A stretch of 64,000 nucleotides of DNA, taken from positions 1-64,000 of the forward strand of contig JAJYTF010000024.1 in NCBI GenBank assembly GCA_021793155.1, written 5' to 3'. The position numbers were made by a program, and so were the translations under genes. Shown in pieces: positions 1 to 64,000 of this stretch. Position 1 is the first letter of the stretch. Each line of letters begins with the position of its first letter. The notes under the pieces were generated by a model, which was not told the DNA's origin, made no database searches, and saw nothing but the letters and a program-made list of their open reading frames with translations. Source of the DNA: Pseudomonadota bacterium (GTDB lineage Bacteria > Pseudomonadota > Alphaproteobacteria > Rhodospirillales > Magnetospirillaceae).

Positions 1-91
1 TCGGCGCTGTCGCTCACCGGCCGCCATTGAGGCGGCGGCCAAGGGGCGGAGGCCCCGCCCGGCGAGGGGCAAAAACCAATTGGACTTCATC

Positions 92-1321
92 ATGACTGCC
101 ATTTCGCCCCTTGCTCCTAAGACCTATGCCACTCTCGAACCACTGGCCGGGGTGCGTCTGGCGGCCCATGCTTGCGGGCTGCGCTACAAGGGGCGCAACG
201 ACCTGATGGTGGTCGAGCTTTCTCCCGGCACCGCGGTGGCCGGAGTGTTCACCCGCTCGCTCACCGCCTCGGCGCCGGTGCTGTGGTGCCGCGAGGCCCT
301 GGGCGGCGGCGGGGCACGTCTCCTGGTGGTCAATTCGGGCAACGCCAACGCCTTCACCGGTTCGGCCGGCGTCGCCTCGGTGCGGCGCACCGTCGAAGCT
401 GCGGCGAGACAGGTTGGCTGCGATCCGCGGCAGGTGTTCGTCGCCTCGACCGGGACCATCGGCGTGCCGTTGGACGACGGCAAGATCACCGGTTCGCTGT
501 CGGCCGCTCTGGCCAAGCTTTCGGACGATGCCTGGGCCGATGCGGCGCGGGCCATCATGACCACCGACACCTATCCCAAGACGGCGACGCGCACCGCGCG
601 CATCGGCGGCACCGAAGTCCGGATCAACGGCTTCTGCAAAGGCGCCGGGATGATTGCTCCCGACATGGCCACCATGCTGGCCTATGTCTTCACTGATGCC
701 GCCCTGCCGGCTGCGGTGCTGCAGGATCTGCTGGCCAAGGGGGCCGACAAGTCGTTCAACTCGATCACCGTCGACAGTGATACCTCGACCAGCGACACGC
801 TGATGCTGTTCGCCACGGGGCGGGCGGGCAATCCGGCGGTGGCCAAGCCTTCGGACCCGCTGCTCGGCGACTTCCGCCGCAAGCTCGACGCCTTGCTGCT
901 CGACCTCGCCCTGCAGGTGGTGAAGGACGGCGAAGGCGCCAGCAAGTTCGTGCAGATTTCCGTCGCCGGCGCGGCCAGCCGCCGTGCCGCCAAGCGCATC
1001 GCGCTGGCCATCGCCAATTCGCCGTTGGTCAAGACCGCGGTCGCCGGCGAGGATGCCAACTGGGGCCGCATCGTCATGGCGGTGGGCAAGGCCGGCGAGA
1101 AGGCGGACCGCGACCGTTTGTCCATCCGCATCGGCGGCGTCGAGGTTGCCCGTGACGGCCAGGTGGTACCGGGCTATGACGAGACACCGGTCACCGCCCA
1201 TATGAAGGGTACCGACATCCGGTTCGAGGTGGATGTTGGCGTCGGCCGCGGCCGTGCCACCGTGTGGACCTGCGACCTCACCCACGCCTATATCGACATC
1301 AATGGATCCTATCGAACCTGA
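92..1321 (+). CDS. argJ: Bifunctional ornithine acetyltransferase / N-acetylglutamate synthase
   Basis: ArgJ transfers the acetyl group from N-acetylornithine to glutamate (and in bifunctional forms uses acetyl-CoA), giving the cyclic arginine pathway in the cytoplasm. The 409-aa protein has the family length and the self-cleavage motif MATMLAYVF near residue 195, where the Thr becomes the N-terminal nucleophile of the beta chain. It also has the NSGNANAFTG stretch near residue 90 and a C-terminal DLTHAYIDINGSYRT typical of the family. I chose ATG 92 over the TTG at 80 in the same frame. The 3' end overlaps the next gene by 20 bp, suggesting translational coupling. The 91 bases before it carry no gene I can assign. 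Identification is secure. Confidence 0.96.
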   Translation: MTAISPLAPKTYATLEPLAGVRLAAHACGLRYKGRNDLMVVELSPGTAVAGVFTRSLTASAPVLWCREALGGGGARLLVVNSGNANAFTGSAGVASVRRTVEAAARQVGCDPRQVFVASTGTIGVPLDDGKITGSLSAALAKLSDDAWADAARAIMTTDTYPKTATRTARIGGTEVRINGFCKGAGMIAPDMATMLAYVFTDAALPAAVLQDLLAKGADKSFNSITVDSDTSTSDTLMLFATGRAGNPAVAKPSDPLLGDFRRKLDALLLDLALQVVKDGEGASKFVQISVAGAASRRAAKRIALAIANSPLVKTAVAGEDANWGRIVMAVGKAGEKADRDRLSIRIGGVEVARDGQVVPGYDETPVTAHMKGTDIRFEVDVGVGRGRATVWTCDLTHAYIDINGSYRT

Positions 1322-2291
1322 CGGCTGCCTTGCCGCCGAGCGAGGCTGGCGCGGCGGGCCCATCGACACGGCCAATCTGCGGCTGCGCCGGCTGATGCCG
1401 GCTGATGCCGACGAGGTCGCTCGCCTGCTCGACGATTGGGAGGTGGCGCGGCACACCACTAATCTGCCGTTCCCCTATAGCCATCAGGATGCCGAACGCT
1501 TCATCGGCAAGGTGGCCAGCGAAATGGCGGCCGGCCGTTCGGTGGTTTTCGCGGTCGAGGAGCGGCTGACCCGCCGCCTGGTCGGCTGCGTCGGTGCGAC
1601 CATCACCGATGGCAGCGCCGAGATCGGCTATTGGTTCGGCCAGGAACATTGGGGGCGGGGCTATGCCACCGAATCATTGCGCCGGGCGTTGCGTGTTCTG
1701 TTCGTCAATTTCGGCCTTGACCTCGTCTGGGCGTCCGTAGCGCCGGAGAACCTCGCCTCGCGCCGCGTCCTGGACAAGGCGGGGTTCGTCTTCGATCGGC
1801 GGCAGCCGGCGGAGATGCCGGCCCGCGGCACCACCGCCGACCTCGATTTCCTGGCGTTGCCGCGCCAGGCCTGGCAGGCCGCCATGGCGGCGCGGCCGAT
1901 GCTGCTGGTGGCGGCGGCCGCCCTGATCGACGTCGATGGGCGCGTGCTGCTGGCCCAGCGCCCCGCCGGCAAATCGATGGCCGGGCAGTGGGAGTTTCCC
2001 GGCGGCAAGCTGAAACCGGGGGAAACCCCCGAGGCCGCGCTGATGCGGGAACTGAACGAGGAATTGGGTATCGACGTCGGCCAATCCTGTCTGGCGCCGC
2101 TGGCTTTCGCGTCCCACGACTATGACCAGTTCCACCTGTTGATGCCGCTGTTCGCCTGCCGTCGCTGGCACGGCATGGTGATGGCGCGCGAAGGCCAAAA
2201 GCTGGCCTGGGTGGGGTCGCGCCGGCTGGCCGACTATGTCATGCCGCCGGCCGATCTGCCACTGGTGACCTTGCTCCGCGACTGGTTGTAG
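1302..2291 (+). CDS. GNAT acetyltransferase - Nudix (MutT-type) hydrolase fusion
   Basis: This is a 329-aa two-domain protein. Residues about 20-185 are a RimJ/RimL-like GNAT domain, with an acetyl-CoA-loop-like WGRGYATES and the C-terminal ENLASRRVLDKAGF that is conserved in that group. Residues about 195-329 are a MutT-type Nudix domain with a complete Nudix box: G-x5-E-x7-REL-x-EELGI beginning at GKLKPGE. By family, the Nudix half should hydrolyse oxidised nucleoside triphosphates such as 8-oxo-dGTP; the acetyl acceptor of the GNAT half cannot be read from sequence. The start is taken at ATG 1302, inside the end of argJ, because upstream codons in this frame lie deep within argJ. The reading frame between domains is uninterrupted. 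Confidence 0.88.
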   Translation: MDPIEPDGCLAAERGWRGGPIDTANLRLRRLMPADADEVARLLDDWEVARHTTNLPFPYSHQDAERFIGKVASEMAAGRSVVFAVEERLTRRLVGCVGATITDGSAEIGYWFGQEHWGRGYATESLRRALRVLFVNFGLDLVWASVAPENLASRRVLDKAGFVFDRRQPAEMPARGTTADLDFLALPRQAWQAAMAARPMLLVAAAALIDVDGRVLLAQRPAGKSMAGQWEFPGGKLKPGETPEAALMRELNEELGIDVGQSCLAPLAFASHDYDQFHLLMPLFACRRWHGMVMAREGQKLAWVGSRRLADYVMPPADLPLVTLLRDWL

Positions 2292-2356
2292 GAACAACCG
2301 TCTGTTATTACTGTGCGCTGACTACAGACGCTACTTGTGACGGGAGCATCGGAGAC

Positions 2357-3115
2357 ATGGTGAACGAAGTCAGCGCCGCTCTCATCGTCATCGGCAACGA
2401 GGTTCTGTCGGGGCGGACCCAGGACGCCAATCTGCAATACATCGCCCTGGGGCTGAACGAGGTCGGTGTTCGGCTTAAGGAAGTCCGGGTGGTGACCGAC
2501 GAGGAAGATGCCATCGTCGCGGCGGTGAACGCGCTGCGCGCCACCTACAACTACGTCTTCACCACCGGGGGCATCGGCCCCACTCATGACGATATCACGG
2601 CCGAGTCGGTGGCCAAGGCGTTCGGCGTGCCGCTGCGCCGCGACCCCAGGGCGGTGGAACGGCTGTTACGCCAAATCAAGCCGGAAAACCTCAACGAGGC
2701 GCGGTTGCGCATGGCCAATATCCCCGATGGTGCCGACCTGATCGACAATCCGGTCAGCCATGCGCCGGGCTTTCACATCGGCAACGTCTATGTGATGGCC
2801 GGCATTCCGCGAATCATGCAGGCCATGTTCGAGGGCGTGCGGCATAGCCTGATCGGCGGGTCTCGTCTTCTGTCCAAGAGCGTCACCATCTATATCGGGG
2901 AAGGGACTATCGCCACCGGTCTTGCCGAGATCCAGCACCGACGGCCCGATGTGGAAATAGGCAGTTACCCGTTCAACCGTGGGGGGATATTTGGTACGGT
3001 GATCGTCGTCCGCGGGACCGATGCGGCGACGGTCGAGGCCGCCATCGCCGAGGTGGCCGAAATGGCCGAAGGGCACGGGGCGACTGTCGAGGTGGAGGCG
3101 CCGCCACCCCGGTGA
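2357..3115 (+). CDS. CinA N-terminal-type / molybdopterin-binding domain protein
   Basis: A 252-aa cytoplasmic protein with a MoCF-biosynthesis/CinA-N fold. Residues 5-30 read ALIVIGNEVLSGRTQDANLQ, and near residue 70 comes TTGGIGPTHDDITAESVAKA, both hallmark stretches of the domain. It stops before the C-terminal PncC (nicotinamide nucleotide amidase) domain of full CinA, so it belongs to the short single-domain group. Related proteins act as nucleotide or ADP-ribose pyrophosphatases, but the substrate here is unknown. The 65-bp gap before it holds an inverted repeat, CGTCTGT (2299-2305) against ACAGACG (2324-2330), which could be a weak terminator or an operator. The start is ATG 2357. Confidence 0.85.
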   Translation: MVNEVSAALIVIGNEVLSGRTQDANLQYIALGLNEVGVRLKEVRVVTDEEDAIVAAVNALRATYNYVFTTGGIGPTHDDITAESVAKAFGVPLRRDPRAVERLLRQIKPENLNEARLRMANIPDGADLIDNPVSHAPGFHIGNVYVMAGIPRIMQAMFEGVRHSLIGGSRLLSKSVTIYIGEGTIATGLAEIQHRRPDVEIGSYPFNRGGIFGTVIVVRGTDAATVEAAIAEVAEMAEGHGATVEVEAPPPR

Positions 3116-3146
3116 TGCGGCACGTGGACGGGAAGGAGGGCAGTCA

Positions 3147-3395
3147 ATGACGTTGCAGCGCCATGAACGGGACGTACTGGGGTTCCTGGCCCGCCACCTG
3201 ATCGTCGGAGTGGTCGGCGGCCTGCTGTTCGGCGGACTGATGATCTACTTCGATATCGCCCACCTGCGCACCCTGGCAACCGAATCCAACGACGGCATCC
3301 TGACGCTGGCGCTGTTCTTCTTCGGCCTGATCGTCACCTTCGGCAGCCTGGGCATGGGCGTCGGCATCATGAGCCAAGCCCAGGACGAGAACTGA
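3147..3395 (+). CDS. Small two-TM membrane protein
   Basis: An 82-aa protein with two predicted transmembrane helices (about residues 15-36 and 50-75), ending in a short charged tail QAQDEN. The start at ATG 3147 is fixed by the strong ribosome site GGAAGGAGG, seven to eight bases upstream; the same open frame extends further 5' into the preceding gene, which is not needed. It follows the CinA-like gene by 31 bp in the same direction and probably shares its transcript. I do not recognise a family or function. Confidence 0.7.
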   Translation: MTLQRHERDVLGFLARHLIVGVVGGLLFGGLMIYFDIAHLRTLATESNDGILTLALFFFGLIVTFGSLGMGVGIMSQAQDEN

Positions 3396-3471
3396 GTCGC
3401 CTATTCCCGCCACTTGCAGGAGCCGGCGGGGCGGGCTAACGTCGCGCCCGCGACATCGCTCCGCCACCATC

Positions 3472-3556
3472 GCCCGCTTGATGGAATTGGTAGACATAAC
3501 GGACTTAAAATCCGTAGGCTTCGGCCGTGCCGGTTCGAGTCCGGCAGCGGGCACCA
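3472..3556 (+). tRNA. tRNA-Leu (anticodon UAA)
   Basis: The acceptor stem GCCCGCT (3472-3478) pairs with AGCGGGC (3546-3552), followed by an encoded CCA end. The anticodon stem is ACGGA/TCCGT around a seven-base loop CTTAAAA with anticodon TAA at 3506-3508, and a long variable arm (AGGCTTCGGCCGT) marks a class II tRNA. The T arm GCCGGTTCGAGTCCGGC is canonical. This gene is the integration site of the element that follows: its 3' portion from the anticodon stem onward is repeated at 21047-21102, so the tRNA stays intact after insertion. Confidence 0.97.
3501..3556 (+). repeat. attL: tRNA-Leu 3' part, left attachment site
   Basis: These 56 bases are identical to 21047-21102 and differ immediately outside on both sides (AC before and T after here; GG before and A after at the right). 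The repeat begins inside the anticodon stem and ends at the CCA. That is the usual arrangement for tyrosine integrases that cross over in or near the anticodon loop of a tRNA gene. Confidence 0.92.
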
Positions 3557-3624
3557 TAAGAAAAACAATGCGTTATGACGATGTGCCTGTCGTCAGTTTG
3601 GCTGGCGACGGGCTGACGTGTCTT

Positions 3625-3647
3625 TTTATCCCACATTTATCCCACAT
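3625..3647. promoter_or_regulatory. Direct repeats near attL, likely integrase arm-type sites
   Basis: Two copies of TTTATCCCACAT overlap by one base (3625-3636 and 3636-3647), an 11-bp period. Closely similar ATCCCACTT repeats with the same period lie just inside the right end at 20911-20930. Lambda-type integrases bind such arm sites near both att cores, so this is the natural reading. The rest of 3557-3864 shows no gene. Confidence 0.6.
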
Positions 3648-3864
3648 TTCTGGACGACGATGGTGGTGGTGGCCCCTTCATTGGGGACGCGCGAAAGGCA
3701 ATGCCCGGTAATTCCCAAGAGTTCCCGACAAATAATTGCTTCTCTTTCAAGGTAATTGTATGGCCTGAAAGGGCCCGTCAATCCTTTTGCTCTCAAGAAT
3801 AGATCGTCGATATTCTCGGTGTCTGTAAACGTGAGGCACGCACAGACACAGTGAGGAACCGAAA

Positions 3865-4176
3865 ATGTCGCCATCTGAGCAAGTGGATGACGTGATTGAA
3901 AGAATGCGCAAGGAATGTCCACCGATTTTTACTGGACCGTCACTGACGGAGCGGAGCGGCGGGGTGTTCAACTGGGGAACCATCCAGAACAGGCGCTCGG
4001 CCGGTAAGACGGATCCCACGAAGAAGATCCCTGACGAGTGCTTCCGATACATGGGGAAGCGGGTGCTGGTGGTGCGTGACCCCTTCCTCGACTGGGCGGC
4101 AACCACGTTATCCGTGTCACCGATTTCGACTTCGGGCAGCCCGCCCCGCCCGGCGCGCAAGATGGCCGCTGCCTGA
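3865..4176 (+). CDS. Small AlpA/excisionase-like DNA-binding protein
   Basis: A 103-aa protein, first gene inside the left end of the element. Residues about 22-70 follow the winged-helix pattern of MerR/AlpA-type excisionases: a helix pair around GGVFNWGTIQNRRSAG, then KIPDECFRYMGKRVLVVRD with the strand-turn-strand (GKRVLVV) that forms the wing, then FLDWAA. The same layout is seen in the protein at 14596. The ribosome site GAGGAAC lies six bases upstream of ATG 3865. By position and fold it may control excision or early transcription. No enzymatic motif is visible. The family call is by pattern and moderate. Confidence 0.6.
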   Translation: MSPSEQVDDVIERMRKECPPIFTGPSLTERSGGVFNWGTIQNRRSAGKTDPTKKIPDECFRYMGKRVLVVRDPFLDWAATTLSVSPISTSGSPPRPARKMAAA

Positions 4177-4251
4177 GCCGCTTTCGGAAACGATTGCGGC
4201 GGCACCAGTGGGAGAGCCGGTAGCCGCCGCCGTTAGAGGATCATCTGCACA

Positions 4252-4590
4252 ATGACCAGCTATAGATTCACGACGCCCGCCGGCGGCGTCATCCGTCGCG
4301 CCCCCCATTATCGCCGGATCGTGACTCCGCAGGTGTGGCACTCCGCAATGGCGGCCCTGATTGGCGTCTGGGAAGCAGCCAATAAGCGGTGGGGTTGGCC
4401 GGCCATGTCGCCTCACGCTCGCTTCCAACTTGAGCTCTACGCCGCGCATATCCTCGCCATCATCGAGGCGGAACCCGCTCGTGCATGGCGTCTGCTCGTC
4501 GAGCAAAGTACAGACCTCGAAATTGCATTCGTCAGCTTGTTCGACCCTCGCCGGTTCCACCATCTCCCCCGAAATCGTCGCCGCTGGTAG
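4252..4590 (+). CDS. Hypothetical element protein upstream of replication gene
   Basis: A 112-aa protein rich in Trp, Arg and Ala with no motif I recognise; its middle (WHSAMAALIGVWEAANKRWG) is probably helical. It has a GAGGATC ribosome site about ten bases upstream of ATG 4252. It ends with TAG at 4588-4590, eight bases before the likely GTG start of the replication protein, which supports both it being real and the start chosen for the next gene. Confidence 0.6.
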   Translation: MTSYRFTTPAGGVIRRAPHYRRIVTPQVWHSAMAALIGVWEAANKRWGWPAMSPHARFQLELYAAHILAIIEAEPARAWRLLVEQSTDLEIAFVSLFDPRRFHHLPRNRRRW

Positions 4591-4598
4591 GTGTCGTC

Positions 4599-7500
4599 GT
4601 GGACATTGGCGAACTCGCCGCCATCCTTCGCCAGCGACCGGCGGAGGTTGCAGAGGCACTGCTTGGCAAGCCGACAGTCCGCACCCGGCGAGAATGGCGC
4701 TGGGGGAGGAAGGGCTCGCTCAGCGTCGTCGTCGGCGGTCCGAAGGCGGGTAGTTGGTTCTCGCACGAGGACGGTATCGGCGGCGATATGCTGGCGCTGG
4801 TTGAGCGCGAACTGGGCCGTGACCGCGGCCTCGAGTGGGCGCGGCGGCGCTTCGTTGGCGCCGATCCGTCGCCCGTCCCGATCCAGCGTAGGGACAAGCC
4901 AGAGCTAGAGGTCGACGCTGAGGCCATCAAGCGGCAGGGACGCGCGAGCGACCTTGCCGCGAAGTCGGTGCCAATCTCTGGAACCCCAGGCGAGTTTTAT
5001 TTGCGTAACCGCGGCATCAATCCCGGCACTTGGCCGGATTGCATTCGCTGGCGCCATCGCACATGGGGAGGTATTGGGCCTGACGGCCAGCACATCGCAG
5101 GCGGCGCAGTGGTGGTGGTCGCCACCGATTCCGCCAGCAAGGTCAAGGCGACGCAATCCATCCACGTCACTGCTGAGGGACAGAAGGCGCCGGCAGATCT
5201 TTGCCACGGTGTAGTCAAGCGCACTGCGGGCACTCTGTCCGGTGCCGCAGTTCGCCTGCCAGGCGCCACGCCCATCATTTTGGCCGAGGGGCCAGAAACT
5301 GCTCTGTCCATCTGGTACGCCACCGGCCGCGAAACATGGGCTGTGCTGGGTGTGTCGAATTTCGCGAGCGCCGATATCCCGTCTGGTGACACGGTAGTGA
5401 TTGCGAAGGATGCCGATCAGCCCGGAGCAGCGAGTCACCATGCCATCGATCGCGCGGCCGAAGCGCTGGGCGGTCGCGGCGTAAAGGTGCTGGTCGCGAA
5501 GCCGGTTTTAGCGGGGTTCGACAAAGCGGATTTCAACGACGTGCTGTTGGCCGAGGGTCAGGCCGCCGTAGTCGCGATGATCGAGGCTGCCCTACCGTGG
5601 GAAGCTCCAGCCGGCGACGCATGTCTTCCTTACTTTGATGGCGCCCGGCTGCTGGCGGATGAGGCTGCGGCTTTGCTGCTCTCGACCTTCACGGATTTCC
5701 TTCAGCGTGCGGATCGGGCCTTGAGAATGCGGGAGGAAATCAACGCTGCAGTCCTTGCGGCAGAGGAAGACTCCGATCGGATGGCCGACATGGTGATCGC
5801 TGCCGGCGGACACGGGGCTAATCCGAGGGCGAGGTATCGGGAGATCTGTGCCGCTGCAAAGCTCCGCGCGAAGGCGGACCCGACAAAGGATGAGCTTGAG
5901 GGCGTCGACGATCGCGTGCGCCGCGTCTTGGGCCGCCGGTCAGCCCGCGAGGCTGAAGGCGAGGTGCGCCGCCGATGGGCGACCAGCAACGAAGGCTATC
6001 CCTTCCCACCGCGCCTGGAAGTAAAGGCAACGGCGGGCTTAGGGAAGACTTCGAACCTGGGAGTCCTGCTCAACTCCGACACCAAATGGCTGGAGGGGCG
6101 TAGAACGCACCTGTTCGCCGATCGCCACGCCCTGATCGACAAGCTCTGCGAAGCGTATCCTACCGCTAGGGTTATCAAGGGCCGCGCTCAGCATAACGCC
6201 GACGGCAGCCGCATGTGCAAGCGCTGGCGGGCGGCCGACGCAATCCGGCATGGCTTTCTGCGGGTGCTGGGCAACCTTTGCGATAACGGGTATACCCGCT
6301 GCCCCCATTATGCCGAATGTCCGTGGATCGCTCAGTGGCAGGATCACCGGCCGGGCATCGTCATCATGCCGTCCTCGTATCTGGCAATCCACAAACCATG
6401 CGGCTTCCCGCCCCCGGACCTGGCTGTAGTGGATGAGTCGGCGATCGGCGCGCTGGTATTGGAGCCGTTTTCCGTCTCCCCGGCGAATATTCGGCAATCA
6501 CGCCTCATTGGCGGCTTGGGCGCCAGCGTGCAGCACCGCAAGACCGGATTGGCCGTCCTTGAAGCCTTGGAGCAGCCTGGCAGCGAGCTTCGGGCGTTGC
6601 GCGAGAGGGGGATTACAGCCGACGCCGTGAGAGGTGCAGCGAAGTGGCTGACCGAGGCGGCCGGCGGTGGCCCAGCAATTTCACCGACCATGGCCGACGC
6701 CGAAATCATCCGGCGCATGGACAACTGGCGCGCGGCCGAACTGCACAAAATCGCCGTGATGTTCGAGGCTCTGGCAGACGAGATTGGTCTGCAACGCGAA
6801 GGGGCCCACGGTGTCGCCATGCGGCCAACGAAAGTCTACGTGGGGAAAGCCGGGGCGACTGCGGAAATTCAGGATCGGATTCATGTGTTCCGCGCGGCTA
6901 CGGCGGTTTTGCCGGCCGAGGGCGCTCTCCTGTTGCTGGATGCCGATGCCAATAAGCTAGTGAATGAGCGGCTTTTCGGGGGGATGCTCGAGTCAGTCGA
7001 GATTCGTGCCCGCCGTAATTCGGAGGTGATACAGGTCATGTCGACCAAACTGACCGAAACCGAGCTGACCGCGCAAAGTGAGACGGGGGAGCGGAAGCGC
7101 CGGCAACTTCGCGATCTGTTCGCGCGCGAGGCCAGGGGCGGGAAGAAGGTGCTCGTCGTTACCTATCTTGACCTGAGGTGCGAGCTGACCGGCGAAAATC
7201 GCGGCGACAAACTTCCGGTCTCGTGCCGTTACGGCGACGTGGATATCGCCCATTTCGGCAATGTGCGCGGCTATGACGACTTCAAGTCATACGACACCGT
7301 CATCGTGGTTGGGCGCTTCCAGGCGCCGCCGCAAGCTTATGAGGATATCGCCAGGGCCATCTATGCTGCCGATCCAGAACCGCTGAAATTTCTCGGTGGC
7401 GATGCCGGTAGCGGCGGGTGGAAGAAAGAGCGCCGCGGCTATGCGGTGAAATCTGGCGCCGCTTCAGTCGACGTCGACGTCCATCCGGATCCGCGCGTCC

Positions 7501-8297
7501 AGGCGCTAGTTGAGATCGGCCGGGAGGCTGAGACGGCGCAAGCTATAGACCGTTTGCGGCTCGTCTTTCGGGACTTCCCCGGTCGGGTTCTCCTGCTTTC
7601 GAGTTTGGTTGTCGACGTAGAGGTGGACAAGCTGGCCACATGGGCCGAGATCGCGGCCGGTGATGATCCGATCGAGGTTGCCCTCGATAGGCAGGACGGC
7701 ATCTTGCCGCTATCGGCCGCCTGGCTGCACGGGACCATGCCGGACATCTTCACCTCAGAACGATCGGCCGAGCGCGCTGCCGCCGAAGTGATAAACCGCC
7801 AAAAGCGCAATAAAGAATCCTATATTGCGGATCTGGCGGTTTATCGACTCCAAGGGCAGCGCAAGCCGTCCAAAGCGCTTGTCACCGGGGACATGCGAGA
7901 AATCGCCGGTCGGTTGGCCGCGAAACGGAAATCCTGGATCGCTTCCATGGAGGTCGGCGACGAATTTTTCGCGTGGGACATCTCTCCGTACCCGGCGCGC
8001 CTGGGCCCAATGACGGCAGAAGAGTCGCAACGTTTCGGTGAGGCCTGGCAGAACGGCACTATGTTGGAGTTCTCGCGCTGGTTCCGGTCGCCGCGACCGG
8101 CCAATGTTGTGATCGATCGGGAGGGCCGGCGGTGGTTCGGTCGTCCTGGGAGGGCGTCGGAATTCGCCCCTGAGACAATGCGGGTCGCTGACGCCGATCC
8201 AGGTGTGGACATCTCGGCCTGGCCGTGGCCGAAGGCGTCGGCCACGGTGGCAACGCCGGTGGTGGAGTTCGTGATCGGTGAGCGGCCGGTGGCGTGA
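4599..8297 (+). CDS. Toprim-domain primase / P-loop helicase-like replication protein
   Basis: A 1,232-aa protein, the largest in the element. Residues about 40-70 (SVVVGGPKAGSWFSHEDG) look like the N-terminal part of phage/plasmid Toprim primases. A Toprim core follows, with the catalytic-type ILAEGPETALSI near 227 and VVIAKDADQPG near 265. A Walker A motif ATAGLGKTS lies near 477 and a Walker B-like LAVVDES near 607. The C-terminal half is unassigned. I infer a primase-helicase acting in replication of the excised element. The longer frame opens at 4485 inside the previous gene; I prefer GTG 4599 because it follows GGTAGG at good spacing and directly follows the previous stop. Confidence 0.75.
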   Translation: MDIGELAAILRQRPAEVAEALLGKPTVRTRREWRWGRKGSLSVVVGGPKAGSWFSHEDGIGGDMLALVERELGRDRGLEWARRRFVGADPSPVPIQRRDKPELEVDAEAIKRQGRASDLAAKSVPISGTPGEFYLRNRGINPGTWPDCIRWRHRTWGGIGPDGQHIAGGAVVVVATDSASKVKATQSIHVTAEGQKAPADLCHGVVKRTAGTLSGAAVRLPGATPIILAEGPETALSIWYATGRETWAVLGVSNFASADIPSGDTVVIAKDADQPGAASHHAIDRAAEALGGRGVKVLVAKPVLAGFDKADFNDVLLAEGQAAVVAMIEAALPWEAPAGDACLPYFDGARLLADEAAALLLSTFTDFLQRADRALRMREEINAAVLAAEEDSDRMADMVIAAGGHGANPRARYREICAAAKLRAKADPTKDELEGVDDRVRRVLGRRSAREAEGEVRRRWATSNEGYPFPPRLEVKATAGLGKTSNLGVLLNSDTKWLEGRRTHLFADRHALIDKLCEAYPTARVIKGRAQHNADGSRMCKRWRAADAIRHGFLRVLGNLCDNGYTRCPHYAECPWIAQWQDHRPGIVIMPSSYLAIHKPCGFPPPDLAVVDESAIGALVLEPFSVSPANIRQSRLIGGLGASVQHRKTGLAVLEALEQPGSELRALRERGITADAVRGAAKWLTEAAGGGPAISPTMADAEIIRRMDNWRAAELHKIAVMFEALADEIGLQREGAHGVAMRPTKVYVGKAGATAEIQDRIHVFRAATAVLPAEGALLLLDADANKLVNERLFGGMLESVEIRARRNSEVIQVMSTKLTETELTAQSETGERKRRQLRDLFAREARGGKKVLVVTYLDLRCELTGENRGDKLPVSCRYGDVDIAHFGNVRGYDDFKSYDTVIVVGRFQAPPQAYEDIARAIYAADPEPLKFLGGDAGSGGWKKERRGYAVKSGAASVDVDVHPDPRVQALVEIGREAETAQAIDRLRLVFRDFPGRVLLLSSLVVDVEVDKLATWAEIAAGDDPIEVALDRQDGILPLSAAWLHGTMPDIFTSERSAERAAAEVINRQKRNKESYIADLAVYRLQGQRKPSKALVTGDMREIAGRLAAKRKSWIASMEVGDEFFAWDISPYPARLGPMTAEESQRFGEAWQNGTMLEFSRWFRSPRPANVVIDREGRRWFGRPGRASEFAPETMRVADADPGVDISAWPWPKASATVATPVVEFVIGERPVA

Positions 8298-8356
8298 TCG
8301 CCGGCGTGACGGTCTCCTATCGGTTGAACTTGGTCATTTCCGATAGGAGCGCGAAA

Positions 8357-8980
8357 GTGGCAGATTCTGACACCAAAGCCGAAGTTCTGGCCGCCATTGA
8401 GGCGCATCTGGCGGCGGAGGGGCCTCAGAACTGGGGCGTGGTGCGCGGTCGATACCCGCAGATTCCTGAACCGACTTGGTGGCGATGGGTCCGCTCAGTC
8501 AAAGAGGCGATCTCTACCAAGGCCGCTCTCGATGAGGTGCGAAAGCGCTATCAGGAAGAGCTCGATGCCACATCCCAGGATGATAGTTTGGCCGCTATCA
8601 AAGAAAACCTACCGGCCGCTCCGTCGCCGGATTTCCTGGCGAAGAATGGCAAGAAGGGCATCGAACGTCTGAACCTGCTGGCCGTGATCGAAGGGCTGCT
8701 CGAGGACGCCAATAAAATGCGGGCGTACTCCGTCAAGGAGAACGACGACATCAAGAACCCGGTCTGGTTCGACCGATCGATGGAGCGCCGCGAGCGTTTC
8801 GTCAACACCGCCATCAACGCGATGCGGGAGGTCTGGGAACTCCGGCGCATCGAGCAGATGTTCGACATCCTGGTCGAGGAAGTGGCCGCCGAATCCAAGG
8901 AGGCCGCATTCCGAATCATGAAGCGTTTCCAGGCAGCAAATGAGCAATACGGCTTTGCCTTCAACGCGGGGACGGTGTGA
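8357..8980 (+). CDS. Hypothetical element protein, mostly helical
   Basis: A 207-aa acidic, mostly helical protein with an N-terminal stretch (WGVVRGRYPQIPEPTWWRWV) that reads like a DNA-binding helix-turn-helix. Later there is a long charged helix region rich in Glu, Arg and Lys. Two starts compete: GTG 8294, which overlaps the replication gene stop by 4 bp, and GTG 8357, which has TAGGAGCG eight bases upstream and is my choice. It sits between the replication protein and a small gene that overlaps it by one base (TGATG type). A small-terminase-like or replication-accessory role is possible but unsupported. Confidence 0.6.
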   Translation: MADSDTKAEVLAAIEAHLAAEGPQNWGVVRGRYPQIPEPTWWRWVRSVKEAISTKAALDEVRKRYQEELDATSQDDSLAAIKENLPAAPSPDFLAKNGKKGIERLNLLAVIEGLLEDANKMRAYSVKENDDIKNPVWFDRSMERRERFVNTAINAMREVWELRRIEQMFDILVEEVAAESKEAAFRIMKRFQAANEQYGFAFNAGTV

Positions 8981-9243
8981 TGCGCGACCGCCTGATCCTC
9001 GACGCCGCTGTCCACGGCGTTCCCACGCGCACCTATTACCAACTTCGCGACGAAATCGCGGCCGAGATCAGGGCCGGCCGGCTGCGGCGGGACCAGCGGG
9101 CCATTGCCGCTTGGGTCGGCCGTCGCCTCGACCGGTTGCGCCTGCCGGCTGATCTTGGTGTCGACCATGCCGCCGCCGTGGTTGCCGAACACTTCCTGGG
9201 TGACGTCGACCGGCACATGGAACTGCGGCGGGCGGAGAGGTGA
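8980..9243 (+). CDS. Small hypothetical element protein
   Basis: An 87-aa Arg- and Asp-rich protein beginning at ATG 8980, whose first base is the last base of the preceding TGA. This tight coupling suggests an operon from 4252 to here. The sequence (DQRAIAAWVGRRLDRLRL) is probably helical; no family is recognised. A hairpin with stem GGCCGAG/CTCGGCC (9251-9275) follows the stop and may end the operon, though it lacks a T-run. Confidence 0.55.
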   Translation: MRDRLILDAAVHGVPTRTYYQLRDEIAAEIRAGRLRRDQRAIAAWVGRRLDRLRLPADLGVDHAAAVVAEHFLGDVDRHMELRRAER

Positions 9244-9470
9244 AGCAAAAGGCCGAGCCCTTGCTGGACTCGGCCCTGAACTCGCTGCCACGCGTTCTCA
9301 GCTCGACACCCGCTGACGGGCCGCTGAGGGAGGTGCCGGCTTCAGACGGTATCCCCGTCAACTGGCTGACGTGTCACCACGCCCGTCATGGCCGGGAGGC
9401 TTTCGCCTCAGGCAGGCTCCCAGAGAGCAGCTTCATGATAGCCCGGCCAGCGGCAAGCGTGAATACGTGA

Positions 9471-9579
9471 ATCGCCCCGGCACCTTTCGATGTCGGGGCG
9501 ATCTGGGGGAACCTCGGCTTACGGGGGCATCCGCTCCCACCATGGAAGACCCATGGCCCGGTGCCAGCGCTTCGGCGTT
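9471..9579 (+). ncRNA. Structured RNA unit 1 (conserved core plus three hairpins)
   Basis: From 5' to 3' the unit contains a strong hairpin (ATCGCCCCG/CGGGGCGAT, 9471-9502), a 21-base linker starting CTGGG, and the core GGGGCATCCGCTCCCACC (9524-9541). A hairpin CCATGG-AAGAC-CCATGG (9540-9556) follows, closed by an outer stem GGCA (9526-9529) with TGCC (9562-9565). A last hairpin is AGCGC-TTCG-GCGTT (9566-9579). The same order with different stem bases recurs at 9639-9751, so base pairing rather than sequence is kept. Strand and class are inferred. The location in a phage-like element and the architecture suggest a C4- or CI-type antisense immunity RNA, which is unproven. Confidence 0.6.
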
Positions 9580-9638
9580 CCCCTTCGCGGCAGCCGCATT
9601 ATGTCGCGGCGGCTGGATTAGTGGAAGGCAGCAAAAAG

Positions 9639-9751
9639 CGAAACCCCGCACGTTGGCGGGGTTTCTGACCTGGGTTCTACACGGTTTGCTGGGGCATCCG
9701 CTCCCACCGCAATCTTCTTGCGGCCCGCTGCCGTCGCCGCCACAAAGGCGG
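9639..9751 (+). ncRNA. Structured RNA unit 2, tandem copy of unit 1
   Basis: This copy has the upstream hairpin GAAACCCCGC/GCGGGGTTTC (9640-9665), a 25-base linker ending in a CTGGG-containing segment that aligns to unit 1, and the identical 18-base core (9691-9708). The hairpin CCGCAA-TCTTC-TTGCGG (9707-9723) sits at the same offset with the same stem and loop length as in unit 1, but four of its six pairs are changed on both sides. The outer pair GGCA/TGCC (TGCC at 9729-9732) is kept, and a final hairpin CCGCC-ACAAA-GGCGG ends at 9751. No protein of this region (9244-9986) looks real; the open frame across it merely reads through these stems. Confidence 0.6.
9640..9665. terminator. Terminator-like hairpin within RNA unit 2
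   Basis: A perfect ten-base stem GAAACCCCGC/GCGGGGTTTC with a six-base loop, preceded by AAAAAGC on the left. It can act as an intrinsic terminator in either direction: it has a short T stretch on the right and the A-run on the left reads as T on the other strand. It may separate the two RNA units. Confidence 0.4.
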
Positions 9752-9986
9752 ATCGTCCAGTTGAGGCAGGATCAATATAGTCCGCTTTGTCGCTTGGTGG
9801 AAACCCTTCGAAATCAACGAAGCCCCTCTGACCAAGGCCGTCGGGGTTTCGGAATCCGCACTGACCGAGTATTCAGCCATTGGCCGGGCGCCTTGCAGCT
9901 ACCCCTCGGCACCTGACAGGCCCGGTGAGCGCGTGCTGCGGGCTGGGCTGCCCTATTATGGCGACCACTCACAGGACCATCAAGGT

Positions 9987-10670
9987 TCAAGAAGCTACAC
10001 GCTGTTTCAGCATGTTGGCCACCGACTGGGGGCCGAATGGTGCGCCGTCGGGTTTGGTGTAGCCGATCGCCGCCAGCTCCTCGGCGATCTGGCGAAGCGA
10101 ACGCACCTTGCCGTTTTTGGGGTTCTTTCTGGCCAGTCTGTGGGCGGCACGGACCATGTCGGGGGCGGTTTCACCGTGGCTCTTGCGCCCTTCGCATTTG
10201 CCGGCCGCTGCCTTCTTGCGGCTCCGCGCGCCGCGGAGCTTTGCGACGGTCATGGCCTTGTCGAATTGCGCAACCGCCCCCAAAACTTGGCGAATCAGAA
10301 CGGCGGTCGGCGTGTCGTCGGTGAAGTGATCTGGCGCGGATACCGGAATCAGTACGATGCCCATTCGCTTCAGCATATCGTGGCCGGTGAGTTGCACCAT
10401 CAGGTCGCGGGCGAAGCGGTCCGGGCTTTCGACGAGAATGGTGCGCACACCGTTTCCGGCGATCCGGGCCAGCATGTCGGCGAAGCCGGGGCGCGTGTCG
10501 ATGGGGTCGGCGCCAGAGACCGCGGCATCGTAGAATTCCCCAACGATCTCTATGCCAGCCTTCAGGGCGTAAGCCTTGACCGCTTCAGCCTGCCTACGGG
10601 CGCTGTCCTTGCCGTCGCCGACATTGGCAGCGCTGCTGGTCCGATAATAAGCCAACGCTTTCACGGTCAT
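9987..10670 (-). CDS. Serine recombinase (resolvase/invertase family)
   Basis: A 227-aa small serine recombinase. The N-terminal catalytic domain has the nucleophile region LAYYRTSSAAN (Ser at 12 or 13), the DSARRQ helix, the GVRTILVESPDRFARD segment carrying the conserved Arg/Asp pair near residues 75-90, and the long helix with VLGAVAQFDKA. The C-terminal part (SLRQIAEELAAIGYTKPDG) is a helix-turn-helix as in recombinase-domain proteins. Enzymes of this kind resolve, invert or insert DNA using a Ser-DNA bond. It points left, opposite to its neighbours, and lies between the structured RNAs and the phased repeats. It could be a resolvase or an inverter of a local switch. The ribosome site AGGGA precedes ATG 10670. 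Confidence 0.85.
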   Translation of the reverse strand: MTVKALAYYRTSSAANVGDGKDSARRQAEAVKAYALKAGIEIVGEFYDAAVSGADPIDTRPGFADMLARIAGNGVRTILVESPDRFARDLMVQLTGHDMLKRMGIVLIPVSAPDHFTDDTPTAVLIRQVLGAVAQFDKAMTVAKLRGARSRKKAAAGKCEGRKSHGETAPDMVRAAHRLARKNPKNGKVRSLRQIAEELAAIGYTKPDGAPFGPQSVANMLKQRVAS

Positions 10671-10820
10671 GACGCTTTTCCCTGCAAGAAAACTGTGTAG
10701 TCATAAGCCTTGTGTATCCTGGCATTGAGCCGTTTATTCGTCAAGATATCTTGAGAAAAATTGACAATGCGGTCCCACGTCCGCGGCCGATGGCGCGCGC
10801 CCTTCGGGCTGTCGTGACGG

Positions 10821-10880
10821 AAACCTTCAAAAGGCCTCAAAAGCCTTCAGGAGGCCTCAACAGCTCACGAAAGCCTCAAA
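10821..10880. repeat. Ten-base phased repeats before a gene run
   Basis: Four successive ten-base blocks from 10821 to 10860 vary the theme AARSCYTCAA: AAACCTTCAA, AAGGCCTCAA, AAGCCTTCAG and GAGGCCTCAA. A related AAGCCTCAAA follows at 10871. The period equals one helical turn, as in iteron or operator arrays. The open frame of the following gene could extend through it, so a coding origin (KRPQKPSGGL) is an alternative. Confidence 0.45.
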
Positions 10881-10882
10881 AG

Positions 10883-11242
10883 ATGTCCGCATTCCAAGAA
10901 CTTCTCGATGAAATCGAACGCGAGGCCAGGCGCCCTCTGACTCCTGCCGAGCGCCAGCGAGCTCATGTTGCCAAAATGGCCGCTCTGTCCGCCCGCAATC
11001 GCCGCGGTGCCGTGCGGATGAAGCGAACGATGGCGACCCTGGCAAAATCCCTGAGCGGCATGCAAACCCTCATGCTCGGCATGCAGCGAGCTGCTGCCGA
11101 AGATCTCCGGAAATCGCTGCGCGATAGTTTCGCCGAGCTCAACACCCGGACGAATGACGCGATCAAGGCCGGCGCAATCTCCGCCATCGAGGCCGCAACC
11201 ATCGAAGCGCGCCTCAACCGTATCGCGGTGAGGCTGGGATGA
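10883..11242 (+). CDS. Hypothetical helical element protein (first of gene run)
   Basis: A 119-aa protein, Arg/Ala-rich and probably alpha-helical throughout (PLTPAERQRAHVAKMAALSA, then MATLAKSLSGMQTLMLGMQ). The open frame extends back to 10712; I prefer ATG 10883 because the upstream part covers the phased repeats and has unusual composition, but no good ribosome site decides this. It starts a run of five co-directional genes joined by overlaps or gaps of a few bases, ending with the hub-like protein. Function unknown. Confidence 0.5.
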   Translation: MSAFQELLDEIEREARRPLTPAERQRAHVAKMAALSARNRRGAVRMKRTMATLAKSLSGMQTLMLGMQRAAAEDLRKSLRDSFAELNTRTNDAIKAGAISAIEAATIEARLNRIAVRLG

Positions 11243-11529
11243 CGCCAGACATTCCCGCTCTGCGCGACGAATTGGCCACGCTGCGCGCTAGCCTGCCTGG
11301 GCTGGCGTTGGCGGGCGGCGACACCTCTGCCGCCAGGCTAGAAATTGCCCGCCTGGAAGATGCGATCGCCGCGGCCGAAGAGCGCACCGAAGCGAAAGCT
11401 GAGGCCGCACAGCAACATCGCGCCGATGCGATCAAGCGAACGGCCTCGGACATTGCCTCCCGCGTCACCGCCATCATCGGCAAACAGCTTGCGGCGCTGG
11501 AACCTCCCGCCGCCCCGAAGGGAATCTGA
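11239..11529 (+). CDS. Small coiled-coil element protein
   Basis: A 96-aa Ala/Glu-rich protein whose sequence (RLEIARLEDAIAAAEERTEA) shows heptad spacing typical of a coiled coil over most of its length, with a Pro-rich end. It overlaps the preceding gene by four bases (ATGA), which implies translational coupling. Structural or scaffold roles are common for such proteins in phage-like gene runs, but no family is recognised here. Confidence 0.55.
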   Translation: MTPDIPALRDELATLRASLPGLALAGGDTSAARLEIARLEDAIAAAEERTEAKAEAAQQHRADAIKRTASDIASRVTAIIGKQLAALEPPAAPKGI

Positions 11530-11532
11530 CCC

Positions 11533-12054
11533 ATGACCAGCATCGTGATTCAAAATGCCGCCCAGGCCGTTGCAGAGGCCCGCCAGGCCGCGGAAGAGGC
11601 CGCTGCTTTCCTGGCCAAGGCCAACGACGAAACGGACAAGGTCGCCCGCCGCATCGCCGCCCTGAACGTGAAACGAGCGACGATAATCTCGGCGCGCCAG
11701 GCGGCCAAGGATGATCCGGAGCACGGTGCCAAGCTGGCGACGATCCAGGCGGACACCGAGATTCTGACCGAACTGTTGGAACGCTGCACAGCCGACGCGG
11801 TGCCGTTGCGGACGGCCGATGCCGAAGCTCGGCGCCTACGGGCATTTGCCGAACAGCAGTTGCAGAAGGCCGTTGATGAAGAACTGCTCGGGCGGCTGCT
11901 CGAGCACGCGGCGAAGCTTGACGGCTTGCTCCTGGAGACTGCCAGTCAGATCGCCGCCGTCGGCCAGCGCCTTGGGGTTCGCCCCAATTGCTGGGCTCCA
12001 TCGCGCGCTCTTCATGAAGTGCTGCATCGCCTTCACCTGCAGAGGCTGTCATGA
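11533..12054 (+). CDS. Coiled-coil element protein
   Basis: A 173-aa protein dominated by long Ala/Glu/Lys helices (AVAEARQAAEEAAAFLAKAN near the start) up to about residue 150; the last 20 residues are less regular. It starts four bases after the previous stop and overlaps the next start by four. It has no signal peptide, TM segment or catalytic motif that I can see. It may be a structural or scaffold partner of the hub-like protein downstream. Confidence 0.55.
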   Translation: MTSIVIQNAAQAVAEARQAAEEAAAFLAKANDETDKVARRIAALNVKRATIISARQAAKDDPEHGAKLATIQADTEILTELLERCTADAVPLRTADAEARRLRAFAEQQLQKAVDEELLGRLLEHAAKLDGLLLETASQIAAVGQRLGVRPNCWAPSRALHEVLHRLHLQRLS

Positions 12055-12251
12055 CGGTGGCCGCGAAGAAGGGAAATGGACAGCGGGGCCCGTCCCCGCT
12101 GTCCGACCGTACACAGCAGCGCGTCCTCTCCGACCTTCTCCGGCGGGCCGACGCTGGCGATACCGCTGCGGCGGAAAGCCTGCTCCGCCTCGGCATGATT
12201 GGCGGCAAGGCGTCGGCATCTGGACCGGCTGACAGACGCCCGGAGGCCTGA
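12051..12251 (+). CDS. Very small hypothetical element protein
   Basis: A 66-aa basic protein coupled to the previous gene by an ATGA overlap and placed three bases before the hub-like gene. The middle (LSDLLRRADAGDTAAAESLL) is probably helical. No family is recognised. Its reality rests on the coupling on both sides. Confidence 0.5.
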   Translation: MTVAAKKGNGQRGPSPLSDRTQQRVLSDLLRRADAGDTAAAESLLRLGMIGGKASASGPADRRPEA

Positions 12252-12253
12252 CC

Positions 12254-13756
12254 GTGAGCAAAATGCCCATCTATCACCCTCAAATTTCGGTCCTGTTGAA
12301 GAAGAACATCGGCCGCTCGAATCTGGCCAACGGGCTGCCGGCATCACAGCGCTTCACCGGAACTCAGCGTGTCATCGATCTGACACCGTTCATCGGGGAG
12401 AACGGTCGCGTTGTGGTGCGGAAATCCGTCCGCGCGCCAGCCGGCATGTTCTCCGTCACCCTGGCCGACAAGATGCCTTCGTTTGAGGCGGAATCGCTCT
12501 ACGCCCTGATCGAGCCGATGGATGTAATTGAGATCCGGATGGCTCTGGACACATCGGTCTACGCTCGCGCTGGCTACGAGAAATCCATGCCATTGATGAT
12601 GCGTGGATTTGTTACCGAGATTGGACGTGAAGAAGCAATGGTCGGTGGCCATGATGCGCGGCCAAGCCGCTCGATCGTCATTAGCGGCCAAGATTACGGC
12701 AAAATTCTCACCATGATGCAGATCGCCTATTTGCCGAATATGGTGACGGGGCAGAATCTGACCACGGCCTTCAAGTTCTTCCTGAACTATACGGGCGACA
12801 TGCCGATTTTCCAGGACGCGTCCAGTTTCGTCGAAGGGATCGTTTCTTCTGTCATCAACCCCTTCATTGGTGAAATGTGGAGCGCGGCGGCATCGCAACC
12901 TGTCTCCGGCGGCAGCTCGCCCGTTCTCGGTTTCCAAGTCGACGCGACCGTTCAAAATGGCATTGTGTCGGCCGTCGGCACCAACGCCTGGCCGGGCGGG
13001 ACAGTTTACACCCTCCTGAGCTATTTCGGCGACGTAGGGCCATGGAATGAGCTCTTCGTCGAGGATCGGGAAGACGCGCCCTACATCGTCTACCGGCCCA
13101 ACCCCTTCAAGGATGCCTCGGGTAACTTCATTCAGCCGATGGCGACTCCGCCGGCGGTGAACAGAATCACCAATGACGACATCATCTCTGTATCGGTGGA
13201 CCGCAGCGACTCCAACGTGGCCAACTATTATTGGGTAGATAATCCCCGTTTCGCACTGAATGACGGTGCTACCCTTCAAATGGGCATCGCGTACCAGCAG
13301 ATCCCTGGGGAGTTTTATCTCGACAACTATGAGAACTGCTCACCGAAATACTATGGATTCCGCCAGATGCTGGTGCAAAGCCAGCAGGGGCCGCGAATCG
13401 ACGGCCTGAAAGAGGCTGCGTACAATAAGGGCAAATCTGACTATTTTAATTTTCTGGCCAAGAAGCGCCAGGTTCTGATGGACAGCAACAAGGACAATGT
13501 TGTCTGGGAGTCGGGGCGCCTCGTTCTCAAGGGGAACGAAGCAATTAGAGCCGGTTCCTTTCTCCAGGTTCAGCGGGGCACGCTTGCCGGCGAATGCTAT
13601 ACGGTCGAAGTGACCAATGATTTCCGGCCTTTCCACTCCTACACCACTTCCGTCACCTATGAGCGCGGGAGCGGATTCATCGCACGCAGCCAGATGGGCA
13701 GCCGCGCCGCCTCGCCTTACCTGGCGGAACTCAACCTTGGAGGTGTCTATGACTGA
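12254..13756 (+). CDS. Phage tail/baseplate hub-like protein
   Basis: A 500-aa protein. Residues about 50-150 follow the first beta-barrel pattern of the gp27/Mu-gp44/P2-gpD hub family: PAGMFSVTLADKM, then ESLYALIEPMDVIEIRMA, then PLMMRGFVTEIGREEAM, and SIVISGQDYGKIL where hubs have their second domain. The C-terminal part (LKGNEAIRAGSFLQVQRG, then TTSVTYERGSGF) resembles the end of such tail proteins. Hub trimers join tail tube and baseplate in contractile or flexible tails. No sheath, tube, tape-measure or baseplate gene is recognised nearby, so a lone hub is odd. The family call rests on pattern, not on a search. Confidence 0.55.
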   Translation: MSKMPIYHPQISVLLKKNIGRSNLANGLPASQRFTGTQRVIDLTPFIGENGRVVVRKSVRAPAGMFSVTLADKMPSFEAESLYALIEPMDVIEIRMALDTSVYARAGYEKSMPLMMRGFVTEIGREEAMVGGHDARPSRSIVISGQDYGKILTMMQIAYLPNMVTGQNLTTAFKFFLNYTGDMPIFQDASSFVEGIVSSVINPFIGEMWSAAASQPVSGGSSPVLGFQVDATVQNGIVSAVGTNAWPGGTVYTLLSYFGDVGPWNELFVEDREDAPYIVYRPNPFKDASGNFIQPMATPPAVNRITNDDIISVSVDRSDSNVANYYWVDNPRFALNDGATLQMGIAYQQIPGEFYLDNYENCSPKYYGFRQMLVQSQQGPRIDGLKEAAYNKGKSDYFNFLAKKRQVLMDSNKDNVVWESGRLVLKGNEAIRAGSFLQVQRGTLAGECYTVEVTNDFRPFHSYTTSVTYERGSGFIARSQMGSRAASPYLAELNLGGVYD

Positions 13757-13934
13757 CCTGCGCGCAGCGGTGGCGTTGGTCAGCTAATTGATCCGGGGGC
13801 CCACCCGGAGGTCCGCCGGCTGGTGAGCGTGGGGCTCTTCGCGCTTGCCGGTCGGCGGCCACGCTTTCGGTCCATGGGAGATGCGTTGAGGCCCGCGCGC
13901 TCGTCGGCCGGTGATCGCGGGTTACTTCTGCCGC

Positions 13935-14381
13935 TTATCGGCCGGTGGGCAACTTGCCGGCTCGGCACTTCGCGTCGGCCTGCTCGAGTTCCTGTCGCAG
14001 ATCGTCCGGTGGGTTGACCATGGCCGGATTGACCCATCCCGGCGGCCGATACGGAGTGTCATACGCGTCGTAGATGCTTGGATCGTCCTGAGGTGAGGGC
14101 ATGCGGGCTTTCAGCTCGATCGCCTGCCCCTCGGGAGAAGCGCCGGCCGCGGCCATTTCGTCGAGGAAGGCGGCCGGCATCTCCTCCTCGGTCGCCCCGT
14201 CGTCGACCACCCGGTAGATTGCCTGGCCATCATCGCGCACCCAGAAGTGCACGGCATTGCCGGCGAACATCTTGATGTAGCCGCCCGCCCAGAAGTCTTG
14301 GGGCGCCTTCGCCTTCCCGGTCGATATCAGGCCGCGGGCAATGGCCTGAGCCTGGGGGCGGTCGTTTGATCGATCGCTCAT
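13935..14381 (-). CDS. Hypothetical element protein
   Basis: A 148-aa acidic protein with a compact N-terminal region (FWAGGYIKMFAGNAVHFWVR) followed by a Pro/Asp-rich tail. The start at 14381 has AGGAG eight bases upstream on the minus strand, so I discard the longer frame reaching 14585. It faces left, between the hub-like gene and the AlpA-like regulator, and its promoter must lie in 14382-14595, the same interval that holds the palindromic operator. Family not recognised. Confidence 0.6.
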   Translation of the reverse strand: MSDRSNDRPQAQAIARGLISTGKAKAPQDFWAGGYIKMFAGNAVHFWVRDDGQAIYRVVDDGATEEEMPAAFLDEMAAAGASPEGQAIELKARMPSPQDDPSIYDAYDTPYRPPGWVNPAMVNPPDDLRQELEQADAKCRAGKLPTGR

Positions 14382-14548
14382 GGTCTTTCTCCTAAACGCC
14401 AGGCGCCGTTTTCCGCGGGGCGCGGGCCGGTGGTGGCGTCGGTCGGTGTTTGGGAATTGCTGCGGTGAATAGCGCCGTCCTCGACGGCACACCGCGACAC
14501 TATTGATGCTACCAGCGGTCGAGGATCTGCACAATGGAAGTGTCGGGA

Positions 14549-14580
14549 AATTCCCCCTTTCTGCGCTATACGGGGGAATT
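14549..14580. promoter_or_regulatory. Palindromic operator 1 before the AlpA-like gene
   Basis: Half-sites AATTCCCCC (14549-14557) and GGGGGAATT (14572-14580) are perfect reverse complements separated by 14 bases. The right arm ends 15 bases before the regulator start at 14596. A second copy with the same arms and the same 14-base spacer is found at 15048-15079 after the gene. Confidence 0.65.
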
Positions 14581-14595
14581 AGCAAATAAATTCAG

Positions 14596-15015
14596 ATGGT
14601 TAACAATTTGACCGTTCGCGGGCTATTCGCTTCAATGCCGCCGTTTACCAAGCTGCGGAGGGCTCAAATGGGTGAAGCGTTTGCGAGGGGTGAGGTCTTC
14701 CTGTCGCCGGCCGAGGTGAGCGCGAGGTACGGCGGTCGGATTGCGATCAAGACCCTAGCGAATTGGCGATCAGCTCGGGATGGCAAGGGGCCGCGTTACA
14801 TTCGGGTTGGTGGCCGGATTCTTTATCCATTGTCCTGGCTTGTCGATTGGGAGCGCAGCCGCACTGCCACTTCCACCGCCGATTATGGCAAGCCCAGGCC
14901 GTTCAAGCGGTTGGTGCTGAAGAAGCGACAAGGAGTCAGGCGGCAAAAGTGCAATTTGACGCTCAGCCCTGCACCTTGGCCGGTCAGAATACGGCGGAAA
15001 ATGGGGGTGCCGTAA
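14596..15015 (+). CDS. AlpA/excisionase-like HTH regulator
   Basis: A 139-aa protein. Residues about 36-92 form the excisionase/AlpA winged-helix pattern: FLSPAEVSARYGG, then AIKTLANWRSARDGKGPRY, the wing IRVGGRILYPLS, and WLVDWE. The basic tail (KRLVLKKRQGVRRQK) may add DNA affinity. Proteins of this kind direct integrase toward excision or activate early promoters in satellites. Paired palindromes flank the gene, which suggests autoregulation. The start may be ATG 14596 or a later Met (residue 14 or 25). No strong ribosome site is visible before 14596. Confidence 0.68.
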   Translation: MVNNLTVRGLFASMPPFTKLRRAQMGEAFARGEVFLSPAEVSARYGGRIAIKTLANWRSARDGKGPRYIRVGGRILYPLSWLVDWERSRTATSTADYGKPRPFKRLVLKKRQGVRRQKCNLTLSPAPWPVRIRRKMGVP

Positions 15016-15047
15016 ATGTAGGTAGTCGTGGAAATGTCGACCGACAA

Positions 15048-15079
15048 TATTCCCCCATAATAGGCAAAAGGGGGGAATT
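15048..15079. promoter_or_regulatory. Palindromic operator 2 after the AlpA-like gene
   Basis: TATTCCCCC (15048-15056), a 14-base spacer, then GGGGGAATT (15071-15079). Arms and spacing match operator 1 apart from the first base of the left arm. It lies 165 bases before the ATG at 15244, so it could control the following operon, or form a loop with operator 1 across the regulator gene. Confidence 0.65.
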
Positions 15080-15243
15080 AACAGTGACTAGGGGTATTCG
15101 CGCGAAATCTGAAGATTGCCTTCGCTTGATACTTGCAGCGGGAATTTCCGGGATGTATGGTACTTGAGAAAGCGGCCGAACGGGGAAGGTGGAAGCTCCC
15201 CGCGCCCGGCCTAACCAACCCGACCTGCGAAGGAGGATCGGCA

Positions 15244-15672
15244 ATGGCTACGGCCATCCTACATCACGAGGGCTCATCTGTCAGGCGAGCCCAAATCCCA
15301 TCAGACCCTGTCACCGCCGCTGGCCAGCGTATCGCCTGGGCATATGGCCGCATCGAGCAAGCCGAGGCTGACGACCGGCCGGCCGAGGTGCGTCGCCTCG
15401 AGCGCACGATCAACGTGGCCGAGCAGGTGATTGCCGAAACGACATCCTCGTCGCTGGCTGGAGCTCTTGTGCATGTCATGTACGCCTCGGCCGAGGTTGA
15501 GCGCTTGGCGGCCCATGCCTTCGGCGACAAGGCTCGGCCGATTGAGGCGGCAATCAAGGAGGCGCTGGCCTCAGCCATCACCGTGATGGCGCGTACCGCC
15601 GGCATCAAAGCCGCGGCCGTGGGCGGCGACTATTTCTTGGCGGCCGGCGGTGCTGGCGAATTGGGGGAGTGA
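15244..15672 (+). CDS. Hypothetical helical element protein
   Basis: A 142-aa protein, Ala-rich and mostly helical (RIEQAEADDRPAEVRRLERT, then SLAGALVHVMYASAEVERLA). The start at ATG 15244 has the excellent ribosome site GAAGGAGG nine bases upstream, so the longer frame from 15133 is rejected. It probably belongs to a two-gene operon with the gene at 15675. Function not recognised. Confidence 0.65.
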   Translation: MATAILHHEGSSVRRAQIPSDPVTAAGQRIAWAYGRIEQAEADDRPAEVRRLERTINVAEQVIAETTSSSLAGALVHVMYASAEVERLAAHAFGDKARPIEAAIKEALASAITVMARTAGIKAAAVGGDYFLAAGGAGELGE

Positions 15673-15674
15673 AG

Positions 15675-15902
15675 ATGATGGGAGTATTGGAGCGAGCCGA
15701 CAAAATGCGCCCGGCGCCGCTTGGGATCGGCCGGCCGCAGATGACCGACCAGCAGCGCGCTGCCCTGTTGGTCGAGATGAAGTCGGCCGTCATCGACATG
15801 GCGACGCTGGTGCTGGCCATGTCGGGCGACGTTCCCCCGCGCCTACGGCATTACGTCAAGGGGCTGGAGGTGTCGATTCGGGTGCTGTCGGAAGAGCTGT
15901 AG
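15675..15902 (+). CDS. Small hypothetical element protein
   Basis: A 75-aa helical protein (ALLVEMKSAVIDMATLVLAM) starting two bases after the previous stop, with GGGGGAG seven bases upstream. A GTG at 15669 is an alternative start. It has no membrane segment strong enough to call. Function not recognised; the length and coupling suggest a regulatory or accessory partner of its neighbour. Confidence 0.55.
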   Translation: MMGVLERADKMRPAPLGIGRPQMTDQQRAALLVEMKSAVIDMATLVLAMSGDVPPRLRHYVKGLEVSIRVLSEEL

Positions 15903-15946
15903 AACGGCGGGCAGCAGTGTGAAGCCTTTCCCTTACCGGCCGGGCT

Positions 15947-16636
15947 TCACGCCGACTCCCAGGTGCGCGGCGGTAGGGTCACAAACGCCGCAAACCAGCG
16001 TTGCCACCAACGAAGCGGCTGCTTGTGGGACGGGTCGGCTTTCTGTGCTGTAACCTCTTCGTTGTGGCAGACGATCATCAGCGCATTCCGTGTGGCTGGT
16101 TCTCCCGCTTCGATGAGCGTGAGGTCGGCCTCGATTTCGCGAATGGTCTCGTCCGATGGATTCTCTCCAGCCCGTACAAGGCGCTCCTGCAGACGGGTGT
16201 ATTGCCGGTAAAAGTCGGTGTGTGACCGAGCTTTGTCCGGCCAGCGAAACGCCAGGCTGACGGTGGCGGCAACCATCACGGTGAGGCTCGCATAGAGAGC
16301 CAGTCCGGTTTGTTTGCCGAGGGCATCCGCGAACGCGGCGCTGCCCCCGACAAGGCTCAGGACCGTCGCGAAATTTTCGAGGCCGCCATAATGGCTGGCA
16401 AGGCGACTGTTGTAGCGTCGGGAGATACCGATGCGAAACCGAATCTCCCAGGCCTTGTCGCCGATCGCTACTTCTTCGTCGGTTGGGGCGGCGGGGCCGG
16501 CGTCGGAAGCGGCGATGTCGTCGTCCCAGGGTTCGGAGCCGGACGCGGCGGCGGAGCCACCGGTGATATCGTCCTTTGGATGCCCTTCGGGCTCGGCGGC
16601 GTTGCGAGGGGGGACATCGAATCTTGTGCGATCCAT
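15947..16636 (-). CDS. Two-TM SLATT-like membrane protein
   Basis: A 229-aa protein. It has an acidic disordered N-terminus (about 1-60) and an amphipathic helix (WEIRFRIGISRRYNSRLASH). Two closely spaced TM helices follow at about 90-110 and 112-132, then a cytosolic helical part with DFYRQYTRLQERL, EADLTLIEAGEP and MIVCHNEEV. This order (helix, TM hairpin, conserved cytosolic helices with a CHNE motif) is the one seen in SLATT-type two-TM proteins that are predicted pore-forming effectors of antiphage systems. No SMODS, SLOG or other sensor gene is next to it, so any defence role is inference. The ribosome site GGAGAAG precedes ATG 16636. Confidence 0.6.
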   Translation of the reverse strand: MDRTRFDVPPRNAAEPEGHPKDDITGGSAAASGSEPWDDDIAASDAGPAAPTDEEVAIGDKAWEIRFRIGISRRYNSRLASHYGGLENFATVLSLVGGSAAFADALGKQTGLALYASLTVMVAATVSLAFRWPDKARSHTDFYRQYTRLQERLVRAGENPSDETIREIEADLTLIEAGEPATRNALMIVCHNEEVTAQKADPSHKQPLRWWQRWFAAFVTLPPRTWESA

Positions 16637-16884
16637 GAGCCCTTCTTCTCCGGCATTCGTATTGTCTCCTGTTAGGCGATCGTCAGGGGACAGGCGGAAC
16701 GGCCCGTTGCGAGCACCCCGTAACTGCCAACCATCGGGCGAACAATATAACCCGATTCGGCTGTGTGGTCACTGCCCTGCGGCGCCCGTGGCGGATGGAT
16801 GCCGCAGCCATCGTGAACAGACCATTGATCCCAGACGAAACAGGCCAGCGTATTGCCGGCCAAACTCTCGATCTGGAGGCAACA

Positions 16885-17310
16885 ATGACGGTTCTTTGCA
16901 AGATGGTTTGCAACGGGGTGAGTTTGAGTAGGGCTGCCGGGGGGAGAGTCGCCTATTTCGACGCCATCGCCGGAGCCAGCGAGAACGCGATCTTCGGCAC
17001 CGGCGCGCCCGACTGTCGCCTATCCATCGCCATCCCCAACGGTGTGGAAATGCCGTTCGTACCGAGCACCGAATATTACTTGAGCTTTGGAACGTCGACG
17101 GATGGCTTCCTGGACGCGGCGACGTTCGGCGCGAAGGTGGTGACGACCTACCGTTCATCGTCCAACCGCGGTCTTCCGAATGGTGCGGTCGAGTTCCGGT
17201 TTGCCGAAGATGCCGACAGCGTGCGCATCGACCTCGACATGACGATGACCGACGCCACGGCGATCGCCTACCTCGGCCAAGTCACCGGTCTGTCGATGAG
17301 CCCTGTCTGA
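16885..17310 (+). CDS. Hypothetical beta-rich element protein
   Basis: A 141-aa protein rich in Gly, Ala, Thr and Asp, with a beta-type pattern (YYLSFGTSTDGFLDAATFG). CTGGAGGC lies before ATG 16885, which fixes the start; the longer frame from 16765 is not needed. It is followed 12 bases later by another beta-rich small protein, so the two likely form an operon. Virion-decoration or receptor-type roles are imaginable, but I recognise no family. Confidence 0.6.
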   Translation: MTVLCKMVCNGVSLSRAAGGRVAYFDAIAGASENAIFGTGAPDCRLSIAIPNGVEMPFVPSTEYYLSFGTSTDGFLDAATFGAKVVTTYRSSSNRGLPNGAVEFRFAEDADSVRIDLDMTMTDATAIAYLGQVTGLSMSPV

Positions 17311-17322
17311 GGACGCGCGACC

Positions 17323-17595
17323 ATGAGCACACTTTGGCAGGATTGCAGCGGAACCATCCCCGCCGGCGGATCCGAGGTTGTTCTGCCGGCCGACAAGAAC
17401 CGGCATGGCCTGTTCTTCGCCAACCCGGACAGTTCCCACACCATGACGGTCTCGGTGGGTAACACCAACATTCCGGTCGCGGCTGGACAGAGCCTGACGC
17501 TCCCGCCCGCTGGCCAGGGGGCGGCGATGTGTCCGTCCAATCAGATCAGCATCAGCGGCAACGCCGGATCGAACTTCGTCGCTGCGCGTTGGTAA
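17323..17595 (+). CDS. Small beta-rich protein, phage-structural-like
   Basis: A 90-aa protein with alternating hydrophobic strands and Gly/Pro turns (GGSEVVLPADKNRHGLFFAN, later NIPVAAGQSLTLPP and ISGNAGSNFVAARW). This composition is common in small head-fibre or decoration proteins of phages, but the assignment is compositional only. It shares direction and probably a transcript with the gene at 16885. Confidence 0.5.
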   Translation: MSTLWQDCSGTIPAGGSEVVLPADKNRHGLFFANPDSSHTMTVSVGNTNIPVAAGQSLTLPPAGQGAAMCPSNQISISGNAGSNFVAARW

Positions 17596-17664
17596 AGAGG
17601 GGCGGGGCTCGCCGTCAGGTGAGCGCGGGCCCGATCCCCTGCGGCCGTGTGGCCGCCTGGCCGC

Positions 17665-18312
17665 CTACAGATAGGCGCTCTTCGGGCATTTCGTTGCGCC
17701 AGGTGCCGGCTTCGGCCGCGGTGGTTCCCAGGCTGGCGCATCGTCTGGGGCGGCCACGAAGGCGACGCGGCCTTCAGTCGTGCGCAAGACCTGCGTCATC
17801 AACTCCTCAAAGCCGGGGATCCAGACACCTGGCTCAGACTCGACGTCGGCAGCCCAGTCTTCGTAGACAACAACGCGCCGATCGGGGGTGTCGCTGTCGA
17901 GCACTACGCCCAATCGTCGTTTCGCCAGTTTCAGCTTCTGAGGCGGTTTCCCTTTGGCGTTGGCTCCCCTTAGGAATTCCAATTGCCTGTTGTAACAGCC
18001 AATCGACAAGCGATTTCCCACCATCTTCATCCCGCCCCGACCGCACCGCGGGCAGATCTCGGCGCCGTAAAACGGTGATCGGTAGACTGGCTTCTCGCCG
18101 GCATGCGCCGCACCGATCGGGCAGGTCCGGCACTTTGCCAGCCGATCAGCCTCTTCACCGCGGGCGGCCTGCGCCTGGTGCCAGCGCTTCTCGCACGCAT
18201 CGATGGCCAGAGATGCCCGCCAGGCCTCACAGCGGAATAGATCCTTCGGGAAGCCGTCAATTCGATGGTAGGTGACGCCGGCGGCACGGCGGCGATCGGT
18301 AGGAGCGTCCAT
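17665..18312 (-). CDS. Cys-rich putative zinc-binding element protein
   Basis: A 215-aa protein. The N-terminal half has Cys pairs in CRTCPIGAAH, ICPRCGRGG and GCYNRQLEF, plus a further Cys (FRCEAW), consistent with one or two zinc sites. The segment SIGCYNRQLEFLRGANAKGK is conserved-looking and probably DNA- or RNA-binding. The C-terminus is Pro-rich (APAWEPPRPKPAPGATKCPK). The start at 18312 has GAGGG about seven bases upstream; the longer frame to 18357 lacks support. A late-transcription-activator-like role would fit a phage-like element but is not shown. Confidence 0.55.
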   Translation of the reverse strand: MDAPTDRRRAAGVTYHRIDGFPKDLFRCEAWRASLAIDACEKRWHQAQAARGEEADRLAKCRTCPIGAAHAGEKPVYRSPFYGAEICPRCGRGGMKMVGNRLSIGCYNRQLEFLRGANAKGKPPQKLKLAKRRLGVVLDSDTPDRRVVVYEDWAADVESEPGVWIPGFEELMTQVLRTTEGRVAFVAAPDDAPAWEPPRPKPAPGATKCPKSAYL

Positions 18313-18448
18313 GTCTGCCCTCGCCCGGTGGTGGGTGAGGGGGCAGTGTCTTGTCACTTCTGATGGGATTGGCGGCGGTCAGATGGCGATGCTGCGGGCC
18401 TCACAACTGCCGGATTCACATGGCGCAACTTTAACGGTACAATTCAGC

Positions 18449-19156
18449 ATGGTTCGGGCAAATCGCACAGATGACGCAACCCGGCGACCGCTCTACTCGG
18501 TAGTGGCGGCGCGCCAGTTGACGTCTGTTCCGACGACCACGATAAAGCGATGGTTGAGCGGCTACACCTACACCTATCAGGGAGAAAGTCGATTCAGCGA
18601 GCCGAAGGTTGGACTTGACCGTCATTCAGTTGATGGCGCCCTGGCACTCAGTTTTCGAGATCTCCTTGAAGTCCGCATAGCGAATGAACTTCGTAGGCAT
18701 GGGTTCGGGTGGAAGACAATACTCGAGGTTCAGAAACTCGGGCAGGAGTCATGGAAGACTGACAGCCCCTTTGCCTTGCGCCGATTGCGTACTGACGGAA
18801 GAAAGCTGTTCGCCGAGGCTGCGGGCCAATCTGGAAAGCGGGGCCTCCTTTTTCGCGTCGGGTCCGGACAGCTCGAATTTGAACAAGTCATCTCTCCCAC
18901 GCTGTGGGACGTCGTCGATTTCACAGATGATGGCGAACCGTTGAGATGGTGGCCGCTCGGCCGGGATGCCCACATCGTCGTGGATCCCGCCACGGGCTTC
19001 GGGCGGCCTGTCGTCGACCAGGGCCAGGTGCCCGTAGAAGTGTTGGTCAGGGCGTTAAGAGCTGAAGGCTCTGCAGAAGCTGTCGCGCGAATGTTTCGCG
19101 TTTCCCCCTTTGTTGTGCTGGAAGCCGAACGGTTCCGGCGGCAGATGGCGGCGTGA
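18449..19156 (+). CDS. DUF433-type antitoxin with N-terminal HTH
   Basis: A 235-aa protein. The N-terminus (YSVVAARQLTSVPTTTIKRW) reads as a MerR-like helix-turn-helix. The C-terminal 60 residues (FGRPVVDQGQVPVEVLVRAL, then VARMFRVSPFVVLEAERFRR) match the DUF433 layout, in which a short DNA-binding domain pairs with a PIN-like toxin. The stop overlaps the start of the next gene by four bases (GTGA), the usual antitoxin-toxin coupling. The start at ATG 18449 is tentative because no strong ribosome site is visible and the frame is open back to 18272. Confidence 0.68.
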   Translation: MVRANRTDDATRRPLYSVVAARQLTSVPTTTIKRWLSGYTYTYQGESRFSEPKVGLDRHSVDGALALSFRDLLEVRIANELRRHGFGWKTILEVQKLGQESWKTDSPFALRRLRTDGRKLFAEAAGQSGKRGLLFRVGSGQLEFEQVISPTLWDVVDFTDDGEPLRWWPLGRDAHIVVDPATGFGRPVVDQGQVPVEVLVRALRAEGSAEAVARMFRVSPFVVLEAERFRRQMAA

Positions 19157-19605
19157 GACTGTTCTTCGACCGCAATCTGTCGCCGGCCCTCGCCACGGCC
19201 AGCAACGCGGTCCTTCAGAGCATGGATAGCTCGGCTGTTTCAGCGTATGACAGGTATCCCGTCGACCCCGGCGATATCGCGTGGATGCAGGAACTCGCCG
19301 GTGAAGGTGGCTGGACGGTTATTACCGCAGATGGCCGAATCCAGCGTGACCCTGTCGAACAGCGGATCTGGCGACAAAGCCAGATGACCACGTTTTTTTT
19401 GGCCGGAGCCTGGCTAGACCAGCCTCTTATCGAACAAAGCTGGCGGCTTCTGCGATGGTTGCCCAGCTTTCGTAGTCATGTCGATGATCATGCCGTCGGT
19501 ACCGGCTTTGTTGTGCCGCTGCGGTACTCTCCAGGGCGGCTTCGGTCGATCTATACGCCCATGACGGTAAGCCGACGCAGGCGCAATGGAAGGCGGGCGC
19601 TGTAG
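19153..19605 (+). CDS. PIN-like (DUF5615/VapC45-type) toxin
   Basis: A 150-aa protein starting at GTG 19153. The N-terminus RLFFDRNLSPALA carries the first acidic residue of the PIN-like fold (Asp 6). WTVITADGRIQRD near residue 55 carries the next acidic site, as in Mut7-C/VapC45-type ribonuclease toxins. By family it would cleave RNA when not held by the upstream DUF433 protein. The pair probably stabilises the element. It lies 26 bp from the 3' end of the convergent integrase gene. Confidence 0.65.
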   Translation: MRLFFDRNLSPALATASNAVLQSMDSSAVSAYDRYPVDPGDIAWMQELAGEGGWTVITADGRIQRDPVEQRIWRQSQMTTFFLAGAWLDQPLIEQSWRLLRWLPSFRSHVDDHAVGTGFVVPLRYSPGRLRSIYTPMTVSRRRRNGRRAL

Positions 19606-19631
19606 GGCCCGCAGAAGACGGGGGAGTTCGG

Positions 19632-20891
19632 TCAGGCGCCTCCACGTTTCCGCAAATATGTGACCTTCTGTTTAGCCGCAGGAGCGAAGGCGCCATTCAG
19701 CGTCTCCGCTGCGATCTTCCTGTCGGCCTCGCTGGTGTGGCTGTAGCGCAGCGCCATCGCCGCCACTGTCCACCCCATGACATCCATGAGGCCGCGCAAC
19801 GGAAGCACACGGGCGAGGCGGGTCGCGGCCATGTGCCGCAAGCTATGGAATGAGAAGCGGTCCAGCGGGTCGCGCCCTTCATTGAGCTTCATCTCTTCGA
19901 CCACAGCGTCGAATGCCGACGGTGCGCAACCGTATTTCCCGCCGCGTTGGTTGGGGAAGACCAACTCGGTCGGCTTGCCGGCGGTCATCGCCTTGAACAT
20001 TGCCTTCAACTCGTCGCCCAATGGCACTGTGCGGGCGTTGCCATTCTTGGTCTTCGGGAATGTCGCTGTTCCGCCCTTCAGATCCAGGTTGCCCCACTTA
20101 AGCCCATAGGCTTCACCAGCTCGGCAGCCGGTTGCTGCGGCGAAGAGAGTCACGCGCCATGCGCCGATATCGCGGACCTTCAGCTTGGCCAACAGCGTCT
20201 GTAATTCCTCGTCGCTGATGACCCGCTGGCGTCGGTTATTCTTCGGCGCGGTCGCCCCAACCATCTTGCCGGTTGGTGGTGCTTCGGTGATGACGCGGCG
20301 CTCCCGGGCGTGCTTCATGATCCGGCGCAACGTCCCAGTGATGTACTCTCGGCTGCGCTCCGACAGGCCGACCGCGGTGATGGTCTTGACCAGATGGTCC
20401 CACTGCTCGATGCCGATGCTGTTGATGGCCAGGTCGCCGAGGGTCGGCATGAGCCAATTCCGCCAGATGTCATCTTCCCGCTTGAAGGCCTTGGCTTTTG
20501 TCGCCTCCGCCCATGGCTTGTAGGTGTTGGTGAAGTAGGTTGAGAGGGTGACGTTGCGCCGCGCGTCTTCCTCGGCTTGGCGCTTAGCCTCTTCCTCGGC
20601 CCGCTGTCGGGCAGCTTCCTCGGCTCTGCGCTTCGCCTCTCCCTCGGCCCGCTCCTGCCGCAACGATGCTGGTCCCTTGCCGCTACGTTTGTTCTCTTTC
20701 AGTTCAGAGCGCTTGACCCTCGCCTTGTCGAGCGTCACCCCTTGGGAAGCCCAGCCAAGGGCCTCTTCGACCAGTTCGCCGTTAACCCGCATGCGAATGG
20801 TGTAGTAACGGTCGGGCATGATCCCGTGCTTGCGGTCGGGATGCTCCCAATACCGAATGCCCTTGTCGGCCTTCTTCCACACCACTGCCAT
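19632..20891 (-). CDS. Tyrosine integrase of the tRNA-Leu element
   Basis: A 419-aa site-specific recombinase. It has an N-terminal arm-binding region followed by a striking Glu/Arg/Ala-rich helix (about 75-110), a core-binding domain (about 115-200), and the catalytic domain. The catalytic residues are Arg in ATGCRAGEAYGLKW, the HxxR pair in HSLRHMAATRL and the nucleophile Tyr in ALRYSHTS. Start 20891 has GGAGG at good spacing; an upstream Met at 20912 is possible. The gene's 5' end faces attR, with candidate arm sites in between. It mediates insertion into tRNA-Leu and, with an AlpA-like partner, excision. Confidence 0.93.
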   Translation of the reverse strand: MAVVWKKADKGIRYWEHPDRKHGIMPDRYYTIRMRVNGELVEEALGWASQGVTLDKARVKRSELKENKRSGKGPASLRQERAEGEAKRRAEEAARQRAEEEAKRQAEEDARRNVTLSTYFTNTYKPWAEATKAKAFKREDDIWRNWLMPTLGDLAINSIGIEQWDHLVKTITAVGLSERSREYITGTLRRIMKHARERRVITEAPPTGKMVGATAPKNNRRQRVISDEELQTLLAKLKVRDIGAWRVTLFAAATGCRAGEAYGLKWGNLDLKGGTATFPKTKNGNARTVPLGDELKAMFKAMTAGKPTELVFPNQRGGKYGCAPSAFDAVVEEMKLNEGRDPLDRFSFHSLRHMAATRLARVLPLRGLMDVMGWTVAAMALRYSHTSEADRKIAAETLNGAFAPAAKQKVTYLRKRGGA

Positions 20892-20910
20892 AGCCCTGAC
20901 CTCCAGTCGC

Positions 20911-20953
20911 ATCCCACTTTTATCCCACTTCTCGGCGTGATGCAATGTGGGAT
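20911..20953. promoter_or_regulatory. Repeats near attR, likely integrase arm-type sites
   Basis: ATCCCACTT repeats at 20911-20919 and 20922-20930 with an 11-bp period, and an inverted GTGGGAT at 20947-20953. They match the TTTATCCCACAT pair near attL. They also overlap the region upstream of the integrase start, so integrase may repress its own promoter when bound. Confidence 0.55.
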
Positions 20954-21046
20954 GGAATGAGGGGCAGTGACGATGACATCCGTTTACAACGGCCAAAGAC
21001 AACGGATTTGTGAGGGTGGATGATGCATGGTGATACCTATTATCGG

Positions 21047-21102
21047 GGACTTAAAATCCGTAGGCTTCGGCCGTGCCGGTTCGAGTCCGGCAGCGGGCAC
21101 CA
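21047..21102 (+). repeat. attR: duplicated tRNA-Leu 3' part
   Basis: Identical over 56 bases to 3501-3556. The sequence before it lacks the acceptor, D-arm and 5' anticodon-stem parts, so it is not a functional tRNA. Host DNA resumes at 21103; 21103-21322 shows no gene. Confidence 0.92.
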
Positions 21103-21322
21103 AGAAATCAATGACTTGGCATGGCACGCCGCGCAGCGTCTGCGGCTTTGGAAGTCTCCAGGACTCACCGAGCGGTCGGCGATTCCGACGATCTGCCGCC
21201 GATCACCGACGGAGTGATGCGTTCGTCGTCGGCGTAATTGGCGGCCCTGTTCCTAATTGCGTAGCGTCACCGGCGAGACGCCGATCCGTCGCGAGAACGC
21301 CGCTTGCGATGGAGCGCGCGCC

Positions 21323-21634
21323 TCAGCGGATATGGATCGGCACGATCACGTTCAGCCCGGCCGGCGGTGGCGCAACGATCATCGCCGGGGGCGGCGCCAC
21401 GATTACCGCCGGCGGCGGTGCGACGATGACCGGGGGCGGCGCATAGGCATAAGGGCCCGGTGCCACGATGACCGGACCGCCGTAGCCGTGGTGATGCCAT
21501 CCCTCGTGCCGGCCATGCCCACCATGCCGCCAATGGCCTTCGTCGGCTGCGGCCATGCCGACGCCGGCGCGGGCCATGACCGCCACCGAGGCCATCGCGA
21601 GCGTGAATTTCCGGATTGCCGGGGCTATCATCAT
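21323..21634 (-). CDS. Secreted His/Pro-rich repeat protein
   Basis: A 103-aa protein with an N-terminal signal peptide (about 1-29, cleavage near MAAADE). A His-rich stretch (HWRHGGHGRHEGWHHHGYGG) follows, then a Pro/Val repeat with unit (V/M)IVAPPPA repeated three to four times. The His run may bind metal; the repeats suggest an extended periplasmic or surface chain. It is the first host gene beyond the element. No enzymatic domain is visible. The start could be either of two adjacent Met codons. Confidence 0.65.
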   Translation of the reverse strand: MMIAPAIRKFTLAMASVAVMARAGVGMAAADEGHWRHGGHGRHEGWHHHGYGGPVIVAPGPYAYAPPPVIVAPPPAVIVAPPPAMIVAPPPAGLNVIVPIHIR

Positions 21635-21836
21635 CGTCTCTCGTCCATTATTCCTAGCGCCCCATCAGGCCGTAGCGCGCCAATGCATGGCGCGACGCTA
21701 CCGACGAGGGGCAAACGCATTGGTTGAGATCATACACGCCTGCCGGTGGCCCGCCGGTGAGAAGACTGTGATCAAACGGTGACGGGAAAACGGATGCGCC
21801 CCGCCGGCAAAGACCATTTTATAAATATGGGTATAC

Positions 21837-21850
21837 TTGAGGAACGTCAA
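21837..21850 (+). promoter_or_regulatory. Fnr/Dnr-like box before regB
   Basis: TTGAG-GAAC-GTCAA differs from the TTGAC-N4-GTCAA palindrome by one base. Its centre is about 67 bases before the regB start, and a weak -10-like TAGACT follows at 21873. This would place it at a class II activator position. Confidence 0.4.
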
Positions 21851-21910
21851 ATCCGCAGGGAAAAGGTGGGGGTAGACTGACGGCCCAGTGATGAAAACGA
21901 AGGGCCAATC

Positions 21911-23248
21911 ATGATGACCGGACGGCGCGACGAGCATCCGCTGCGCACGCGGCTGGGCACGCTGATCCTGATCCGCTGGCTTGCCATCGGCGGGCAGTCG
22001 CTGACGGCCTTGGCCGTGCAGATGACCATCGGCGGGCTAGCCGTCGCCCCGGTGGTGGCGACCATCGGCGCTTCGGCGCTGCTCAACGGGGTGCTGACCC
22101 TGCAAGGCGGCGCCTTCCGGCGCCTCGACCAGCGCACCGCAGCCTGGCACATCGCCTTCGACCTGCTGCAGATCTGCATTCTGGTGGCCCTGACCGGCGG
22201 TCTCAAGAATCCGTTCTGCATCTTCATCATCGGACCCGTGGCCCTGGCCGCCGCAACCTTGCCGGGCCGATCCGCCTTCCTGGTCGCCATTCTGGCCCTT
22301 GCGATGAGCGCGGGCATCACCTGGTGGCATCGACCGCTGCCTTGGCGCGACGTCTTCCTCGTTCCCTCGCTCTATACCTTCGGCATCTGGGTTGCCTTGT
22401 CCCTGGCGATCGGCTCGGTCGCCTATTTCACCTGGCGCATGGCCAGCGAGTCCCGCTCCCTCGACGCGGCCTACGAGGCCAGCCGCGCCGCGCTGCTGCG
22501 GGAACAGCGGGTGGCGGCGGTGGGTGGACTGGCCGCCATGGTGGCCCATGAGCTGAACACGCCGCTGGCCACCGTTTGCCTGGTGGCGCGCGAAGTGACC
22601 GCCCAGATGGCCGAGGACAATCCGCTGCTGGCCGAAATGCAGGTGCTGGTCGGCCAAGCGGAACGATGCCGCGACATCCTGGGCCGGCTGTCGCGCCGGG
22701 GCGAGCGAGAGGCGCTGGTGGGCGAGGAGACGGTGCCGTTTTCCAGCCTGGTGGAGATGGCCGCCGCTCCGCATCGGCAGGAGGGAATCGAATTCGAATT
22801 CTCCGGTTCCCGGTCCGAGGTCGAGCCATGGGTGGTGCGCAGCCCGGAAATCCTGCAGGGTCTGGGCAATCTCCTGCAGAACGCCGCGCAGTTCGCCACG
22901 CGGACGGTCAAGGTGACCACCGACTGGCTTGGCTCGGACGTGTCGGTGCGCATCCACGACGACGGATCGGGCTTCGCCCAACATTTACTCGATCGGCTGG
23001 GGGAACCCTATCTGTCCACCCGTGACGGCGACGGGACTCATTTTGGGCTGGGTATCTTCATCGCCTGTACCCTGTTGTCCCGCACTGGCGCGCGCCTGGC
23101 CTTCGCCAATCATCCGGCGGGGGGCGCGATGGCTACCGTCAGTTGGCGGAAGGCCGATCTCATACCGGCCAACGCCACCCTTGCGCGGCCACAATCGAAC
23201 CGGATGGCCGCGGGTTTGACGCGGCAATCCGCAAAGCCCCGGAACTAG
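21911..23248 (+). CDS. regB: Redox sensor histidine kinase RegB/PrrB/ActS
   Basis: A 445-aa membrane kinase with six predicted TM helices in the first 180 residues. Family hallmarks are present: the quinone-binding loop GGLKNPF (near residue 97), the H-box VAHELNTPLATV, and the redox-active cysteine in QAERCRDIL. ATP-binding N and G boxes follow (NLLQNAAQFA, IHDDGSGF, HFGLGIFI). RegB senses the quinone pool and redox state and phosphorylates RegA to control respiration, photosynthesis and nitrogen metabolism. Its partner regA is not adjacent but at 29759, separated by the porin, cytochrome and Crp/Fnr genes. Identification is by motifs and is strong. Confidence 0.9.
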   Translation: MMTGRRDEHPLRTRLGTLILIRWLAIGGQSLTALAVQMTIGGLAVAPVVATIGASALLNGVLTLQGGAFRRLDQRTAAWHIAFDLLQICILVALTGGLKNPFCIFIIGPVALAAATLPGRSAFLVAILALAMSAGITWWHRPLPWRDVFLVPSLYTFGIWVALSLAIGSVAYFTWRMASESRSLDAAYEASRAALLREQRVAAVGGLAAMVAHELNTPLATVCLVAREVTAQMAEDNPLLAEMQVLVGQAERCRDILGRLSRRGEREALVGEETVPFSSLVEMAAAPHRQEGIEFEFSGSRSEVEPWVVRSPEILQGLGNLLQNAAQFATRTVKVTTDWLGSDVSVRIHDDGSGFAQHLLDRLGEPYLSTRDGDGTHFGLGIFIACTLLSRTGARLAFANHPAGGAMATVSWRKADLIPANATLARPQSNRMAAGLTRQSAKPRN

Positions 23249-23420
23249 CCCGCATTTCTACCACCCGCGTCATTGGCATCGCTTTGCGCGGAGGCGATCC
23301 GATAAGTCGCGCCCTCAGTTGGGCAGCCAAGTCTCAATGCGTTTCGCTCATCGAGACTTGGTATGAGCCCGGGGGTGACGGAAAAATGGGTGGCATCGCC
23401 CGTGAGCGGATGCTGCCGCC

Positions 23421-24719
23421 TCAGAACCCGGCGGCGATGAACACCCACATGGCGTTGGTGTTGGCCAGCCTGCCGGGGCCGGTGGTGGTATCGGCAAAGC
23501 CGCTGGTGCCGGCGTGGTACTTGGCGTATTCGGCGCCGCCCTGCCAATGCGAGGAGAAGGGATAGGTCCAGGAGAAATCCCACTCGTGGCCCAGGTCGCG
23601 GTCCAGGTAATCGGACCGGAAGCTGTAATAGCGGGCGAGCAGGTTGGTGCCGAACAGCGTGGTGCCGCCGGTGACATAGGTGCTGCGCAGGCCTTCCTTC
23701 GGCGTGGTCAGGAACATTTCTGCCCAGCCGTTGAAGGCGTGCTTGGTCGCCAGCGGCGTCTGGAAGCCATAGAGCCCGTTGTTGGAGCCCATCACCATGT
23801 AGTCGCCACCCAGGTAGTAGTCGCCCCAGTGCAGCTTGCCGCCACCATGGGCGTAAAGCGCGTCGATGGCGCTGCTGCCCCCGTCATAGGCGGACTGCTT
23901 GGCCATTTCGCCGACATAGTCGATGCCGAAGGCGCCGGCCATGTCCACTTTGCCGTGCAGGCGGCCGCCATAGGTTGCGCTGTTGCAGGCCTGGGGAGTG
24001 GTGGCGGAGTAGCAGGCGGCGGCACCGGGAACGATGCTGTTGATGGCGCTCTCGTTGCCGTACCAATAGCCGAAGGCGTCGATCTGCAGTTCCTTGAACC
24101 TGGTCCAGCTGGCCTCCGCCAGATAGGTCTGTTGCGACACCTCCTGATTGAGGATGTCTTTGAGGCCGAACATGTAGGCGCCGAACAGCTTCACGTCGGG
24201 CAGGCCCTGGTTGACCAGGCTGACCGCGTCGAAGGTTTGCATGTTCTGACGGAAATCGACGTTGCCGACGAACCGCTCGTCGTCCAGCTTGATGATCTGC
24301 CGGCCGGCGACGATTCGGCTGCCGGCCAGCCCTTCATAGCTGACATAGGCCTGGTTGACGTTCACCGCTTCGGGATCGAGGATGTTGGCGCGGCTGGCAT
24401 GGACGTTGATCCCCGGGGTGTTGAAATGGTCGGTATCGGCCACGGCGACGTCAATGAATTGCAGCGTCGCGCCGAAGCCCTCGATCGGCTTGGTGCTGTA
24501 GCCCAGCATGGTCCGCACCGTCGCCGCCTGCGCCTCGGCCTTGCCGTCCTGCTGCACCACTTCGAATCGTGGCCGCACCTGCAGGCTGGGTGTTCCTTGG
24601 GTGATCGCCGAACCCAGCGTGTCGATCAAGGTCGCATCATCCGCCGACGCCACCCCCGGCGTGCTGATGGCGATGACGGCGGCAATGAAGGCCAACCGGC
24701 GTTTTGTATCGGTAGTCAT
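23421..24719 (-). CDS. Outer-membrane beta-barrel porin (alginate-export-like)
   Basis: A 432-aa protein with an N-terminal signal peptide (cleavage near GVASADD) and an alternating, aromatic-rich beta-barrel pattern ending in WVFIAAGF, the terminal Phe needed for Bam insertion. Early residues (PSLQVRPRFEVVQQDG) and the later NQAYVSYEG, AGRQIIKLDDERFVG resemble alginate_exp-type porins found beside anaerobic respiratory genes. The substrate is unknown; nitrate or nitrite passage is only a guess from context. The start at 24719 has GGAG about ten bases upstream. A composite RegA/Fnr element lies 156 bp upstream but in the orientation away from this gene. Confidence 0.72.
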   Translation of the reverse strand: MTTDTKRRLAFIAAVIAISTPGVASADDATLIDTLGSAITQGTPSLQVRPRFEVVQQDGKAEAQAATVRTMLGYSTKPIEGFGATLQFIDVAVADTDHFNTPGINVHASRANILDPEAVNVNQAYVSYEGLAGSRIVAGRQIIKLDDERFVGNVDFRQNMQTFDAVSLVNQGLPDVKLFGAYMFGLKDILNQEVSQQTYLAEASWTRFKELQIDAFGYWYGNESAINSIVPGAAACYSATTPQACNSATYGGRLHGKVDMAGAFGIDYVGEMAKQSAYDGGSSAIDALYAHGGGKLHWGDYYLGGDYMVMGSNNGLYGFQTPLATKHAFNGWAEMFLTTPKEGLRSTYVTGGTTLFGTNLLARYYSFRSDYLDRDLGHEWDFSWTYPFSSHWQGGAEYAKYHAGTSGFADTTTGPGRLANTNAMWVFIAAGF

Positions 24720-24874
24720 GGTGTCTCGCTCCAACCGCGTGAATACAGAAAAGGCGGTCGGGGATGTGGTAGTCCCCTCGCAGACGCGGAGATGTCCGCA
24801 TCGCGCCCCAGTTCGCGGGTATTACTGTTGCAGGCTGTTGCGGCGGTGTCACCACAAAGTAAAAACTGAGATAT

Positions 24875-24907
24875 GCGTCAGAATGACGCAGGGATGACTT
24901 TAGTCAA
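24875..24907 (+). promoter_or_regulatory. Composite RegA + Fnr-type element, copy 1
   Basis: GCGTC-AGAAT-GACGC (24875-24889) fits the RegA/PrrA consensus GCGNC-N5-GNCGC. Thirteen bases later comes GTCAA (24903-24907) within ATGAC-TTTA-GTCAA. A perfect -10 TATAAT lies at 24925-24930. The arrangement points right, toward no known gene (see findings), although the palindromes could also serve the porin on the left. The rest of 24735-25048 holds only a GGCGGCA/TGCCGCC hairpin at about 25010-25028. Confidence 0.6.
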
Positions 24908-25048
24908 ATGGAATGCTGACAAATTATAATCGCATTGTTATGGGGGTGGTGCTCATTGTATTATAAATGTTGTTTGGCAGTCCTGACGACTGGCCGGAAT
25001 CGGTCCGGCGGCGGCATTGGTTGCCGCCACCGATGCTTCGGTTAAATT

Positions 25049-27058
25049 TCACCCGAACAATAATCCCTGCCAATAACCGACAAGGACGAGAAGCAAAAGG
25101 ATCAGTCCCGCGGCGATCAGGACCGCGCCCAGGGCCTGGGCCGCCCGCGTCGCCCCTGCGGTGGGCGGATCGACCAGGTATTTCTCCAGTTCACCGGCTT
25201 CCACCATCCGCTTGTATTCGACGCCGCGCTCTTCGATGAATTCGTCGAGACGCACGGTGCCGGTGAACATGACCAGATCCTGCGGCAGCTTGGTCGGCCG
25301 GAAATGGCAGTTGAAATAGTGGACGGAGAACAGGAAAACCGCCGCCAGGAAGGCTTCTTCGCCGTGGATGATGGTGGCTACGTTGAACCACCAACCGGGC
25401 AGAAACCGCGCCGAGACTTCCGGAGACCACAGGCTGATACCGGAAAGACCGATCACCGCCATGCCCCAGAAGGGCGCCCAGTAATCGAATTTCTCCCAGT
25501 AGGTCCAGTGATCGAAGGTCGGTCGCCGCCCCTTGCCGGAGAACCACCGCGCCATCGCCCAGAAATCGCGAAAGTCCTGCCAGTTGGGCATGAGCGAAAG
25601 GGGGCCGAACCAGCGGAACGTCTTTCGTTCGAGGACGAGGGTATTGAACAAGGCGTAGAGGAGATGGCCGAAGAAAATGATTCCGAAGGTGGCGGCGCAG
25701 GTTCGATGGATGATCGCTTCGACTTTCGGACCGCCAAGCATTTTCATGACCGTCGGCGCCCACACGCTGTCGGCGTAGAGGAGGGTCGTGCCGGTCAGCA
25801 CCAGCCCCATGACCGCCAACGCCAGGATCAGATGGACGGCCCGCCACAAAGCCGGGAAGCGCCGGACATGCTTCCCTTGATGGGCGGGGGCAATCGGCGG
25901 CACCTCCACCGGCCGTCCGCTGCCATCGACCAGCAGATGGTGAATGCCGGCCTTCTTGTCTTGCCATTCCCGGTAAAACCAGGCGGCGGAATGGGTCCAG
26001 AAGAAGGCAAAGACACCCGCCACCAGCAGAATCATGAACTTCGAGGCAATCCACATGGACGGGAATTTCTTGAAGTCATGGGTATCGCCATGGGGGTGGA
26101 ATCCCAGGAAGCCGGCGCTGGCAGTCTTGTGGCACTGCCGGCAGGCCTCGATGCGATGGTCGGGTGCGGTCTTCGCTCCGGGGTCGTCCACCTTCCGGGT
26201 GGAATGGTTCTCGTGGCAGTCGAAGCATTTGGCGACATGGGCATAGCCGAGCGCCGCCACCTGGCCATGATAGGTGGCGCGATAGGTCTTGTATTCGTTG
26301 CCGTGGCAATTGCCGCAATTCCGGGTGATCAACAGCTTGGCGGGGTCGGCCTTGGGGTCGGAAACGCGATGGGCGGTATGGCAGTCGGCGCAGGTGGCGG
26401 CCTTGTCGTTGCCGAATCGCATGACGGCCACAGCGTGCACCGACAGGTCGTACTGGCTCTTTTCCTTCGCATGGCACCGTCCGCAGGTTTCGGGCGAGGC
26501 CAGGCGGAAGGCCTTGCCGGCATCGCTGTTCACCGGGAAAACGTAATGGGCGCTGTTGTGGCAGTCGGTGCAGGTGGCGTTGGGTTCGGCCGCGTTGTCC
26601 TTGCGCGGCTGGGCGTGGATCGAGGCGAGATAGTCGTTCTCCTGCTGCACCACATGGCCGATCTGCGCCTTGGCGCCCGACGAGCCCTCGGCCTTCTTCA
26701 GCGTGTCGGCATGACAGGTAACGCAATCCACGCTGCGGCTGATGCCAGTGCGGTGCGGGATTTCTCCGATATCGGTGTGGCAAGCGACGCAGCGCTGCCG
26801 GCCATGGGCGCTGGCGGCGAAGCCCTGCACGTCCAGGGACAGGTGGCGTTTCGGGGCGTCCCCCGAATCCCCCTTGGGGACGGCGAAGCCGTCCACTCCG
26901 TGACAGCCGAGGCAGACGTCATTGGTCGTCTCCTTGGTGACCGTCACCGGCGTCAGGGCGCCGTCGGCGCTTCCAGGCTCGGCCCGGGCTTCTGGCGCGG
27001 GGGCCAGTGCCAGCAAGGCGGCCGCTAGTAAAAAGGTGCGGATCGTGCGACTGAACAT
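25049..27058 (-). CDS. Nine-haem cytochrome c fused to membrane cytochrome b
   Basis: A 669-aa protein. A signal peptide (to about residue 27, ARAEP) is followed by a periplasmic part with nine CxxCH motifs: CLGCH, CVACH, CVTCH, CTDCH, CGRCH, CADCH, CGNCH, CFDCH and CRQCH. Then come about six TM helices with His residues placed as in cytochrome b/b561-type subunits (WRAVHLIL, FGHLLYALF, IIHGEEAF, SVHYFNCHF). This layout should carry electrons between the membrane quinone pool and a periplasmic partner. The partner is almost certainly the octahaem protein encoded 69 bp upstream in the same operon. The start at 27058 is chosen because it gives a clean signal peptide. I know of no named family with exactly this fusion. 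Confidence 0.8.
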   Translation of the reverse strand: MFSRTIRTFLLAAALLALAPAPEARAEPGSADGALTPVTVTKETTNDVCLGCHGVDGFAVPKGDSGDAPKRHLSLDVQGFAASAHGRQRCVACHTDIGEIPHRTGISRSVDCVTCHADTLKKAEGSSGAKAQIGHVVQQENDYLASIHAQPRKDNAAEPNATCTDCHNSAHYVFPVNSDAGKAFRLASPETCGRCHAKEKSQYDLSVHAVAVMRFGNDKAATCADCHTAHRVSDPKADPAKLLITRNCGNCHGNEYKTYRATYHGQVAALGYAHVAKCFDCHENHSTRKVDDPGAKTAPDHRIEACRQCHKTASAGFLGFHPHGDTHDFKKFPSMWIASKFMILLVAGVFAFFWTHSAAWFYREWQDKKAGIHHLLVDGSGRPVEVPPIAPAHQGKHVRRFPALWRAVHLILALAVMGLVLTGTTLLYADSVWAPTVMKMLGGPKVEAIIHRTCAATFGIIFFGHLLYALFNTLVLERKTFRWFGPLSLMPNWQDFRDFWAMARWFSGKGRRPTFDHWTYWEKFDYWAPFWGMAVIGLSGISLWSPEVSARFLPGWWFNVATIIHGEEAFLAAVFLFSVHYFNCHFRPTKLPQDLVMFTGTVRLDEFIEERGVEYKRMVEAGELEKYLVDPPTAGATRAAQALGAVLIAAGLILLLLVLVGYWQGLLFG

Positions 27059-27127
27059 CTCGGCGTCGTCCCTGTTCTTGGGAAAGCTCGGAAGGGGGCA
27101 GCGGGAACCGCCGCCCCCTTCCACACC

Positions 27128-28654
27128 TCACTGGTTGGTGAAGGGCTTGATGAAGTCGAGACGCTGCTGGTAATGCTCCTTCCAGCCAGGGGTTGCCTTG
27201 CCGGTGAACCAGGCATGCTCCGGGCGCTGCAGGATTTCATCGATTACCTTCAAGACCGCCTCGCCCTCGGCCTTCTTGCCATCGGCGATGGCCTTCCGGG
27301 CAATCTCCTGGGCTTCGGGGATGACGCCGGTGTAGAACTGTTCGGCGACCTCGAAGAAGCCGTGCCACTGGACATAGTCCGGGCCCTGCATGGCGGCGCC
27401 GTGGCGTGCCCTGCGGCCTTCATGGTGCCACAGATAGAACCAGGTCCACTTGATCTTGGCGTCGAACTCGGTCTTGGTGAGCAGGCCGTTATCGTAAAGG
27501 GCCTTCATGATCGCCGTGCCTGGCTTGGCGAACTTCTCGTCGTAGGTGTTCACCACCGAGTCGAACTGGGTGTACCAGTTGGTGACGAAATTCTTTTCAT
27601 GACAGGCGTTGCACACCTCCTGCATGTCGGCGCGCCGCTCGGCCCACGGCTTGACCTGCTTGCCGGCCTTGATGGCGGCCGCGTCGATCCTGGCGGAAAT
27701 CGGCGGACGCAGATTCCACGAGATGCGGGCACCGATGTCGTGGGTGATGGGCAACGTCGCCGTCGCAGACATGTGGCAGGTGGCGCAGGTCGGCGCGGCG
27801 CTGTAGTCCTGACCGACAATCCATTTCGGCGAGTTCAGGTTCATCTTGTCGAGGTTGGCACGATAGGCAATGCCGTGTTTGGATTCCTCATAGATCTCCT
27901 TCTGCGGGTGATCGGGCCCCAGATGGCACTTGCTGCAGGTCTCGGGCTGCCGGGCCTGGGCGCGCGAGAAGGTGTGCCGCTGGTGGCAAGCCGTGCACGA
28001 GCCCTTGCTGCCGTCGGGGTTAAGTCGTCCGATGCCGGTATTCGGCCAGGTTGCCGGGTCGAATTTGCCGTTGGCCAGAACCTTGACCGGCGAACCGTGG
28101 CATTGCCAGCAGCCGGATACCGCCGCGGCCGACTCGCCGTTGGTCGACATCGGGCCGGAAATCGAGCCCTCGATCACCTCGCCCAGCGTATTGTCGAGAG
28201 AACCGATGATCATGCCGGCCGTCGCGTGATGCGACTTGTCGAACTCGGCGACTTCCTGCTTGTGGCACTGGGCACAGTCCTTGGGCGAGACCAGCACCGT
28301 AATCAGAAAATCCTTATGGCGGATGGCCGCCGGATTCTTGGCATCCGCCTTGTGGCATTCATAGCAGCCGACATTGGCGCCGTAATGTTTGGATTGTCCC
28401 CATTGCTCGTAGAGTCCCGGATTTTCCTTGGCGTGGCAGGAGACGCAGATGGCGCTTTCCTTGCTCAGAGCGTTGAAAGTCCGCGGCGGCGGGGCCTGCG
28501 GCTCCGCCGGCCGTGATGCCGATGTCGAGTCGATAGTCGTCTTTCCGGCCCCCGGCGCAGGATCGGCGGCTTCGGCAGCCGCGCCCGGTGCGAGACAGCC
28601 GAGCAACAGGCCAGCAGTCACGAGAAGTGCTGGCAACAATCGCAAGTCTAGCAT
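27128..28654 (-). CDS. Octahaem cytochrome c, hydroxylamine oxidoreductase (HAO)-like
   Basis: A 508-aa exported protein with exactly eight CxxCH motifs (CVSCH at residue 70, then CYECH, CAQCH, CWQCH, CTACH, CSKCH, CATCH, CNACH) and the HAO-type C-terminal region HHEGRRARHGAAM followed by GPDYVQWHGFFEV. HAO-family enzymes oxidise hydroxylamine or, in reductive members, reduce nitrite or hydroxylamine. The N-terminus ends LLLGC, so it may be a lipoprotein or be cleaved near AAAEA. ATG 28654 has GGGGGA upstream. It leads the operon with the nine-haem/cytochrome b gene and is preceded by a composite RegA/Fnr promoter. Whether it carries the P460 cross-link Tyr, and so oxidises or reduces, cannot be settled here. 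Confidence 0.82.
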   Translation of the reverse strand: MLDLRLLPALLVTAGLLLGCLAPGAAAEAADPAPGAGKTTIDSTSASRPAEPQAPPPRTFNALSKESAICVSCHAKENPGLYEQWGQSKHYGANVGCYECHKADAKNPAAIRHKDFLITVLVSPKDCAQCHKQEVAEFDKSHHATAGMIIGSLDNTLGEVIEGSISGPMSTNGESAAAVSGCWQCHGSPVKVLANGKFDPATWPNTGIGRLNPDGSKGSCTACHQRHTFSRAQARQPETCSKCHLGPDHPQKEIYEESKHGIAYRANLDKMNLNSPKWIVGQDYSAAPTCATCHMSATATLPITHDIGARISWNLRPPISARIDAAAIKAGKQVKPWAERRADMQEVCNACHEKNFVTNWYTQFDSVVNTYDEKFAKPGTAIMKALYDNGLLTKTEFDAKIKWTWFYLWHHEGRRARHGAAMQGPDYVQWHGFFEVAEQFYTGVIPEAQEIARKAIADGKKAEGEAVLKVIDEILQRPEHAWFTGKATPGWKEHYQQRLDFIKPFTNQ

Positions 28655-28827
28655 GAAGTCCCCCTTGTCAAATTCGATTCCATGCCCAGCGGCGCTGGCA
28701 GCGTGCACGACATCCCCTTCCATCCGCAGCATGGCGGAATGCATCCATGCCAGCGTCGGCAGGACGCGGAGTCGCTACCGCAAAACCTTACTTGGTATAA
28801 GGATATGGGCGGGGCCCGCAGCCGCAC

Positions 28828-28860
28828 TTGACGAAGGCCAACCACGCGACAAATTGTCGC
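28828..28860 (-). promoter_or_regulatory. Composite RegA + Fnr-type element, copy 2 (HAO-like operon)
   Basis: Read on the minus strand: GCGAC-AATTT-GTCGC, 13 bases, GTCAA, within TTGGC-CTTC-GTCAA. The -10-like hexamer CATATC (28807-28802) begins after exactly 20 bases, and the HAO-like start is 174 bases from the near end of the element. The RegA palindrome is perfect. Confidence 0.72.
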
Positions 28861-28918
28861 AGGGCCGAAGTAGGATTTTGTTCCGAGGTCGCCCTGATTC
28901 CCAGAAGCCTCACAGGCC

Positions 28919-28932
28919 TTGACTAACGTCAA
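28919..28932 (+). promoter_or_regulatory. Perfect Fnr/Dnr-type box before the Crp/Fnr gene
   Basis: TTGAC-TAAC-GTCAA is a perfect palindrome. Its centre is about 44 bases before the start point expected from the -10-like TAATAT at 28958-28963, and the coding start is 28986. It suggests activation by an Fnr-family protein, possibly the gene product itself. Confidence 0.65.
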
Positions 28933-28985
28933 GTCGGCGAGCCACGGTAGGCGCGTTTAATATTTTTTTTACGCGGGGTTCACCG

Positions 28986-29735
28986 ATGCCTGGGGTGATC
29001 TCTTATCCGATCGAACACGGCAACCGGGCCTCGGCAGGGCGTACGCTGCGGCCTGACGAGATGGCCCATATTGCCGAACTGCCTTTGTTCGTCGGGTTGG
29101 CGCCCGATCTGCTTGCCATCGCCCTGGCCGAAGCGACGCTGCTGCGTTGCCAATGTTCCGAAATGCTCTTCCACCAGGGCGGCCATCCGCATTTCCTGCA
29201 CGTGGTCGTCGACGGCGAGATCGGTATGTACGGCATTGGCTGCGAAGGTGAAGAGACGGTAGTGGACATCCTCAAGCGCGGGGACATCTTCATCACCGCC
29301 GCCGCGCTCACCGGCCGGCCTTATCTGATGAGTGCCAAGGCCGTGTCCCCGGCGCGGGTCCTGCTGTTGCCGGCCGAACGGCTCCGCCGGGATCTGCAGG
29401 CCGTGCCCGAGTTGGCCATCGCCATCATCTGTGGCTTGGCGACGAACTTCCGCACCATGGTGCGCGAAGTGAAGCAACTGAAACTGAAGACTGCGGCGCA
29501 GCGGCTGGGGATCTATATTTTGTCGCTGACGCCCAGGCGCAGTGGAATGGCGGTTGTCTGGCTGCCGCATAGCAAGAGCCTCATCGCCGCTCGGATCGGC
29601 ATCCGGCCGGAAACTCTGTCACGTACCTTTTGCACGCTGCGTGACCTCGGCGTCCAGGTGTGCGGAGCGAAAATCATCGTCGAGGACGTGGAGTGCCTGA
29701 CCGCTTTCTGCAGTCAGGATGAAGAAATCATGTGA
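28986..29735 (+). CDS. Crp/Fnr-family transcription regulator (Dnr-like)
   Basis: A 249-aa regulator. Residues about 30-140 are a cyclic-nucleotide-binding-type beta-roll (LFHQGGHPHFLHVVVDGEIG), followed by a dimer helix and a winged HTH with recognition helix RPETLSRTF near residue 205. The E-x2-SR pattern there is the one that reads TTGAC half-sites. The N-terminus lacks the spaced four-Cys cluster of oxygen-sensing Fnr, so it is closer to Dnr/NnrR-type nitric-oxide or redox sensors, though the ligand is unknown. A perfect TTGAC-N4-GTCAA box lies before it, and similar half-sites occur in the nearby respiratory promoters. It probably co-controls this region with RegA. Confidence 0.82.
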   Translation: MPGVISYPIEHGNRASAGRTLRPDEMAHIAELPLFVGLAPDLLAIALAEATLLRCQCSEMLFHQGGHPHFLHVVVDGEIGMYGIGCEGEETVVDILKRGDIFITAAALTGRPYLMSAKAVSPARVLLLPAERLRRDLQAVPELAIAIICGLATNFRTMVREVKQLKLKTAAQRLGIYILSLTPRRSGMAVVWLPHSKSLIAARIGIRPETLSRTFCTLRDLGVQVCGAKIIVEDVECLTAFCSQDEEIM

Positions 29736-29758
29736 GAGTCTGGGCGAGCGCAATTTCT

Positions 29759-30298
29759 TCAGGATGGCGCATGTTTATTGAGGATGCGCTGCAAGGTACG
29801 GCGGTGCATTCGCAACCGGCGCGCCGTCTCTGAAATATTCTGGCCGCATTCGGTGAAGACGCGTTGGATGTGTTCCCAGCGGACCCGTTCGGGCGTCATC
29901 GGAGCGGTTGCCGGCTCGGGGATCGCCTCCACCTCCTCGCCGGTCAGCACGCGAAGCAGGTGATCGGCATCGACCGGCTTGGAAAGATAATCGGCCGCGC
30001 CCCATTTTATGGCGCTGACCGCCGACGCAATATTTCCGTATCCGGTCAGCAGGACGATGCGGATGTCGGGTGAGATTTCGCGCAGCAACCTGACCAGTTC
30101 CAGGCCGTTGCCGTCGCCCAGGCGCAAGTCGACCGCGGCGAAGGCCGGAAGGACTGCGCTCGCCTCGGCCACGGCATCGGCGATCGTGCCCACGGCGAGC
30201 ACCGTCAACCCGCGCCGCTGCATGGCCTTGGCCAAGCTCGTGCGGAACGGCTCGTCGTCGTCGACCACCAGCAGGGTCTTGTTCCGTTCGTCTGTCAC
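29759..30298 (-). CDS. regA: Redox response regulator RegA/PrrA/ActR
   Basis: A 179-aa response regulator. The receiver domain has the acidic pocket LLVVDDDEPF, the phospho-acceptor Asp in AAVDLRLGDGNGLELV, the Thr in VLLTGYGN and the Lys in YLSKPVDAD. After a Pro-rich linker (EPATAP), the Fis-type HTH RVRWEHIQRVF through ARRLRMHRRTLQRILNK is almost the invariant RegA recognition region. Partner kinase RegB is at 21911. RegA binds GCGNC-N5-GNCGC sites, four of which occur in this window. It is read toward, and ends 23 bp from, the convergent Crp/Fnr gene. Identification is strong. Confidence 0.94.
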   Translation of the reverse strand: MTDERNKTLLVVDDDEPFRTSLAKAMQRRGLTVLAVGTIADAVAEASAVLPAFAAVDLRLGDGNGLELVRLLREISPDIRIVLLTGYGNIASAVSAIKWGAADYLSKPVDADHLLRVLTGEEVEAIPEPATAPMTPERVRWEHIQRVFTECGQNISETARRLRMHRRTLQRILNKHAPS

Positions 30299-30450
30299 AC
30301 CCCGTTGCCTCCCTCTCCGTGGTCAAGCAGGGTAAGGCACTGTAGCGCCAAGTTCGGCCCTGCCCAAAGGCTCCCGTTGTCGGCTTGGCGGGACGCCTCA
30401 CCGCAAAGCGATCAAATCGATCCCCAGGGGAGAAATCCAGGCTCGGGCAT

Positions 30451-30483
30451 GCGGCATTTTGTCGCAGCCTTTGCCTCCGTCAA
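30451..30483 (+). promoter_or_regulatory. Composite RegA + Fnr-type element, copy 3 (narKGHJI)
   Basis: GCGGC-ATTTT-GTCGC (30451-30465), 13 bases, then GTCAA (30479-30483). The -10-like GATACC (30504-30509) begins after exactly 20 bases, and narK starts at 30617. The RegA palindrome fits the consensus fully; the Fnr-type left half (TTTGC) is degenerate. One arm of an interspersed repeat (CGTCATCCCGGCGAAGG) overlaps the promoter's downstream part near 30508. Confidence 0.7.
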
Positions 30484-30616
30484 CACGCACCGCCAAGCCC
30501 CTCGATACCGTCATCCCGGCGAAGGTTCGCCGCCTGCGCCGCCCATTCCCCCCCCGATCGCCGAACCGGCGCCCACCGGTTGACCGGATGAGAGGATGAG
30601 AAAGAGGAGCACCATC

Positions 30617-32026
30617 ATGCCTGTCGACACTTCCGCCGCGGTGGTCCGCGCTCACGTTCTGACCGAGTGGGTGCCCGAGGATAGCGCCTTCTGGGAGGCG
30701 AAAGGCAAGAGGGTGGCGATGCGCAACCTCTGGATCTCGATGCCGGCGCTGCTGCTGGCCTTCGCCGTCTGGATGGTGTGGAGCGTGGTGGTGGTCAATC
30801 TGCCGAACATCGGCTTCAAGTTCGATACCGACCAGTTGTTCTGGCTGGCATCGATGCCTGGTCTCGCCGGTGCCACCTTGCGCATCTTCTATTCGTTCAT
30901 GGTGCCGGTATTCGGCGGCCGTGCCTGGACGGCTTTTTCGACGGCCTCGCTATTGTTGCCCGCCATCGGAATCGGCATGGCGGTGCAGGATCCGTCGATG
31001 CCCTACTGGGTGTTCCTCGGGCTGGCGTTGCTCTGCGGCTTCGGTGGAGGGAACTTCGCCTCGTCGATGGCGAACATCAGTTTCTTCTTCCCGAAGAGCA
31101 AGAAGGGGATGGCGTTGGGCCTGAATGCCGGCATCGGCAATCTTGGGGTCTCGGTCGTCCAGTTCGTTGTTCCCATCGTCATTGCCGCGTCCGTTTTCGG
31201 AAGCGGCGCAGGGGGCTCGCAGGTCTGGGCGAAAGGTGCGCAAACCAAGGAAATGTGGTTGCAGAACGCGGGCTTCATCTGGGTTCCCTTCATCCTGGTC
31301 TGCACCATTGCCGCCTGGTTCGGCATGAACGACATCGCCAGCGCCAAAGCTTCGTTCAAGGACCAGGCGGTGATCTTCAAGCGCAAGCACAACTGGGTCA
31401 TGTGCTGGCTGTACCTGGGCACCTTCGGCTCGTTCATCGGCTTTTCGGCGGGCTTTCCGCTGCTTACCAAGACCCAGTTTCCCACCATCAATCCGCTGGA
31501 ATATGCGTTTCTCGGACCGCTGGTGGGCTCGCTGGCCCGCGTCGCCGGCGGCTTTCTGGCCGACCGCTTCGGCGGCGGCCGCGTCACCTTCTGGACGTTT
31601 CTGCTGATCATGCTAGCGGTGTCGGGCGTTCTATACTTTCTCGACCACAAGGCGGATCCATCGGCTTTCACCGGGTTCCTTGCCATGTTCCTGGTACTGT
31701 TCGCCGGGACGGGGATCGGCAACGCCTCCACCTTCCAGATGATCCCGGTGATCTTCCTGGCGCTGAAAAGGCGCGAAGCCGCCGGGCGCTACCGCGCCGA
31801 GCCGGTGGTCGCCCAGGAGGCGGCCAAGGAGGCGGCGGCGGTTCTGGGCTTCAGTTCGGCCTTTGCGGCCTATGGCGCGTTCTTCATCCCGCGCAGCTTC
31901 GGCACCTCGATCGCCCTGACCGGCGGTGCCGAGGCGGCCTTCGTCATGTTCATCCTGTTCTACCTTACCTGCCTGGCGACGACCTGGTGGTGGTACACGC
32001 GGAAGAATGCCGAAATAAAATGCTGA
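30617..32026 (+). CDS. narK: Nitrate/nitrite transporter NarK
   Basis: A 469-aa MFS protein of the nitrate/nitrite porter family with about twelve TM helices. Family signatures include CGFGGGNFASSMANISFFFP and the motif ALGLNAGIGNLGVSVVQ in the N-terminal half, and GTGIGNASTFQMIPVIF in the C-terminal half. It imports nitrate and exports nitrite across the inner membrane for NarGHI. ATG 30617 has AGGAG eight bases before it; the frame opens at 30596. It is the first gene of narKGHJI and is followed by narG after 33 bp. RegA and Fnr-type control is suggested by the composite element 134 bp upstream. Confidence 0.94.
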   Translation: MPVDTSAAVVRAHVLTEWVPEDSAFWEAKGKRVAMRNLWISMPALLLAFAVWMVWSVVVVNLPNIGFKFDTDQLFWLASMPGLAGATLRIFYSFMVPVFGGRAWTAFSTASLLLPAIGIGMAVQDPSMPYWVFLGLALLCGFGGGNFASSMANISFFFPKSKKGMALGLNAGIGNLGVSVVQFVVPIVIAASVFGSGAGGSQVWAKGAQTKEMWLQNAGFIWVPFILVCTIAAWFGMNDIASAKASFKDQAVIFKRKHNWVMCWLYLGTFGSFIGFSAGFPLLTKTQFPTINPLEYAFLGPLVGSLARVAGGFLADRFGGGRVTFWTFLLIMLAVSGVLYFLDHKADPSAFTGFLAMFLVLFAGTGIGNASTFQMIPVIFLALKRREAAGRYRAEPVVAQEAAKEAAAVLGFSSAFAAYGAFFIPRSFGTSIALTGGAEAAFVMFILFYLTCLATTWWWYTRKNAEIKC

Positions 32027-32059
32027 TAAACCACAATAATAACCGAGCGTAGGCGTAAC

Positions 32060-35000
32060 ATGAGCCATTTCATCGACAGGCTGTTGTTCTTCAAGCGCAA
32101 TGTCGAAACCTTCTCGGGCGACCACGGCGTTGTCACCAACGAAAGCCGGCGCTGGGAGGACGGTTATCGCAAGCGCTGGCAGCACGACAAAGTCGTCCGC
32201 TCCACCCACGGCGTCAACTGCACCGGTTCGTGCTCGTGGAAGATCTATGTGAAGGGCGGCATCGTCACCTGGGAAACCCAGCAGACGGACTATCCGCGGA
32301 CCCGTCCGGATCTGCCCAACCACGAACCCCGCGGATGCCCGCGCGGAGCCAGCTATTCCTGGTACATCTATTCCGGCAGCCGGGTGAAATATCCGCTGGT
32401 CCGCGGCGCGCTGCTGCGCCTGTGGCGCGAGGCGCGGGCCAGCATGCGGCCGGTGGAGGCCTGGGCCTCCATCACGGCGGATCCCGCCAAGGCCAAGGCC
32501 TATAAGAGCATCCGCGGCCTGGGCGGCTTCGTCAGGGCAAGCTGGGACGAGGTCAACGAAATCGTCGCTGCGGCCAACGTCCACACCATCAAGACCTACG
32601 GGCCCGACCGCATCATGGGCTTCTCGCCGATCCCGGCCATGTCCATGGTGTCCTATGCGGCCGGCGCGCGGTACTTGTCGCTGATCGGCGGTGTATGCCT
32701 CAGCTTCTACGACTGGTATTGCGACTTGCCGCCGGCCAGCCCGCAAATATGGGGCGAGCAGACCGACGTGCCGGAATCGGCCGACTGGTACAACTCCAAC
32801 TTCCTTATCCTGTGGGGCTCGAATGTTCCGCAGACCCGCACCCCCGATGCGCATTTCTATTCCGAAGTGCGCTACAAGGGCGCCAAGAGCGTGGTGATCA
32901 CCCCGGACTATTCCGAGGCGGCGAAGTTCTCCGACCTGTGGCTGGCGCCCAAGCAGGGCACCGACTCGGCCCTGGCCATGGCGCTCGGCCACGTGATCTT
33001 GAAGGAGTTCCACCTCGGCCAGAGCAAGTCGGCCTATTTCGAGGACTACTGCCGCCGCTACAGCGATATGCCGCTGCTGGTTCGCCTGGCCCGCCGCGGC
33101 GACCACTACGTGCCGGAGCGGTTCGTCCGGGCCAGCGATTTCTCCGGCCACCTCGGCCAGGCGAACAATCCCGAGTGGAAGGCCGTCGGTATCGACGAGG
33201 CCAGCGGCGACGTGGCCCTGCCGAACGGCTCGGTAGGCTTCCGCTGGGGCGAGAAAGGCAAGTGGAACATCGAGCAGAAGGACGCCCGCAGCGGCGCCGA
33301 AATCAGGTTGCGCCTGTCGCTGATCGACCATCGTGATGCGGTGGTCGGCGTGGCCTTCCCCTATTTCGGCGGCATCGAACACGAATATTTCGCCAACAAC
33401 CCCCATCCCGAGGTGCTGGTGCGCAACCTGCCGGCCAGGAAGCTGGTCCTGGCCGACGGTGAGGCCCTGGTGGTCACCGTGTTCGACCTGCTGGCCGCCA
33501 ATTACGGCGTCGATCGCGGTCTGGGCGGGGCCAACGTGGCATCGTCCTTCGACCAGGACGTTCCCTATACCCCCGCCTGGCAGGAGAAGATCACCGGCGT
33601 CAAGGCGGCCGACGTGATCACCGTGGCCCGCCAGTTCGCCGAGAACGCCGACCGGACCCAGGGGCGGTCGATGGTGATCATCGGCGCGGGGATGAATCAC
33701 TGGTACCACATGGACATGAACTACCGTGCCATCATCAATATGCTGGTGATGTGCGGCTGCATCGGCAAGTCGGGCGGCGGCTGGGCTCATTACGTCGGGC
33801 AGGAAAAGCTGCGACCCCAGTCCGGGTGGGTTCCCTTCACCTTCGCATTGGACTGGATCCGTCCGTCCCGCCAGATGAACGGCACGTCGTTCTTCTATGC
33901 CCACACCGGCCAGTGGCGGCACGAAAAGCTTGCGGTGCGCGAGATCCTTTCGCCGCTGGCCGATCCCGAGGAATTCAAGGGATCGCTGATCGACTTCAAC
34001 GTGATGGCTGAACGGATGGGCTGGCTGCCCTCGGCGCCGCAGCTCGAGGTCAACCCCCTGGAACTGGTCCGCCAGGCCCGCGCGGCCGGCAAGGATCCCA
34101 AGGACTATGCGGTCGAGGCGCTGAAGAGCGGCCAATTGCGCATGTCCTGCGAAGACCCGGACGATCCCCGCAACTTTCCCCGCAACATGTTCGTCTGGCG
34201 GTCCAATCTGCTGGGCTCGTCGGGCAAGGGACACGAATATTTCCTCAAATACTTGCTGGGCACCCAGAACGGCGTGATGAACGACGACCTGGCCGCCGGG
34301 GGGGGCGACAAGCCGCTGGAGGTCGCCTGGCACGAGCGGGCGCCGGAAGGAAAGCTCGACTTACTGGTCACCCTCGATTTCCGCATGTCCAGCACCTGCC
34401 TGTACTCGGACATCGTGCTGCCCACCGCCACCTGGTACGAGAAGAACGATCTCAACACCTCGGACATGCACCCCTTCATCCACCCCTTCAGCCGCGCGGT
34501 CGATCCGGCCTGGGAGGCGCGCTCCGACTGGGACATCTACAAGGGCTTCGCGGCCAAGCTGTCGGAACTGTCGGAAGGACATCTCGGGGTGGAAGGCGAT
34601 CTGGTGCTGACGCCGATCATGCACGACACCCCCGGCGAATTGGCCCAGGCCCTGGAGGTCAAGGACTGGAAGAAGGGCGAGATCGAGGCGGTGCCCGGCA
34701 GGACCATGCCGGTCATGACCGTGGTCGAGCGCGATTATCCCAACACCTATCGGCGGTTCACCGCCTTGGGGCCGCTGATGAGCCGGTTGGGCAACGGCGG
34801 CAAGGGGCTGTCGTGGAATACCGAGGACGAAGTGCGGGCCCTGGGCGAACTCAACCGTCTGGTCGAGGAGGACGGGCCAACCAAGGGGTTGCCCCGCATC
34901 GACACCGACATCGACGCGGCGGAAACCATCCTCATGCTGGCACCCGAGACCAACGGCCATGTGGCGGTCAAGGCATGGGAGGCGCTGTCCGGCTTTACCG

Positions 35001-35794
35001 GCCGCGAGCATGCCCATCTGGCCCTGCATCGCGAGGACGAGAAAATTCGCTTCCGCGACATCCAGGCGCAGCCGCGCAAGATCATTTCCTCTCCCATCTG
35101 GTCGGGATTGGAATCCGAGAAGGTCAGCTACAACGCCTGCTACACCAACGTCCATGAGCTGATTCCCTGGCGGACGCTAACCGGCCGCCAGCAGTTCTAC
35201 CAGGATCACAAATGGATGCGCGGCTTCGGCGAGGCCTTGTGCGTCTATCGGCCGCCCATCGACACCAAGACCATCAAACCGATCATCGACGCCAAGGCCA
35301 ACGGCGATCCGCAACTGGTGCTGAACTGGATCACCCCGCATCAGAAATGGGGCATTCACAGCACCTATACCGACAATCTGCTGATGCTGACCCTGTCGCG
35401 CGGCGGCCCCATCGTGTGGATCGCCGAGAAGGACGCCGCCAAGGCTGGCATCGAGGACAACGACTGGATCGAAGTCTACAACGCCAACGGCGCCATCGCC
35501 GCCCGTGCGGTGGTCAGCCAGCGGGTGAAGGAAGGCATGTGCATGATGTATCACGCGCAGGAGAAGACGGTGAACACGCCGGGCGCCGAAACCACCGGCT
35601 TGCGCGGCGGCATCCACAACTCGGTCACGCGCATCTGTCCGAAGCCGACTCACATGATCGGCGGCTATGCACAACTGTCCTACGGTTTCAACTATTACGG
35701 CACGGTGGGGGCCAATCGCGACGACTTCGTCGTCCTGCGCAAGATGCGCAAGGTCGAGTGGCTCGAGGCCGAACGCGCGGCGGAGGAGGTCTGA
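32060..35794 (+). CDS. narG: Respiratory nitrate reductase alpha subunit NarG
   Basis: A 1,244-aa molybdenum subunit on the cytoplasmic face of NarGHI that reduces nitrate to nitrite. The N-terminal FS0 cluster ligands are His50, Cys54, Cys58 (STHGVNCTGSCSW) and Cys93 (EPRGCPRG). The molybdenum-ligand region SFYDWYCDLPPASPQ and the QTRTPDAHF stretch are intact. There is no Tat signal of the periplasmic Nap type; the N-terminus is the short remnant usual for NarG. Length and domain order match the family. The C-terminus is followed four bases later by narH. No frame break is visible. Confidence 0.97.
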   Translation: MSHFIDRLLFFKRNVETFSGDHGVVTNESRRWEDGYRKRWQHDKVVRSTHGVNCTGSCSWKIYVKGGIVTWETQQTDYPRTRPDLPNHEPRGCPRGASYSWYIYSGSRVKYPLVRGALLRLWREARASMRPVEAWASITADPAKAKAYKSIRGLGGFVRASWDEVNEIVAAANVHTIKTYGPDRIMGFSPIPAMSMVSYAAGARYLSLIGGVCLSFYDWYCDLPPASPQIWGEQTDVPESADWYNSNFLILWGSNVPQTRTPDAHFYSEVRYKGAKSVVITPDYSEAAKFSDLWLAPKQGTDSALAMALGHVILKEFHLGQSKSAYFEDYCRRYSDMPLLVRLARRGDHYVPERFVRASDFSGHLGQANNPEWKAVGIDEASGDVALPNGSVGFRWGEKGKWNIEQKDARSGAEIRLRLSLIDHRDAVVGVAFPYFGGIEHEYFANNPHPEVLVRNLPARKLVLADGEALVVTVFDLLAANYGVDRGLGGANVASSFDQDVPYTPAWQEKITGVKAADVITVARQFAENADRTQGRSMVIIGAGMNHWYHMDMNYRAIINMLVMCGCIGKSGGGWAHYVGQEKLRPQSGWVPFTFALDWIRPSRQMNGTSFFYAHTGQWRHEKLAVREILSPLADPEEFKGSLIDFNVMAERMGWLPSAPQLEVNPLELVRQARAAGKDPKDYAVEALKSGQLRMSCEDPDDPRNFPRNMFVWRSNLLGSSGKGHEYFLKYLLGTQNGVMNDDLAAGGGDKPLEVAWHERAPEGKLDLLVTLDFRMSSTCLYSDIVLPTATWYEKNDLNTSDMHPFIHPFSRAVDPAWEARSDWDIYKGFAAKLSELSEGHLGVEGDLVLTPIMHDTPGELAQALEVKDWKKGEIEAVPGRTMPVMTVVERDYPNTYRRFTALGPLMSRLGNGGKGLSWNTEDEVRALGELNRLVEEDGPTKGLPRIDTDIDAAETILMLAPETNGHVAVKAWEALSGFTGREHAHLALHREDEKIRFRDIQAQPRKIISSPIWSGLESEKVSYNACYTNVHELIPWRTLTGRQQFYQDHKWMRGFGEALCVYRPPIDTKTIKPIIDAKANGDPQLVLNWITPHQKWGIHSTYTDNLLMLTLSRGGPIVWIAEKDAAKAGIEDNDWIEVYNANGAIAARAVVSQRVKEGMCMMYHAQEKTVNTPGAETTGLRGGIHNSVTRICPKPTHMIGGYAQLSYGFNYYGTVGANRDDFVVLRKMRKVEWLEAERAAEEV

Positions 35795-35798
35795 CGCC

Positions 35799-37310
35799 AT
35801 GAGAATCCGCGCGCAAATCGGCATGGTCCTCAATCTGGACAAATGCATCGGCTGCCATACCTGCTCGATCACTTGCAAGAATGTCTGGACCACCCGCGAA
35901 GGCGTTGAATACGCCTGGTTCAACAATGTCGAGACCAAGCCCGGCATCGGCTATCCGAAGAACTGGGAAGACCAGGACAAATGGCAGGGCGGCTGGCGCC
36001 GCCGGCCCGACGGCAGCCTGGTGCCGCGATTGGGCTCGCGCCTGGGCGTGGTGTCGAAGATCTTCAGCAACCCGCACATGCCGCAGATCGACGATTACTA
36101 CGAGCCCTTCACCTTCGACTACGAGCACCTGCAGACCGCCCCCGTATCATCGACGCCGCCCACCGCCCGGCCCCGCTCGCTGGTGACCCGCAAACGCATG
36201 GAAAAGATCGAATGGGGTCCGAACTGGGAGGAAATTCTCGGCACCGAGTTCCGCAAGCGCTCGAAGGACAAGAACTTCGACAACATCCAGAAGGAAATGT
36301 ATGGCGAGTTCGAAAATACCTTCATGATGTACTTGCCGCGGCTGTGCGAGCATTGCCTTAATCCGGCCTGCGTCGCTTCCTGCCCGTCCGGTTCCATCTA
36401 CAAGCGGGAAGAGGACGGCATCGTCCTCATCGACCAGGAAAAATGCCGGGGCTGGCGCATGTGCGTTTCGGCCTGCCCGTACAAGAAAATCTATTACAAC
36501 TGGAAGTCAGGCAAAGCCGAGAAGTGCATTTTCTGCTATCCCCGCATCGAATCGGGGCTTCCCACTGTCTGCTCGGAGACCTGCGTCGGGCGCATCCGCT
36601 ATCTGGGCGTGGTGCTCTATGACGCGGACCGCATCGAAGCGGCGGCATCCAGGGAGCATGAAACCGACCTCTATCAGGCACAACTGGACATCTTCCTCGA
36701 CCCCAATTTGCCCGAGGTGCAGGCCCAGGCACGCCGCGACGGCGTCCCCGAGGCCTGGCTTGAGGCGGCCCGCCGTTCGCCGGTGTGGAAGATGGCGATG
36801 GACTGGAAGGTGGCCTTTCCGCTGCATCCCGAATACCGCACCCTGCCCATGGTCTGGTACATCCCGCCGCTGTCGCCGATCCAGGGGCGGGCGGACTCGG
36901 GGGCGATCGGGGTCAACGGGGTGATCCCCGACGTCCAAAGTTTGCGCATTCCGGTCAAATATCTGGCCAACCTGCTGACCGCCGGCGACGAGAAGCCGGT
37001 GGCCGTGGCGCTCGAGCGAATGCTGGCCATGCGGGCCTATATGCGGGCCAGGACAGTGGACGGTGCCACGGATCTGACGGCCCTGGAGCAAGTGGGGCTG
37101 ACCCAGGCGCAGGCCGACGAGATGTATCGCGTCATGGGGCTGGCCGATTACGAGGACCGCTTCGTCGTGCCGACCAGCCACCGCGAATATGCCGAGGACG
37201 CCTTCGAACTGAAGGGGGCCTGCGGCTTCAGTTTCGGAAATGGCTGCGGCGGCACGAGCGCGGTCGGGCTGTTCGGGTCGCGCCAGCCGCGCGCCAAGGT
37301 TGAGGAGTGA
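35799..37310 (+). CDS. narH: Respiratory nitrate reductase beta subunit NarH
   Basis: A 503-aa iron-sulfur subunit that passes electrons from NarI haems to NarG. It has four Cys groups: CIGCHTCSITCKN (residue 16 on), CEHCLNPACVASCP, CRGWRMCVSACP (Trp in place of Cys marks the 3Fe-4S cluster) and KCIFCYPRIESG with CSETCVG. The start at ATG 35799 lies four bases after the narG stop; GGAGGAGG before it serves as ribosome site. The longer frame from 35667 is a read-through in narG. The C-terminal ~25 residues are Gly-rich (GNGCGGTSAVG). Confidence 0.96.
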   Translation: MRIRAQIGMVLNLDKCIGCHTCSITCKNVWTTREGVEYAWFNNVETKPGIGYPKNWEDQDKWQGGWRRRPDGSLVPRLGSRLGVVSKIFSNPHMPQIDDYYEPFTFDYEHLQTAPVSSTPPTARPRSLVTRKRMEKIEWGPNWEEILGTEFRKRSKDKNFDNIQKEMYGEFENTFMMYLPRLCEHCLNPACVASCPSGSIYKREEDGIVLIDQEKCRGWRMCVSACPYKKIYYNWKSGKAEKCIFCYPRIESGLPTVCSETCVGRIRYLGVVLYDADRIEAAASREHETDLYQAQLDIFLDPNLPEVQAQARRDGVPEAWLEAARRSPVWKMAMDWKVAFPLHPEYRTLPMVWYIPPLSPIQGRADSGAIGVNGVIPDVQSLRIPVKYLANLLTAGDEKPVAVALERMLAMRAYMRARTVDGATDLTALEQVGLTQAQADEMYRVMGLADYEDRFVVPTSHREYAEDAFELKGACGFSFGNGCGGTSAVGLFGSRQPRAKVEE

Positions 37311-37315
37311 CGGCC

Positions 37316-37948
37316 ATGTTGACCTTCAAGGTGCTCGCTGCCCTGCTCGACTATCCGGGGTCGGCCACCATCGCCGCCCTGCCTGAAATGCGGGCAATCC
37401 TGGCCGGGGAAGGCAAGCTTGACGGCCTTGCGGTCGACCGGCTGTTCGCCTTTATGTACAAGCTGGAACAGGGCGACCTGCTGGACCAGCAGGCCGCCTG
37501 GGTGGACCTGTTCGATCGCACCCGGTCGCTTTCGCTGCATCTGTTCGAACATGTGCACGGCGATTCGCGTGACCGCGGCCAGGCGATGGTCGACCTTGCC
37601 GCGCTCTACGCCGATCGCGGCCTGACCATCGACGCCTCCGAATTGCCCGATTACCTGCCGTTGTTCCTGGAATTCCTGTCGCTGATTCCCGAGAGCGAGG
37701 CGCGACAGTTGCTGGGCGAGACGGTTCATGTGGTCGAGGCCCTGGCCGAACGGCTGGCGGGGCGCGGCAGCGACCATGCCATCTTGCTGTCCGCCTTGGC
37801 CAGTTTGGCCGAGGCGCCGGCCCCGGCGCAGCCGTTGGCGACACCCGATACCGACGGCGACCTGGACGCTGCCTGGCAGGAGGAAGAAATCCGCTTCGCC
37901 GCCGGTGCGATGCCATCGGCTTGCGGTGCGGCAGGCACTGGGACGTGA
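37316..37948 (+). CDS. narJ: Nitrate reductase assembly chaperone NarJ
   Basis: A 210-aa TorD/NarJ-type chaperone that holds apo-NarG for molybdenum-cofactor insertion and is absent from the mature enzyme. The sequence begins with the family pattern FKVLAALLDYPGSATIAALP, and DLPLFLEFL-like text occurs as LPDYLPLFLEFLSLIP near residue 115. ATG 37316 follows GAGGAG of the narH end at seven to eight bases. The gap to narI is unusually long (88 bp) because a palindromic interspersed repeat sits there. Confidence 0.93.
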   Translation: MLTFKVLAALLDYPGSATIAALPEMRAILAGEGKLDGLAVDRLFAFMYKLEQGDLLDQQAAWVDLFDRTRSLSLHLFEHVHGDSRDRGQAMVDLAALYADRGLTIDASELPDYLPLFLEFLSLIPESEARQLLGETVHVVEALAERLAGRGSDHAILLSALASLAEAPAPAQPLATPDTDGDLDAAWQEEEIRFAAGAMPSACGAAGTGT

Positions 37949-37953
37949 CCCCT

Positions 37954-38019
37954 CCGTCATTCCCGCGGAAGCGGGACTCCAGTCAACGATTTGGATCGCC
38001 CCTTCGGCGGGGATGACGA
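37954..38019. repeat. Interspersed palindromic repeat between narJ and narI
   Basis: It begins with CCGTCATTCCCGC and ends with ATGACGA; the outer CGTCAT (37955-37960) and ATGACG (38013-38018) pair, and an inner hairpin TCCCGC/GCGGGA is at 37961-37976. The TCATTCCCGCGGAAGCGGGA form is typical of alphaproteobacterial intergenic repeats. It could alter narI translation or mRNA stability. Confidence 0.65.
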
Positions 38020-38036
38020 AACATCAGGATTTTCCC

Positions 38037-38720
38037 ATGAACGCGTTCTGGACCAATTTCTTTTTCGGCATCTATCCCTACATCGCCGGTGCCGTCTTCC
38101 TGATCGGCAGCGTGGTGCGCTTCGACTACGAGCCCTATACCTGGAAAAGCGGTTCCAGCCAGTTTTTGCGCCGACGGGGCATGCTGTGGGCGAGCAACGC
38201 CTTCCACATCGGCATCATCTTCCTGCTGACCGGCCACACCATCGGCCTGCTGACGCCGCACGAGGCGTATAGCGCCCTGGGCTTGACCGCCGAGGCCAAG
38301 CAGCGGCTGGCCATGACGGCCGGCGGCATCGCCGGAACGGTCTGCCTGTTCGGCATGGTGTTCCTGGTCCACCGCCGGCTCACCGACGAGCGGGTGCGCT
38401 CGGCCGGGTCGGTGATGGATACGGTCATTCTTCTCATGTTGTTCGGGCAACTGCTGCTGGGGCTGGTGTCGATCCATTTCTCGGCCGCGCACGCGGACGC
38501 CTCGGCCATGCTGGCCCTGGCCGAATGGGCGCAGCGGATCGTCACGTTTCGAGGTGGCGCGGCCGAGCTTGTCGGCCGGACCGAATGGATTTTCCAGCTT
38601 CATCTGATCCTCGGCCAGACGATCGTTCTGCTCTTTCCGTTCACGCGGCTGGTCCATATTTGGAGCGTGCCGGTTTCCTATCTCGGCCGTCGCTACCAGC
38701 TGGTCCGCCGGGCCGGCTGA
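38037..38720 (+). CDS. narI: Respiratory nitrate reductase gamma subunit NarI
   Basis: A 227-aa dihaem cytochrome b that anchors NarGH and oxidises quinol. Five TM helices are predicted. The haem-ligand His residues appear as pairs in FHIGIIFLLTGH near residues 57-67 and in LHLILGQTIVLL ... RLVHIWSVP near 187-206. The start is ATG 38037; the frame open from 37728 crosses narJ and the repeat and is not used. There is no strong ribosome site (AGGATTTTCCC only), so expression may depend on the repeat structure upstream. Confidence 0.95.
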   Translation: MNAFWTNFFFGIYPYIAGAVFLIGSVVRFDYEPYTWKSGSSQFLRRRGMLWASNAFHIGIIFLLTGHTIGLLTPHEAYSALGLTAEAKQRLAMTAGGIAGTVCLFGMVFLVHRRLTDERVRSAGSVMDTVILLMLFGQLLLGLVSIHFSAAHADASAMLALAEWAQRIVTFRGGAAELVGRTEWIFQLHLILGQTIVLLFPFTRLVHIWSVPVSYLGRRYQLVRRAG

Positions 38721-38749
38721 CCAGCCGGGCCCGGCGCGCGCGGCATGCT

Positions 38750-40258
38750 CTACTGGCTGATCCGCAGATTGCTCAACTGGTCGCCGATGGTATTGAATGC
38801 CTGGAACAGGGCGCTCTGGTCATTGGCATTGAAGAAGTAATTGGGGTCGCCCTTGCCGACCTGGGTGCCGGCGCAATAGGAAATGGCTGGTCCGGGCGTG
38901 GAGTTGCTGTTCAGGAACACCGAATAGATGGTGACCCCCTGGGAGCGCAGCGCGTCGCATACCGCTTCCTCCTGGGCATCGATCAGCGATACGGTATAAT
39001 TGGATTTCCAGACCCCGAATCCGGTGTAATGCCCATAAGTCGTGCCATATTTCGAATAGAGGTTGATGTTGTTGACGCCATCAGTCATCAACACCACCAC
39101 CTTCTTCCAGTTCTGCGTGACCCAGGGATTTGGATTAAAGGTTGGGACGTTGGTCACCGTGGTGCCATTATTGTAATTGTTGACCGTGATGTTGCCAATA
39201 TTCTGATACGGCCCGTTGGGCGACAGCACGCGATAGCCCCAGGCCATGCCAATCGAGCCGATGGTGCCGCCGTCGAGCCATCCTTCCATGCCCTGGTTGT
39301 CGATGTAGGCTCCGCTGGAAGTTGCGCCGATGGCGGTCAGGATCGGCTGCAGGCTGTTGACCAGCGGCACCACCGGGCTCGGACAGGAACGGTTGGGGCC
39401 GGGACCGCTATTGCCGCTGGTCCAGGTCATCGACTTGACGGTCCTGGTGGTCCAAACATTGTAGTTGTCGGAGGCCCAGTCGTAGGCGGTCAGGTAGCCG
39501 GCCGTGGTGACCGGGCTGTCGAGATCGGCCGCGACGGCGCCATAGTTGGGTGCCGTGGAGAAGTTCTGGAATGTCGAGGGCCGCTCGACCACGCAGCCGG
39601 TCCAGCCGGCAGCGGTGTCCGGGGTCAGGCTCGGCGGCGTTTTCACCATCGCCGCCGCCACCGGGCCGGGGTTGACCGCCGCGACATAGGGCACCACGGC
39701 GACGCGCAGATAGGGATTGTCGCTGGGCTGGCCGGAAAATAGCTGAATCGCCAGCTTCCCCGCCGCCGACTTCAACGCCTCGATATTGGTGACTCCGTTG
39801 GCCGAGTAGACCTGCAGCGAGCCGGTGTTGTCCAGCACCAGCGCCACTTCCAGGCCTCTCATCTCGCGCACCACCGAAGTTGACGCGCCGACGGCCACAG
39901 TGTTGATGCCGGCAAGCTGCAGGAAGGTGGTCGGCACATGGGCGGTGGCGCTGATGGTCACCGGATCGCTGGTCAGGTTATAGGTCGGCGGGTCCAGGGT
40001 CACCCCGTTGGCCGTCGGGAAGTTGGCGGCCAGATAGCTGGAGGCCAGGGTCTGCAACTGCGTTGCCGAGCCATTGTTGGCGCCCGCCGCCAAGGCCGCC
40101 GCATCGAGTGCCGCCCCCAGGCGCGTCTTTACCGAATAGGCGCGCATCAGGTCGGCAGAGACGCCGACGGCGATAATGGTGGGAACCGCCACGGTGGCGA
40201 ACATCACCGCGACCGAACCGCGTTCACTTCGGCAGAAAGAGCGTAATCGGCTCAACAT
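38750..40258 (-). CDS. TadG-like pilus-type protein with von Willebrand A domain
   Basis: A 502-aa protein. An N-terminal prepilin-like helix (RGSVAVMFATVAVPTIIAVG) follows a basic tip, and the TadE/TadG-type region is residues 1-140. A vWA domain starts at LEVALVLDNTGSLQVYS, a variant of the metal-site DxSxS in which Asp-Asn-Thr-Gly-Ser replaces the usual Asp-x-Ser-Gly-Ser. The second acidic loop is VVVLMTDGVNNINLYS. Such proteins are secreted or anchored with Tad pili or found alone in alphaproteobacteria. ATG 40258 follows GGAGGCG. It is third in a row of three Tad-like genes; no pilin or secretion ATPase is in the window. Confidence 0.8.
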   Translation of the reverse strand: MLSRLRSFCRSERGSVAVMFATVAVPTIIAVGVSADLMRAYSVKTRLGAALDAAALAAGANNGSATQLQTLASSYLAANFPTANGVTLDPPTYNLTSDPVTISATAHVPTTFLQLAGINTVAVGASTSVVREMRGLEVALVLDNTGSLQVYSANGVTNIEALKSAAGKLAIQLFSGQPSDNPYLRVAVVPYVAAVNPGPVAAAMVKTPPSLTPDTAAGWTGCVVERPSTFQNFSTAPNYGAVAADLDSPVTTAGYLTAYDWASDNYNVWTTRTVKSMTWTSGNSGPGPNRSCPSPVVPLVNSLQPILTAIGATSSGAYIDNQGMEGWLDGGTIGSIGMAWGYRVLSPNGPYQNIGNITVNNYNNGTTVTNVPTFNPNPWVTQNWKKVVVLMTDGVNNINLYSKYGTTYGHYTGFGVWKSNYTVSLIDAQEEAVCDALRSQGVTIYSVFLNSNSTPGPAISYCAGTQVGKGDPNYFFNANDQSALFQAFNTIGDQLSNLRISQ

Positions 40259-40302
40259 CATCGCCTCCATTCGGTGCCCCGCCGGAGTGCAAGGGGCAAA
40301 CG

Positions 40303-40830
40303 TCAACAGGGTTGGGCGGGAAGAGACCCCAAGCGAGGCGGGTTGAAGCTGCGCTCGGTATAGGTTTGTGGCCCCAGCACTCCTCCCGTAATTGTAGGCG
40401 TGAAATTGTATTTTACCGTGACCATGATCACAGATTGGCCGGCATTTCCGAGCCCGTTGGCAAGGTTCAGCGGAACGGTGGAGTCGGCATTGGAACCGCT
40501 GGTGCAGCGCCATTGCTGCGTCGGGGTGCCGCCAGAATTGAAGGTGATTCCCACCATGTCGACGGTCAGGGCGCTGCCGGTCGGCAACGGCGCGTAAATC
40601 TGGGCGGCGGCATTGACCGCGTCGGCGAACAGCGGCGGGTTGGCCTGCGCCGCGAGATCGGAGAGGGACTGTGCCGCCATGGACGTCTTGTTGGCCGCCT
40701 CGGACAGCTGGATCAGTTGCGCCATGCCCAGCCAGGCGGCGACCATCAGCGGCAGCACCAGGGCGAATTCGGTGGCGGCGATGCCGTGGTCGCGACGCAA
40801 TAGACGGGAGAGGGCCAGGCGGGCGAACAT
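40303..40830 (-). CDS. TadE-like pseudopilin
   Basis: A 175-aa protein with a basic start (RLLRRDHG) and the TadE-type helix IAATEFALVLPLMVAAWLGM, including the conserved Glu at position +5 of the pseudopilin fold. The remainder is an exported globular part with two Cys (WRCTSG and the terminal C). ATG 40830 overlaps the preceding stop (TGATG), so the two are coupled. Minor pseudopilins of this type assist Tad pilus assembly; here they accompany TadG only. Confidence 0.8.
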   Translation of the reverse strand: MFARLALSRLLRRDHGIAATEFALVLPLMVAAWLGMAQLIQLSEAANKTSMAAQSLSDLAAQANPPLFADAVNAAAQIYAPLPTGSALTVDMVGITFNSGGTPTQQWRCTSGSNADSTVPLNLANGLGNAGQSVIMVTVKYNFTPTITGGVLGPQTYTERSFNPPRLGSLPAQPC

Positions 40831-41378
40831 CAGAATGGCTCGTTGCGCAGGACTACCGTGTAGGTGATGGTCAAAGGCTGGCCGGCACCCGCTCCCAGCA
40901 GGGAGCTCAGGCCGGGAGTGATGGGCGTCGCTACATAGATCACCCGCACCGTGACGATGCCGGCCGAGCCGCCGGTATTGAAGCTGGTGTTGGTGACGTT
41001 GCCCTGCCCATCGAATATCGGCGCGGGGATGCTGATGCTGCCGAAGCTGGCAAACGTCCGCACGTCGAAGAACAAATTGGCGCAGGTCAGGTTGATCGCC
41101 GCACCGATGTCGTTGCACACGGCCGTCTGGAAGGTGGAGAGGACGCTGGCCTGCTGGCTGGGGGAGGTGCCGGGACCAGCCTGCAACTGGCCGGTGCGGA
41201 TCTGTCGCGCCGCCGAAAGCACCGCTCCCTGGACCAGGGACTGGTTGAACATCAGGACGCTGGTTTCAAGAAGGGCGAAAGTCAGCGCGATGAACGGGAT
41301 GGCCACCAGGGCGAATTCCACCGTGGCGCTTCCGCTCCGCTGGCGTAGCAAGGACGCGCATAGGCTCGCCGTGCTCAT
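40830..41378 (-). CDS. TadE-like pseudopilin, first of the operon
   Basis: A 182-aa protein with the TadE start RQRSGSATVEFALVAIPFIA, holding the Glu and hydrophobic helix for membrane insertion and prepilin-type recognition, followed by an exported domain with Cys at CNDIGAAINLTCAN. It leads a three-gene operon (two TadE-like, one TadG-like). The start at 41378 is the only Met before the helix. The promoter must lie in the short interval before the MCP gene end at 41450. Confidence 0.8.
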   Translation of the reverse strand: MSTASLCASLLRQRSGSATVEFALVAIPFIALTFALLETSVLMFNQSLVQGAVLSAARQIRTGQLQAGPGTSPSQQASVLSTFQTAVCNDIGAAINLTCANLFFDVRTFASFGSISIPAPIFDGQGNVTNTSFNTGGSAGIVTVRVIYVATPITPGLSSLLGAGAGQPLTITYTVVLRNEPF

Positions 41379-41449
41379 GGTCCATCATCCTGCTCTCGTC
41401 GATGCGGGGGCAGTATGGACCGGCAGACGTTAGTGTTCTGTGATACCGG

Positions 41450-42733
41450 TCACGCCGCGACCATGCGGCTGAGGAACGCTTCGATGTCGGTGCGCAGTTG
41501 CGCGGACATTTGTGCCAGCTTCGAGGCCGAGGACAGCACTTCGCCGGCCTCCTTGTCGGTCTCGCGCGCGACCTCCTGTACCGTGGTGATGGCCTGCGAC
41601 ACCGCGGCCGTTCCCGATGCCGCCTCCGCGACATTGCGCGCGATCTCCTGTGTCACCGCGCTCTGCTCTTCGATGGCGCCGGCGACGGCGGCCGAGGCCT
41701 GCTCGATTTCGCCCACGGTCTGGCTGATCTGGCGGATCGCCTCGATCGCCTCGGTCGACACCGCCTGCATCTGGGCGACCTGGGACGTGATCTCCTCGGT
41801 GGCCTTGGCTGTCTGGTTGGCCAGGCTCTTGACCTCGTTGGCCACGACGGCGAAGCCTTTGCCGGCCTCGCCCGCCCGCGCCGCTTCGATGGTGGCGTTC
41901 AGCGCCAGCAGATTGGTCTGTCCGGCGATATCGTGGATCAGTTGGACCACCGCACCGATGCGGTCGGCCGCCTCGCTCAGGCCGCGCACGGTGGCGTCGG
42001 TGCGGGCGGCGGTCTGCGCCGCCGACTGGGCGATGCTGGCGGCCAGACTGACTTGCCGGTTGATCTCGCCGATCGACGCGGAAAATTCCTCGACTGCGGC
42101 GGCGACGGCCTGGACGTTGACCGAAGCCTGTTCGGCACCGGCAGCCGCCGAGCAGGCTTGTTCGGTGGTGTTCAACGCCTGTCCGGACATCGCCCCGGAC
42201 CCGGCCTCGAGCGCCGACGCGGAGTCGGACACCGAATCGGCTACGGCCTTCACCCGTTTATCGGCGAATTCGAAGAATTCATCGTCTCGGCGCCCCATCA
42301 TCTGCAGGGATTCGTTGATCGTGCCGGCGTATTGCAGAAACTCGCCCCTGAGCCCGGTCCTGACGATCTGCCGGTAATACTTCCGTTCCTTGGCCGAGTG
42401 CATGGCGGCGTTGGCTTCCTTGGCGAAGGCCTCGGTCAGATCGAGCAGACGGTTGATATGCGCCGCCAGTTTGCCCGGATCGGGCAGTGCGGCGGCTCCG
42501 ATCACCCGCGCGCTGAGCTCGCCCTTCGCCGCGCGCCCCAGCACGGCGCTGCAATTCTCGATGCTGGTGCTCTGCGCCTTCAACGCCCTTTGAGCGAGGA
42601 CGGCCGCCATCGCCGCCAGGAGAGCCGGTGGGGCGATCCACCAGCCGGGCGCGGCGATGCCGAGGATGGCCGCGACGCCCGACGACAGGGCGGCGGACCA
42701 CAGCAGATTAGATGGCGAGAATGAAGCGGTCAT
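41450..42733 (-). CDS. Methyl-accepting chemotaxis protein
   Basis: A 427-aa chemoreceptor signalling protein. A short N-terminal hydrophobic hairpin (about residues 8-50) anchors it, a HAMP-like/linker region follows, and the signalling hairpin tip [21 protein letters not shown] is intact near residue 275. It lacks a periplasmic sensing domain; sensing is supplied by the PAS protein encoded just upstream, whose last 26 bases overlap this gene. The pair mirrors Aer-type energy-taxis receptors split in two. The start is ATG 42733; the frame opening at 42793 lies inside the PAS gene. Confidence 0.88.
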
Positions 42734-43238
42734 AGGTCGCGCCCTGTTTGCCCAGCAGTTCGAGAAGGTGGTTGGTCGAGGCGCGCATGCCATCCTTGCG
42801 GTCCGCGTGGCGGCTCTCGATCTCGAGCAGTTGGCGATAGATCGGCTCGACCGCGGCTATCGCCTCGCGTCGCGGCAGGCGGCGAAACGAATGGTAGCCG
42901 GCGATCTGTCCCGCCGCGTCGAGCCAAGGCGTGACATGGGCGAAGACCCAGTAATTGTCGCCGTTCTTGGCTCGGTTGTTGACATAGGCGAAGATCTCGT
43001 CGCCGCGTTCGATGGTGTCCCACAGCAGCTTGAACACGCAGCGCGGCATGGAAGGATGGCGGATGATGGAATGGGGCTGGCCCAGCAGTTCGGCTTCCGT
43101 ATAGCCGCTGACGGTTAGGAACACGTCGTTGGCATAGGTAATCTTTCCTTTGCGGTCCGTCTTGCTGACGATGATCTCGTCTTCCGGAAAGAAACGTTCC
43201 CGCCCGCTCAGAAACAGCTCTTGACCCATAGTCACCAT
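42708..43238 (-). CDS. Aer-type PAS sensor protein
   Basis: A 176-aa protein with one PAS domain at about residues 20-125. It shows the Aer subfamily pattern: [20 protein letters not shown], then [20 protein letters not shown], then [20 protein letters not shown] and TPW. Such PAS domains bind FAD and report the redox state of the electron transport chain. There is no TM segment or MCP domain of its own. It overlaps the MCP gene by 26 bp and is surely co-translated. Energy taxis fits the respiratory gene content of the region. Confidence 0.85.
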
Positions 43239-43574
43239 CCTTTAGCCGAAAGGAAGAGGGTAATCATCTCCTGCTCGGCCGAACGGACTATATCACGAGA
43301 CCGGCGTCACGCATGTGGTAAAATGATAAGTAAAAGCATTCTGCTAAAGCAAAAAACAGCAGGTTTTGGCCATTTTGTGGCAAGATGTGTCAGATTTATA
43401 TCATTTGTAACAATGTTAATCTCATTCCTTGCCTTCTGGGGTGCGACAATGATTGGTTGCAAATGCTGTTCGAAATTAAGGGAAAAGTAGATCATTCGTT
43501 CTGCCCATGACCGCGGATGCCTGGCCGGTTTTGCCGTATCGTCTTTTGATCGAAATATGGTAAGCAGATCGACT
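43239..43574. other. AT-richer intergenic stretch without a supported gene
   Basis: This 336-bp divergent interval is markedly richer in A and T than its neighbours, especially 43315-43500. It must hold promoters for the PAS/MCP operon (left) and the lipoprotein gene (right). A short open frame (43221-43490) has no ribosome site or domain and is not called. I see no clear operator. Confidence 0.5.
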
Positions 43575-43835
43575 ATGAACCGAGGTCTCTCCCTTGCCGC
43601 CATCGCCCTCGCCAGCCTTGCGCTGTCGGGCTGTGCGGTCGCCGACGGTGTCGCCCATCTGGTCAAGATGACCCAGCAGGGATCGACCAGCGGCGGGAAC
43701 GCCGCTGCGGCGCAAGTTCAGCCCGCTGTGCAGCCCGCCGCGGCCGTGCCCGACGAAGGGCCGGCGGCTCCACCACCGCCGCCGGCGCCCAGGGAAACCA
43801 TCAAGGTCGAACCCTTGGCGCCACCGCCCTCCTGA
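43575..43835 (+). CDS. Small Pro/Ala-rich lipoprotein
   Basis: An 86-aa protein with a lipoprotein signal ending in the lipobox LALSGCA, so Cys 20 is the lipidated residue. The mature part is short, disordered, and rich in Pro and Ala (PAAPPPPPAPRETIKVEPLA). ATG 43575 is used; the frame opens six codons earlier. It is followed 17 bp later by the DUF1345 gene in the same direction. Function unknown. Confidence 0.7.
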   Translation: MNRGLSLAAIALASLALSGCAVADGVAHLVKMTQQGSTSGGNAAAAQVQPAVQPAAAVPDEGPAAPPPPPAPRETIKVEPLAPPPS

Positions 43836-43852
43836 CGACCGGCGCTCGCGTC

Positions 43853-44527
43853 ATGGCGGCCTCCCGCATCCTGCGCCAGCTGCGTCTTCGTTTCCGGCTG
43901 TATCTCGGCATCGCGATGGCGGTGATGGTGGGCATGGCCTGCCCCTCGCCCTGGCCCGATTCGACCAAGGCTATATTGGCCCTGGACGCCGGCGGCGTGG
44001 TCTTCCTGGCGCTCACCTGGACGATGATGGCCCGTTCCACTCCGGCGCGCCTGCGTCTCAGGGCGCGCATGCAGGATGAAGCGAAGGTCACCATCCTGAT
44101 GCTGACCGTGGGGGCGGCGGTATTCAGCCTGGCCGCCATCGGCCTCGAATTGCATGGGCTGAAGGATCTGCCGGCCGGCACCGAGGTGCTGCATCTGGCC
44201 TTGGCCGGTGCCAGCATAATCTGTTCCTGGTTGGTGACCCATACCCTCTTCGCCCTGCATTACGCGCATGATTACTACGGAGACGCCGACGATCGAGGCC
44301 GACCGGACGGGCATGCCGGCGGGTTGGAATTTCCGGGTTGCGAACATCCGGATTATTGGGATTTCCTCTACTTCGCCTTCGTCATCGGCATGACCTGCCA
44401 AACCTCGGACGTCGAGATCACCGACCGGGGCATCCGCCGGCTGGCGCTGGCCCAAGGTGGCCTGGCATTCATCTTCAATACCGTCATCCTGGCGCTCAGC
44501 ATCAACATTGCCGCGGGCCTCCTCTGA
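43853..44527 (+). CDS. DUF1345 family membrane protein
   Basis: A 224-aa inner-membrane protein with about five TM helices. The conserved DUF1345 pattern is present: the basic start RFRLYLGIAMAVMVG, then DAGGVVFLALTWTMM, the central THTLFALHYAHDYYGD, and the C-terminal DYWDFLYFAFVIGMTCQTSD followed by a final helix. Members are widespread and uncharacterised. The family assignment is firm; the function is not known. Confidence 0.88.
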   Translation: MAASRILRQLRLRFRLYLGIAMAVMVGMACPSPWPDSTKAILALDAGGVVFLALTWTMMARSTPARLRLRARMQDEAKVTILMLTVGAAVFSLAAIGLELHGLKDLPAGTEVLHLALAGASIICSWLVTHTLFALHYAHDYYGDADDRGRPDGHAGGLEFPGCEHPDYWDFLYFAFVIGMTCQTSDVEITDRGIRRLALAQGGLAFIFNTVILALSINIAAGLL

Positions 44528-44537
44528 AGCAACGAAG

Positions 44538-45353
44538 TCAGCGACCTCCCGGCGCCGCTTCCGGCAGTGCGGCGGTCGAACTGGGGGGCTGGATGACCAC
44601 ATCGACGCGCCGGTTCTCCTGCCGGCCGGCAGCGGTCTGGTTGCTTGCCACCGGGAAAGACGAGCCCAGGCCCCGGGCGATGATGCGATCGGAAGCGATG
44701 CCGGCGCTGATCAGATAATTGCGTACGGCATCGGCGCGTTCCTGCGACAGCTGCTGATTCACCTGCGGGCTGCCGGTCGCATCGGTGTTGCCTTGCACGA
44801 CGACCTGGCGCTCCGGATGGTCGCGCAAATAGGCCACCAGTGGCTGCAGGCGTGCCGCGGCGCCGGCTCGCAAGGTCGCCTGGCCGGTCTCGAAGGGCAG
44901 ATTGTAAAGGGTGACCACCGTGCCTTGGTTGGTCTCCCGGGTGCGATAGGCCTGAAGCTCACGCTGTGCCTGCTGCAATTGCTGGTTTTTGGCCTGCACC
45001 AGCGTCTGATCGCGCTCCTCGTTCAACTGCGCCAGGCGGGCATGGGCGGTCTCGCCCTCGGCCTGGGCTCGGGCGGTGGCGATGGCGCGGTCGGCCATGA
45101 ACAGTTCGTGATTGAGCGCCTGGGTGTTGCCTTCCTTGGCTGCGTGGTCGGCGGCGGCCAGCGATTGCGAGGCCTGCGTGAGGGCGGACGAACCGTATTG
45201 CCGGACGGCGGGATCCTGTTGGGCCTGAGCAAGAGCCTGATGCTCGGTCTGCAGCGAGGCATTGTTGATCTGGCTACCGGCGCAGCCGGCCAGCAAGGCC
45301 GCCAGGCCGAGTCCGGCGGCGCTCGCTGCCGGGAACGGAATTCGACGGAACAT
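44538..45353 (-). CDS. OmpA-family lipoprotein with DUF4398-type region
   Basis: A 271-aa lipoprotein (lipobox LLAGCAG). Residues about 25-120 are a helical DUF4398-type domain (LAAADHAAKEGNTQALNHEL); 140-255 is an OmpA-C domain that binds peptidoglycan, with TLYNLPFETGQATLRAG, VVVQGNTDATGSPQVNQQLS and RADAVRNYLISAGI. It should tie the outer membrane to the cell wall. It is 3 bp downstream of the DUF4398 lipoprotein gene and forms an operon with it. Confidence 0.88.
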   Translation of the reverse strand: MFRRIPFPAASAAGLGLAALLAGCAGSQINNASLQTEHQALAQAQQDPAVRQYGSSALTQASQSLAAADHAAKEGNTQALNHELFMADRAIATARAQAEGETAHARLAQLNEERDQTLVQAKNQQLQQAQRELQAYRTRETNQGTVVTLYNLPFETGQATLRAGAAARLQPLVAYLRDHPERQVVVQGNTDATGSPQVNQQLSQERADAVRNYLISAGIASDRIIARGLGSSFPVASNQTAAGRQENRRVDVVIQPPSSTAALPEAAPGGR

Positions 45354-45356
45354 GGC

Positions 45357-45746
45357 TTACCTCCCTGACGGGCCGGGCGGAGCCGGGGTGGGGGGCGCCG
45401 CCTCGTGTTGCAATGCGTTGATGGTGGACTGCATGTCGTTGGCGGCCTTCTGCGCCTTCTGGGCGTCCGCCAGTGAGCGGGACAACTGCAGATCGGCCAT
45501 GGCCTCCTGCGACAGCTGGTCGGCGGCATGATCGTCGCCGCTTTGCTGCGCGTTCTCCGCCTGGCTAACCTTCAGCCTGGCTTCGTCCAATTGCGGCCGC
45601 GAGTAACTGTCGGGAGGCGCATTCATCGCCTGGTGCACCTCGCCTTGGGCCTGCGTCAGGCTGGGCGGCGGCGTGCTGCTGCAGGCCGCGAGGGCAAGAG
45701 CAAGGCCGGCCACCGCCAGCCGAGGTTTCGCGACTACCGCGGGCAT
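45357..45746 (-). CDS. DUF4398 lipoprotein
   Basis: A 129-aa lipoprotein (lipobox LALAACS). The mature part is a single helical DUF4398 domain (SRPQLDEARLKVSQAENAQQ) with a Pro-rich tail. ATG 45746 follows GGGGAGGAAACC; the frame to 45932 is not used. It is co-transcribed with the OmpA-type lipoprotein that carries the same domain, suggesting the two form a complex in the outer membrane periplasmic face. Confidence 0.82.
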   Translation of the reverse strand: MPAVVAKPRLAVAGLALALAACSSTPPPSLTQAQGEVHQAMNAPPDSYSRPQLDEARLKVSQAENAQQSGDDHAADQLSQEAMADLQLSRSLADAQKAQKAANDMQSTINALQHEAAPPTPAPPGPSGR

Positions 45747-45915
45747 GGTTTCCTCCCCGTTGATGGGCGGCTGGATATTGCCGTCCTGACTGTTGGCGCG
45801 AACACGCCGCTCGCCCATTTGTTCTGGCCGGGAAAAAAGGGGTGGAGAACCCGGCCCCGTCTTCAGGGGTTCACTGCGGGAAGGCTCGGGAGCCGACAAT
45901 CTGGCGGAGGACAGG

Positions 45916-47436
45916 ATGAAGATGCCTTCCACCTTGATGTGCCGTCACGTCGCGATACTGGCGTTGGCGGGCGCGCTTGCGGCCGGTGCCGCCTGCGCCC
46001 AGTCGGCGCCGACGCCGACTGGGCCTTCCTCTGGGCCCTCCACCTCGCAAGCGGGGGCGCACCCACGCGACTTCGTCGGCGTGGCGGGTCCCTTGCTTGA
46101 CGCGGTGGTCAATATTTCGAGCGAGCGGCGAATCAGCCGGCAAGGCCAGGAAGGTCCGATTCCCTCGCTGCCGCCCCCGTTCAACGAGCTGATCCCGCAG
46201 AATCCCGAGGGGCCGGATCAGCCCTCGACACGCGGCGTCGCGCTTGGGTCGGGCTTCCTCATCGATCCCTCGGGCTATGTGGTCACCAACAACCATGTGG
46301 TGGAGGACGCCGAGTCGATCACCGTTGTCCTTCATGATCAGCGGGAGTTCAAGGGCAAGGTGGTCGGCCGCGATGCCCGCACCGACCTTGCCCTGCTGAA
46401 GATCGACAGTCCTCGGCCCCTGCCTTACGTGCTGTGGGGAAATTCGGATCAGGCCGAAGTGGGGCAGTGGATCCTGGCCATCGGCAATCCCTTCGGTTTG
46501 GGCGGCACGGTTACCGCCGGGATCATATCGGCCAAGGCCCGCGATATCGGCGCCGGCCCCTACGACGCCTTCCTGCAGACCGATGCTTCGATCAACCGCG
46601 GCAATTCGGGCGGACCGATGTTCAACATGGACGGCCGGGTGATCGGCGTTAATACTGCGATATTCTCGCCTACCGGGGGCAGCATCGGCATCGGTTTCGC
46701 CATTCCGGCGTCGCTGGCCCGCCCGGTGATCGATCAGCTCCGCACCACCGGCGAGGTCAAACGCGGCTGGCTCGGCGTAGCCATCCAGCCGGTCACCCAC
46801 GAGATCGCGCAAAGCCTCGGTCTGCAAAAGGCCCAGGGAGTCCTGGTGGCCGAGGTCAACAAGGCCGGCCCGGCCGACAAGGCGGGGGTCCAGGTGGGGG
46901 ATGTCATATTGCGCTACAATGGACAGGCGATCGACGACACGCATCGCTTGCCGCGCCTGGTCGCCGACACCGCCATCGACAGTCGGGCCGAGCTGCTTAT
47001 CTGGCGTGACGGCCACGAAGAGACACTGCATGCCCAGATCGGCCAGTTGAAGCCTCAGGTCGCCAAAGCCGAGCACGAGAAGCCGCCCTCGGCAGAGCAG
47101 GGGTCGCTGGGCCTGGTGGTTTCACCGCTGACGCCGGAAGCCCGCAGCGAACTGGGCCTCCAATCGGGCGAGCACGGCGTGTTGGTGCGCGGCGTCGAGC
47201 CGGGGAGCGAGGCTGCCGACCGTGGTATTGCGACCGGCGACCTGATCCAGCAGGTCGACCACCATGCCGTCACCTCGCCGGCCGAATTGCGTCAGGTGAT
47301 CGAGCGGGCCCGCCAGTCCAAACGGGCGTCCGTGCTGGTCCTGGTGCGCCACGGCGACAGCCCGCACTTCGTCGCCCTGCCGCTGGCCGAGAGCCAGAGC
47401 AGCCGGTCCGCCCCGCCGCACGGTCGGGCGGATTAA
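45916..47436 (+). CDS. DegP/HtrA-type periplasmic serine protease
   Basis: A 506-aa exported protease with signal peptide to about residue 28 (AGAACAQS). The catalytic triad is His in VVTNNHVVEDA, Asp in RDARTDLALLKI and Ser in NRGNSGGPMFNMDG. Two PDZ domains follow (about 290-380 and 400-490, with RGWLGVAIQPV and GSEAADRGIATGDLIQQV). Such proteins degrade or refold misfolded periplasmic proteins. ATG 45916 has GGAGGACAGG directly before it. Orthology to DegP, DegQ or MucD cannot be fixed by eye. Confidence 0.92.
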   Translation: MKMPSTLMCRHVAILALAGALAAGAACAQSAPTPTGPSSGPSTSQAGAHPRDFVGVAGPLLDAVVNISSERRISRQGQEGPIPSLPPPFNELIPQNPEGPDQPSTRGVALGSGFLIDPSGYVVTNNHVVEDAESITVVLHDQREFKGKVVGRDARTDLALLKIDSPRPLPYVLWGNSDQAEVGQWILAIGNPFGLGGTVTAGIISAKARDIGAGPYDAFLQTDASINRGNSGGPMFNMDGRVIGVNTAIFSPTGGSIGIGFAIPASLARPVIDQLRTTGEVKRGWLGVAIQPVTHEIAQSLGLQKAQGVLVAEVNKAGPADKAGVQVGDVILRYNGQAIDDTHRLPRLVADTAIDSRAELLIWRDGHEETLHAQIGQLKPQVAKAEHEKPPSAEQGSLGLVVSPLTPEARSELGLQSGEHGVLVRGVEPGSEAADRGIATGDLIQQVDHHAVTSPAELRQVIERARQSKRASVLVLVRHGDSPHFVALPLAESQSSRSAPPHGRAD

Positions 47437-47561
47437 GGCTTAACGATATGCGATGACGGGGAAGGGGTCTGTGCGGCGGCCGCCCGCGGCCGGCGGGCTC
47501 TCGGCGCCGGCCCCTGGACTGCGTCGCAGGGGCGGCTCTTTTCAGCCCGGATGGCCGGTCG

Positions 47562-49346
47562 CTACTCCGCCGCTTGGCTCAGGTACTGCCCGATATCCAC
47601 TTCGTCGATCTGGTCGGGCGTCAGAAAGGCCTTGGCATATTCCTTGTAGACGCCCGAGGTGAGGAACAGCTCGAACAGGTCCGGGTCGACATGGCGGTCC
47701 TTCTTCATGAAGGACATGATTTTGACGCACTCGGACAGTTTCTTCGGGGTCTTGTAAGGGCGATCCCGGGCGGTCAATGCCTCGAAGATGTCGGCGATCG
47801 CCATGATACGGGCGGGAACGCTCATCTCCTCGCGCCGCAGCCCCTTGGGATAGCCGGTGCCGTCCATCTTTTCGTGGTGGCCGCCGGCCCATTCGGGCAC
47901 CCGTTTCAGGTTCTTTGGGAAGGGCAGGGCGGACAGCATGACGATGGTCTGCACGATGTGGTCGCTGATGTGGTAGCGGTCTTCAGGCGTGAGAGTGCCG
48001 CGCCCGATGGACAGGTTATAGACTTCGCCCAGGTTGAATTTCTGCGCCGGCGGCTTGACCTTGAATCCCCAGGGGTTGTCCGGGCCGACCGGCGGATGTT
48101 CGTGCGGGATGATATGCTCGGGCTTGTCGGCCAGCAGCGTCTCGACCACCGGTAGGGCGGGCTTGTCCTTGGGCTTGCGCTGGTCCTCTTCCCAGGACAG
48201 GCCGGCGCTGTCGTCGAGGGTCCTGAGCCAGGTGGTCCCGGCGATCTGCTTCAGCCGCTCAACCTTTTCCGGCGCCAGGAACTCGCCGCCCAGGTTGCAT
48301 TCGGCGACGAAGGCGTAATCGGCATCCAGCTGGGCCAGCCGTGCGTCGCGCTGGGCTTTCAGCGCCACTTCATCACCGCCCGCCGCGACGGCCTTCCAAT
48401 AGTCGATCTCGACGTCGCGCTTGACCACTTCGAACCGGGTGCGGATCTCGTGGATGCGGTTGTAGATGGTTTCCAGCTTGGTCGCCTTGTCGACCACGTA
48501 TTCCGGCGTGGTGACCTTGCCGCAGTCGTGCAGGCCGCCGGCCACTTCCAGCTCGTACCATTCGTCGTCGGTCAGGGCGAAATCGGCGAAGGGGCCGGTT
48601 TTGGCCGCGGCGGCGGCCCGCGCCAGCATATTGGTCAGCTCGGGGACGCGGCGGCAATGACCGCCGGTGTAGGGCGACTTGGCGTTGATGGCGCTTGCCA
48701 GGACGTCGATGAAGGCCTTGAACAGGTTCTTCTGAGCTTCCAGCAGCATCTGATTGTCCAATGCCACGGCGGCCTGGCTGGCCAAGGCCTCGACCAGCGA
48801 GGTGGTATCGGGGGGAAAAGCGACGACCTTGTCGCCGTCGAGGGCGTTGATCAACTGCAGCACGCCAACCATGTCGCCGTCATGGTTTTTCAGCGGCACG
48901 GTCAGGAAGGACGTGGAGCGGTAGCCGGTCTTGACGTCGAACGCCTTGGTGCCGGTAAAGTCGAAATCCCCGGCATCGTAGGCGTCGGGGATGTTGATCG
49001 TCTTGCCGGTCAGGGCGGCATAGCTCGATACGTTCTTCTCATTGCGGTCGCCCGCCTCGTCATAAAGGCGCACCGGAGGCAGGGGGATTGGCTTGCCGGT
49101 CGTCCCGCCCATGGCGATGTTCAAGGAATCGTTCAGCATGATCTCGAAGCGCAGTTCGCGCTTGTCGCTGTCGTGCAGATAGAGGGTGCCGCCGTCAGCG
49201 TTGGTCATTTCTTTGGCGCCGACGAGGATCATCTCCATCAGCTTGTTGTGGTTCCGCTGGGCCGACAACGCGATGCCCAGTTCGATCAGCCGCGCATAGC
49301 GGACCGCCCGCTCGTTCGCTCCCGCCACGTCTCGCGCCATGGCCAT
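47562..49346 (-). CDS. GAF + HD-GYP cyclic-di-GMP phosphodiesterase-like protein
   Basis: A 594-aa cytoplasmic protein. A GAF domain spans about residues 20-200 (TLYLHDSDKRELRFE, YRSTSFLTVPLKN). The HD-GYP domain begins with GGHCRRVPEL near 227 and HDCGKV near 272, and continues with YHISDHIVQTIVML near 465 and the GYP motif HHEKMDGTGYPKGL near 490. The roughly 170 residues between the HD pair and the later His motifs are an insertion; standard domains have about 60. By family it would hydrolyse c-di-GMP. All metal-ligand motifs appear present. The gene is monocistronic. Confidence 0.85.
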   Translation of the reverse strand: MAMARDVAGANERAVRYARLIELGIALSAQRNHNKLMEMILVGAKEMTNADGGTLYLHDSDKRELRFEIMLNDSLNIAMGGTTGKPIPLPPVRLYDEAGDRNEKNVSSYAALTGKTINIPDAYDAGDFDFTGTKAFDVKTGYRSTSFLTVPLKNHDGDMVGVLQLINALDGDKVVAFPPDTTSLVEALASQAAVALDNQMLLEAQKNLFKAFIDVLASAINAKSPYTGGHCRRVPELTNMLARAAAAAKTGPFADFALTDDEWYELEVAGGLHDCGKVTTPEYVVDKATKLETIYNRIHEIRTRFEVVKRDVEIDYWKAVAAGGDEVALKAQRDARLAQLDADYAFVAECNLGGEFLAPEKVERLKQIAGTTWLRTLDDSAGLSWEEDQRKPKDKPALPVVETLLADKPEHIIPHEHPPVGPDNPWGFKVKPPAQKFNLGEVYNLSIGRGTLTPEDRYHISDHIVQTIVMLSALPFPKNLKRVPEWAGGHHEKMDGTGYPKGLRREEMSVPARIMAIADIFEALTARDRPYKTPKKLSECVKIMSFMKKDRHVDPDLFELFLTSGVYKEYAKAFLTPDQIDEVDIGQYLSQAAE

Positions 49347-49538
49347 GGCATATCCCTCCCGCCAGGATCCCTAACCTATGGTTAGAGCAATCTACCATGA
49401 AAGCTTGGCATGGCCTTGCTGAAAACCAAGACCGTTCGATACCGGACATTCGATACCGGACCGCCTTGACGGGGCGCTCGGTTGGCTTTCCAATGGCGAA
49501 TTCGATTTCCCACCCCAATTTCATCAAAAGCGATCACC

Positions 49539-51062
49539 ATGCCTTATTCGTCCCTCCGCGATTTCATTGCCCGTCTGGAAACCGATGGACGCCTGGTGCG
49601 CGTCCGCGAACCGGTATCGCCGGTCCTCGAGATGACGGAAATCCAGACGCGGCTGCTGGCGGAAGGAGGGCCGGCGGTATTGTTCGAGAACGTCGTGGCG
49701 AGCGACGGGCGGCCGTACGACATGGCGGTGCTGGTCAACCTGTTCGGCACGGTTGAGCGCGTGGCCTGGGGCATGGACCGCCAGCCGCACGAACTGCGCG
49801 AAGTGGGCGAAGCCTTGGCCTTCCTCAAGCAGCCGGAACCGCCCGGCGGCTGGCGCGAGGCCCTGGAGATGCTGCCGTTGCTGAAAACGGTGATGGCTAT
49901 GCGGCCGAAGACCATCGGCTCGGCCCCCTGCCAGGAGGTGGTGCTGACCGGCGACGAGGTCGACCTTTCGCGGCTGCCCATCCAGACCTGCTGGCCCGGC
50001 GAACCGGCGCCGCTCATCACTTGGCCGCTGGTGGTGACGCAAGGACCCAGGCCCAAGGGGCCAGATGCCGACCGGCGCGACGCCTTCAACCTGGGCATCT
50101 ACCGCATGCAGGTGACGGGGCGGAACACCACGCTGATGCGCTGGCTGCGCCATCGCGGCGGTGCCCAGCATTACCAGCGCTGGGCTCAGGAAAAGGCTGA
50201 GCCATTGCCGGCGGCGGTGGTCATCGGAGCGGATCCGGGAACCATCCTGGCGGCAGTGACGCCGGTCCCCGACACCCTGTCCGAGTACCAGTTCGCCGGC
50301 CTGCTGCGCGGCCGCAAGCTGGACCTGGTGGAATGCAAGACGGTGCCGCTCAAGGTGCCGGCGCAGGCCGAAATCGTGCTGGAAGGGCATGTATCGCTCG
50401 ACCAGTTCGGTGACGAGGGGCCCTACGGCGACCACACCGGTTACTACAATGCGGTCGAGCAGTTCCCGGTGTTCACCATCTCGGCCATCACCATGCGCCG
50501 CAATCCCATCTACCTGTCCACCTTCACCGGCCGCCCGCCGGACGAGCCCTCGGTTCTCGGCGAAGCGCTGAACGAAGTGTTCATCCCGCTGCTGATCCAG
50601 CAATTCCCGGAAATCGTCGATTTCTGGCTGCCGCCCGAGGGGTGCTCGTACCGCATCGCCGTGGTGTCCATCCGCAAGTCCTATCCAGGCCATGCGCGGC
50701 GCGTGATGATGGGGGTGTGGTCGTTCCTTCGGCAGTTTGTGTACACCAAATTCGTAATTGTCGTTGACGACGACATCGATGCCCGTAATTGGAAGGATGT
50801 GATGTGGGCCATTTCGACGCGGATGGACCCGGCACGCGACATCATGGTGGTAGAGCGCACGCCCATTGATTATCTCGACTTTGCCTCGCCCGAGTCGGGC
50901 CTGGGCGGCAAGTTGGGAATGGACGCCACCAACAAGTTGCCGCCCGAGACCCATCGCGAATGGGGACGCAAGATCCGCATGGATGAGGCAATGGTCGATA
51001 CGGTGACACGCAAATGGGAGGCCTATGGTCTGCCCGGCACCGGTCGGCCCATCTGGAAATGA
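49539..51062 (+). CDS. UbiD-family decarboxylase
   Basis: A 507-aa member of the prenylated-FMN-dependent UbiD family, which in ubiquinone synthesis decarboxylates 4-hydroxy-3-polyprenylbenzoate. Conserved stretches are [18 protein letters not shown] at the start, [20 protein letters not shown], the E-x2[11 protein letters not shown] segment with catalytic acid residues, and [22 protein letters not shown] 49539 is used; the frame opens earlier without a ribosome site. It is followed after 21 bp by a PmbA gene. Given the family spread, UbiD itself is likely but an aromatic-acid decarboxylase is possible. Confidence 0.88.
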
Positions 51063-51083
51063 TGATTCGGGAAGGACTGTGAC

Positions 51084-52427
51084 ATGGCCGCCGAGGATGC
51101 CCTCAATCTGTTGTCCGATCTCATTGCCAAGGCGAAGCAGGCCGGGGCCGACGCGGCCGACGCCGTGCTGGTGGATTCCACCTCGCTGTCGGTGGCTTGC
51201 CGCCTGGGTAAACCGGAAAAGGTCGAGCGTTCGGAGGCGGCAGACCTGGGCCTGCGCGTCCTGATCGGCAAGCGCCAGGCCCTGGTGTCCTCGGCCGACC
51301 GTAGCAGCCTTGCCCTCGACGAACTGGTCGAACGAGCCATGGCCATGGCGCGCACCGTGCCAGAGGACCCGTTCTGTGGCCTGGCCGAGCCGCAGCAGCT
51401 GGCCCGCGATGTGCCCAGCCTCGACATCTGCGACGCGCAAGAACCACTTCCCGCCACCCTGGTGGATTGGGCGCAGCGAGCCGAAGACGCCGCTCGTGCG
51501 GTGAACGGCGTGACCAATTCGGAAGGCGCCGAAGCCGGGTGGGGCCGCTCCCGGGTCGCCCTGGCCGGCTCGAACGGATTTGCCCACAGCTACCAGATGA
51601 GCAGCAGCCAGATTTCCGCTTCGGTGCTGGCCGGCGATGCGGCCGGCGGTATGGAGCGCGACTACGACTATGCCACGGCGGTGTATTTTTCCGACCTGCG
51701 GCAGCCCGAGGACGTGGGCCATTCGGCCGGCCATCGGGCGGTGCGGCGGTTGGGTGCACGCAAGGTCAAGACGGCTTGCGTCCCGGTGGTCTACGATCCC
51801 AGGGTTTCGCGCGGCATCCTGGGGCATCTGTCCTCGGCCATCAATGGTGCCGCCATCGCTCGGGGCACCAGTTTCCTCAAGGACTGCCTGGGTAAGCAGA
51901 TCCTGCCGCCCGGCACGCGGGTGATCGATGACCCGCACCGGCCGCGCGGCCTGCGTTCGAAACCCTGCGATGGTGAGGGAGTGGCCAATCGCCGCCGCGC
52001 CATCGTCGAGGATGGTGTGCTGACCACCTGGATCCTCGATCTGCGCTCGGCCCGCCAGCTGTCGATGGAAACCACCGGCCATGCCGCCCGGGGAACAAGT
52101 TCGCCGCCCTCGCCGTCGACCACCAACCTGTGGCTGGATCCCGGACCGGTAACGGTGGCCGAGATGATCTCGGACATTCCCCAGGGGTTCTATGTGACCG
52201 AACTGTTCGGCATGGGGGTGAACGGGGTGACCGGCGACTATTCGCGGGGCGCCGCCGGCTTCTGGATCGAAGGCGGCGAGATCGCCTATCCCGTCAGCGA
52301 GGTGACGGTGGCGGGCAATCTCAAGGACATGTTCCTGCACATGGTCCCGGCCAATGACCTGGTGTTCCGCTATGGGGTCGACGTCCCCACCTTGCGCATC
52401 GACGGCATGACCATAGCCGGCAGCTGA
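51084..52427 (+). CDS. pmbA: TldD/PmbA-family metalloprotease-like protein (PmbA)
   Basis: A 447-aa protein of the TldD/PmbA family. PmbA/TldE pairs with TldD to degrade peptides such as microcin precursors; in the pair the metal-binding motif is in TldD, and PmbA lacks HExxxH, as here. Typical stretches are DAVLVDSTSLSVACRLGKPE, SDLRQPEDVGHSAGHRAV, the C-terminal FYVTELFGMGVNGVTGDYS and GEIAYPVSEVTVAGNLKDMF. The ribosome site GGAAGGACTG precedes ATG 51084. TldD is not in the window. Confidence 0.92.
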   Translation: MAAEDALNLLSDLIAKAKQAGADAADAVLVDSTSLSVACRLGKPEKVERSEAADLGLRVLIGKRQALVSSADRSSLALDELVERAMAMARTVPEDPFCGLAEPQQLARDVPSLDICDAQEPLPATLVDWAQRAEDAARAVNGVTNSEGAEAGWGRSRVALAGSNGFAHSYQMSSSQISASVLAGDAAGGMERDYDYATAVYFSDLRQPEDVGHSAGHRAVRRLGARKVKTACVPVVYDPRVSRGILGHLSSAINGAAIARGTSFLKDCLGKQILPPGTRVIDDPHRPRGLRSKPCDGEGVANRRRAIVEDGVLTTWILDLRSARQLSMETTGHAARGTSSPPSPSTTNLWLDPGPVTVAEMISDIPQGFYVTELFGMGVNGVTGDYSRGAAGFWIEGGEIAYPVSEVTVAGNLKDMFLHMVPANDLVFRYGVDVPTLRIDGMTIAGS

Positions 52428-52513
52428 GGCTCCGAGCCCGTCGCACCGGCGGCATTAACGTCACGGTCCGAGTCTGCCGTCCGGAAGCGAAGGGCGAGTG
52501 CGAAACGGATTCG

Positions 52514-52711
52514 TCATGGGCCTCGAAGCGCGTAGCGGAACAGGTTCTCCAGCGGGACGGAATAATCGGAAAACAGCAGGTAAAGGCTGGCTGCCAGCCC
52601 AACCAGCCCGGCGACCGCCACCGCCGGGATGAAATTCTCAATTTCCCGCGGCGATCCTTTTGTCGTGGGATCGACAGGCGGTGTGCCGGGGCCGGCGGGT
52701 GTCTCGGTCAT
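52514..52711 (-). CDS. Tiny single-TM protein, third gene of the NarK-like operon
   Basis: A 65-aa protein with one TM helix (IPAVAVAGLVGLAASLYLLF) after a polar N-terminus. It lies 103 bp beyond the other small membrane gene and reads the same way, so it may share the transcript that starts at the composite RegA/Fnr promoter near 54600. ATG 52711 is preferred over a GTG six codons upstream. No family is recognised. Confidence 0.5.
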   Translation of the reverse strand: MTETPAGPGTPPVDPTTKGSPREIENFIPAVAVAGLVGLAASLYLLFSDYSVPLENLFRYALRGP

Positions 52712-52814
52712 GAAGGCAACTTCGGCCACAGCGCCTTCCTGGGCGCGGAACCGACACTCGGCCGGCGCTGCCGCTGCCCAGGAAAGCGATCCATGGGGTT
52801 CGACATGGGTCGCC

Positions 52815-53057
52815 CTATTTCGCCGCCGGCGCTGCTGGCGCTGGGGCTGACGTCGACGCTGGCGCGGTGAGCGCCGGCTTTTGGAACGTGTGAACCTTCT
52901 TGAAATTCACGGCGTTGCCGGAAAGACCCATGTAGATGGCATAGCTGCTGACGCTGACGGCGATTATTGCCTCAAGGATCAGGACGCCGATACCGTACTT
53001 GTACCAGGGCTCGTAAACGTAAGGGCCCTCGCGGGTTGCCGCAGAATGTCCGCTCAT
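52815..53057 (-). CDS. Small single-TM protein downstream of the NarK-like gene
   Basis: An 80-aa protein with one TM helix (GIGVLILEAIIAVSVSSYAI) after a short N-terminus GPYVYEPWYKY, and an Ala/Pro-rich tail. It begins 14 bp after the transporter stop, so it is in the same operon. The ribosome site GGAGG lies before ATG 53057. A possible accessory subunit of the transporter; no family recognised. Confidence 0.65.
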   Translation of the reverse strand: MSGHSAATREGPYVYEPWYKYGIGVLILEAIIAVSVSSYAIYMGLSGNAVNFKKVHTFQKPALTAPASTSAPAPAAPAAK

Positions 53058-53071
53058 GGCATGTCCTCCGG

Positions 53072-54475
53072 TCAGTCTTTCTCGGCGCCGAGCGCGCCCT
53101 CAACGGTGGGGAAATCGTTCCGGCCCAGCCATTTCTGCTTGCTGCCAAAGCCGTGATCTTCGGGATGGATGTCCCAGTGCATCGCCCAGACGTAGTAGAG
53201 GACGAAGGGGAAAAACATGCAGACCGCGACGATCGCGTATCCCATGTGGATGCCGCCGACGCCGAGAGCCTCGGCCGCCTTGCCATAGATCAGCGGAAAT
53301 ATGACGCCGCCCGCCGTAGATACGCCGCCGATGAATCCCGTCGCGGTACCCGGGCGTTCGCGGAACATCAGTGGTACGATGGCGAAGGTGCCGCCGGTGC
53401 CGAAGGACACGCAGATGCCGAAGACGGCCAAGATGATCACCGACCAGACGATGCTGCCGGTAAGACCGGCGACGGTAAGCAAGATCATCATGGTGGTGAT
53501 GCATACCAGCGCGAACATCAGCCAATGGATGCGCGGCGAATAGGGAAGGTTCCTGGTCAGGAGCGGGAAAGGCATCCAGCCCTTTCGCTGCCACAGGTCG
53601 GAAATCCATCCCGAGAAGGGGCGGAACAGCGAGGCGTTGAAGGATTGCACTGCGGCGAATGAGCCGGCCGCGATCTGCACATCCACCAGCGACTTGAAGC
53701 CGAGCCCCTTGATGGCTTCGGCGAAGCCGATCTTGTAATAGCCGGGCAGCCACGCGTTCATCCCGATCTCCAGGCCGAAACACATGGTATAGGCGAACAT
53801 CAGCGCGATGGCGGCGTGGCGCGTCCAGACGAAGGCGGTGTCGCCCCAGGTTGCCGTCTTTCTCGCCATGTGCAGCCGTTCCAGGTTCTTGGCCGGGACG
53901 CCGCGCAGCAACAGCCAGCCGGCGATGACGAATGCAACGATGCCGAGGTGGATGAAGGCGGCGTGGTAGTCCAGGCCGTAGATGCGCGGCAGCAGCAGCG
54001 CCCCGGCGCCGGCGCCGACATTGCCGGTGCCGGCATACAGCCCCTCGGCGGCGCCCATCTCCTCGGGGTCGAACCACTGCGCGACATGCTGGATGCCGAT
54101 TACGAAGGCAACGCCCGAGGTGGCGACGATGACGCGGGTCCAGAACAGGAAGTCGTATTCCGACACGCCGACCATCGGTGCCAGCGCGTCCGCCCTTCCG
54201 GAAAGGATGCTGAACGCACCGCAGAAGACGAGAACGATGACGAAGGAACGGATCGCCCCGATCTTGTCGGTCAACCACCCGACCATCGGCCGTATTATCG
54301 GAGCTGTCCAGATCGCCGAACTGGCGAGTACGGCGACAGCCGCGATGCCGAGATCGAATTGGGAAGCAATGGTCGGCACGAAGGCTGCACTGGCGAACCA
54401 CATCAGGAAGCACCAGAAAAATGCCACCGCAGCCATGAAGAGCTGCTCGACCTTTTGTGTCTTGATGTCTCTCAT
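53072..54475 (-). CDS. MFS transporter of the NarK (nitrate/nitrite porter) type
   Basis: A 467-aa protein with about twelve TM helices. NNP-type features are FLMWFASAAFVPTIASQF in TM1, MGAAEGLYAGTGNVGAGAGA after the first Arg-bearing loops, and CVSFGTGGTFAIVPLMF in the C-terminal half, matching the nitrate-signature positions. It would be a second nitrate or nitrite porter besides NarK at 30617; another anion such as formate or oxalate is possible. It heads an operon with two tiny membrane proteins. The promoter has the same 33-bp composite element as narK, supporting a nitrate-respiration role. Confidence 0.72.
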   Translation of the reverse strand: MRDIKTQKVEQLFMAAVAFFWCFLMWFASAAFVPTIASQFDLGIAAVAVLASSAIWTAPIIRPMVGWLTDKIGAIRSFVIVLVFCGAFSILSGRADALAPMVGVSEYDFLFWTRVIVATSGVAFVIGIQHVAQWFDPEEMGAAEGLYAGTGNVGAGAGALLLPRIYGLDYHAAFIHLGIVAFVIAGWLLLRGVPAKNLERLHMARKTATWGDTAFVWTRHAAIALMFAYTMCFGLEIGMNAWLPGYYKIGFAEAIKGLGFKSLVDVQIAAGSFAAVQSFNASLFRPFSGWISDLWQRKGWMPFPLLTRNLPYSPRIHWLMFALVCITTMMILLTVAGLTGSIVWSVIILAVFGICVSFGTGGTFAIVPLMFRERPGTATGFIGGVSTAGGVIFPLIYGKAAEALGVGGIHMGYAIVAVCMFFPFVLYYVWAMHWDIHPEDHGFGSKQKWLGRNDFPTVEGALGAEKD

Positions 54476-55020
54476 TCTCGCCCCGCTACGCTAAATCGCC
54501 TGAACGGCGACGGTCGCGGTCAAAGCGATCCTGTTGCCACTCAGGATAGGCCGCCGTTGGCCCGGCGGTCGTGAGCCCTTTTTGCTTTCCAGGATATCGA
54601 GGCGAGGTCGCGCCGCACTTGACGTAAGTGAAGGATGTGACAAATTGTCGCGGCGACTTTATAATGATACAATTGAAAATAGGCTACTTGTTTCTGAGCC
54701 ATGACCAATGTTGAAGGCCTGTTATCGGTGGCTCTGCGAGGTATGATCTGGGGCTTTATTAAATCATACTTCATCAATAATTACAGCATGATTGCCGCCA
54801 ACGGGTCACGCTTTTATGTTGCCGCCGGAACCGGAAATGCGCGCCTTGAATTTTCCTCGTGAAGTCGTATGTCCATTTGTCCGCCCCGGGTTGTTCCCCG
54901 GCCACGCGGGAGGGCGGCTGCCTTGCATAAAACTCATAAGAAAATTGTGGGAATGATGATACCGTAGGTTTCAACAAAACCTGATCGGGTGGAAAACGTC
55001 CGCAGATTGGGGGATGTATC
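54476..55020. other. Intergenic region with promoters for both flanking genes
   Basis: These 545 bp hold no supported gene; weak open frames on the minus strand lack ribosome sites and domains. They contain the composite RegA/Fnr element (54619-54651) for the leftward NarK-like operon, a small hairpin AGGTTT-CAACA-AAACCT near 54967-54983, and presumably the promoter of the rightward small membrane gene. Confidence 0.55.
54619..54651 (-). promoter_or_regulatory. Composite RegA + Fnr-type element, copy 4 (NarK-like operon)
   Basis: On the minus strand: GCGAC-AATTT-GTCAC (one mismatch to the RegA consensus), 13 bases, GTCAA within TTCAC-TTAC-GTCAA. The -10-like GATATC (54598-54593) begins after exactly 20 bases, and the transporter starts at 54475. 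The first 12 bases are identical to copy 2. Confidence 0.68.
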
Positions 55021-55272
55021 ATGTCGAAGAAAATGTTTCCCTGTGTGTGCTGTTCCATATTCGCCGCGTCGCCGATGCTGCTGTTCTTCATTTGCTCGGC
55101 TGCTTCTTCGGTGATCGCCCTGTTCCAGGTCGGACTGGTCCGCTCGCTGCCGCTGATCGCCGTTACCCTGGTGTCGATGTTCCCGCTGTGGATGTGCCTA
55201 TACGGCACGCTACGGGCCTCGGCCGAGGCGAAGATGGCGGCCCATAGGCTCGACAAGCCAGCCGCCTTCTGA
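55021..55272 (+). CDS. Small two-TM membrane protein
   Basis: An 83-aa protein with two hydrophobic helices (about residues 10-35 and 40-65) and a cysteine-rich N-terminus (FPCVCCSIF). The ribosome site GGGGGATGTATC precedes ATG 55021. It converges on the DAG-kinase gene with only 3 bp between the stops. No family recognised. Confidence 0.62.
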   Translation: MSKKMFPCVCCSIFAASPMLLFFICSAASSVIALFQVGLVRSLPLIAVTLVSMFPLWMCLYGTLRASAEAKMAAHRLDKPAAF

Positions 55273-55275
55273 GGT

Positions 55276-56235
55276 TCAGGGGACGATCAATTCCAGCTGT
55301 ATTTCGCTGACGGTGACGTCCACGGGCAACCGGGCGATGATGTCGCCGTCACCCTGAACCGGCAGTTCGGGCTCGCCCTCGATCCGCACTGATCGCCCAG
55401 TCTCGATGCGCACGTCGGGCAGAGACGACAGGCGGCCCATGACCAGGGCGAGGCCATAGCGCACGACATGGGCCCAGCCGCCGTGTTCGAACAGACACAC
55501 CTCGAAGGCGGGAGCGGCGAGGTCCGCCTTGGGGGCGGCGACGAACGGCCCGCCGTAATGGCGGCCATTGCAGATGACGGCCGAGCGGGCGTGGAATTGC
55601 CGGCCGTCCACCGTCACCCGGCAGGGCGGGAAGCCATAGCGTATGCCCTGGCTCAGGGTCTCCACCACATAGGCAAGCTTGCCGGTCCGCCGCTTCAACG
55701 CCAGGTCCACATTGGCCACGACATGGGCGTCGAAGCCGACGCCCGCCATCATCAGGAAGTAGCGGCCGTTGGCCCGCCCCGGATGGATCGCCAGCCGCGA
55801 CCCGCGGGCGATGGCCCGGGCGATTTCCACCGGTTGGCCGTGCAGGCCGATTTCCTGGGCAAGAACGTTGGCCGTACCCAGCGGAATGATGGCCAGGGGC
55901 GGAATCGGACCCGGCGCCGCCAACAGCCCGTTGGCTACCTCGTTGATGGTGCCGTCACCGCCGGCGGCGACCACCACGTCGCAGTCGGAGGAGGACAGCT
56001 TTGCCGCCATTGCCTCGGCATCTCCCTGGCGGGTGGTCTCGCGCAACATGACGTTGCAGCCTAACGCCTCCAGGGCCTTGACCGTCGCCCGCAGGCGACG
56101 CCGGCGCCATTGGCCTGCCGCAGGGTTGTAGAGCACCAGCACCCGCCGTGTCCCGGTAGTCTCCGCCAATCCGATCTCAGCCGAACCCATATGCATGAGT
56201 TTGGGTCTATACCTGTCGGAGGGAAATTCTTCCAT
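55276..56235 (-). CDS. Diacylglycerol kinase-family lipid kinase (DagK/YegS type)
   Basis: A 319-aa soluble lipid kinase. It has the N-terminal RRVLVLYNPAAGQWRRRRL and the catalytic glycine loop VVAAGGDGTINEVANGLL near residue 92, then PLGTANVLAQEIGL and FLMMAGVGFDAHVVANVD, typical of the DAGKc family. It probably makes phosphatidic acid from diacylglycerol. The gene is divergent from the metallophosphoesterase/glycosyltransferase pair, and the three together look like a lipid-handling module. The start may be 56235 or Met codons at 56196/56190; none has a strong ribosome site. Confidence 0.87.
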   Translation of the reverse strand: MEEFPSDRYRPKLMHMGSAEIGLAETTGTRRVLVLYNPAAGQWRRRRLRATVKALEALGCNVMLRETTRQGDAEAMAAKLSSSDCDVVVAAGGDGTINEVANGLLAAPGPIPPLAIIPLGTANVLAQEIGLHGQPVEIARAIARGSRLAIHPGRANGRYFLMMAGVGFDAHVVANVDLALKRRTGKLAYVVETLSQGIRYGFPPCRVTVDGRQFHARSAVICNGRHYGGPFVAAPKADLAAPAFEVCLFEHGGWAHVVRYGLALVMGRLSSLPDVRIETGRSVRIEGEPELPVQGDGDIIARLPVDVTVSEIQLELIVP

Positions 56236-56363
56236 GAATGTTCCATTACAAGATTTTTACCGATTTGTGAAATAAATATAAGTTATCAGCAAAGTATATG
56301 TACACGTAGCTCCCTCATATACTATTTACTGCGCAGGATTAGGCCGAGGGGGTCTTGACCCGC

Positions 56364-57254
56364 ATGACGATGGTGACCGGCGTGCAGACCTACCGTGCCA
56401 TCTGGATCTCCGACATTCATCTTGGGACCAGAGGCTGCAAGGCGGATTTCCTTCTCGATTTTCTGAAAAATACCGAATCAGAGTACCTTTATTTGGTCGG
56501 GGACATCGTCGACGGGTGGCGCCTGAGGCGCTCCTGGTACTGGCCGCAGGCTCATAACGATGTGATTCAGAAGCTGCTGAGGAAAGCCCGCAAGGGAACT
56601 AAAGTCACCTTCATTCCTGGCAACCACGACGAATTCGCCCGCCAATACACCGATTTCAATTTCGGTGAGATCGAGGTGCAGGACGAGGTCATCCATATCG
56701 CCGCCGACGGACGGAATTTCCTGGTGCTGCATGGCGACCAGTTCGACGGCGTGGTCAAATATGCCAAGTGGCTGGCCCATCTGGGCGACCATGCCTATAC
56801 GGCGGCGCTGGTGATGAACAACTGGTTCAACTGGATCGGCCGCAAGCTGGGCTTCGACTACTGGTCTCTCTCCTCCTACTTGAAGCACAAGGTCAAGAAC
56901 GCCGTTCAGTTCATCGCCAATTTCGAGCAGGCGATGGCCGAAGCGGCGCGCCACCGCGGAGTCGACGGGATCATCTGCGGCCATATCCATCATGCCGAGC
57001 TGCGCAGCTTCGGCGACATCACCTACGGCAACGACGGCGACTGGGTTGAAAGCTGCACGGCCCTGGTCGAGCACATGGACGGTCGGCTGGAGGTTCTCCA
57101 CTGGGCGGAAAGCCGCCAACTGTCGCTGTTCGACGACCGCCTGCCGGCTGCCCCACAATTCCAGGAGACAGGGAAGGCCCCATGCGAATACTCGTCGTCA
57201 CCGATGCGTGGTATCCTCAGGTCAATGGGGTTGTCCGTACGCTCGGGACGTTAA
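56364..57254 (+). CDS. Calcineurin-like phosphoesterase, LpxH/PlcP type
   Basis: A 296-aa metallophosphoesterase. Metal-binding motifs in order: IWISDIHLG, YLVGDIVDGW, FIPGNHDEFA, LVLHGDQFD and GIICGHIHHAELR. The closest relatives by pattern are the proteins annotated as UDP-2,3-diacylglucosamine hydrolases in alphaproteobacteria; several of these, named PlcP, are phospholipases C that make diacylglycerol during phosphate limitation. The pairing with a glycosyltransferase, whose gene overlaps it by 73 bp, favours PlcP over LpxH. No clear Pho box is visible upstream. The start is ATG 56364, with a TTG at 56355 as alternative. Confidence 0.8.
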   Translation: MTMVTGVQTYRAIWISDIHLGTRGCKADFLLDFLKNTESEYLYLVGDIVDGWRLRRSWYWPQAHNDVIQKLLRKARKGTKVTFIPGNHDEFARQYTDFNFGEIEVQDEVIHIAADGRNFLVLHGDQFDGVVKYAKWLAHLGDHAYTAALVMNNWFNWIGRKLGFDYWSLSSYLKHKVKNAVQFIANFEQAMAEAARHRGVDGIICGHIHHAELRSFGDITYGNDGDWVESCTALVEHMDGRLEVLHWAESRQLSLFDDRLPAAPQFQETGKAPCEYSSSPMRGILRSMGLSVRSGR

Positions 57255-58228
57255 GGGACGAATTGAGCCGTCTCGGCCACGAGGCGGTGTTCGTCACGCC
57301 CGACCAGTTTCGCAGCCTGCCCTGTCCCACCTACCCGGAAATCCGCCTGGCCCTCAGGCCTGGGCGGCGGCTCGCCCGCGCCATCGAGGCCAACCAGCCC
57401 TGCGCCATCCATATCGCCACCGAAGGGCCCCTCGGCTGGGCGGCCCGCCGTTACTGCCTGAAGCGCCGGCTGCCCTTCACCACCGCCTACCACACCAAGT
57501 TCCCGGAGTACATCCGCGCCCGCTTTCGGGTGCCGTTGCCGCTCAGCTACCGGGTCATGCGCCGCTTCCACAAGCCGGCTTCGACCATCATGGTCGCCAC
57601 CCAGACCATCCAGGAGGAGCTGGAACGCTGGGGCTTCGGCCGAATCCGTCGGTGGTCGCGCGGCGTCGATACCCAATTGTTCCGCCCGCGGACCGAGGCC
57701 GAGATCCTGGCCTTGGCACCACATCTGAACGGTGTTCCGAAGCCGATATACCTTTATGTCGGGCGAGTCGCCGTCGAGAAGAACATTCAGGCTTTCCTGG
57801 CCGCCGACCTGCCGGGGACCAAGGTGGTGGTGGGCGACGGTCCGCAGCTCGACGATCTGCGCCGGAAGTTTCCCCGGGTGCTGTTCACCGGGGCGAGGCA
57901 GGGCGAGGAACTGGCCGCCCATTATTCGGCCGCATCGGTTTTCGTGTTTCCCAGCCGTACCGACACCTTCGGCCTGGTGCTGCTGGAGGCCCTGGCCTCG
58001 GGCGTGCCGGTGGCGGCCTACCCGGTGCCGGGCCCGCTCGACGTGGTGGGCGGCTCGGCGGCCGGTGTGCTCGATGAGGATCTGGCCACCGCGGCAAAGG
58101 CGGCGCTGAGCATCCCTGCCGAGCTGTGCCGGGCCCATGCCCTGGCTTTTTCCTGGGAGGCCTGTACCCGCCAGTTCCTCTCCAACCTGTCGCCCTTCGA
58201 TCTGCATATGTGGGAGAAGGTAGGGTAG
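57182..58228 (+). CDS. GT4-family glycosyltransferase (Agt-like)
   Basis: A 348-aa GT-B glycosyltransferase. The N-terminal domain has RILVVTDAWYPQVNGVVRTL and the lipid-glycosyltransferase-type IHIATEGPLGWAARRYC and FTTAYHTKFPEYI. The C-terminal domain has IYLYVGRVAVEKNIQAFL and the E-x7-E motif in FPSRTDTFGLVLLEALASG. Related enzymes glucosylate diacylglycerol; in alphaproteobacteria Agt follows PlcP and makes glycolipids that replace phospholipids. The 73-bp overlap with the phosphoesterase gene implies co-expression. The sugar and acceptor cannot be read here. Confidence 0.83.
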   Translation: MRILVVTDAWYPQVNGVVRTLGTLRDELSRLGHEAVFVTPDQFRSLPCPTYPEIRLALRPGRRLARAIEANQPCAIHIATEGPLGWAARRYCLKRRLPFTTAYHTKFPEYIRARFRVPLPLSYRVMRRFHKPASTIMVATQTIQEELERWGFGRIRRWSRGVDTQLFRPRTEAEILALAPHLNGVPKPIYLYVGRVAVEKNIQAFLAADLPGTKVVVGDGPQLDDLRRKFPRVLFTGARQGEELAAHYSAASVFVFPSRTDTFGLVLLEALASGVPVAAYPVPGPLDVVGGSAAGVLDEDLATAAKAALSIPAELCRAHALAFSWEACTRQFLSNLSPFDLHMWEKVG

Positions 58229-58331
58229 GTTGTCAGGGGAATAAACTCCTATCATTGCGACCCTCCGTTCTCAACGGCCGGACACCGCCAATTCAAAGGC
58301 ATTGGGGTGGAGCCGGTCGCGCGGCCGATTT

Positions 58332-58417
58332 CCGTCATGCCCGGGCTTGACCCGGGCTTCCATGAAGCTACTGTGACGCATCGACGTGGAGGGTCGGAAC
58401 AGGTCCGGCCATGACGG
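58332..58417. repeat. Interspersed palindromic repeat before pgi
   Basis: An 86-bp unit with perfect 8-bp terminal inverted repeats CCGTCATG (58332-58339) and CATGACGG (58410-58417) and an inner hairpin GCCCGGG-CTTGA-CCCGGGC. Same design as the repeat between narJ and narI. Confidence 0.7.
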
Positions 58418-58432
58418 AGGACAGGGTTAGGC

Positions 58433-60085
58433 ATGACCCCTCTCACCGAACTTCCCGCCTGGAAGGCGCTCAAGGCGCATTTCGCCACGCTGCGCGACCT
58501 GCCGATGCGCCGCCTGTTCGCCGAGGACCCCCAGCGCTTCTCGCGCTTCTCGCTGCGCCTCGACGATTTCCTGCTGGATTTCTCGAAGAATCGCATGACC
58601 GCCCAAACCCTTGACCTGCTGATCGACCTGGCGCGCCAGGCGGATGTTGAGCAATGGCGCGAGCGCATGTTCGCCGGCCAGCGGATCAACACGACCGAGG
58701 ACCGGGCGGTGCTGCATGTCGCGCTGCGCAACCGCTCCGATCGGCCGATCCGCGTTGATGGCGTCGACGTCATGCCCGAGATACGGCGGGTTCTGGCGCA
58801 GATGCGGGATTTTTCCTCGGCCGTCCGTTCGGGCGCCTGGCGCGGCGCGACCGGTCAGCCGATCACCGATGTGGTCAATATCGGCATCGGCGGTTCCGAC
58901 CTCGGGCCGCTGATGGCCACCGAAGCTCTGGCGCCATTCCGCCAGGCGGGCCTTAACAGCCACTTCGTCTCCAATGTCGACGGCAGCCACATCCACCAGG
59001 TGCTGCAGCGCTGCCGGCCCGACCGAACATTGTTCATCGTCGCGTCGAAGACCTTCACCACCCAGGAGACCTTGGCCAACGCACACACTGCCCGGGGCTG
59101 GACGGTGTCTGCGCTGGGCGAGGGGGCGGTTGCCCGCCATTTCGTCGCTTTGTCGACCAATGTTGCGGCGGTGACGGCGTTCGGCATCGATCCGGCCAAC
59201 ATGTTCGCCTTCTGGGACTGGGTGGGGGGGCGTTATTCGCTGTGGTCGGCCATCGGCCTGTCCATCGCCATCGCCGTCGGTTTCGACCGCTTCGAGGAAC
59301 TTCTGGCCGGCGCCTTCGACATGGATGAGCATTTCCGCACGGCTCCGCTGGCCGCAAACATGCCGGTGATCCTGGGACTGCTCGGCATCTGGTACATCGA
59401 CTTCTTCGGCGCCGCGGCCCATGCGGTGCTGCCTTACGATCAGTATCTGCACCGCTTTCCCGCTTATCTCCAGCAAGCCGACATGGAAAGCAACGGCAAG
59501 AGCGTGACGCGGGACGGCCGGCCGGTCGACTACGCCACCGGGCCGGTTCTGTTCGGCGAAGCGGGGACCAACGGCCAGCATGCCTTCTACCAGTTGATCC
59601 ATCAGGGAACCCGGCTGGTGCCTGCCGACTTCATCGCCGCCGCCTGCAGCCTGAACCCGGTGGGTGAGCACCATGCCCTGCTGTTGTCCAACTTCTTCGC
59701 CCAGACCGAGGCCCTGATGTCGGGAAGGACGGCCGGGGAGGTGCGGGCCAGCCTGGTGGCCCAGGGGATCAGCGGAGCGGCGCTCGAGGCAGCGATCCCA
59801 CATCGGGTGTTCGAAGGCAATCGGCCGACCAATTCCATCCTCTACACCCGGCTCGACCCGCGCACGCTGGGGCGGCTCATCGCCCTTTACGAACACAAGA
59901 TCTTCGTCCAGGGGGTGATCTGGCGGGTCAACAGCTTCGATCAATGGGGCGTCGAGCTGGGCAAGCAGTTGGCCAAGGCCATCCTGCCGCAACTGTCCGC
60001 CGACCGGGCGGTGACCGGCCATGACAGTTCGACGAACGGATTGATTGAGCACTTCAAGAGCATTCGCGCGTCATGCGGGTGTTGA
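58433..60085 (+). CDS. pgi: Glucose-6-phosphate isomerase
   Basis: A 550-aa cytoplasmic enzyme interconverting glucose-6-phosphate and fructose-6-phosphate. PGI signatures are [18 protein letters not shown] near residue 150, [34 protein letters not shown] near 260, the catalytic Glu region [12 protein letters not shown] near 350, and the C-terminal [18 protein letters not shown]. The start is ATG 58433, immediately after the interspersed repeat. The length fits the long (E. coli-type) PGI group. Confidence 0.97.
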
Positions 60086-60144
60086 TAACATGATCATCAG
60101 CGTATATTTTTCTGGCCGGTGAACGCATAGGCAGGAATTTGACG

Positions 60145-60573
60145 ATGTGGGCCAGAGTCCGGCGGATCCTGTTGGTCGCTCTGCTGGTGCTGGCAGGGGG
60201 CTTCGCCGCTGCATCGTCGCGGGACTTCGGCGTGTCCGGCGAAGCCGCCGAGGCGCGCCTCAAGGCGCAGGGCATCTACCATCCGCGGTCCATCGCCGAC
60301 GCGATCCTCCACCTTACCGACATGAGCACCTACCTCTACCATGAAGCCCGTTGCGGCCACATGGATGGTGCTGAGGCGGGGAAGCTGCGGGCCGCGGTGA
60401 TCGGCGGGGTCGAGCGGGATTTTCCCGGCTGGGACGCAATCGACGATGCGGTGCTGAGGTTCCGCCTGTGGCAAGGCCGGCGCAGCGTCGACGACATTTC
60501 CTGCGCCCAGGTGGCGGCATTGAACGCAGTCTTTGTCACTGACAACATCGGCTATTATTCGTCGCGCCAATAG
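60145..60573 (+). CDS. Hypothetical exported protein
   Basis: A 142-aa protein with a signal peptide ([20 protein letters not shown]) and a mature helical part with two Cys (HEARCGHMD and DISCAQV) that could form a disulfide. ATG 60145 is used, with CAGGAATTTG upstream; a TTG at 60139 is possible. It lies between pgi and mutL in the same direction. No family recognised. Confidence 0.65.
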
Positions 60574-60650
60574 CGGCGCACTTCTGCCCGCGTTCGGCTG
60601 CCGGTCGCAGTATTTGCGTGCGAGCAGGAGGTGCGGCTATCGTGGCGGCC

Positions 60651-62471
60651 ATGATCATCCGCCTGCTGCCCCCCAATCTCGTCAACCAGATCGCCGCGGG
60701 CGAAGTGGTCGAACGGCCAGCCTCAGCCGTCAAGGAACTGGTGGAAAATGCCATCGACGCCGCCGCCGGGCGCATCGAGGTGACCCTCGCCGAGGGTGGG
60801 CAGGCCCTGATCGCCGTGACCGACGACGGCATTGGAATGAACGAAGAAGAATTGGCGCTGGCGGTGGAGCGCCATGCCACCTCGAAACTGCCCGACGACG
60901 ATCTCCAGCATATCCGTCACATGGGATTCCGCGGCGAAGCGCTGCCGTCCATCGGTTCGGTAGCCCGCCTTCGCCTGACCAGCCGGCCGCGCGGCGCCAC
61001 ATCCGCCTGGACGTTGCTGGTCGAAGGCGGCACAAAAGGCCGTCTCGAACCGGCGGCCCATCCCTTCGGCACGCGGGTCGAAGTCCGCGACCTGTTCTTC
61101 GCCACGCCGGCCCGCTTGAAATTCCTGAAGCATCCGCGCACCGAACTGGTGCACGCGCGCGACGTGCTGGAACGCCTGGCCATGGCCCATCCGCGCGTCG
61201 CTTTCACCCTGTCGGACGAGGCGCGGCCGGTATTGAAGCTGCCAGCCTGCGGCGGCGACGACGAAACCGCGCGACTGGAGCGCCTGTCGGCGGTGCTGGG
61301 GCGCGACTTCGCCCGTGCCTCGCTGCCGGTCGAGGCCGATCGGGAGGGTCTGCACCTTTCCGGGCTGATCGGCCTGCCCACCTTCAACAAGGCGACGGCG
61401 TCGGCCCAGTATCTGTTCGTCAACGGCCGTCCGGTGCGCGATCGCCTGCTGGGCGGCGCCGTGCGTGCGGCCTACCAGGACGTGCTGTCCCATGACCGCC
61501 ATGCGGTGGTGGCGCTGTTTCTCCACCTGCCGCCGGAAGAGGTCGACGTCAATGTGCATCCGGCCAAGGCCGAGGTGCGCTTTCGAGAACCCGGCCTGGT
61601 GCGCGGATTGATCGTCGGCGCGCTGAAGCACGCCCTGGCGGCCGCCGGCCACCGTGCCGCCGCGCCGAGCGGGGGCGTCGGCGCCTTGGGCGCCTTCCGG
61701 CCCGCCGTCGCGCCTCAAGCCCAGGGCGGCGGCTTCTCCGCCACCGGGCACTGGCCGTCGCGATCCGGGCAGGGCAGTTTCGAGATGGGTGCCGCCGCCC
61801 AGGCGCCGCTCGGCTTGGCCGAGGAGGGGCCGCAGGGCCGGGCCATCCCGCCGGCCGAGATGCCGGGGACGGCCGACTCCTCCCTTGCCGCCTATCCGCT
61901 GGGGTTGGCGCGCGGGCAGGTCCACGACACCTATATCATCGCCCAGACTGCCGACGGGCTGGTCATCGTCGACCAGCATGCCGCCCATGAGCGGCTGGTC
62001 TATGAACGGATGAAGCAGGCTCTGGCGGCCGGCGGCATCGCCCGGCAGGGCCTGCTGATCCCGGAAGTCGTGGAGATGGACGAGGGCGCCTGCGCCCGGC
62101 TGTTGGCCAAGGCGCCCTCCCTCGCCGAGTTCGGTCTGGCCATCGAATCCTTCGGTCCTGGGGCGGTGGCGGTGCGCGAGGTGCCGGCGCTGCTGGGTGA
62201 CGGCGACGTGCAGGGCCTGGTGCGGGATCTTGCCGACCAGTTGGCCGAATGGGGTGAGGCCACGGCCCTGGAGGAGCGACTTGCCCATGTCTGCGGCACC
62301 ATCGCCTGCCATGGCAGCGTGCGCGCCGGGCGGCCGCTCAACGCCGCCGAGATGAACGCCCTTTTGCGGCAGATGGAGGCAACCCCCCGTTCGGGCCAAT
62401 GCAACCACGGCCGGCCTACCTATGTCGAGTTGAAGCTGGCCGATATCGAGAAACTGTTCGGCCGGAGGTAG
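60651..62471 (+). CDS. mutL: DNA mismatch repair protein MutL
   Basis: A 606-aa GHKL ATPase linking MutS to strand removal. N-terminal ATPase motifs: [34 protein letters not shown] and [15 protein letters not shown] Pro/Gly-rich linker (about 330-420) precedes the dimerisation domain. The C-terminal endonuclease-type motifs are present: [24 protein letters not shown] and QCNHGRPT. The [12 protein letters not shown] site is the intact form; the classical endonuclease motif DQHAxxExxxYE is satisfied, so nicking activity is possible. ATG 60651 is preferred; the frame opens at 60618. Confidence 0.96.
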
Positions 62472-62519
62472 TCCTGGCGGGCCGTTGTCCGCTCCGTCGC
62501 GGGCCGGTAGAATCCTGCC

Positions 62520-62876
62520 ATGCGGTTGGTCCTGCCCATAGTCGCTGCCACCCTGGTCCTGCCGGCGGCGCAAACGCCGCGGCTGCCGACGGAACGTCTT
62601 GCCGCCGGGTCCTATGCGGCGCAAGCGGTCGAGGGCGCGCGCATCGCCAACAAATGGTGCGATTCCTGCCATATGGTGCAGGTGGGGCAGGGTACCGACG
62701 TGGCGCCGACCTTCGCGCGAATTGCCGTCCAGCGCACGCCGGAGCAGATCCGCGCCTTTCTTGCCCGCCCCCACGGCGCAATGCCGCCGATTCAATTGTC
62801 AAACAAGCAGATCGACGACGTCATCGCGTATATGCACAGCCTGGTGCCGCAGCCTGATGCGGCGCCAGGGAGGTGA
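62520..62876 (+). CDS. Monohaem cytochrome c (class I type)
   Basis: A 118-aa exported cytochrome with signal peptide (VLPIVAATLVLPAAQ) and a single haem motif WCDSCH near residue 47. The distal Met is probably in HGAMPPIQLS, followed by the C-terminal helix KQIDDVIAYMHSLV. It would be a small periplasmic electron carrier. It begins 48 bp after mutL. The partner oxidase or reductase is not evident from this position. Confidence 0.85.
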   Translation: MRLVLPIVAATLVLPAAQTPRLPTERLAAGSYAAQAVEGARIANKWCDSCHMVQVGQGTDVAPTFARIAVQRTPEQIRAFLARPHGAMPPIQLSNKQIDDVIAYMHSLVPQPDAAPGR

Positions 62877-62884
62877 CGGGCTCC

Positions 62885-62951
62885 TGTCATCCCGAGCGAA
62901 TGCGAGGGATCGCGTCTGTTCGAGAGATCCTTCGCTGCACTCAGGATGGCA
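62885..62951. repeat. Interspersed repeat overlapping the rsmD 3' end
   Basis: It begins TGTCATCCCGAGCGAATGCGAGGGAT and ends near CAGGATGGCA; outer arms GTCATCC and GGATGGC are imperfect inverted repeats. Its right end supplies the rsmD stop codon (TGA, 62943-62941 on the minus strand). Confidence 0.55.
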
Positions 62952-63504
62952 ATGGGTTGGAAAATCGCAGGAACACCAGCCGTGCCGCGCCGTATGTCCG
63001 CTCGTCGGCAATGGCCAAGCCGGGAATGGGCGAGGTGAATGGTTCGCCGGCGGCGACCTCCACCACTACCAGTGCGTCCGGCGTCAGCCAGCCTTGCGCC
63101 TGCAAGGCGGCCAGGGCCGCCTTCGCCAGGCCACTCTTGTACGGCGGGTCCATCAGCACGAAGCGGCAGGGCGTCGGGGCTTTTGGGGGCTTCGTCGCGT
63201 CCAGGCGCTGTACCGCCACCTGGTCGAGCACTCCCAGTTTCTTGGCGTTGGCATAGATGATGGCCATCGCCGAGCCGTCGGTTTCCATGAAGGTCACATG
63301 GCCGGCACCGCGCGACAGCGCTTCGAAGCCAAGCGCTCCCGAACCGGCGAAGGCGTCGAGGACGCGCTGGCCTTCCAGCCGCGGCGAGCCGTGAGCGATG
63401 ATATTGAACAGCGATTCGCGGACGCGGTCGGCGGTGGGGCGGGTGTGCAGGCCTTGCGGAGCCTGCAGGACCCGGCCCTTATGACGGCCGGCGACGATGC
63501 GCAT
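62941..63504 (-). CDS. rsmD: 16S rRNA (guanine966-N2)-methyltransferase RsmD
   Basis: A 187-aa class I methyltransferase that methylates G966 of 16S rRNA. Typical motifs are MRIVAGRHKGRVL at the start, RPTADRVRESLFNII, the SAM-binding DAFAGSGALGFEALSRGA, and the catalytic DPPY in RFVLMDPPYKSGL. The start overlaps the end of the upstream pseudouridine synthase gene by 26 bp. The last residues (SNPLPS) are encoded within an interspersed repeat. Confidence 0.95.
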   Translation of the reverse strand: MRIVAGRHKGRVLQAPQGLHTRPTADRVRESLFNIIAHGSPRLEGQRVLDAFAGSGALGFEALSRGAGHVTFMETDGSAMAIIYANAKKLGVLDQVAVQRLDATKPPKAPTPCRFVLMDPPYKSGLAKAALAALQAQGWLTPDALVVVEVAAGEPFTSPIPGLAIADERTYGAARLVFLRFSNPLPS

Positions 63505-64000
63505 CGGCGTTCCTCTTGGGTTTTCGGCTTCCGCCCAACTGTTCAGCCAGGACCCGGGCCGGGACCTCCTCGGCCTGGCCCGGCTCCAGCAGGCCCAGTT
63601 GGAACGGGCCGTAGGCGATGCGAATCAGCCGCGTCACGGTCCAGCCCAGATGGTCCATCACCTTGCGGATTTCCCGGTTCTTGCCCTCTTTCAGGCTGAC
63701 CGTCAGCCAGGCGTTCGACCCCTGTTGGCGATCGAGCAGCGCCTTGATCGGCCCATAGGGCACGCCGTCGACGATCAGGCCCCGTTCAAGCGCGGCGAGC
63801 TGGGCGGGGTCGGGCGTGCCGTGGACACGGACCCGGTAGCGGCGGACCCAGCCGGTGGCCGGCAGTTCCATATGCCGGGCCAGTTCGCCGTCATTGGTCA
63901 GCAACAGCAGCCCTTCGGAGTTAAGGTCCAGCCGTCCTACCGAAATGACCCGCGGCATGTCTTCCGGCAGTCGCTCAAAGACGGTGGGGCGGCCCTGGGG
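63479..64000 (-). CDS. RsuA/RluB-type pseudouridine synthase, 5' end outside window
   Basis: The frame is open to the window edge, giving 173 residues, so the start is missing. The catalytic region VGRLDLNSEGLLLLTNDGEL carries the conserved Asp. Later family motifs are RRYRVRVHGTPDPAQL, KEGKNREIRKVMDHLGWTVTRLIRIAYGPF (read as two stretches) and LGLLEPGQ. Such enzymes convert a uridine in rRNA (RluB in 23S, RsuA in 16S) to pseudouridine; which one is uncertain. A basic C-terminal tail is present. It is co-oriented and overlaps with rsmD. Confidence 0.9.
   Translation of the reverse strand, partial: PQGRPTVFERLPEDMPRVISVGRLDLNSEGLLLLTNDGELARHMELPATGWVRRYRVRVHGTPDPAQLAALERGLIVDGVPYGPIKALLDRQQGSNAWLTVSLKEGKNREIRKVMDHLGWTVTRLIRIAYGPFQLGLLEPGQAEEVPARVLAEQLGGSRKPKRNADAHRRRPS

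Follow-up and report, generated by a model that had tools for sequence, protein, structure and literature searches.

The locus analysed here lies within an integrative element of ~17.5 kb (3501-21102 in the window, that is, the whole 64-kb stretch of DNA under analysis), flanked by two perfect 56-bp copies of a 3' tRNA-Leu segment (3501-3556 and 21047-21102) and carrying a tyrosine integrase inside its right end. The left of the element encodes a primase-like protein of 1270 aa, with Toprim_3 and DUF7146 domains and matches to phage primases; near its relatives in genomes G022, G152, G155 and G238, the 18-mer core described below was not found. A serine resolvase gene occupies 9987-10670 on the minus strand, ~240 bp from two short repeated units, which occupy an interval lacking any recognisable gene, with the primase operon (plus strand) ending on one side and the resolvase gene (minus strand) lying on the other. 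Further along the element, a 500-aa protein (12254-13756) shares 32-38% identity, over nearly its full length, with tail/endolysin-domain proteins of phages of 86-96 kb, and 44-45% identity with three IMG/VR contigs. Carriage of a tail-type gene by an element of this modest size could point to a phage satellite. For a 228-aa neighbour protein, a search of order genomes did not reveal a relative.

The two units (~9471-9579 and ~9639-9751) had been described in a first-pass annotation as sharing a core of 18 bases, and this is borne out by an exact match: the 18-mer GGGGCATCCGCTCCCACC is present at 9524-9541 (unit 1) and 9691-9708 (unit 2), and no other 18-mer of the 64-kb window recurs at a distance of less than 1 kb. 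The units can be aligned without gaps over 66 nt (9500-9565 vs 9667-9732). The 6-bp stems with 5-nt loops noted on the earlier reading (CCATGG-AAGAC-CCATGG and CCGCAA-TCTTC-TTGCGG) are found as stated, at an equal offset in each unit; the outer GGCA/TGCC pairing is retained in both, and the GC-rich hairpins at 9471-9502 and 9640-9665 were confirmed as inverted repeats. The features of the locus, read on the minus strand for reasons given below, are the following.

9774-9802, minus strand: promoter-like site of unit 2, TTCCAC-N17-TATATT (exact motif match)
9632-9767, minus strand: predicted unit 2 RNA of ~136 nt, with ends placed according to its promoter-like site and terminator
9691-9708, minus strand: conserved 18-mer of unit 2, whose minus-strand reading is GGTGGGAGCGGATGCCCC (exact repeat)
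9693-9732, minus strand: conserved hairpin of unit 2, with a GGCA/TGCC base, CG/CG, a GGGAG internal loop and apical CCGCAA-GAAGA-TTGCGG (pair counts)
9633-9665, minus strand: predicted intrinsic terminator of unit 2, with a 10-bp stem GAAACCCCGC/GCGGGGTTTC, a 6-nt loop and GCTTTTTG (terminator scan; -20.4 kcal/mol)
9598-9626, minus strand: promoter-like site of unit 1, TTCCAC-N17-CATAAT (exact motif match)
9465-9591, minus strand: predicted unit 1 RNA of ~127 nt, with putative ends
9524-9541, minus strand: conserved 18-mer of unit 1 (exact repeat)
9526-9565, minus strand: conserved hairpin of unit 1, apical CCATGG-GTCTT-CCATGG (pair counts)
9471-9502, minus strand: 3' GC-rich hairpin of unit 1, ATCGCCCCG...CGGGGCGAT, terminator-like and without a T run (inverted repeat; -22.4 kcal/mol); not called by the terminator scan

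A protein-coding repeat, with similar frames in both units, was considered and ruled out. Coding is argued against because the core is identical at 18/18 bases and at all codon positions, with flanks that are ~50-60% identical, and because the unit-to-unit spacing of 167 nt is not divisible by 3; in addition, the frames over the locus gave no protein family or tblastn match. Short leader peptides can be read on the minus strand from an ATG that follows GGGAG (MPQQTV and MPP), and these are not conserved.

In the minus-strand alignment all 13 common pairs are retained, with 4 changed on both sides, 9 invariant and 0 broken, and when the pairing partner is slid by 1-3 columns the paired cells fall to 27-46%. 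Perfect Watson-Crick hairpins with 6 bp and a 5-nt loop are found at 0.05% of window positions (0.9% of those bounded by CC..GG), and since they are so rare, the occurrence of two of them at an equal offset is unlikely to be due to chance. The first-pass annotation had spoken of direct covariation, a claim that holds insofar as four compensatory pairs are seen and none is broken, but which was overstated for n=2; covariation drawn from only two sequences counts as weak by the usual criteria, and a permutation control, in which 37 of 500 shuffles reached the observed value, has almost no power. The apical loops at 9546-9550 (GUCUU, unit 1) and 9713-9717 (GAAGA, unit 2), on the minus strand, could form four mutual pairs (UCUU/AAGA), a complementarity for which coincidence is roughly estimated at ~2%.

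Whole units fold only modestly better than shuffled sequences (z of -1.4 to -1.7), and the predicted unit 1 RNA has a fold z-score of -2.4, with common-pair probabilities of 0.53-0.99. In the full-length fold of unit 2, the base of the conserved hairpin competes with a local core hairpin (GGG-A-GC-GGAU-GC-CCC) that presents GGA in its loop, and the predicted RNAs differ in this respect, unit 1 favouring the long hairpin and unit 2 the local one. Such a short hairpin, exposing GGA, evokes the idea that the core acts as a sponge for CsrA/RsmA. Its pair probability reaches 0.87 in unit 2, and a weak match to RsmY was obtained on the opposite strand (15.7 bits vs 57). However, unit 1 disfavours the local hairpin (0.08-0.31), and no CsrA gene (PF02599) was found in the 99.9% complete host genome by a search for which the E. 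coli and B. subtilis controls were positive; a sponge is contradicted by a host that lacks CsrA on this search, and is regarded as extremely improbable.

Signals that could mark the RNA strand are concentrated on the minus strand. The motif TTCCAC-N17-YATAWT, which was chosen only after both units had been inspected, occurs at a matching minus-strand position upstream of each unit, with no third exact match in the 64-kb window, and the unit 2 site was also retrieved in a consensus scan. The general similarity of the upstream regions is weak, with 65 of 1000 shuffles being equally good. At the 3' ends, unit 2 shows a 10-bp terminator stem followed by GCTTTTTG (T5), directly after which stands the promoter-like site of unit 1; the 3' end of unit 1 is a GC-rich stem without a T run. 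On the plus strand of 8900-10800, the consensus and terminator scans identified no promoter-like or terminator-like site. The energy of the common hairpin is -18.0 and -16.7 kcal/mol on the minus strand vs -15.9 and -11.7 kcal/mol on the plus strand. The minus strand is likely to be the RNA strand for both units, since each has an upstream promoter-like site and unit 2 a terminator, with none found on the plus strand of 8900-10800; the assignment falls short of proof, because the motif is post hoc, the upstream similarity is weak, and chance alone should yield ~2 such terminator-like sites over that length. The original proposal, a tandem pair of structured RNAs, continues to account best for the locus, but it had been made for the plus strand, and the promoter- and terminator-like signals fall on the minus.

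These data bear on two further explanations. The first is that the RNAs belong to the plus strand, for example as fragments released by processing at the 3' end of the primase operon mRNA, which would agree with the ability of the hairpins to form on both strands and with the fact that the operon runs into the locus; given the lack of plus-strand signals in the scans and the weaker common hairpin on that strand, this appears quite unlikely. The second is that the GC-rich hairpins serve as transcription punctuation, ending transcription that converges from the resolvase (minus) and the primase operon (plus), in which case any minus-strand RNA would be cis-antisense to the 3' end of the operon. 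Such a role would suit the convergent gene layout and the strength of the two hairpins (9471-9502 and 9640-9665), together with the T run seen on the minus strand, but punctuation leaves unexplained the identical 18-mer, the variable but paired apical stem and the two promoter-like sites, and is rather unlikely.

A role at the level of DNA must also be weighed, in which the serine resolvase, the integrase or a replication protein would bind or recombine the 18-mers, the hairpins being either incidental or part of the site. The resolvase gene is only ~240 bp off, and every base of the core is conserved, as might be expected of a binding site. Usual serine-resolvase sites are inverted repeats; the 18-mer core is not, and is located past the point where the resolvase gene ends. 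Neither the compensatory changes in the apical stem nor the promoter and terminator signals are expected of DNA sites, and this explanation is considered unlikely.

The reading that best accommodates the locus, to which we assign a probability of roughly 0.55, is that the minus strand of the integrative element carries a tandem pair of small RNA genes arranged head-to-tail, which would probably encode small regulatory RNAs. The repeat, the preserved pairing, the signals resembling promoters and a terminator, and the failure of the searches to detect homologues are direct observations; that the genes are transcribed, from which strand and between which ends, and how and on what target their RNAs act, is what we infer from sequence. 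Each unit would comprise a promoter-like site of its own, a 5' part, the conserved hairpin, a linker and the 3' GC-rich hairpin, the latter serving in unit 2 as a clear intrinsic terminator. The conserved hairpin would combine a purine-rich internal loop with a variable tip. The units may have originated by duplication, the 18-nt segment and the hairpin base having been held as the remainder drifted. Their likeliest action would be that of trans-acting regulatory RNAs, possibly with the help of Hfq, which is encoded by the host, and the common segment GGUGGGAGCGGAUGCCCC would either pair with a C-rich target or bind a protein.

The existence of a decayed third unit at 9306-9336 had also been suggested, and was not detected by a covariance model run with filters off. 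When 9290-9465 of the minus strand was compared with unit 1, lenient scoring gave a suggestive result, equalled by 15 of 3000 segments of natural background; under strict scoring, the figure was 886 of 3000. This region is possibly a very diverged third unit, a reading that is not robust. A promoter-like sequence, TTCACG-N17-TATCAT, lies at 9435-9463 (minus), directly after the 3' hairpin of unit 1. Another, TTGATG-N17-CATAAT, is found at 9955-9983 (minus), just past the resolvase stop codon, and in the region below it (9812-9990) similarity to the units was no better than that of shuffles.

Homologues were sought by several routes. Rfam models at gathering scores matched only tRNA in the window, and a permissive Rfam search of the locus yielded nothing above a gathering score, its best matches following the terminator. 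An exact 16-mer was present in 17 IMG/VR stretches, 0 of which had the hairpin, and in order genomes it had two outside matches, both without the hairpin. The core with the stem end gave, among the matches listed for GTDB contigs, none that keeps GGCA, stem and TGCC, and none in IMG/VR, and the stem with the core had no outside match with six pairs in IMG/VR or in 385 class genomes. The first-pass annotation had advised a search for the core plus stem pattern in other prophages, and with these strict patterns no homologue emerged from IMG/VR. It is of note that the pattern searches required exact matches and would miss diverged relatives. Comparisons by blastn revealed no homologue among phage and plasmid records, and among 60 relatives only a 27-nt match, in G043, at the unit 2 terminator. 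The covariance model found nothing above noise in family genomes; the larger searches with it employed stricter filters, the class being represented by a sample of 385 genomes. In that sample a match of 32 bits in G492 lies within a reading frame and was taken as chance. Elsewhere in the host genome, the rate of core matches equals that of a reversed-pattern control. There is no independent conservation of the units, since no homologue was found elsewhere, and they are best described as putative tandem RNA genes of a known kind that are orphans, with no match in the databases searched.

The first-pass annotation had favoured an antisense immunity RNA of the C4 or CI type, which would block the expression of a nearby phage gene. 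The units do resemble the C4 RNA of P1/P7-type phages (RF01695) in being small structured RNAs on a phage-like element, and their location on a mobile element with a primase-like gene recalls P4 CI in a general way, but neither a model match nor a complementary target was found for them. A search with the Rfam C4 covariance model, which had been proposed as a check, returned no match at the locus (9200-10000, E<=5), none in the window at the gathering score, and in the whole genome a best score of 17 bits (E 3.65) on another contig, the gathering score being 45 bits. With the core as query, no complement of at least 11 nt was found elsewhere in the element outside the units; the best core duplexes in the element are GC-rich, scattered and not distinct from the GC-rich background. 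Scans of element proteins did not identify an antirepressor. The immunity proposal is thus unsupported, and is very improbable.

Comparison with other small RNAs is also informative. Cuckoo/CcsR RNAs carry a conserved C-rich anti-Shine-Dalgarno loop motif, and CTCCCACC is present on the plus strand of the locus and absent from the minus strand, which is the likely RNA strand. CcsR1-4 of Rhodobacter sphaeroides, of the cuckoo RNA family, share a single ccaF1-sRNA operon, which has a single promoter and a single 3' terminator, and are cut from its transcript by RNase E (PMC10253847). The likeness consists of several small structured RNAs in tandem in an alphaproteobacterium, a class to which the present host probably belongs, judging by the relatives of its primase, whereas the units described here have apparent promoter-like sites and 3' hairpins of their own and lie on a mobile element, and are set apart from CcsR1-4 by description. 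The Pas sRNAs of E. coli, described as prophage-encoded and acting by base pairing, likewise lie on mobile elements, and are likened to the units by description (PMC13192938).

It is decidedly doubtful that the units represent a new RNA family confined to one group of tRNA-Leu integrative elements, in which tandem RNAs with a conserved GGGAG internal-loop motif would bind a protein of the element or of a helper phage and thereby control replication or helper use. With one genome and two copies, the unit pair is a lead and not yet a family. Small RNAs of mobile elements can link element genes to the physiology of the host or of a helper phage. If expressed, the units would constitute a compact, two-copy, unnamed RNA whose compensatory changes fall inside a single locus; the element around them also encodes a primase-like protein and a relative of lytic-phage tail proteins.
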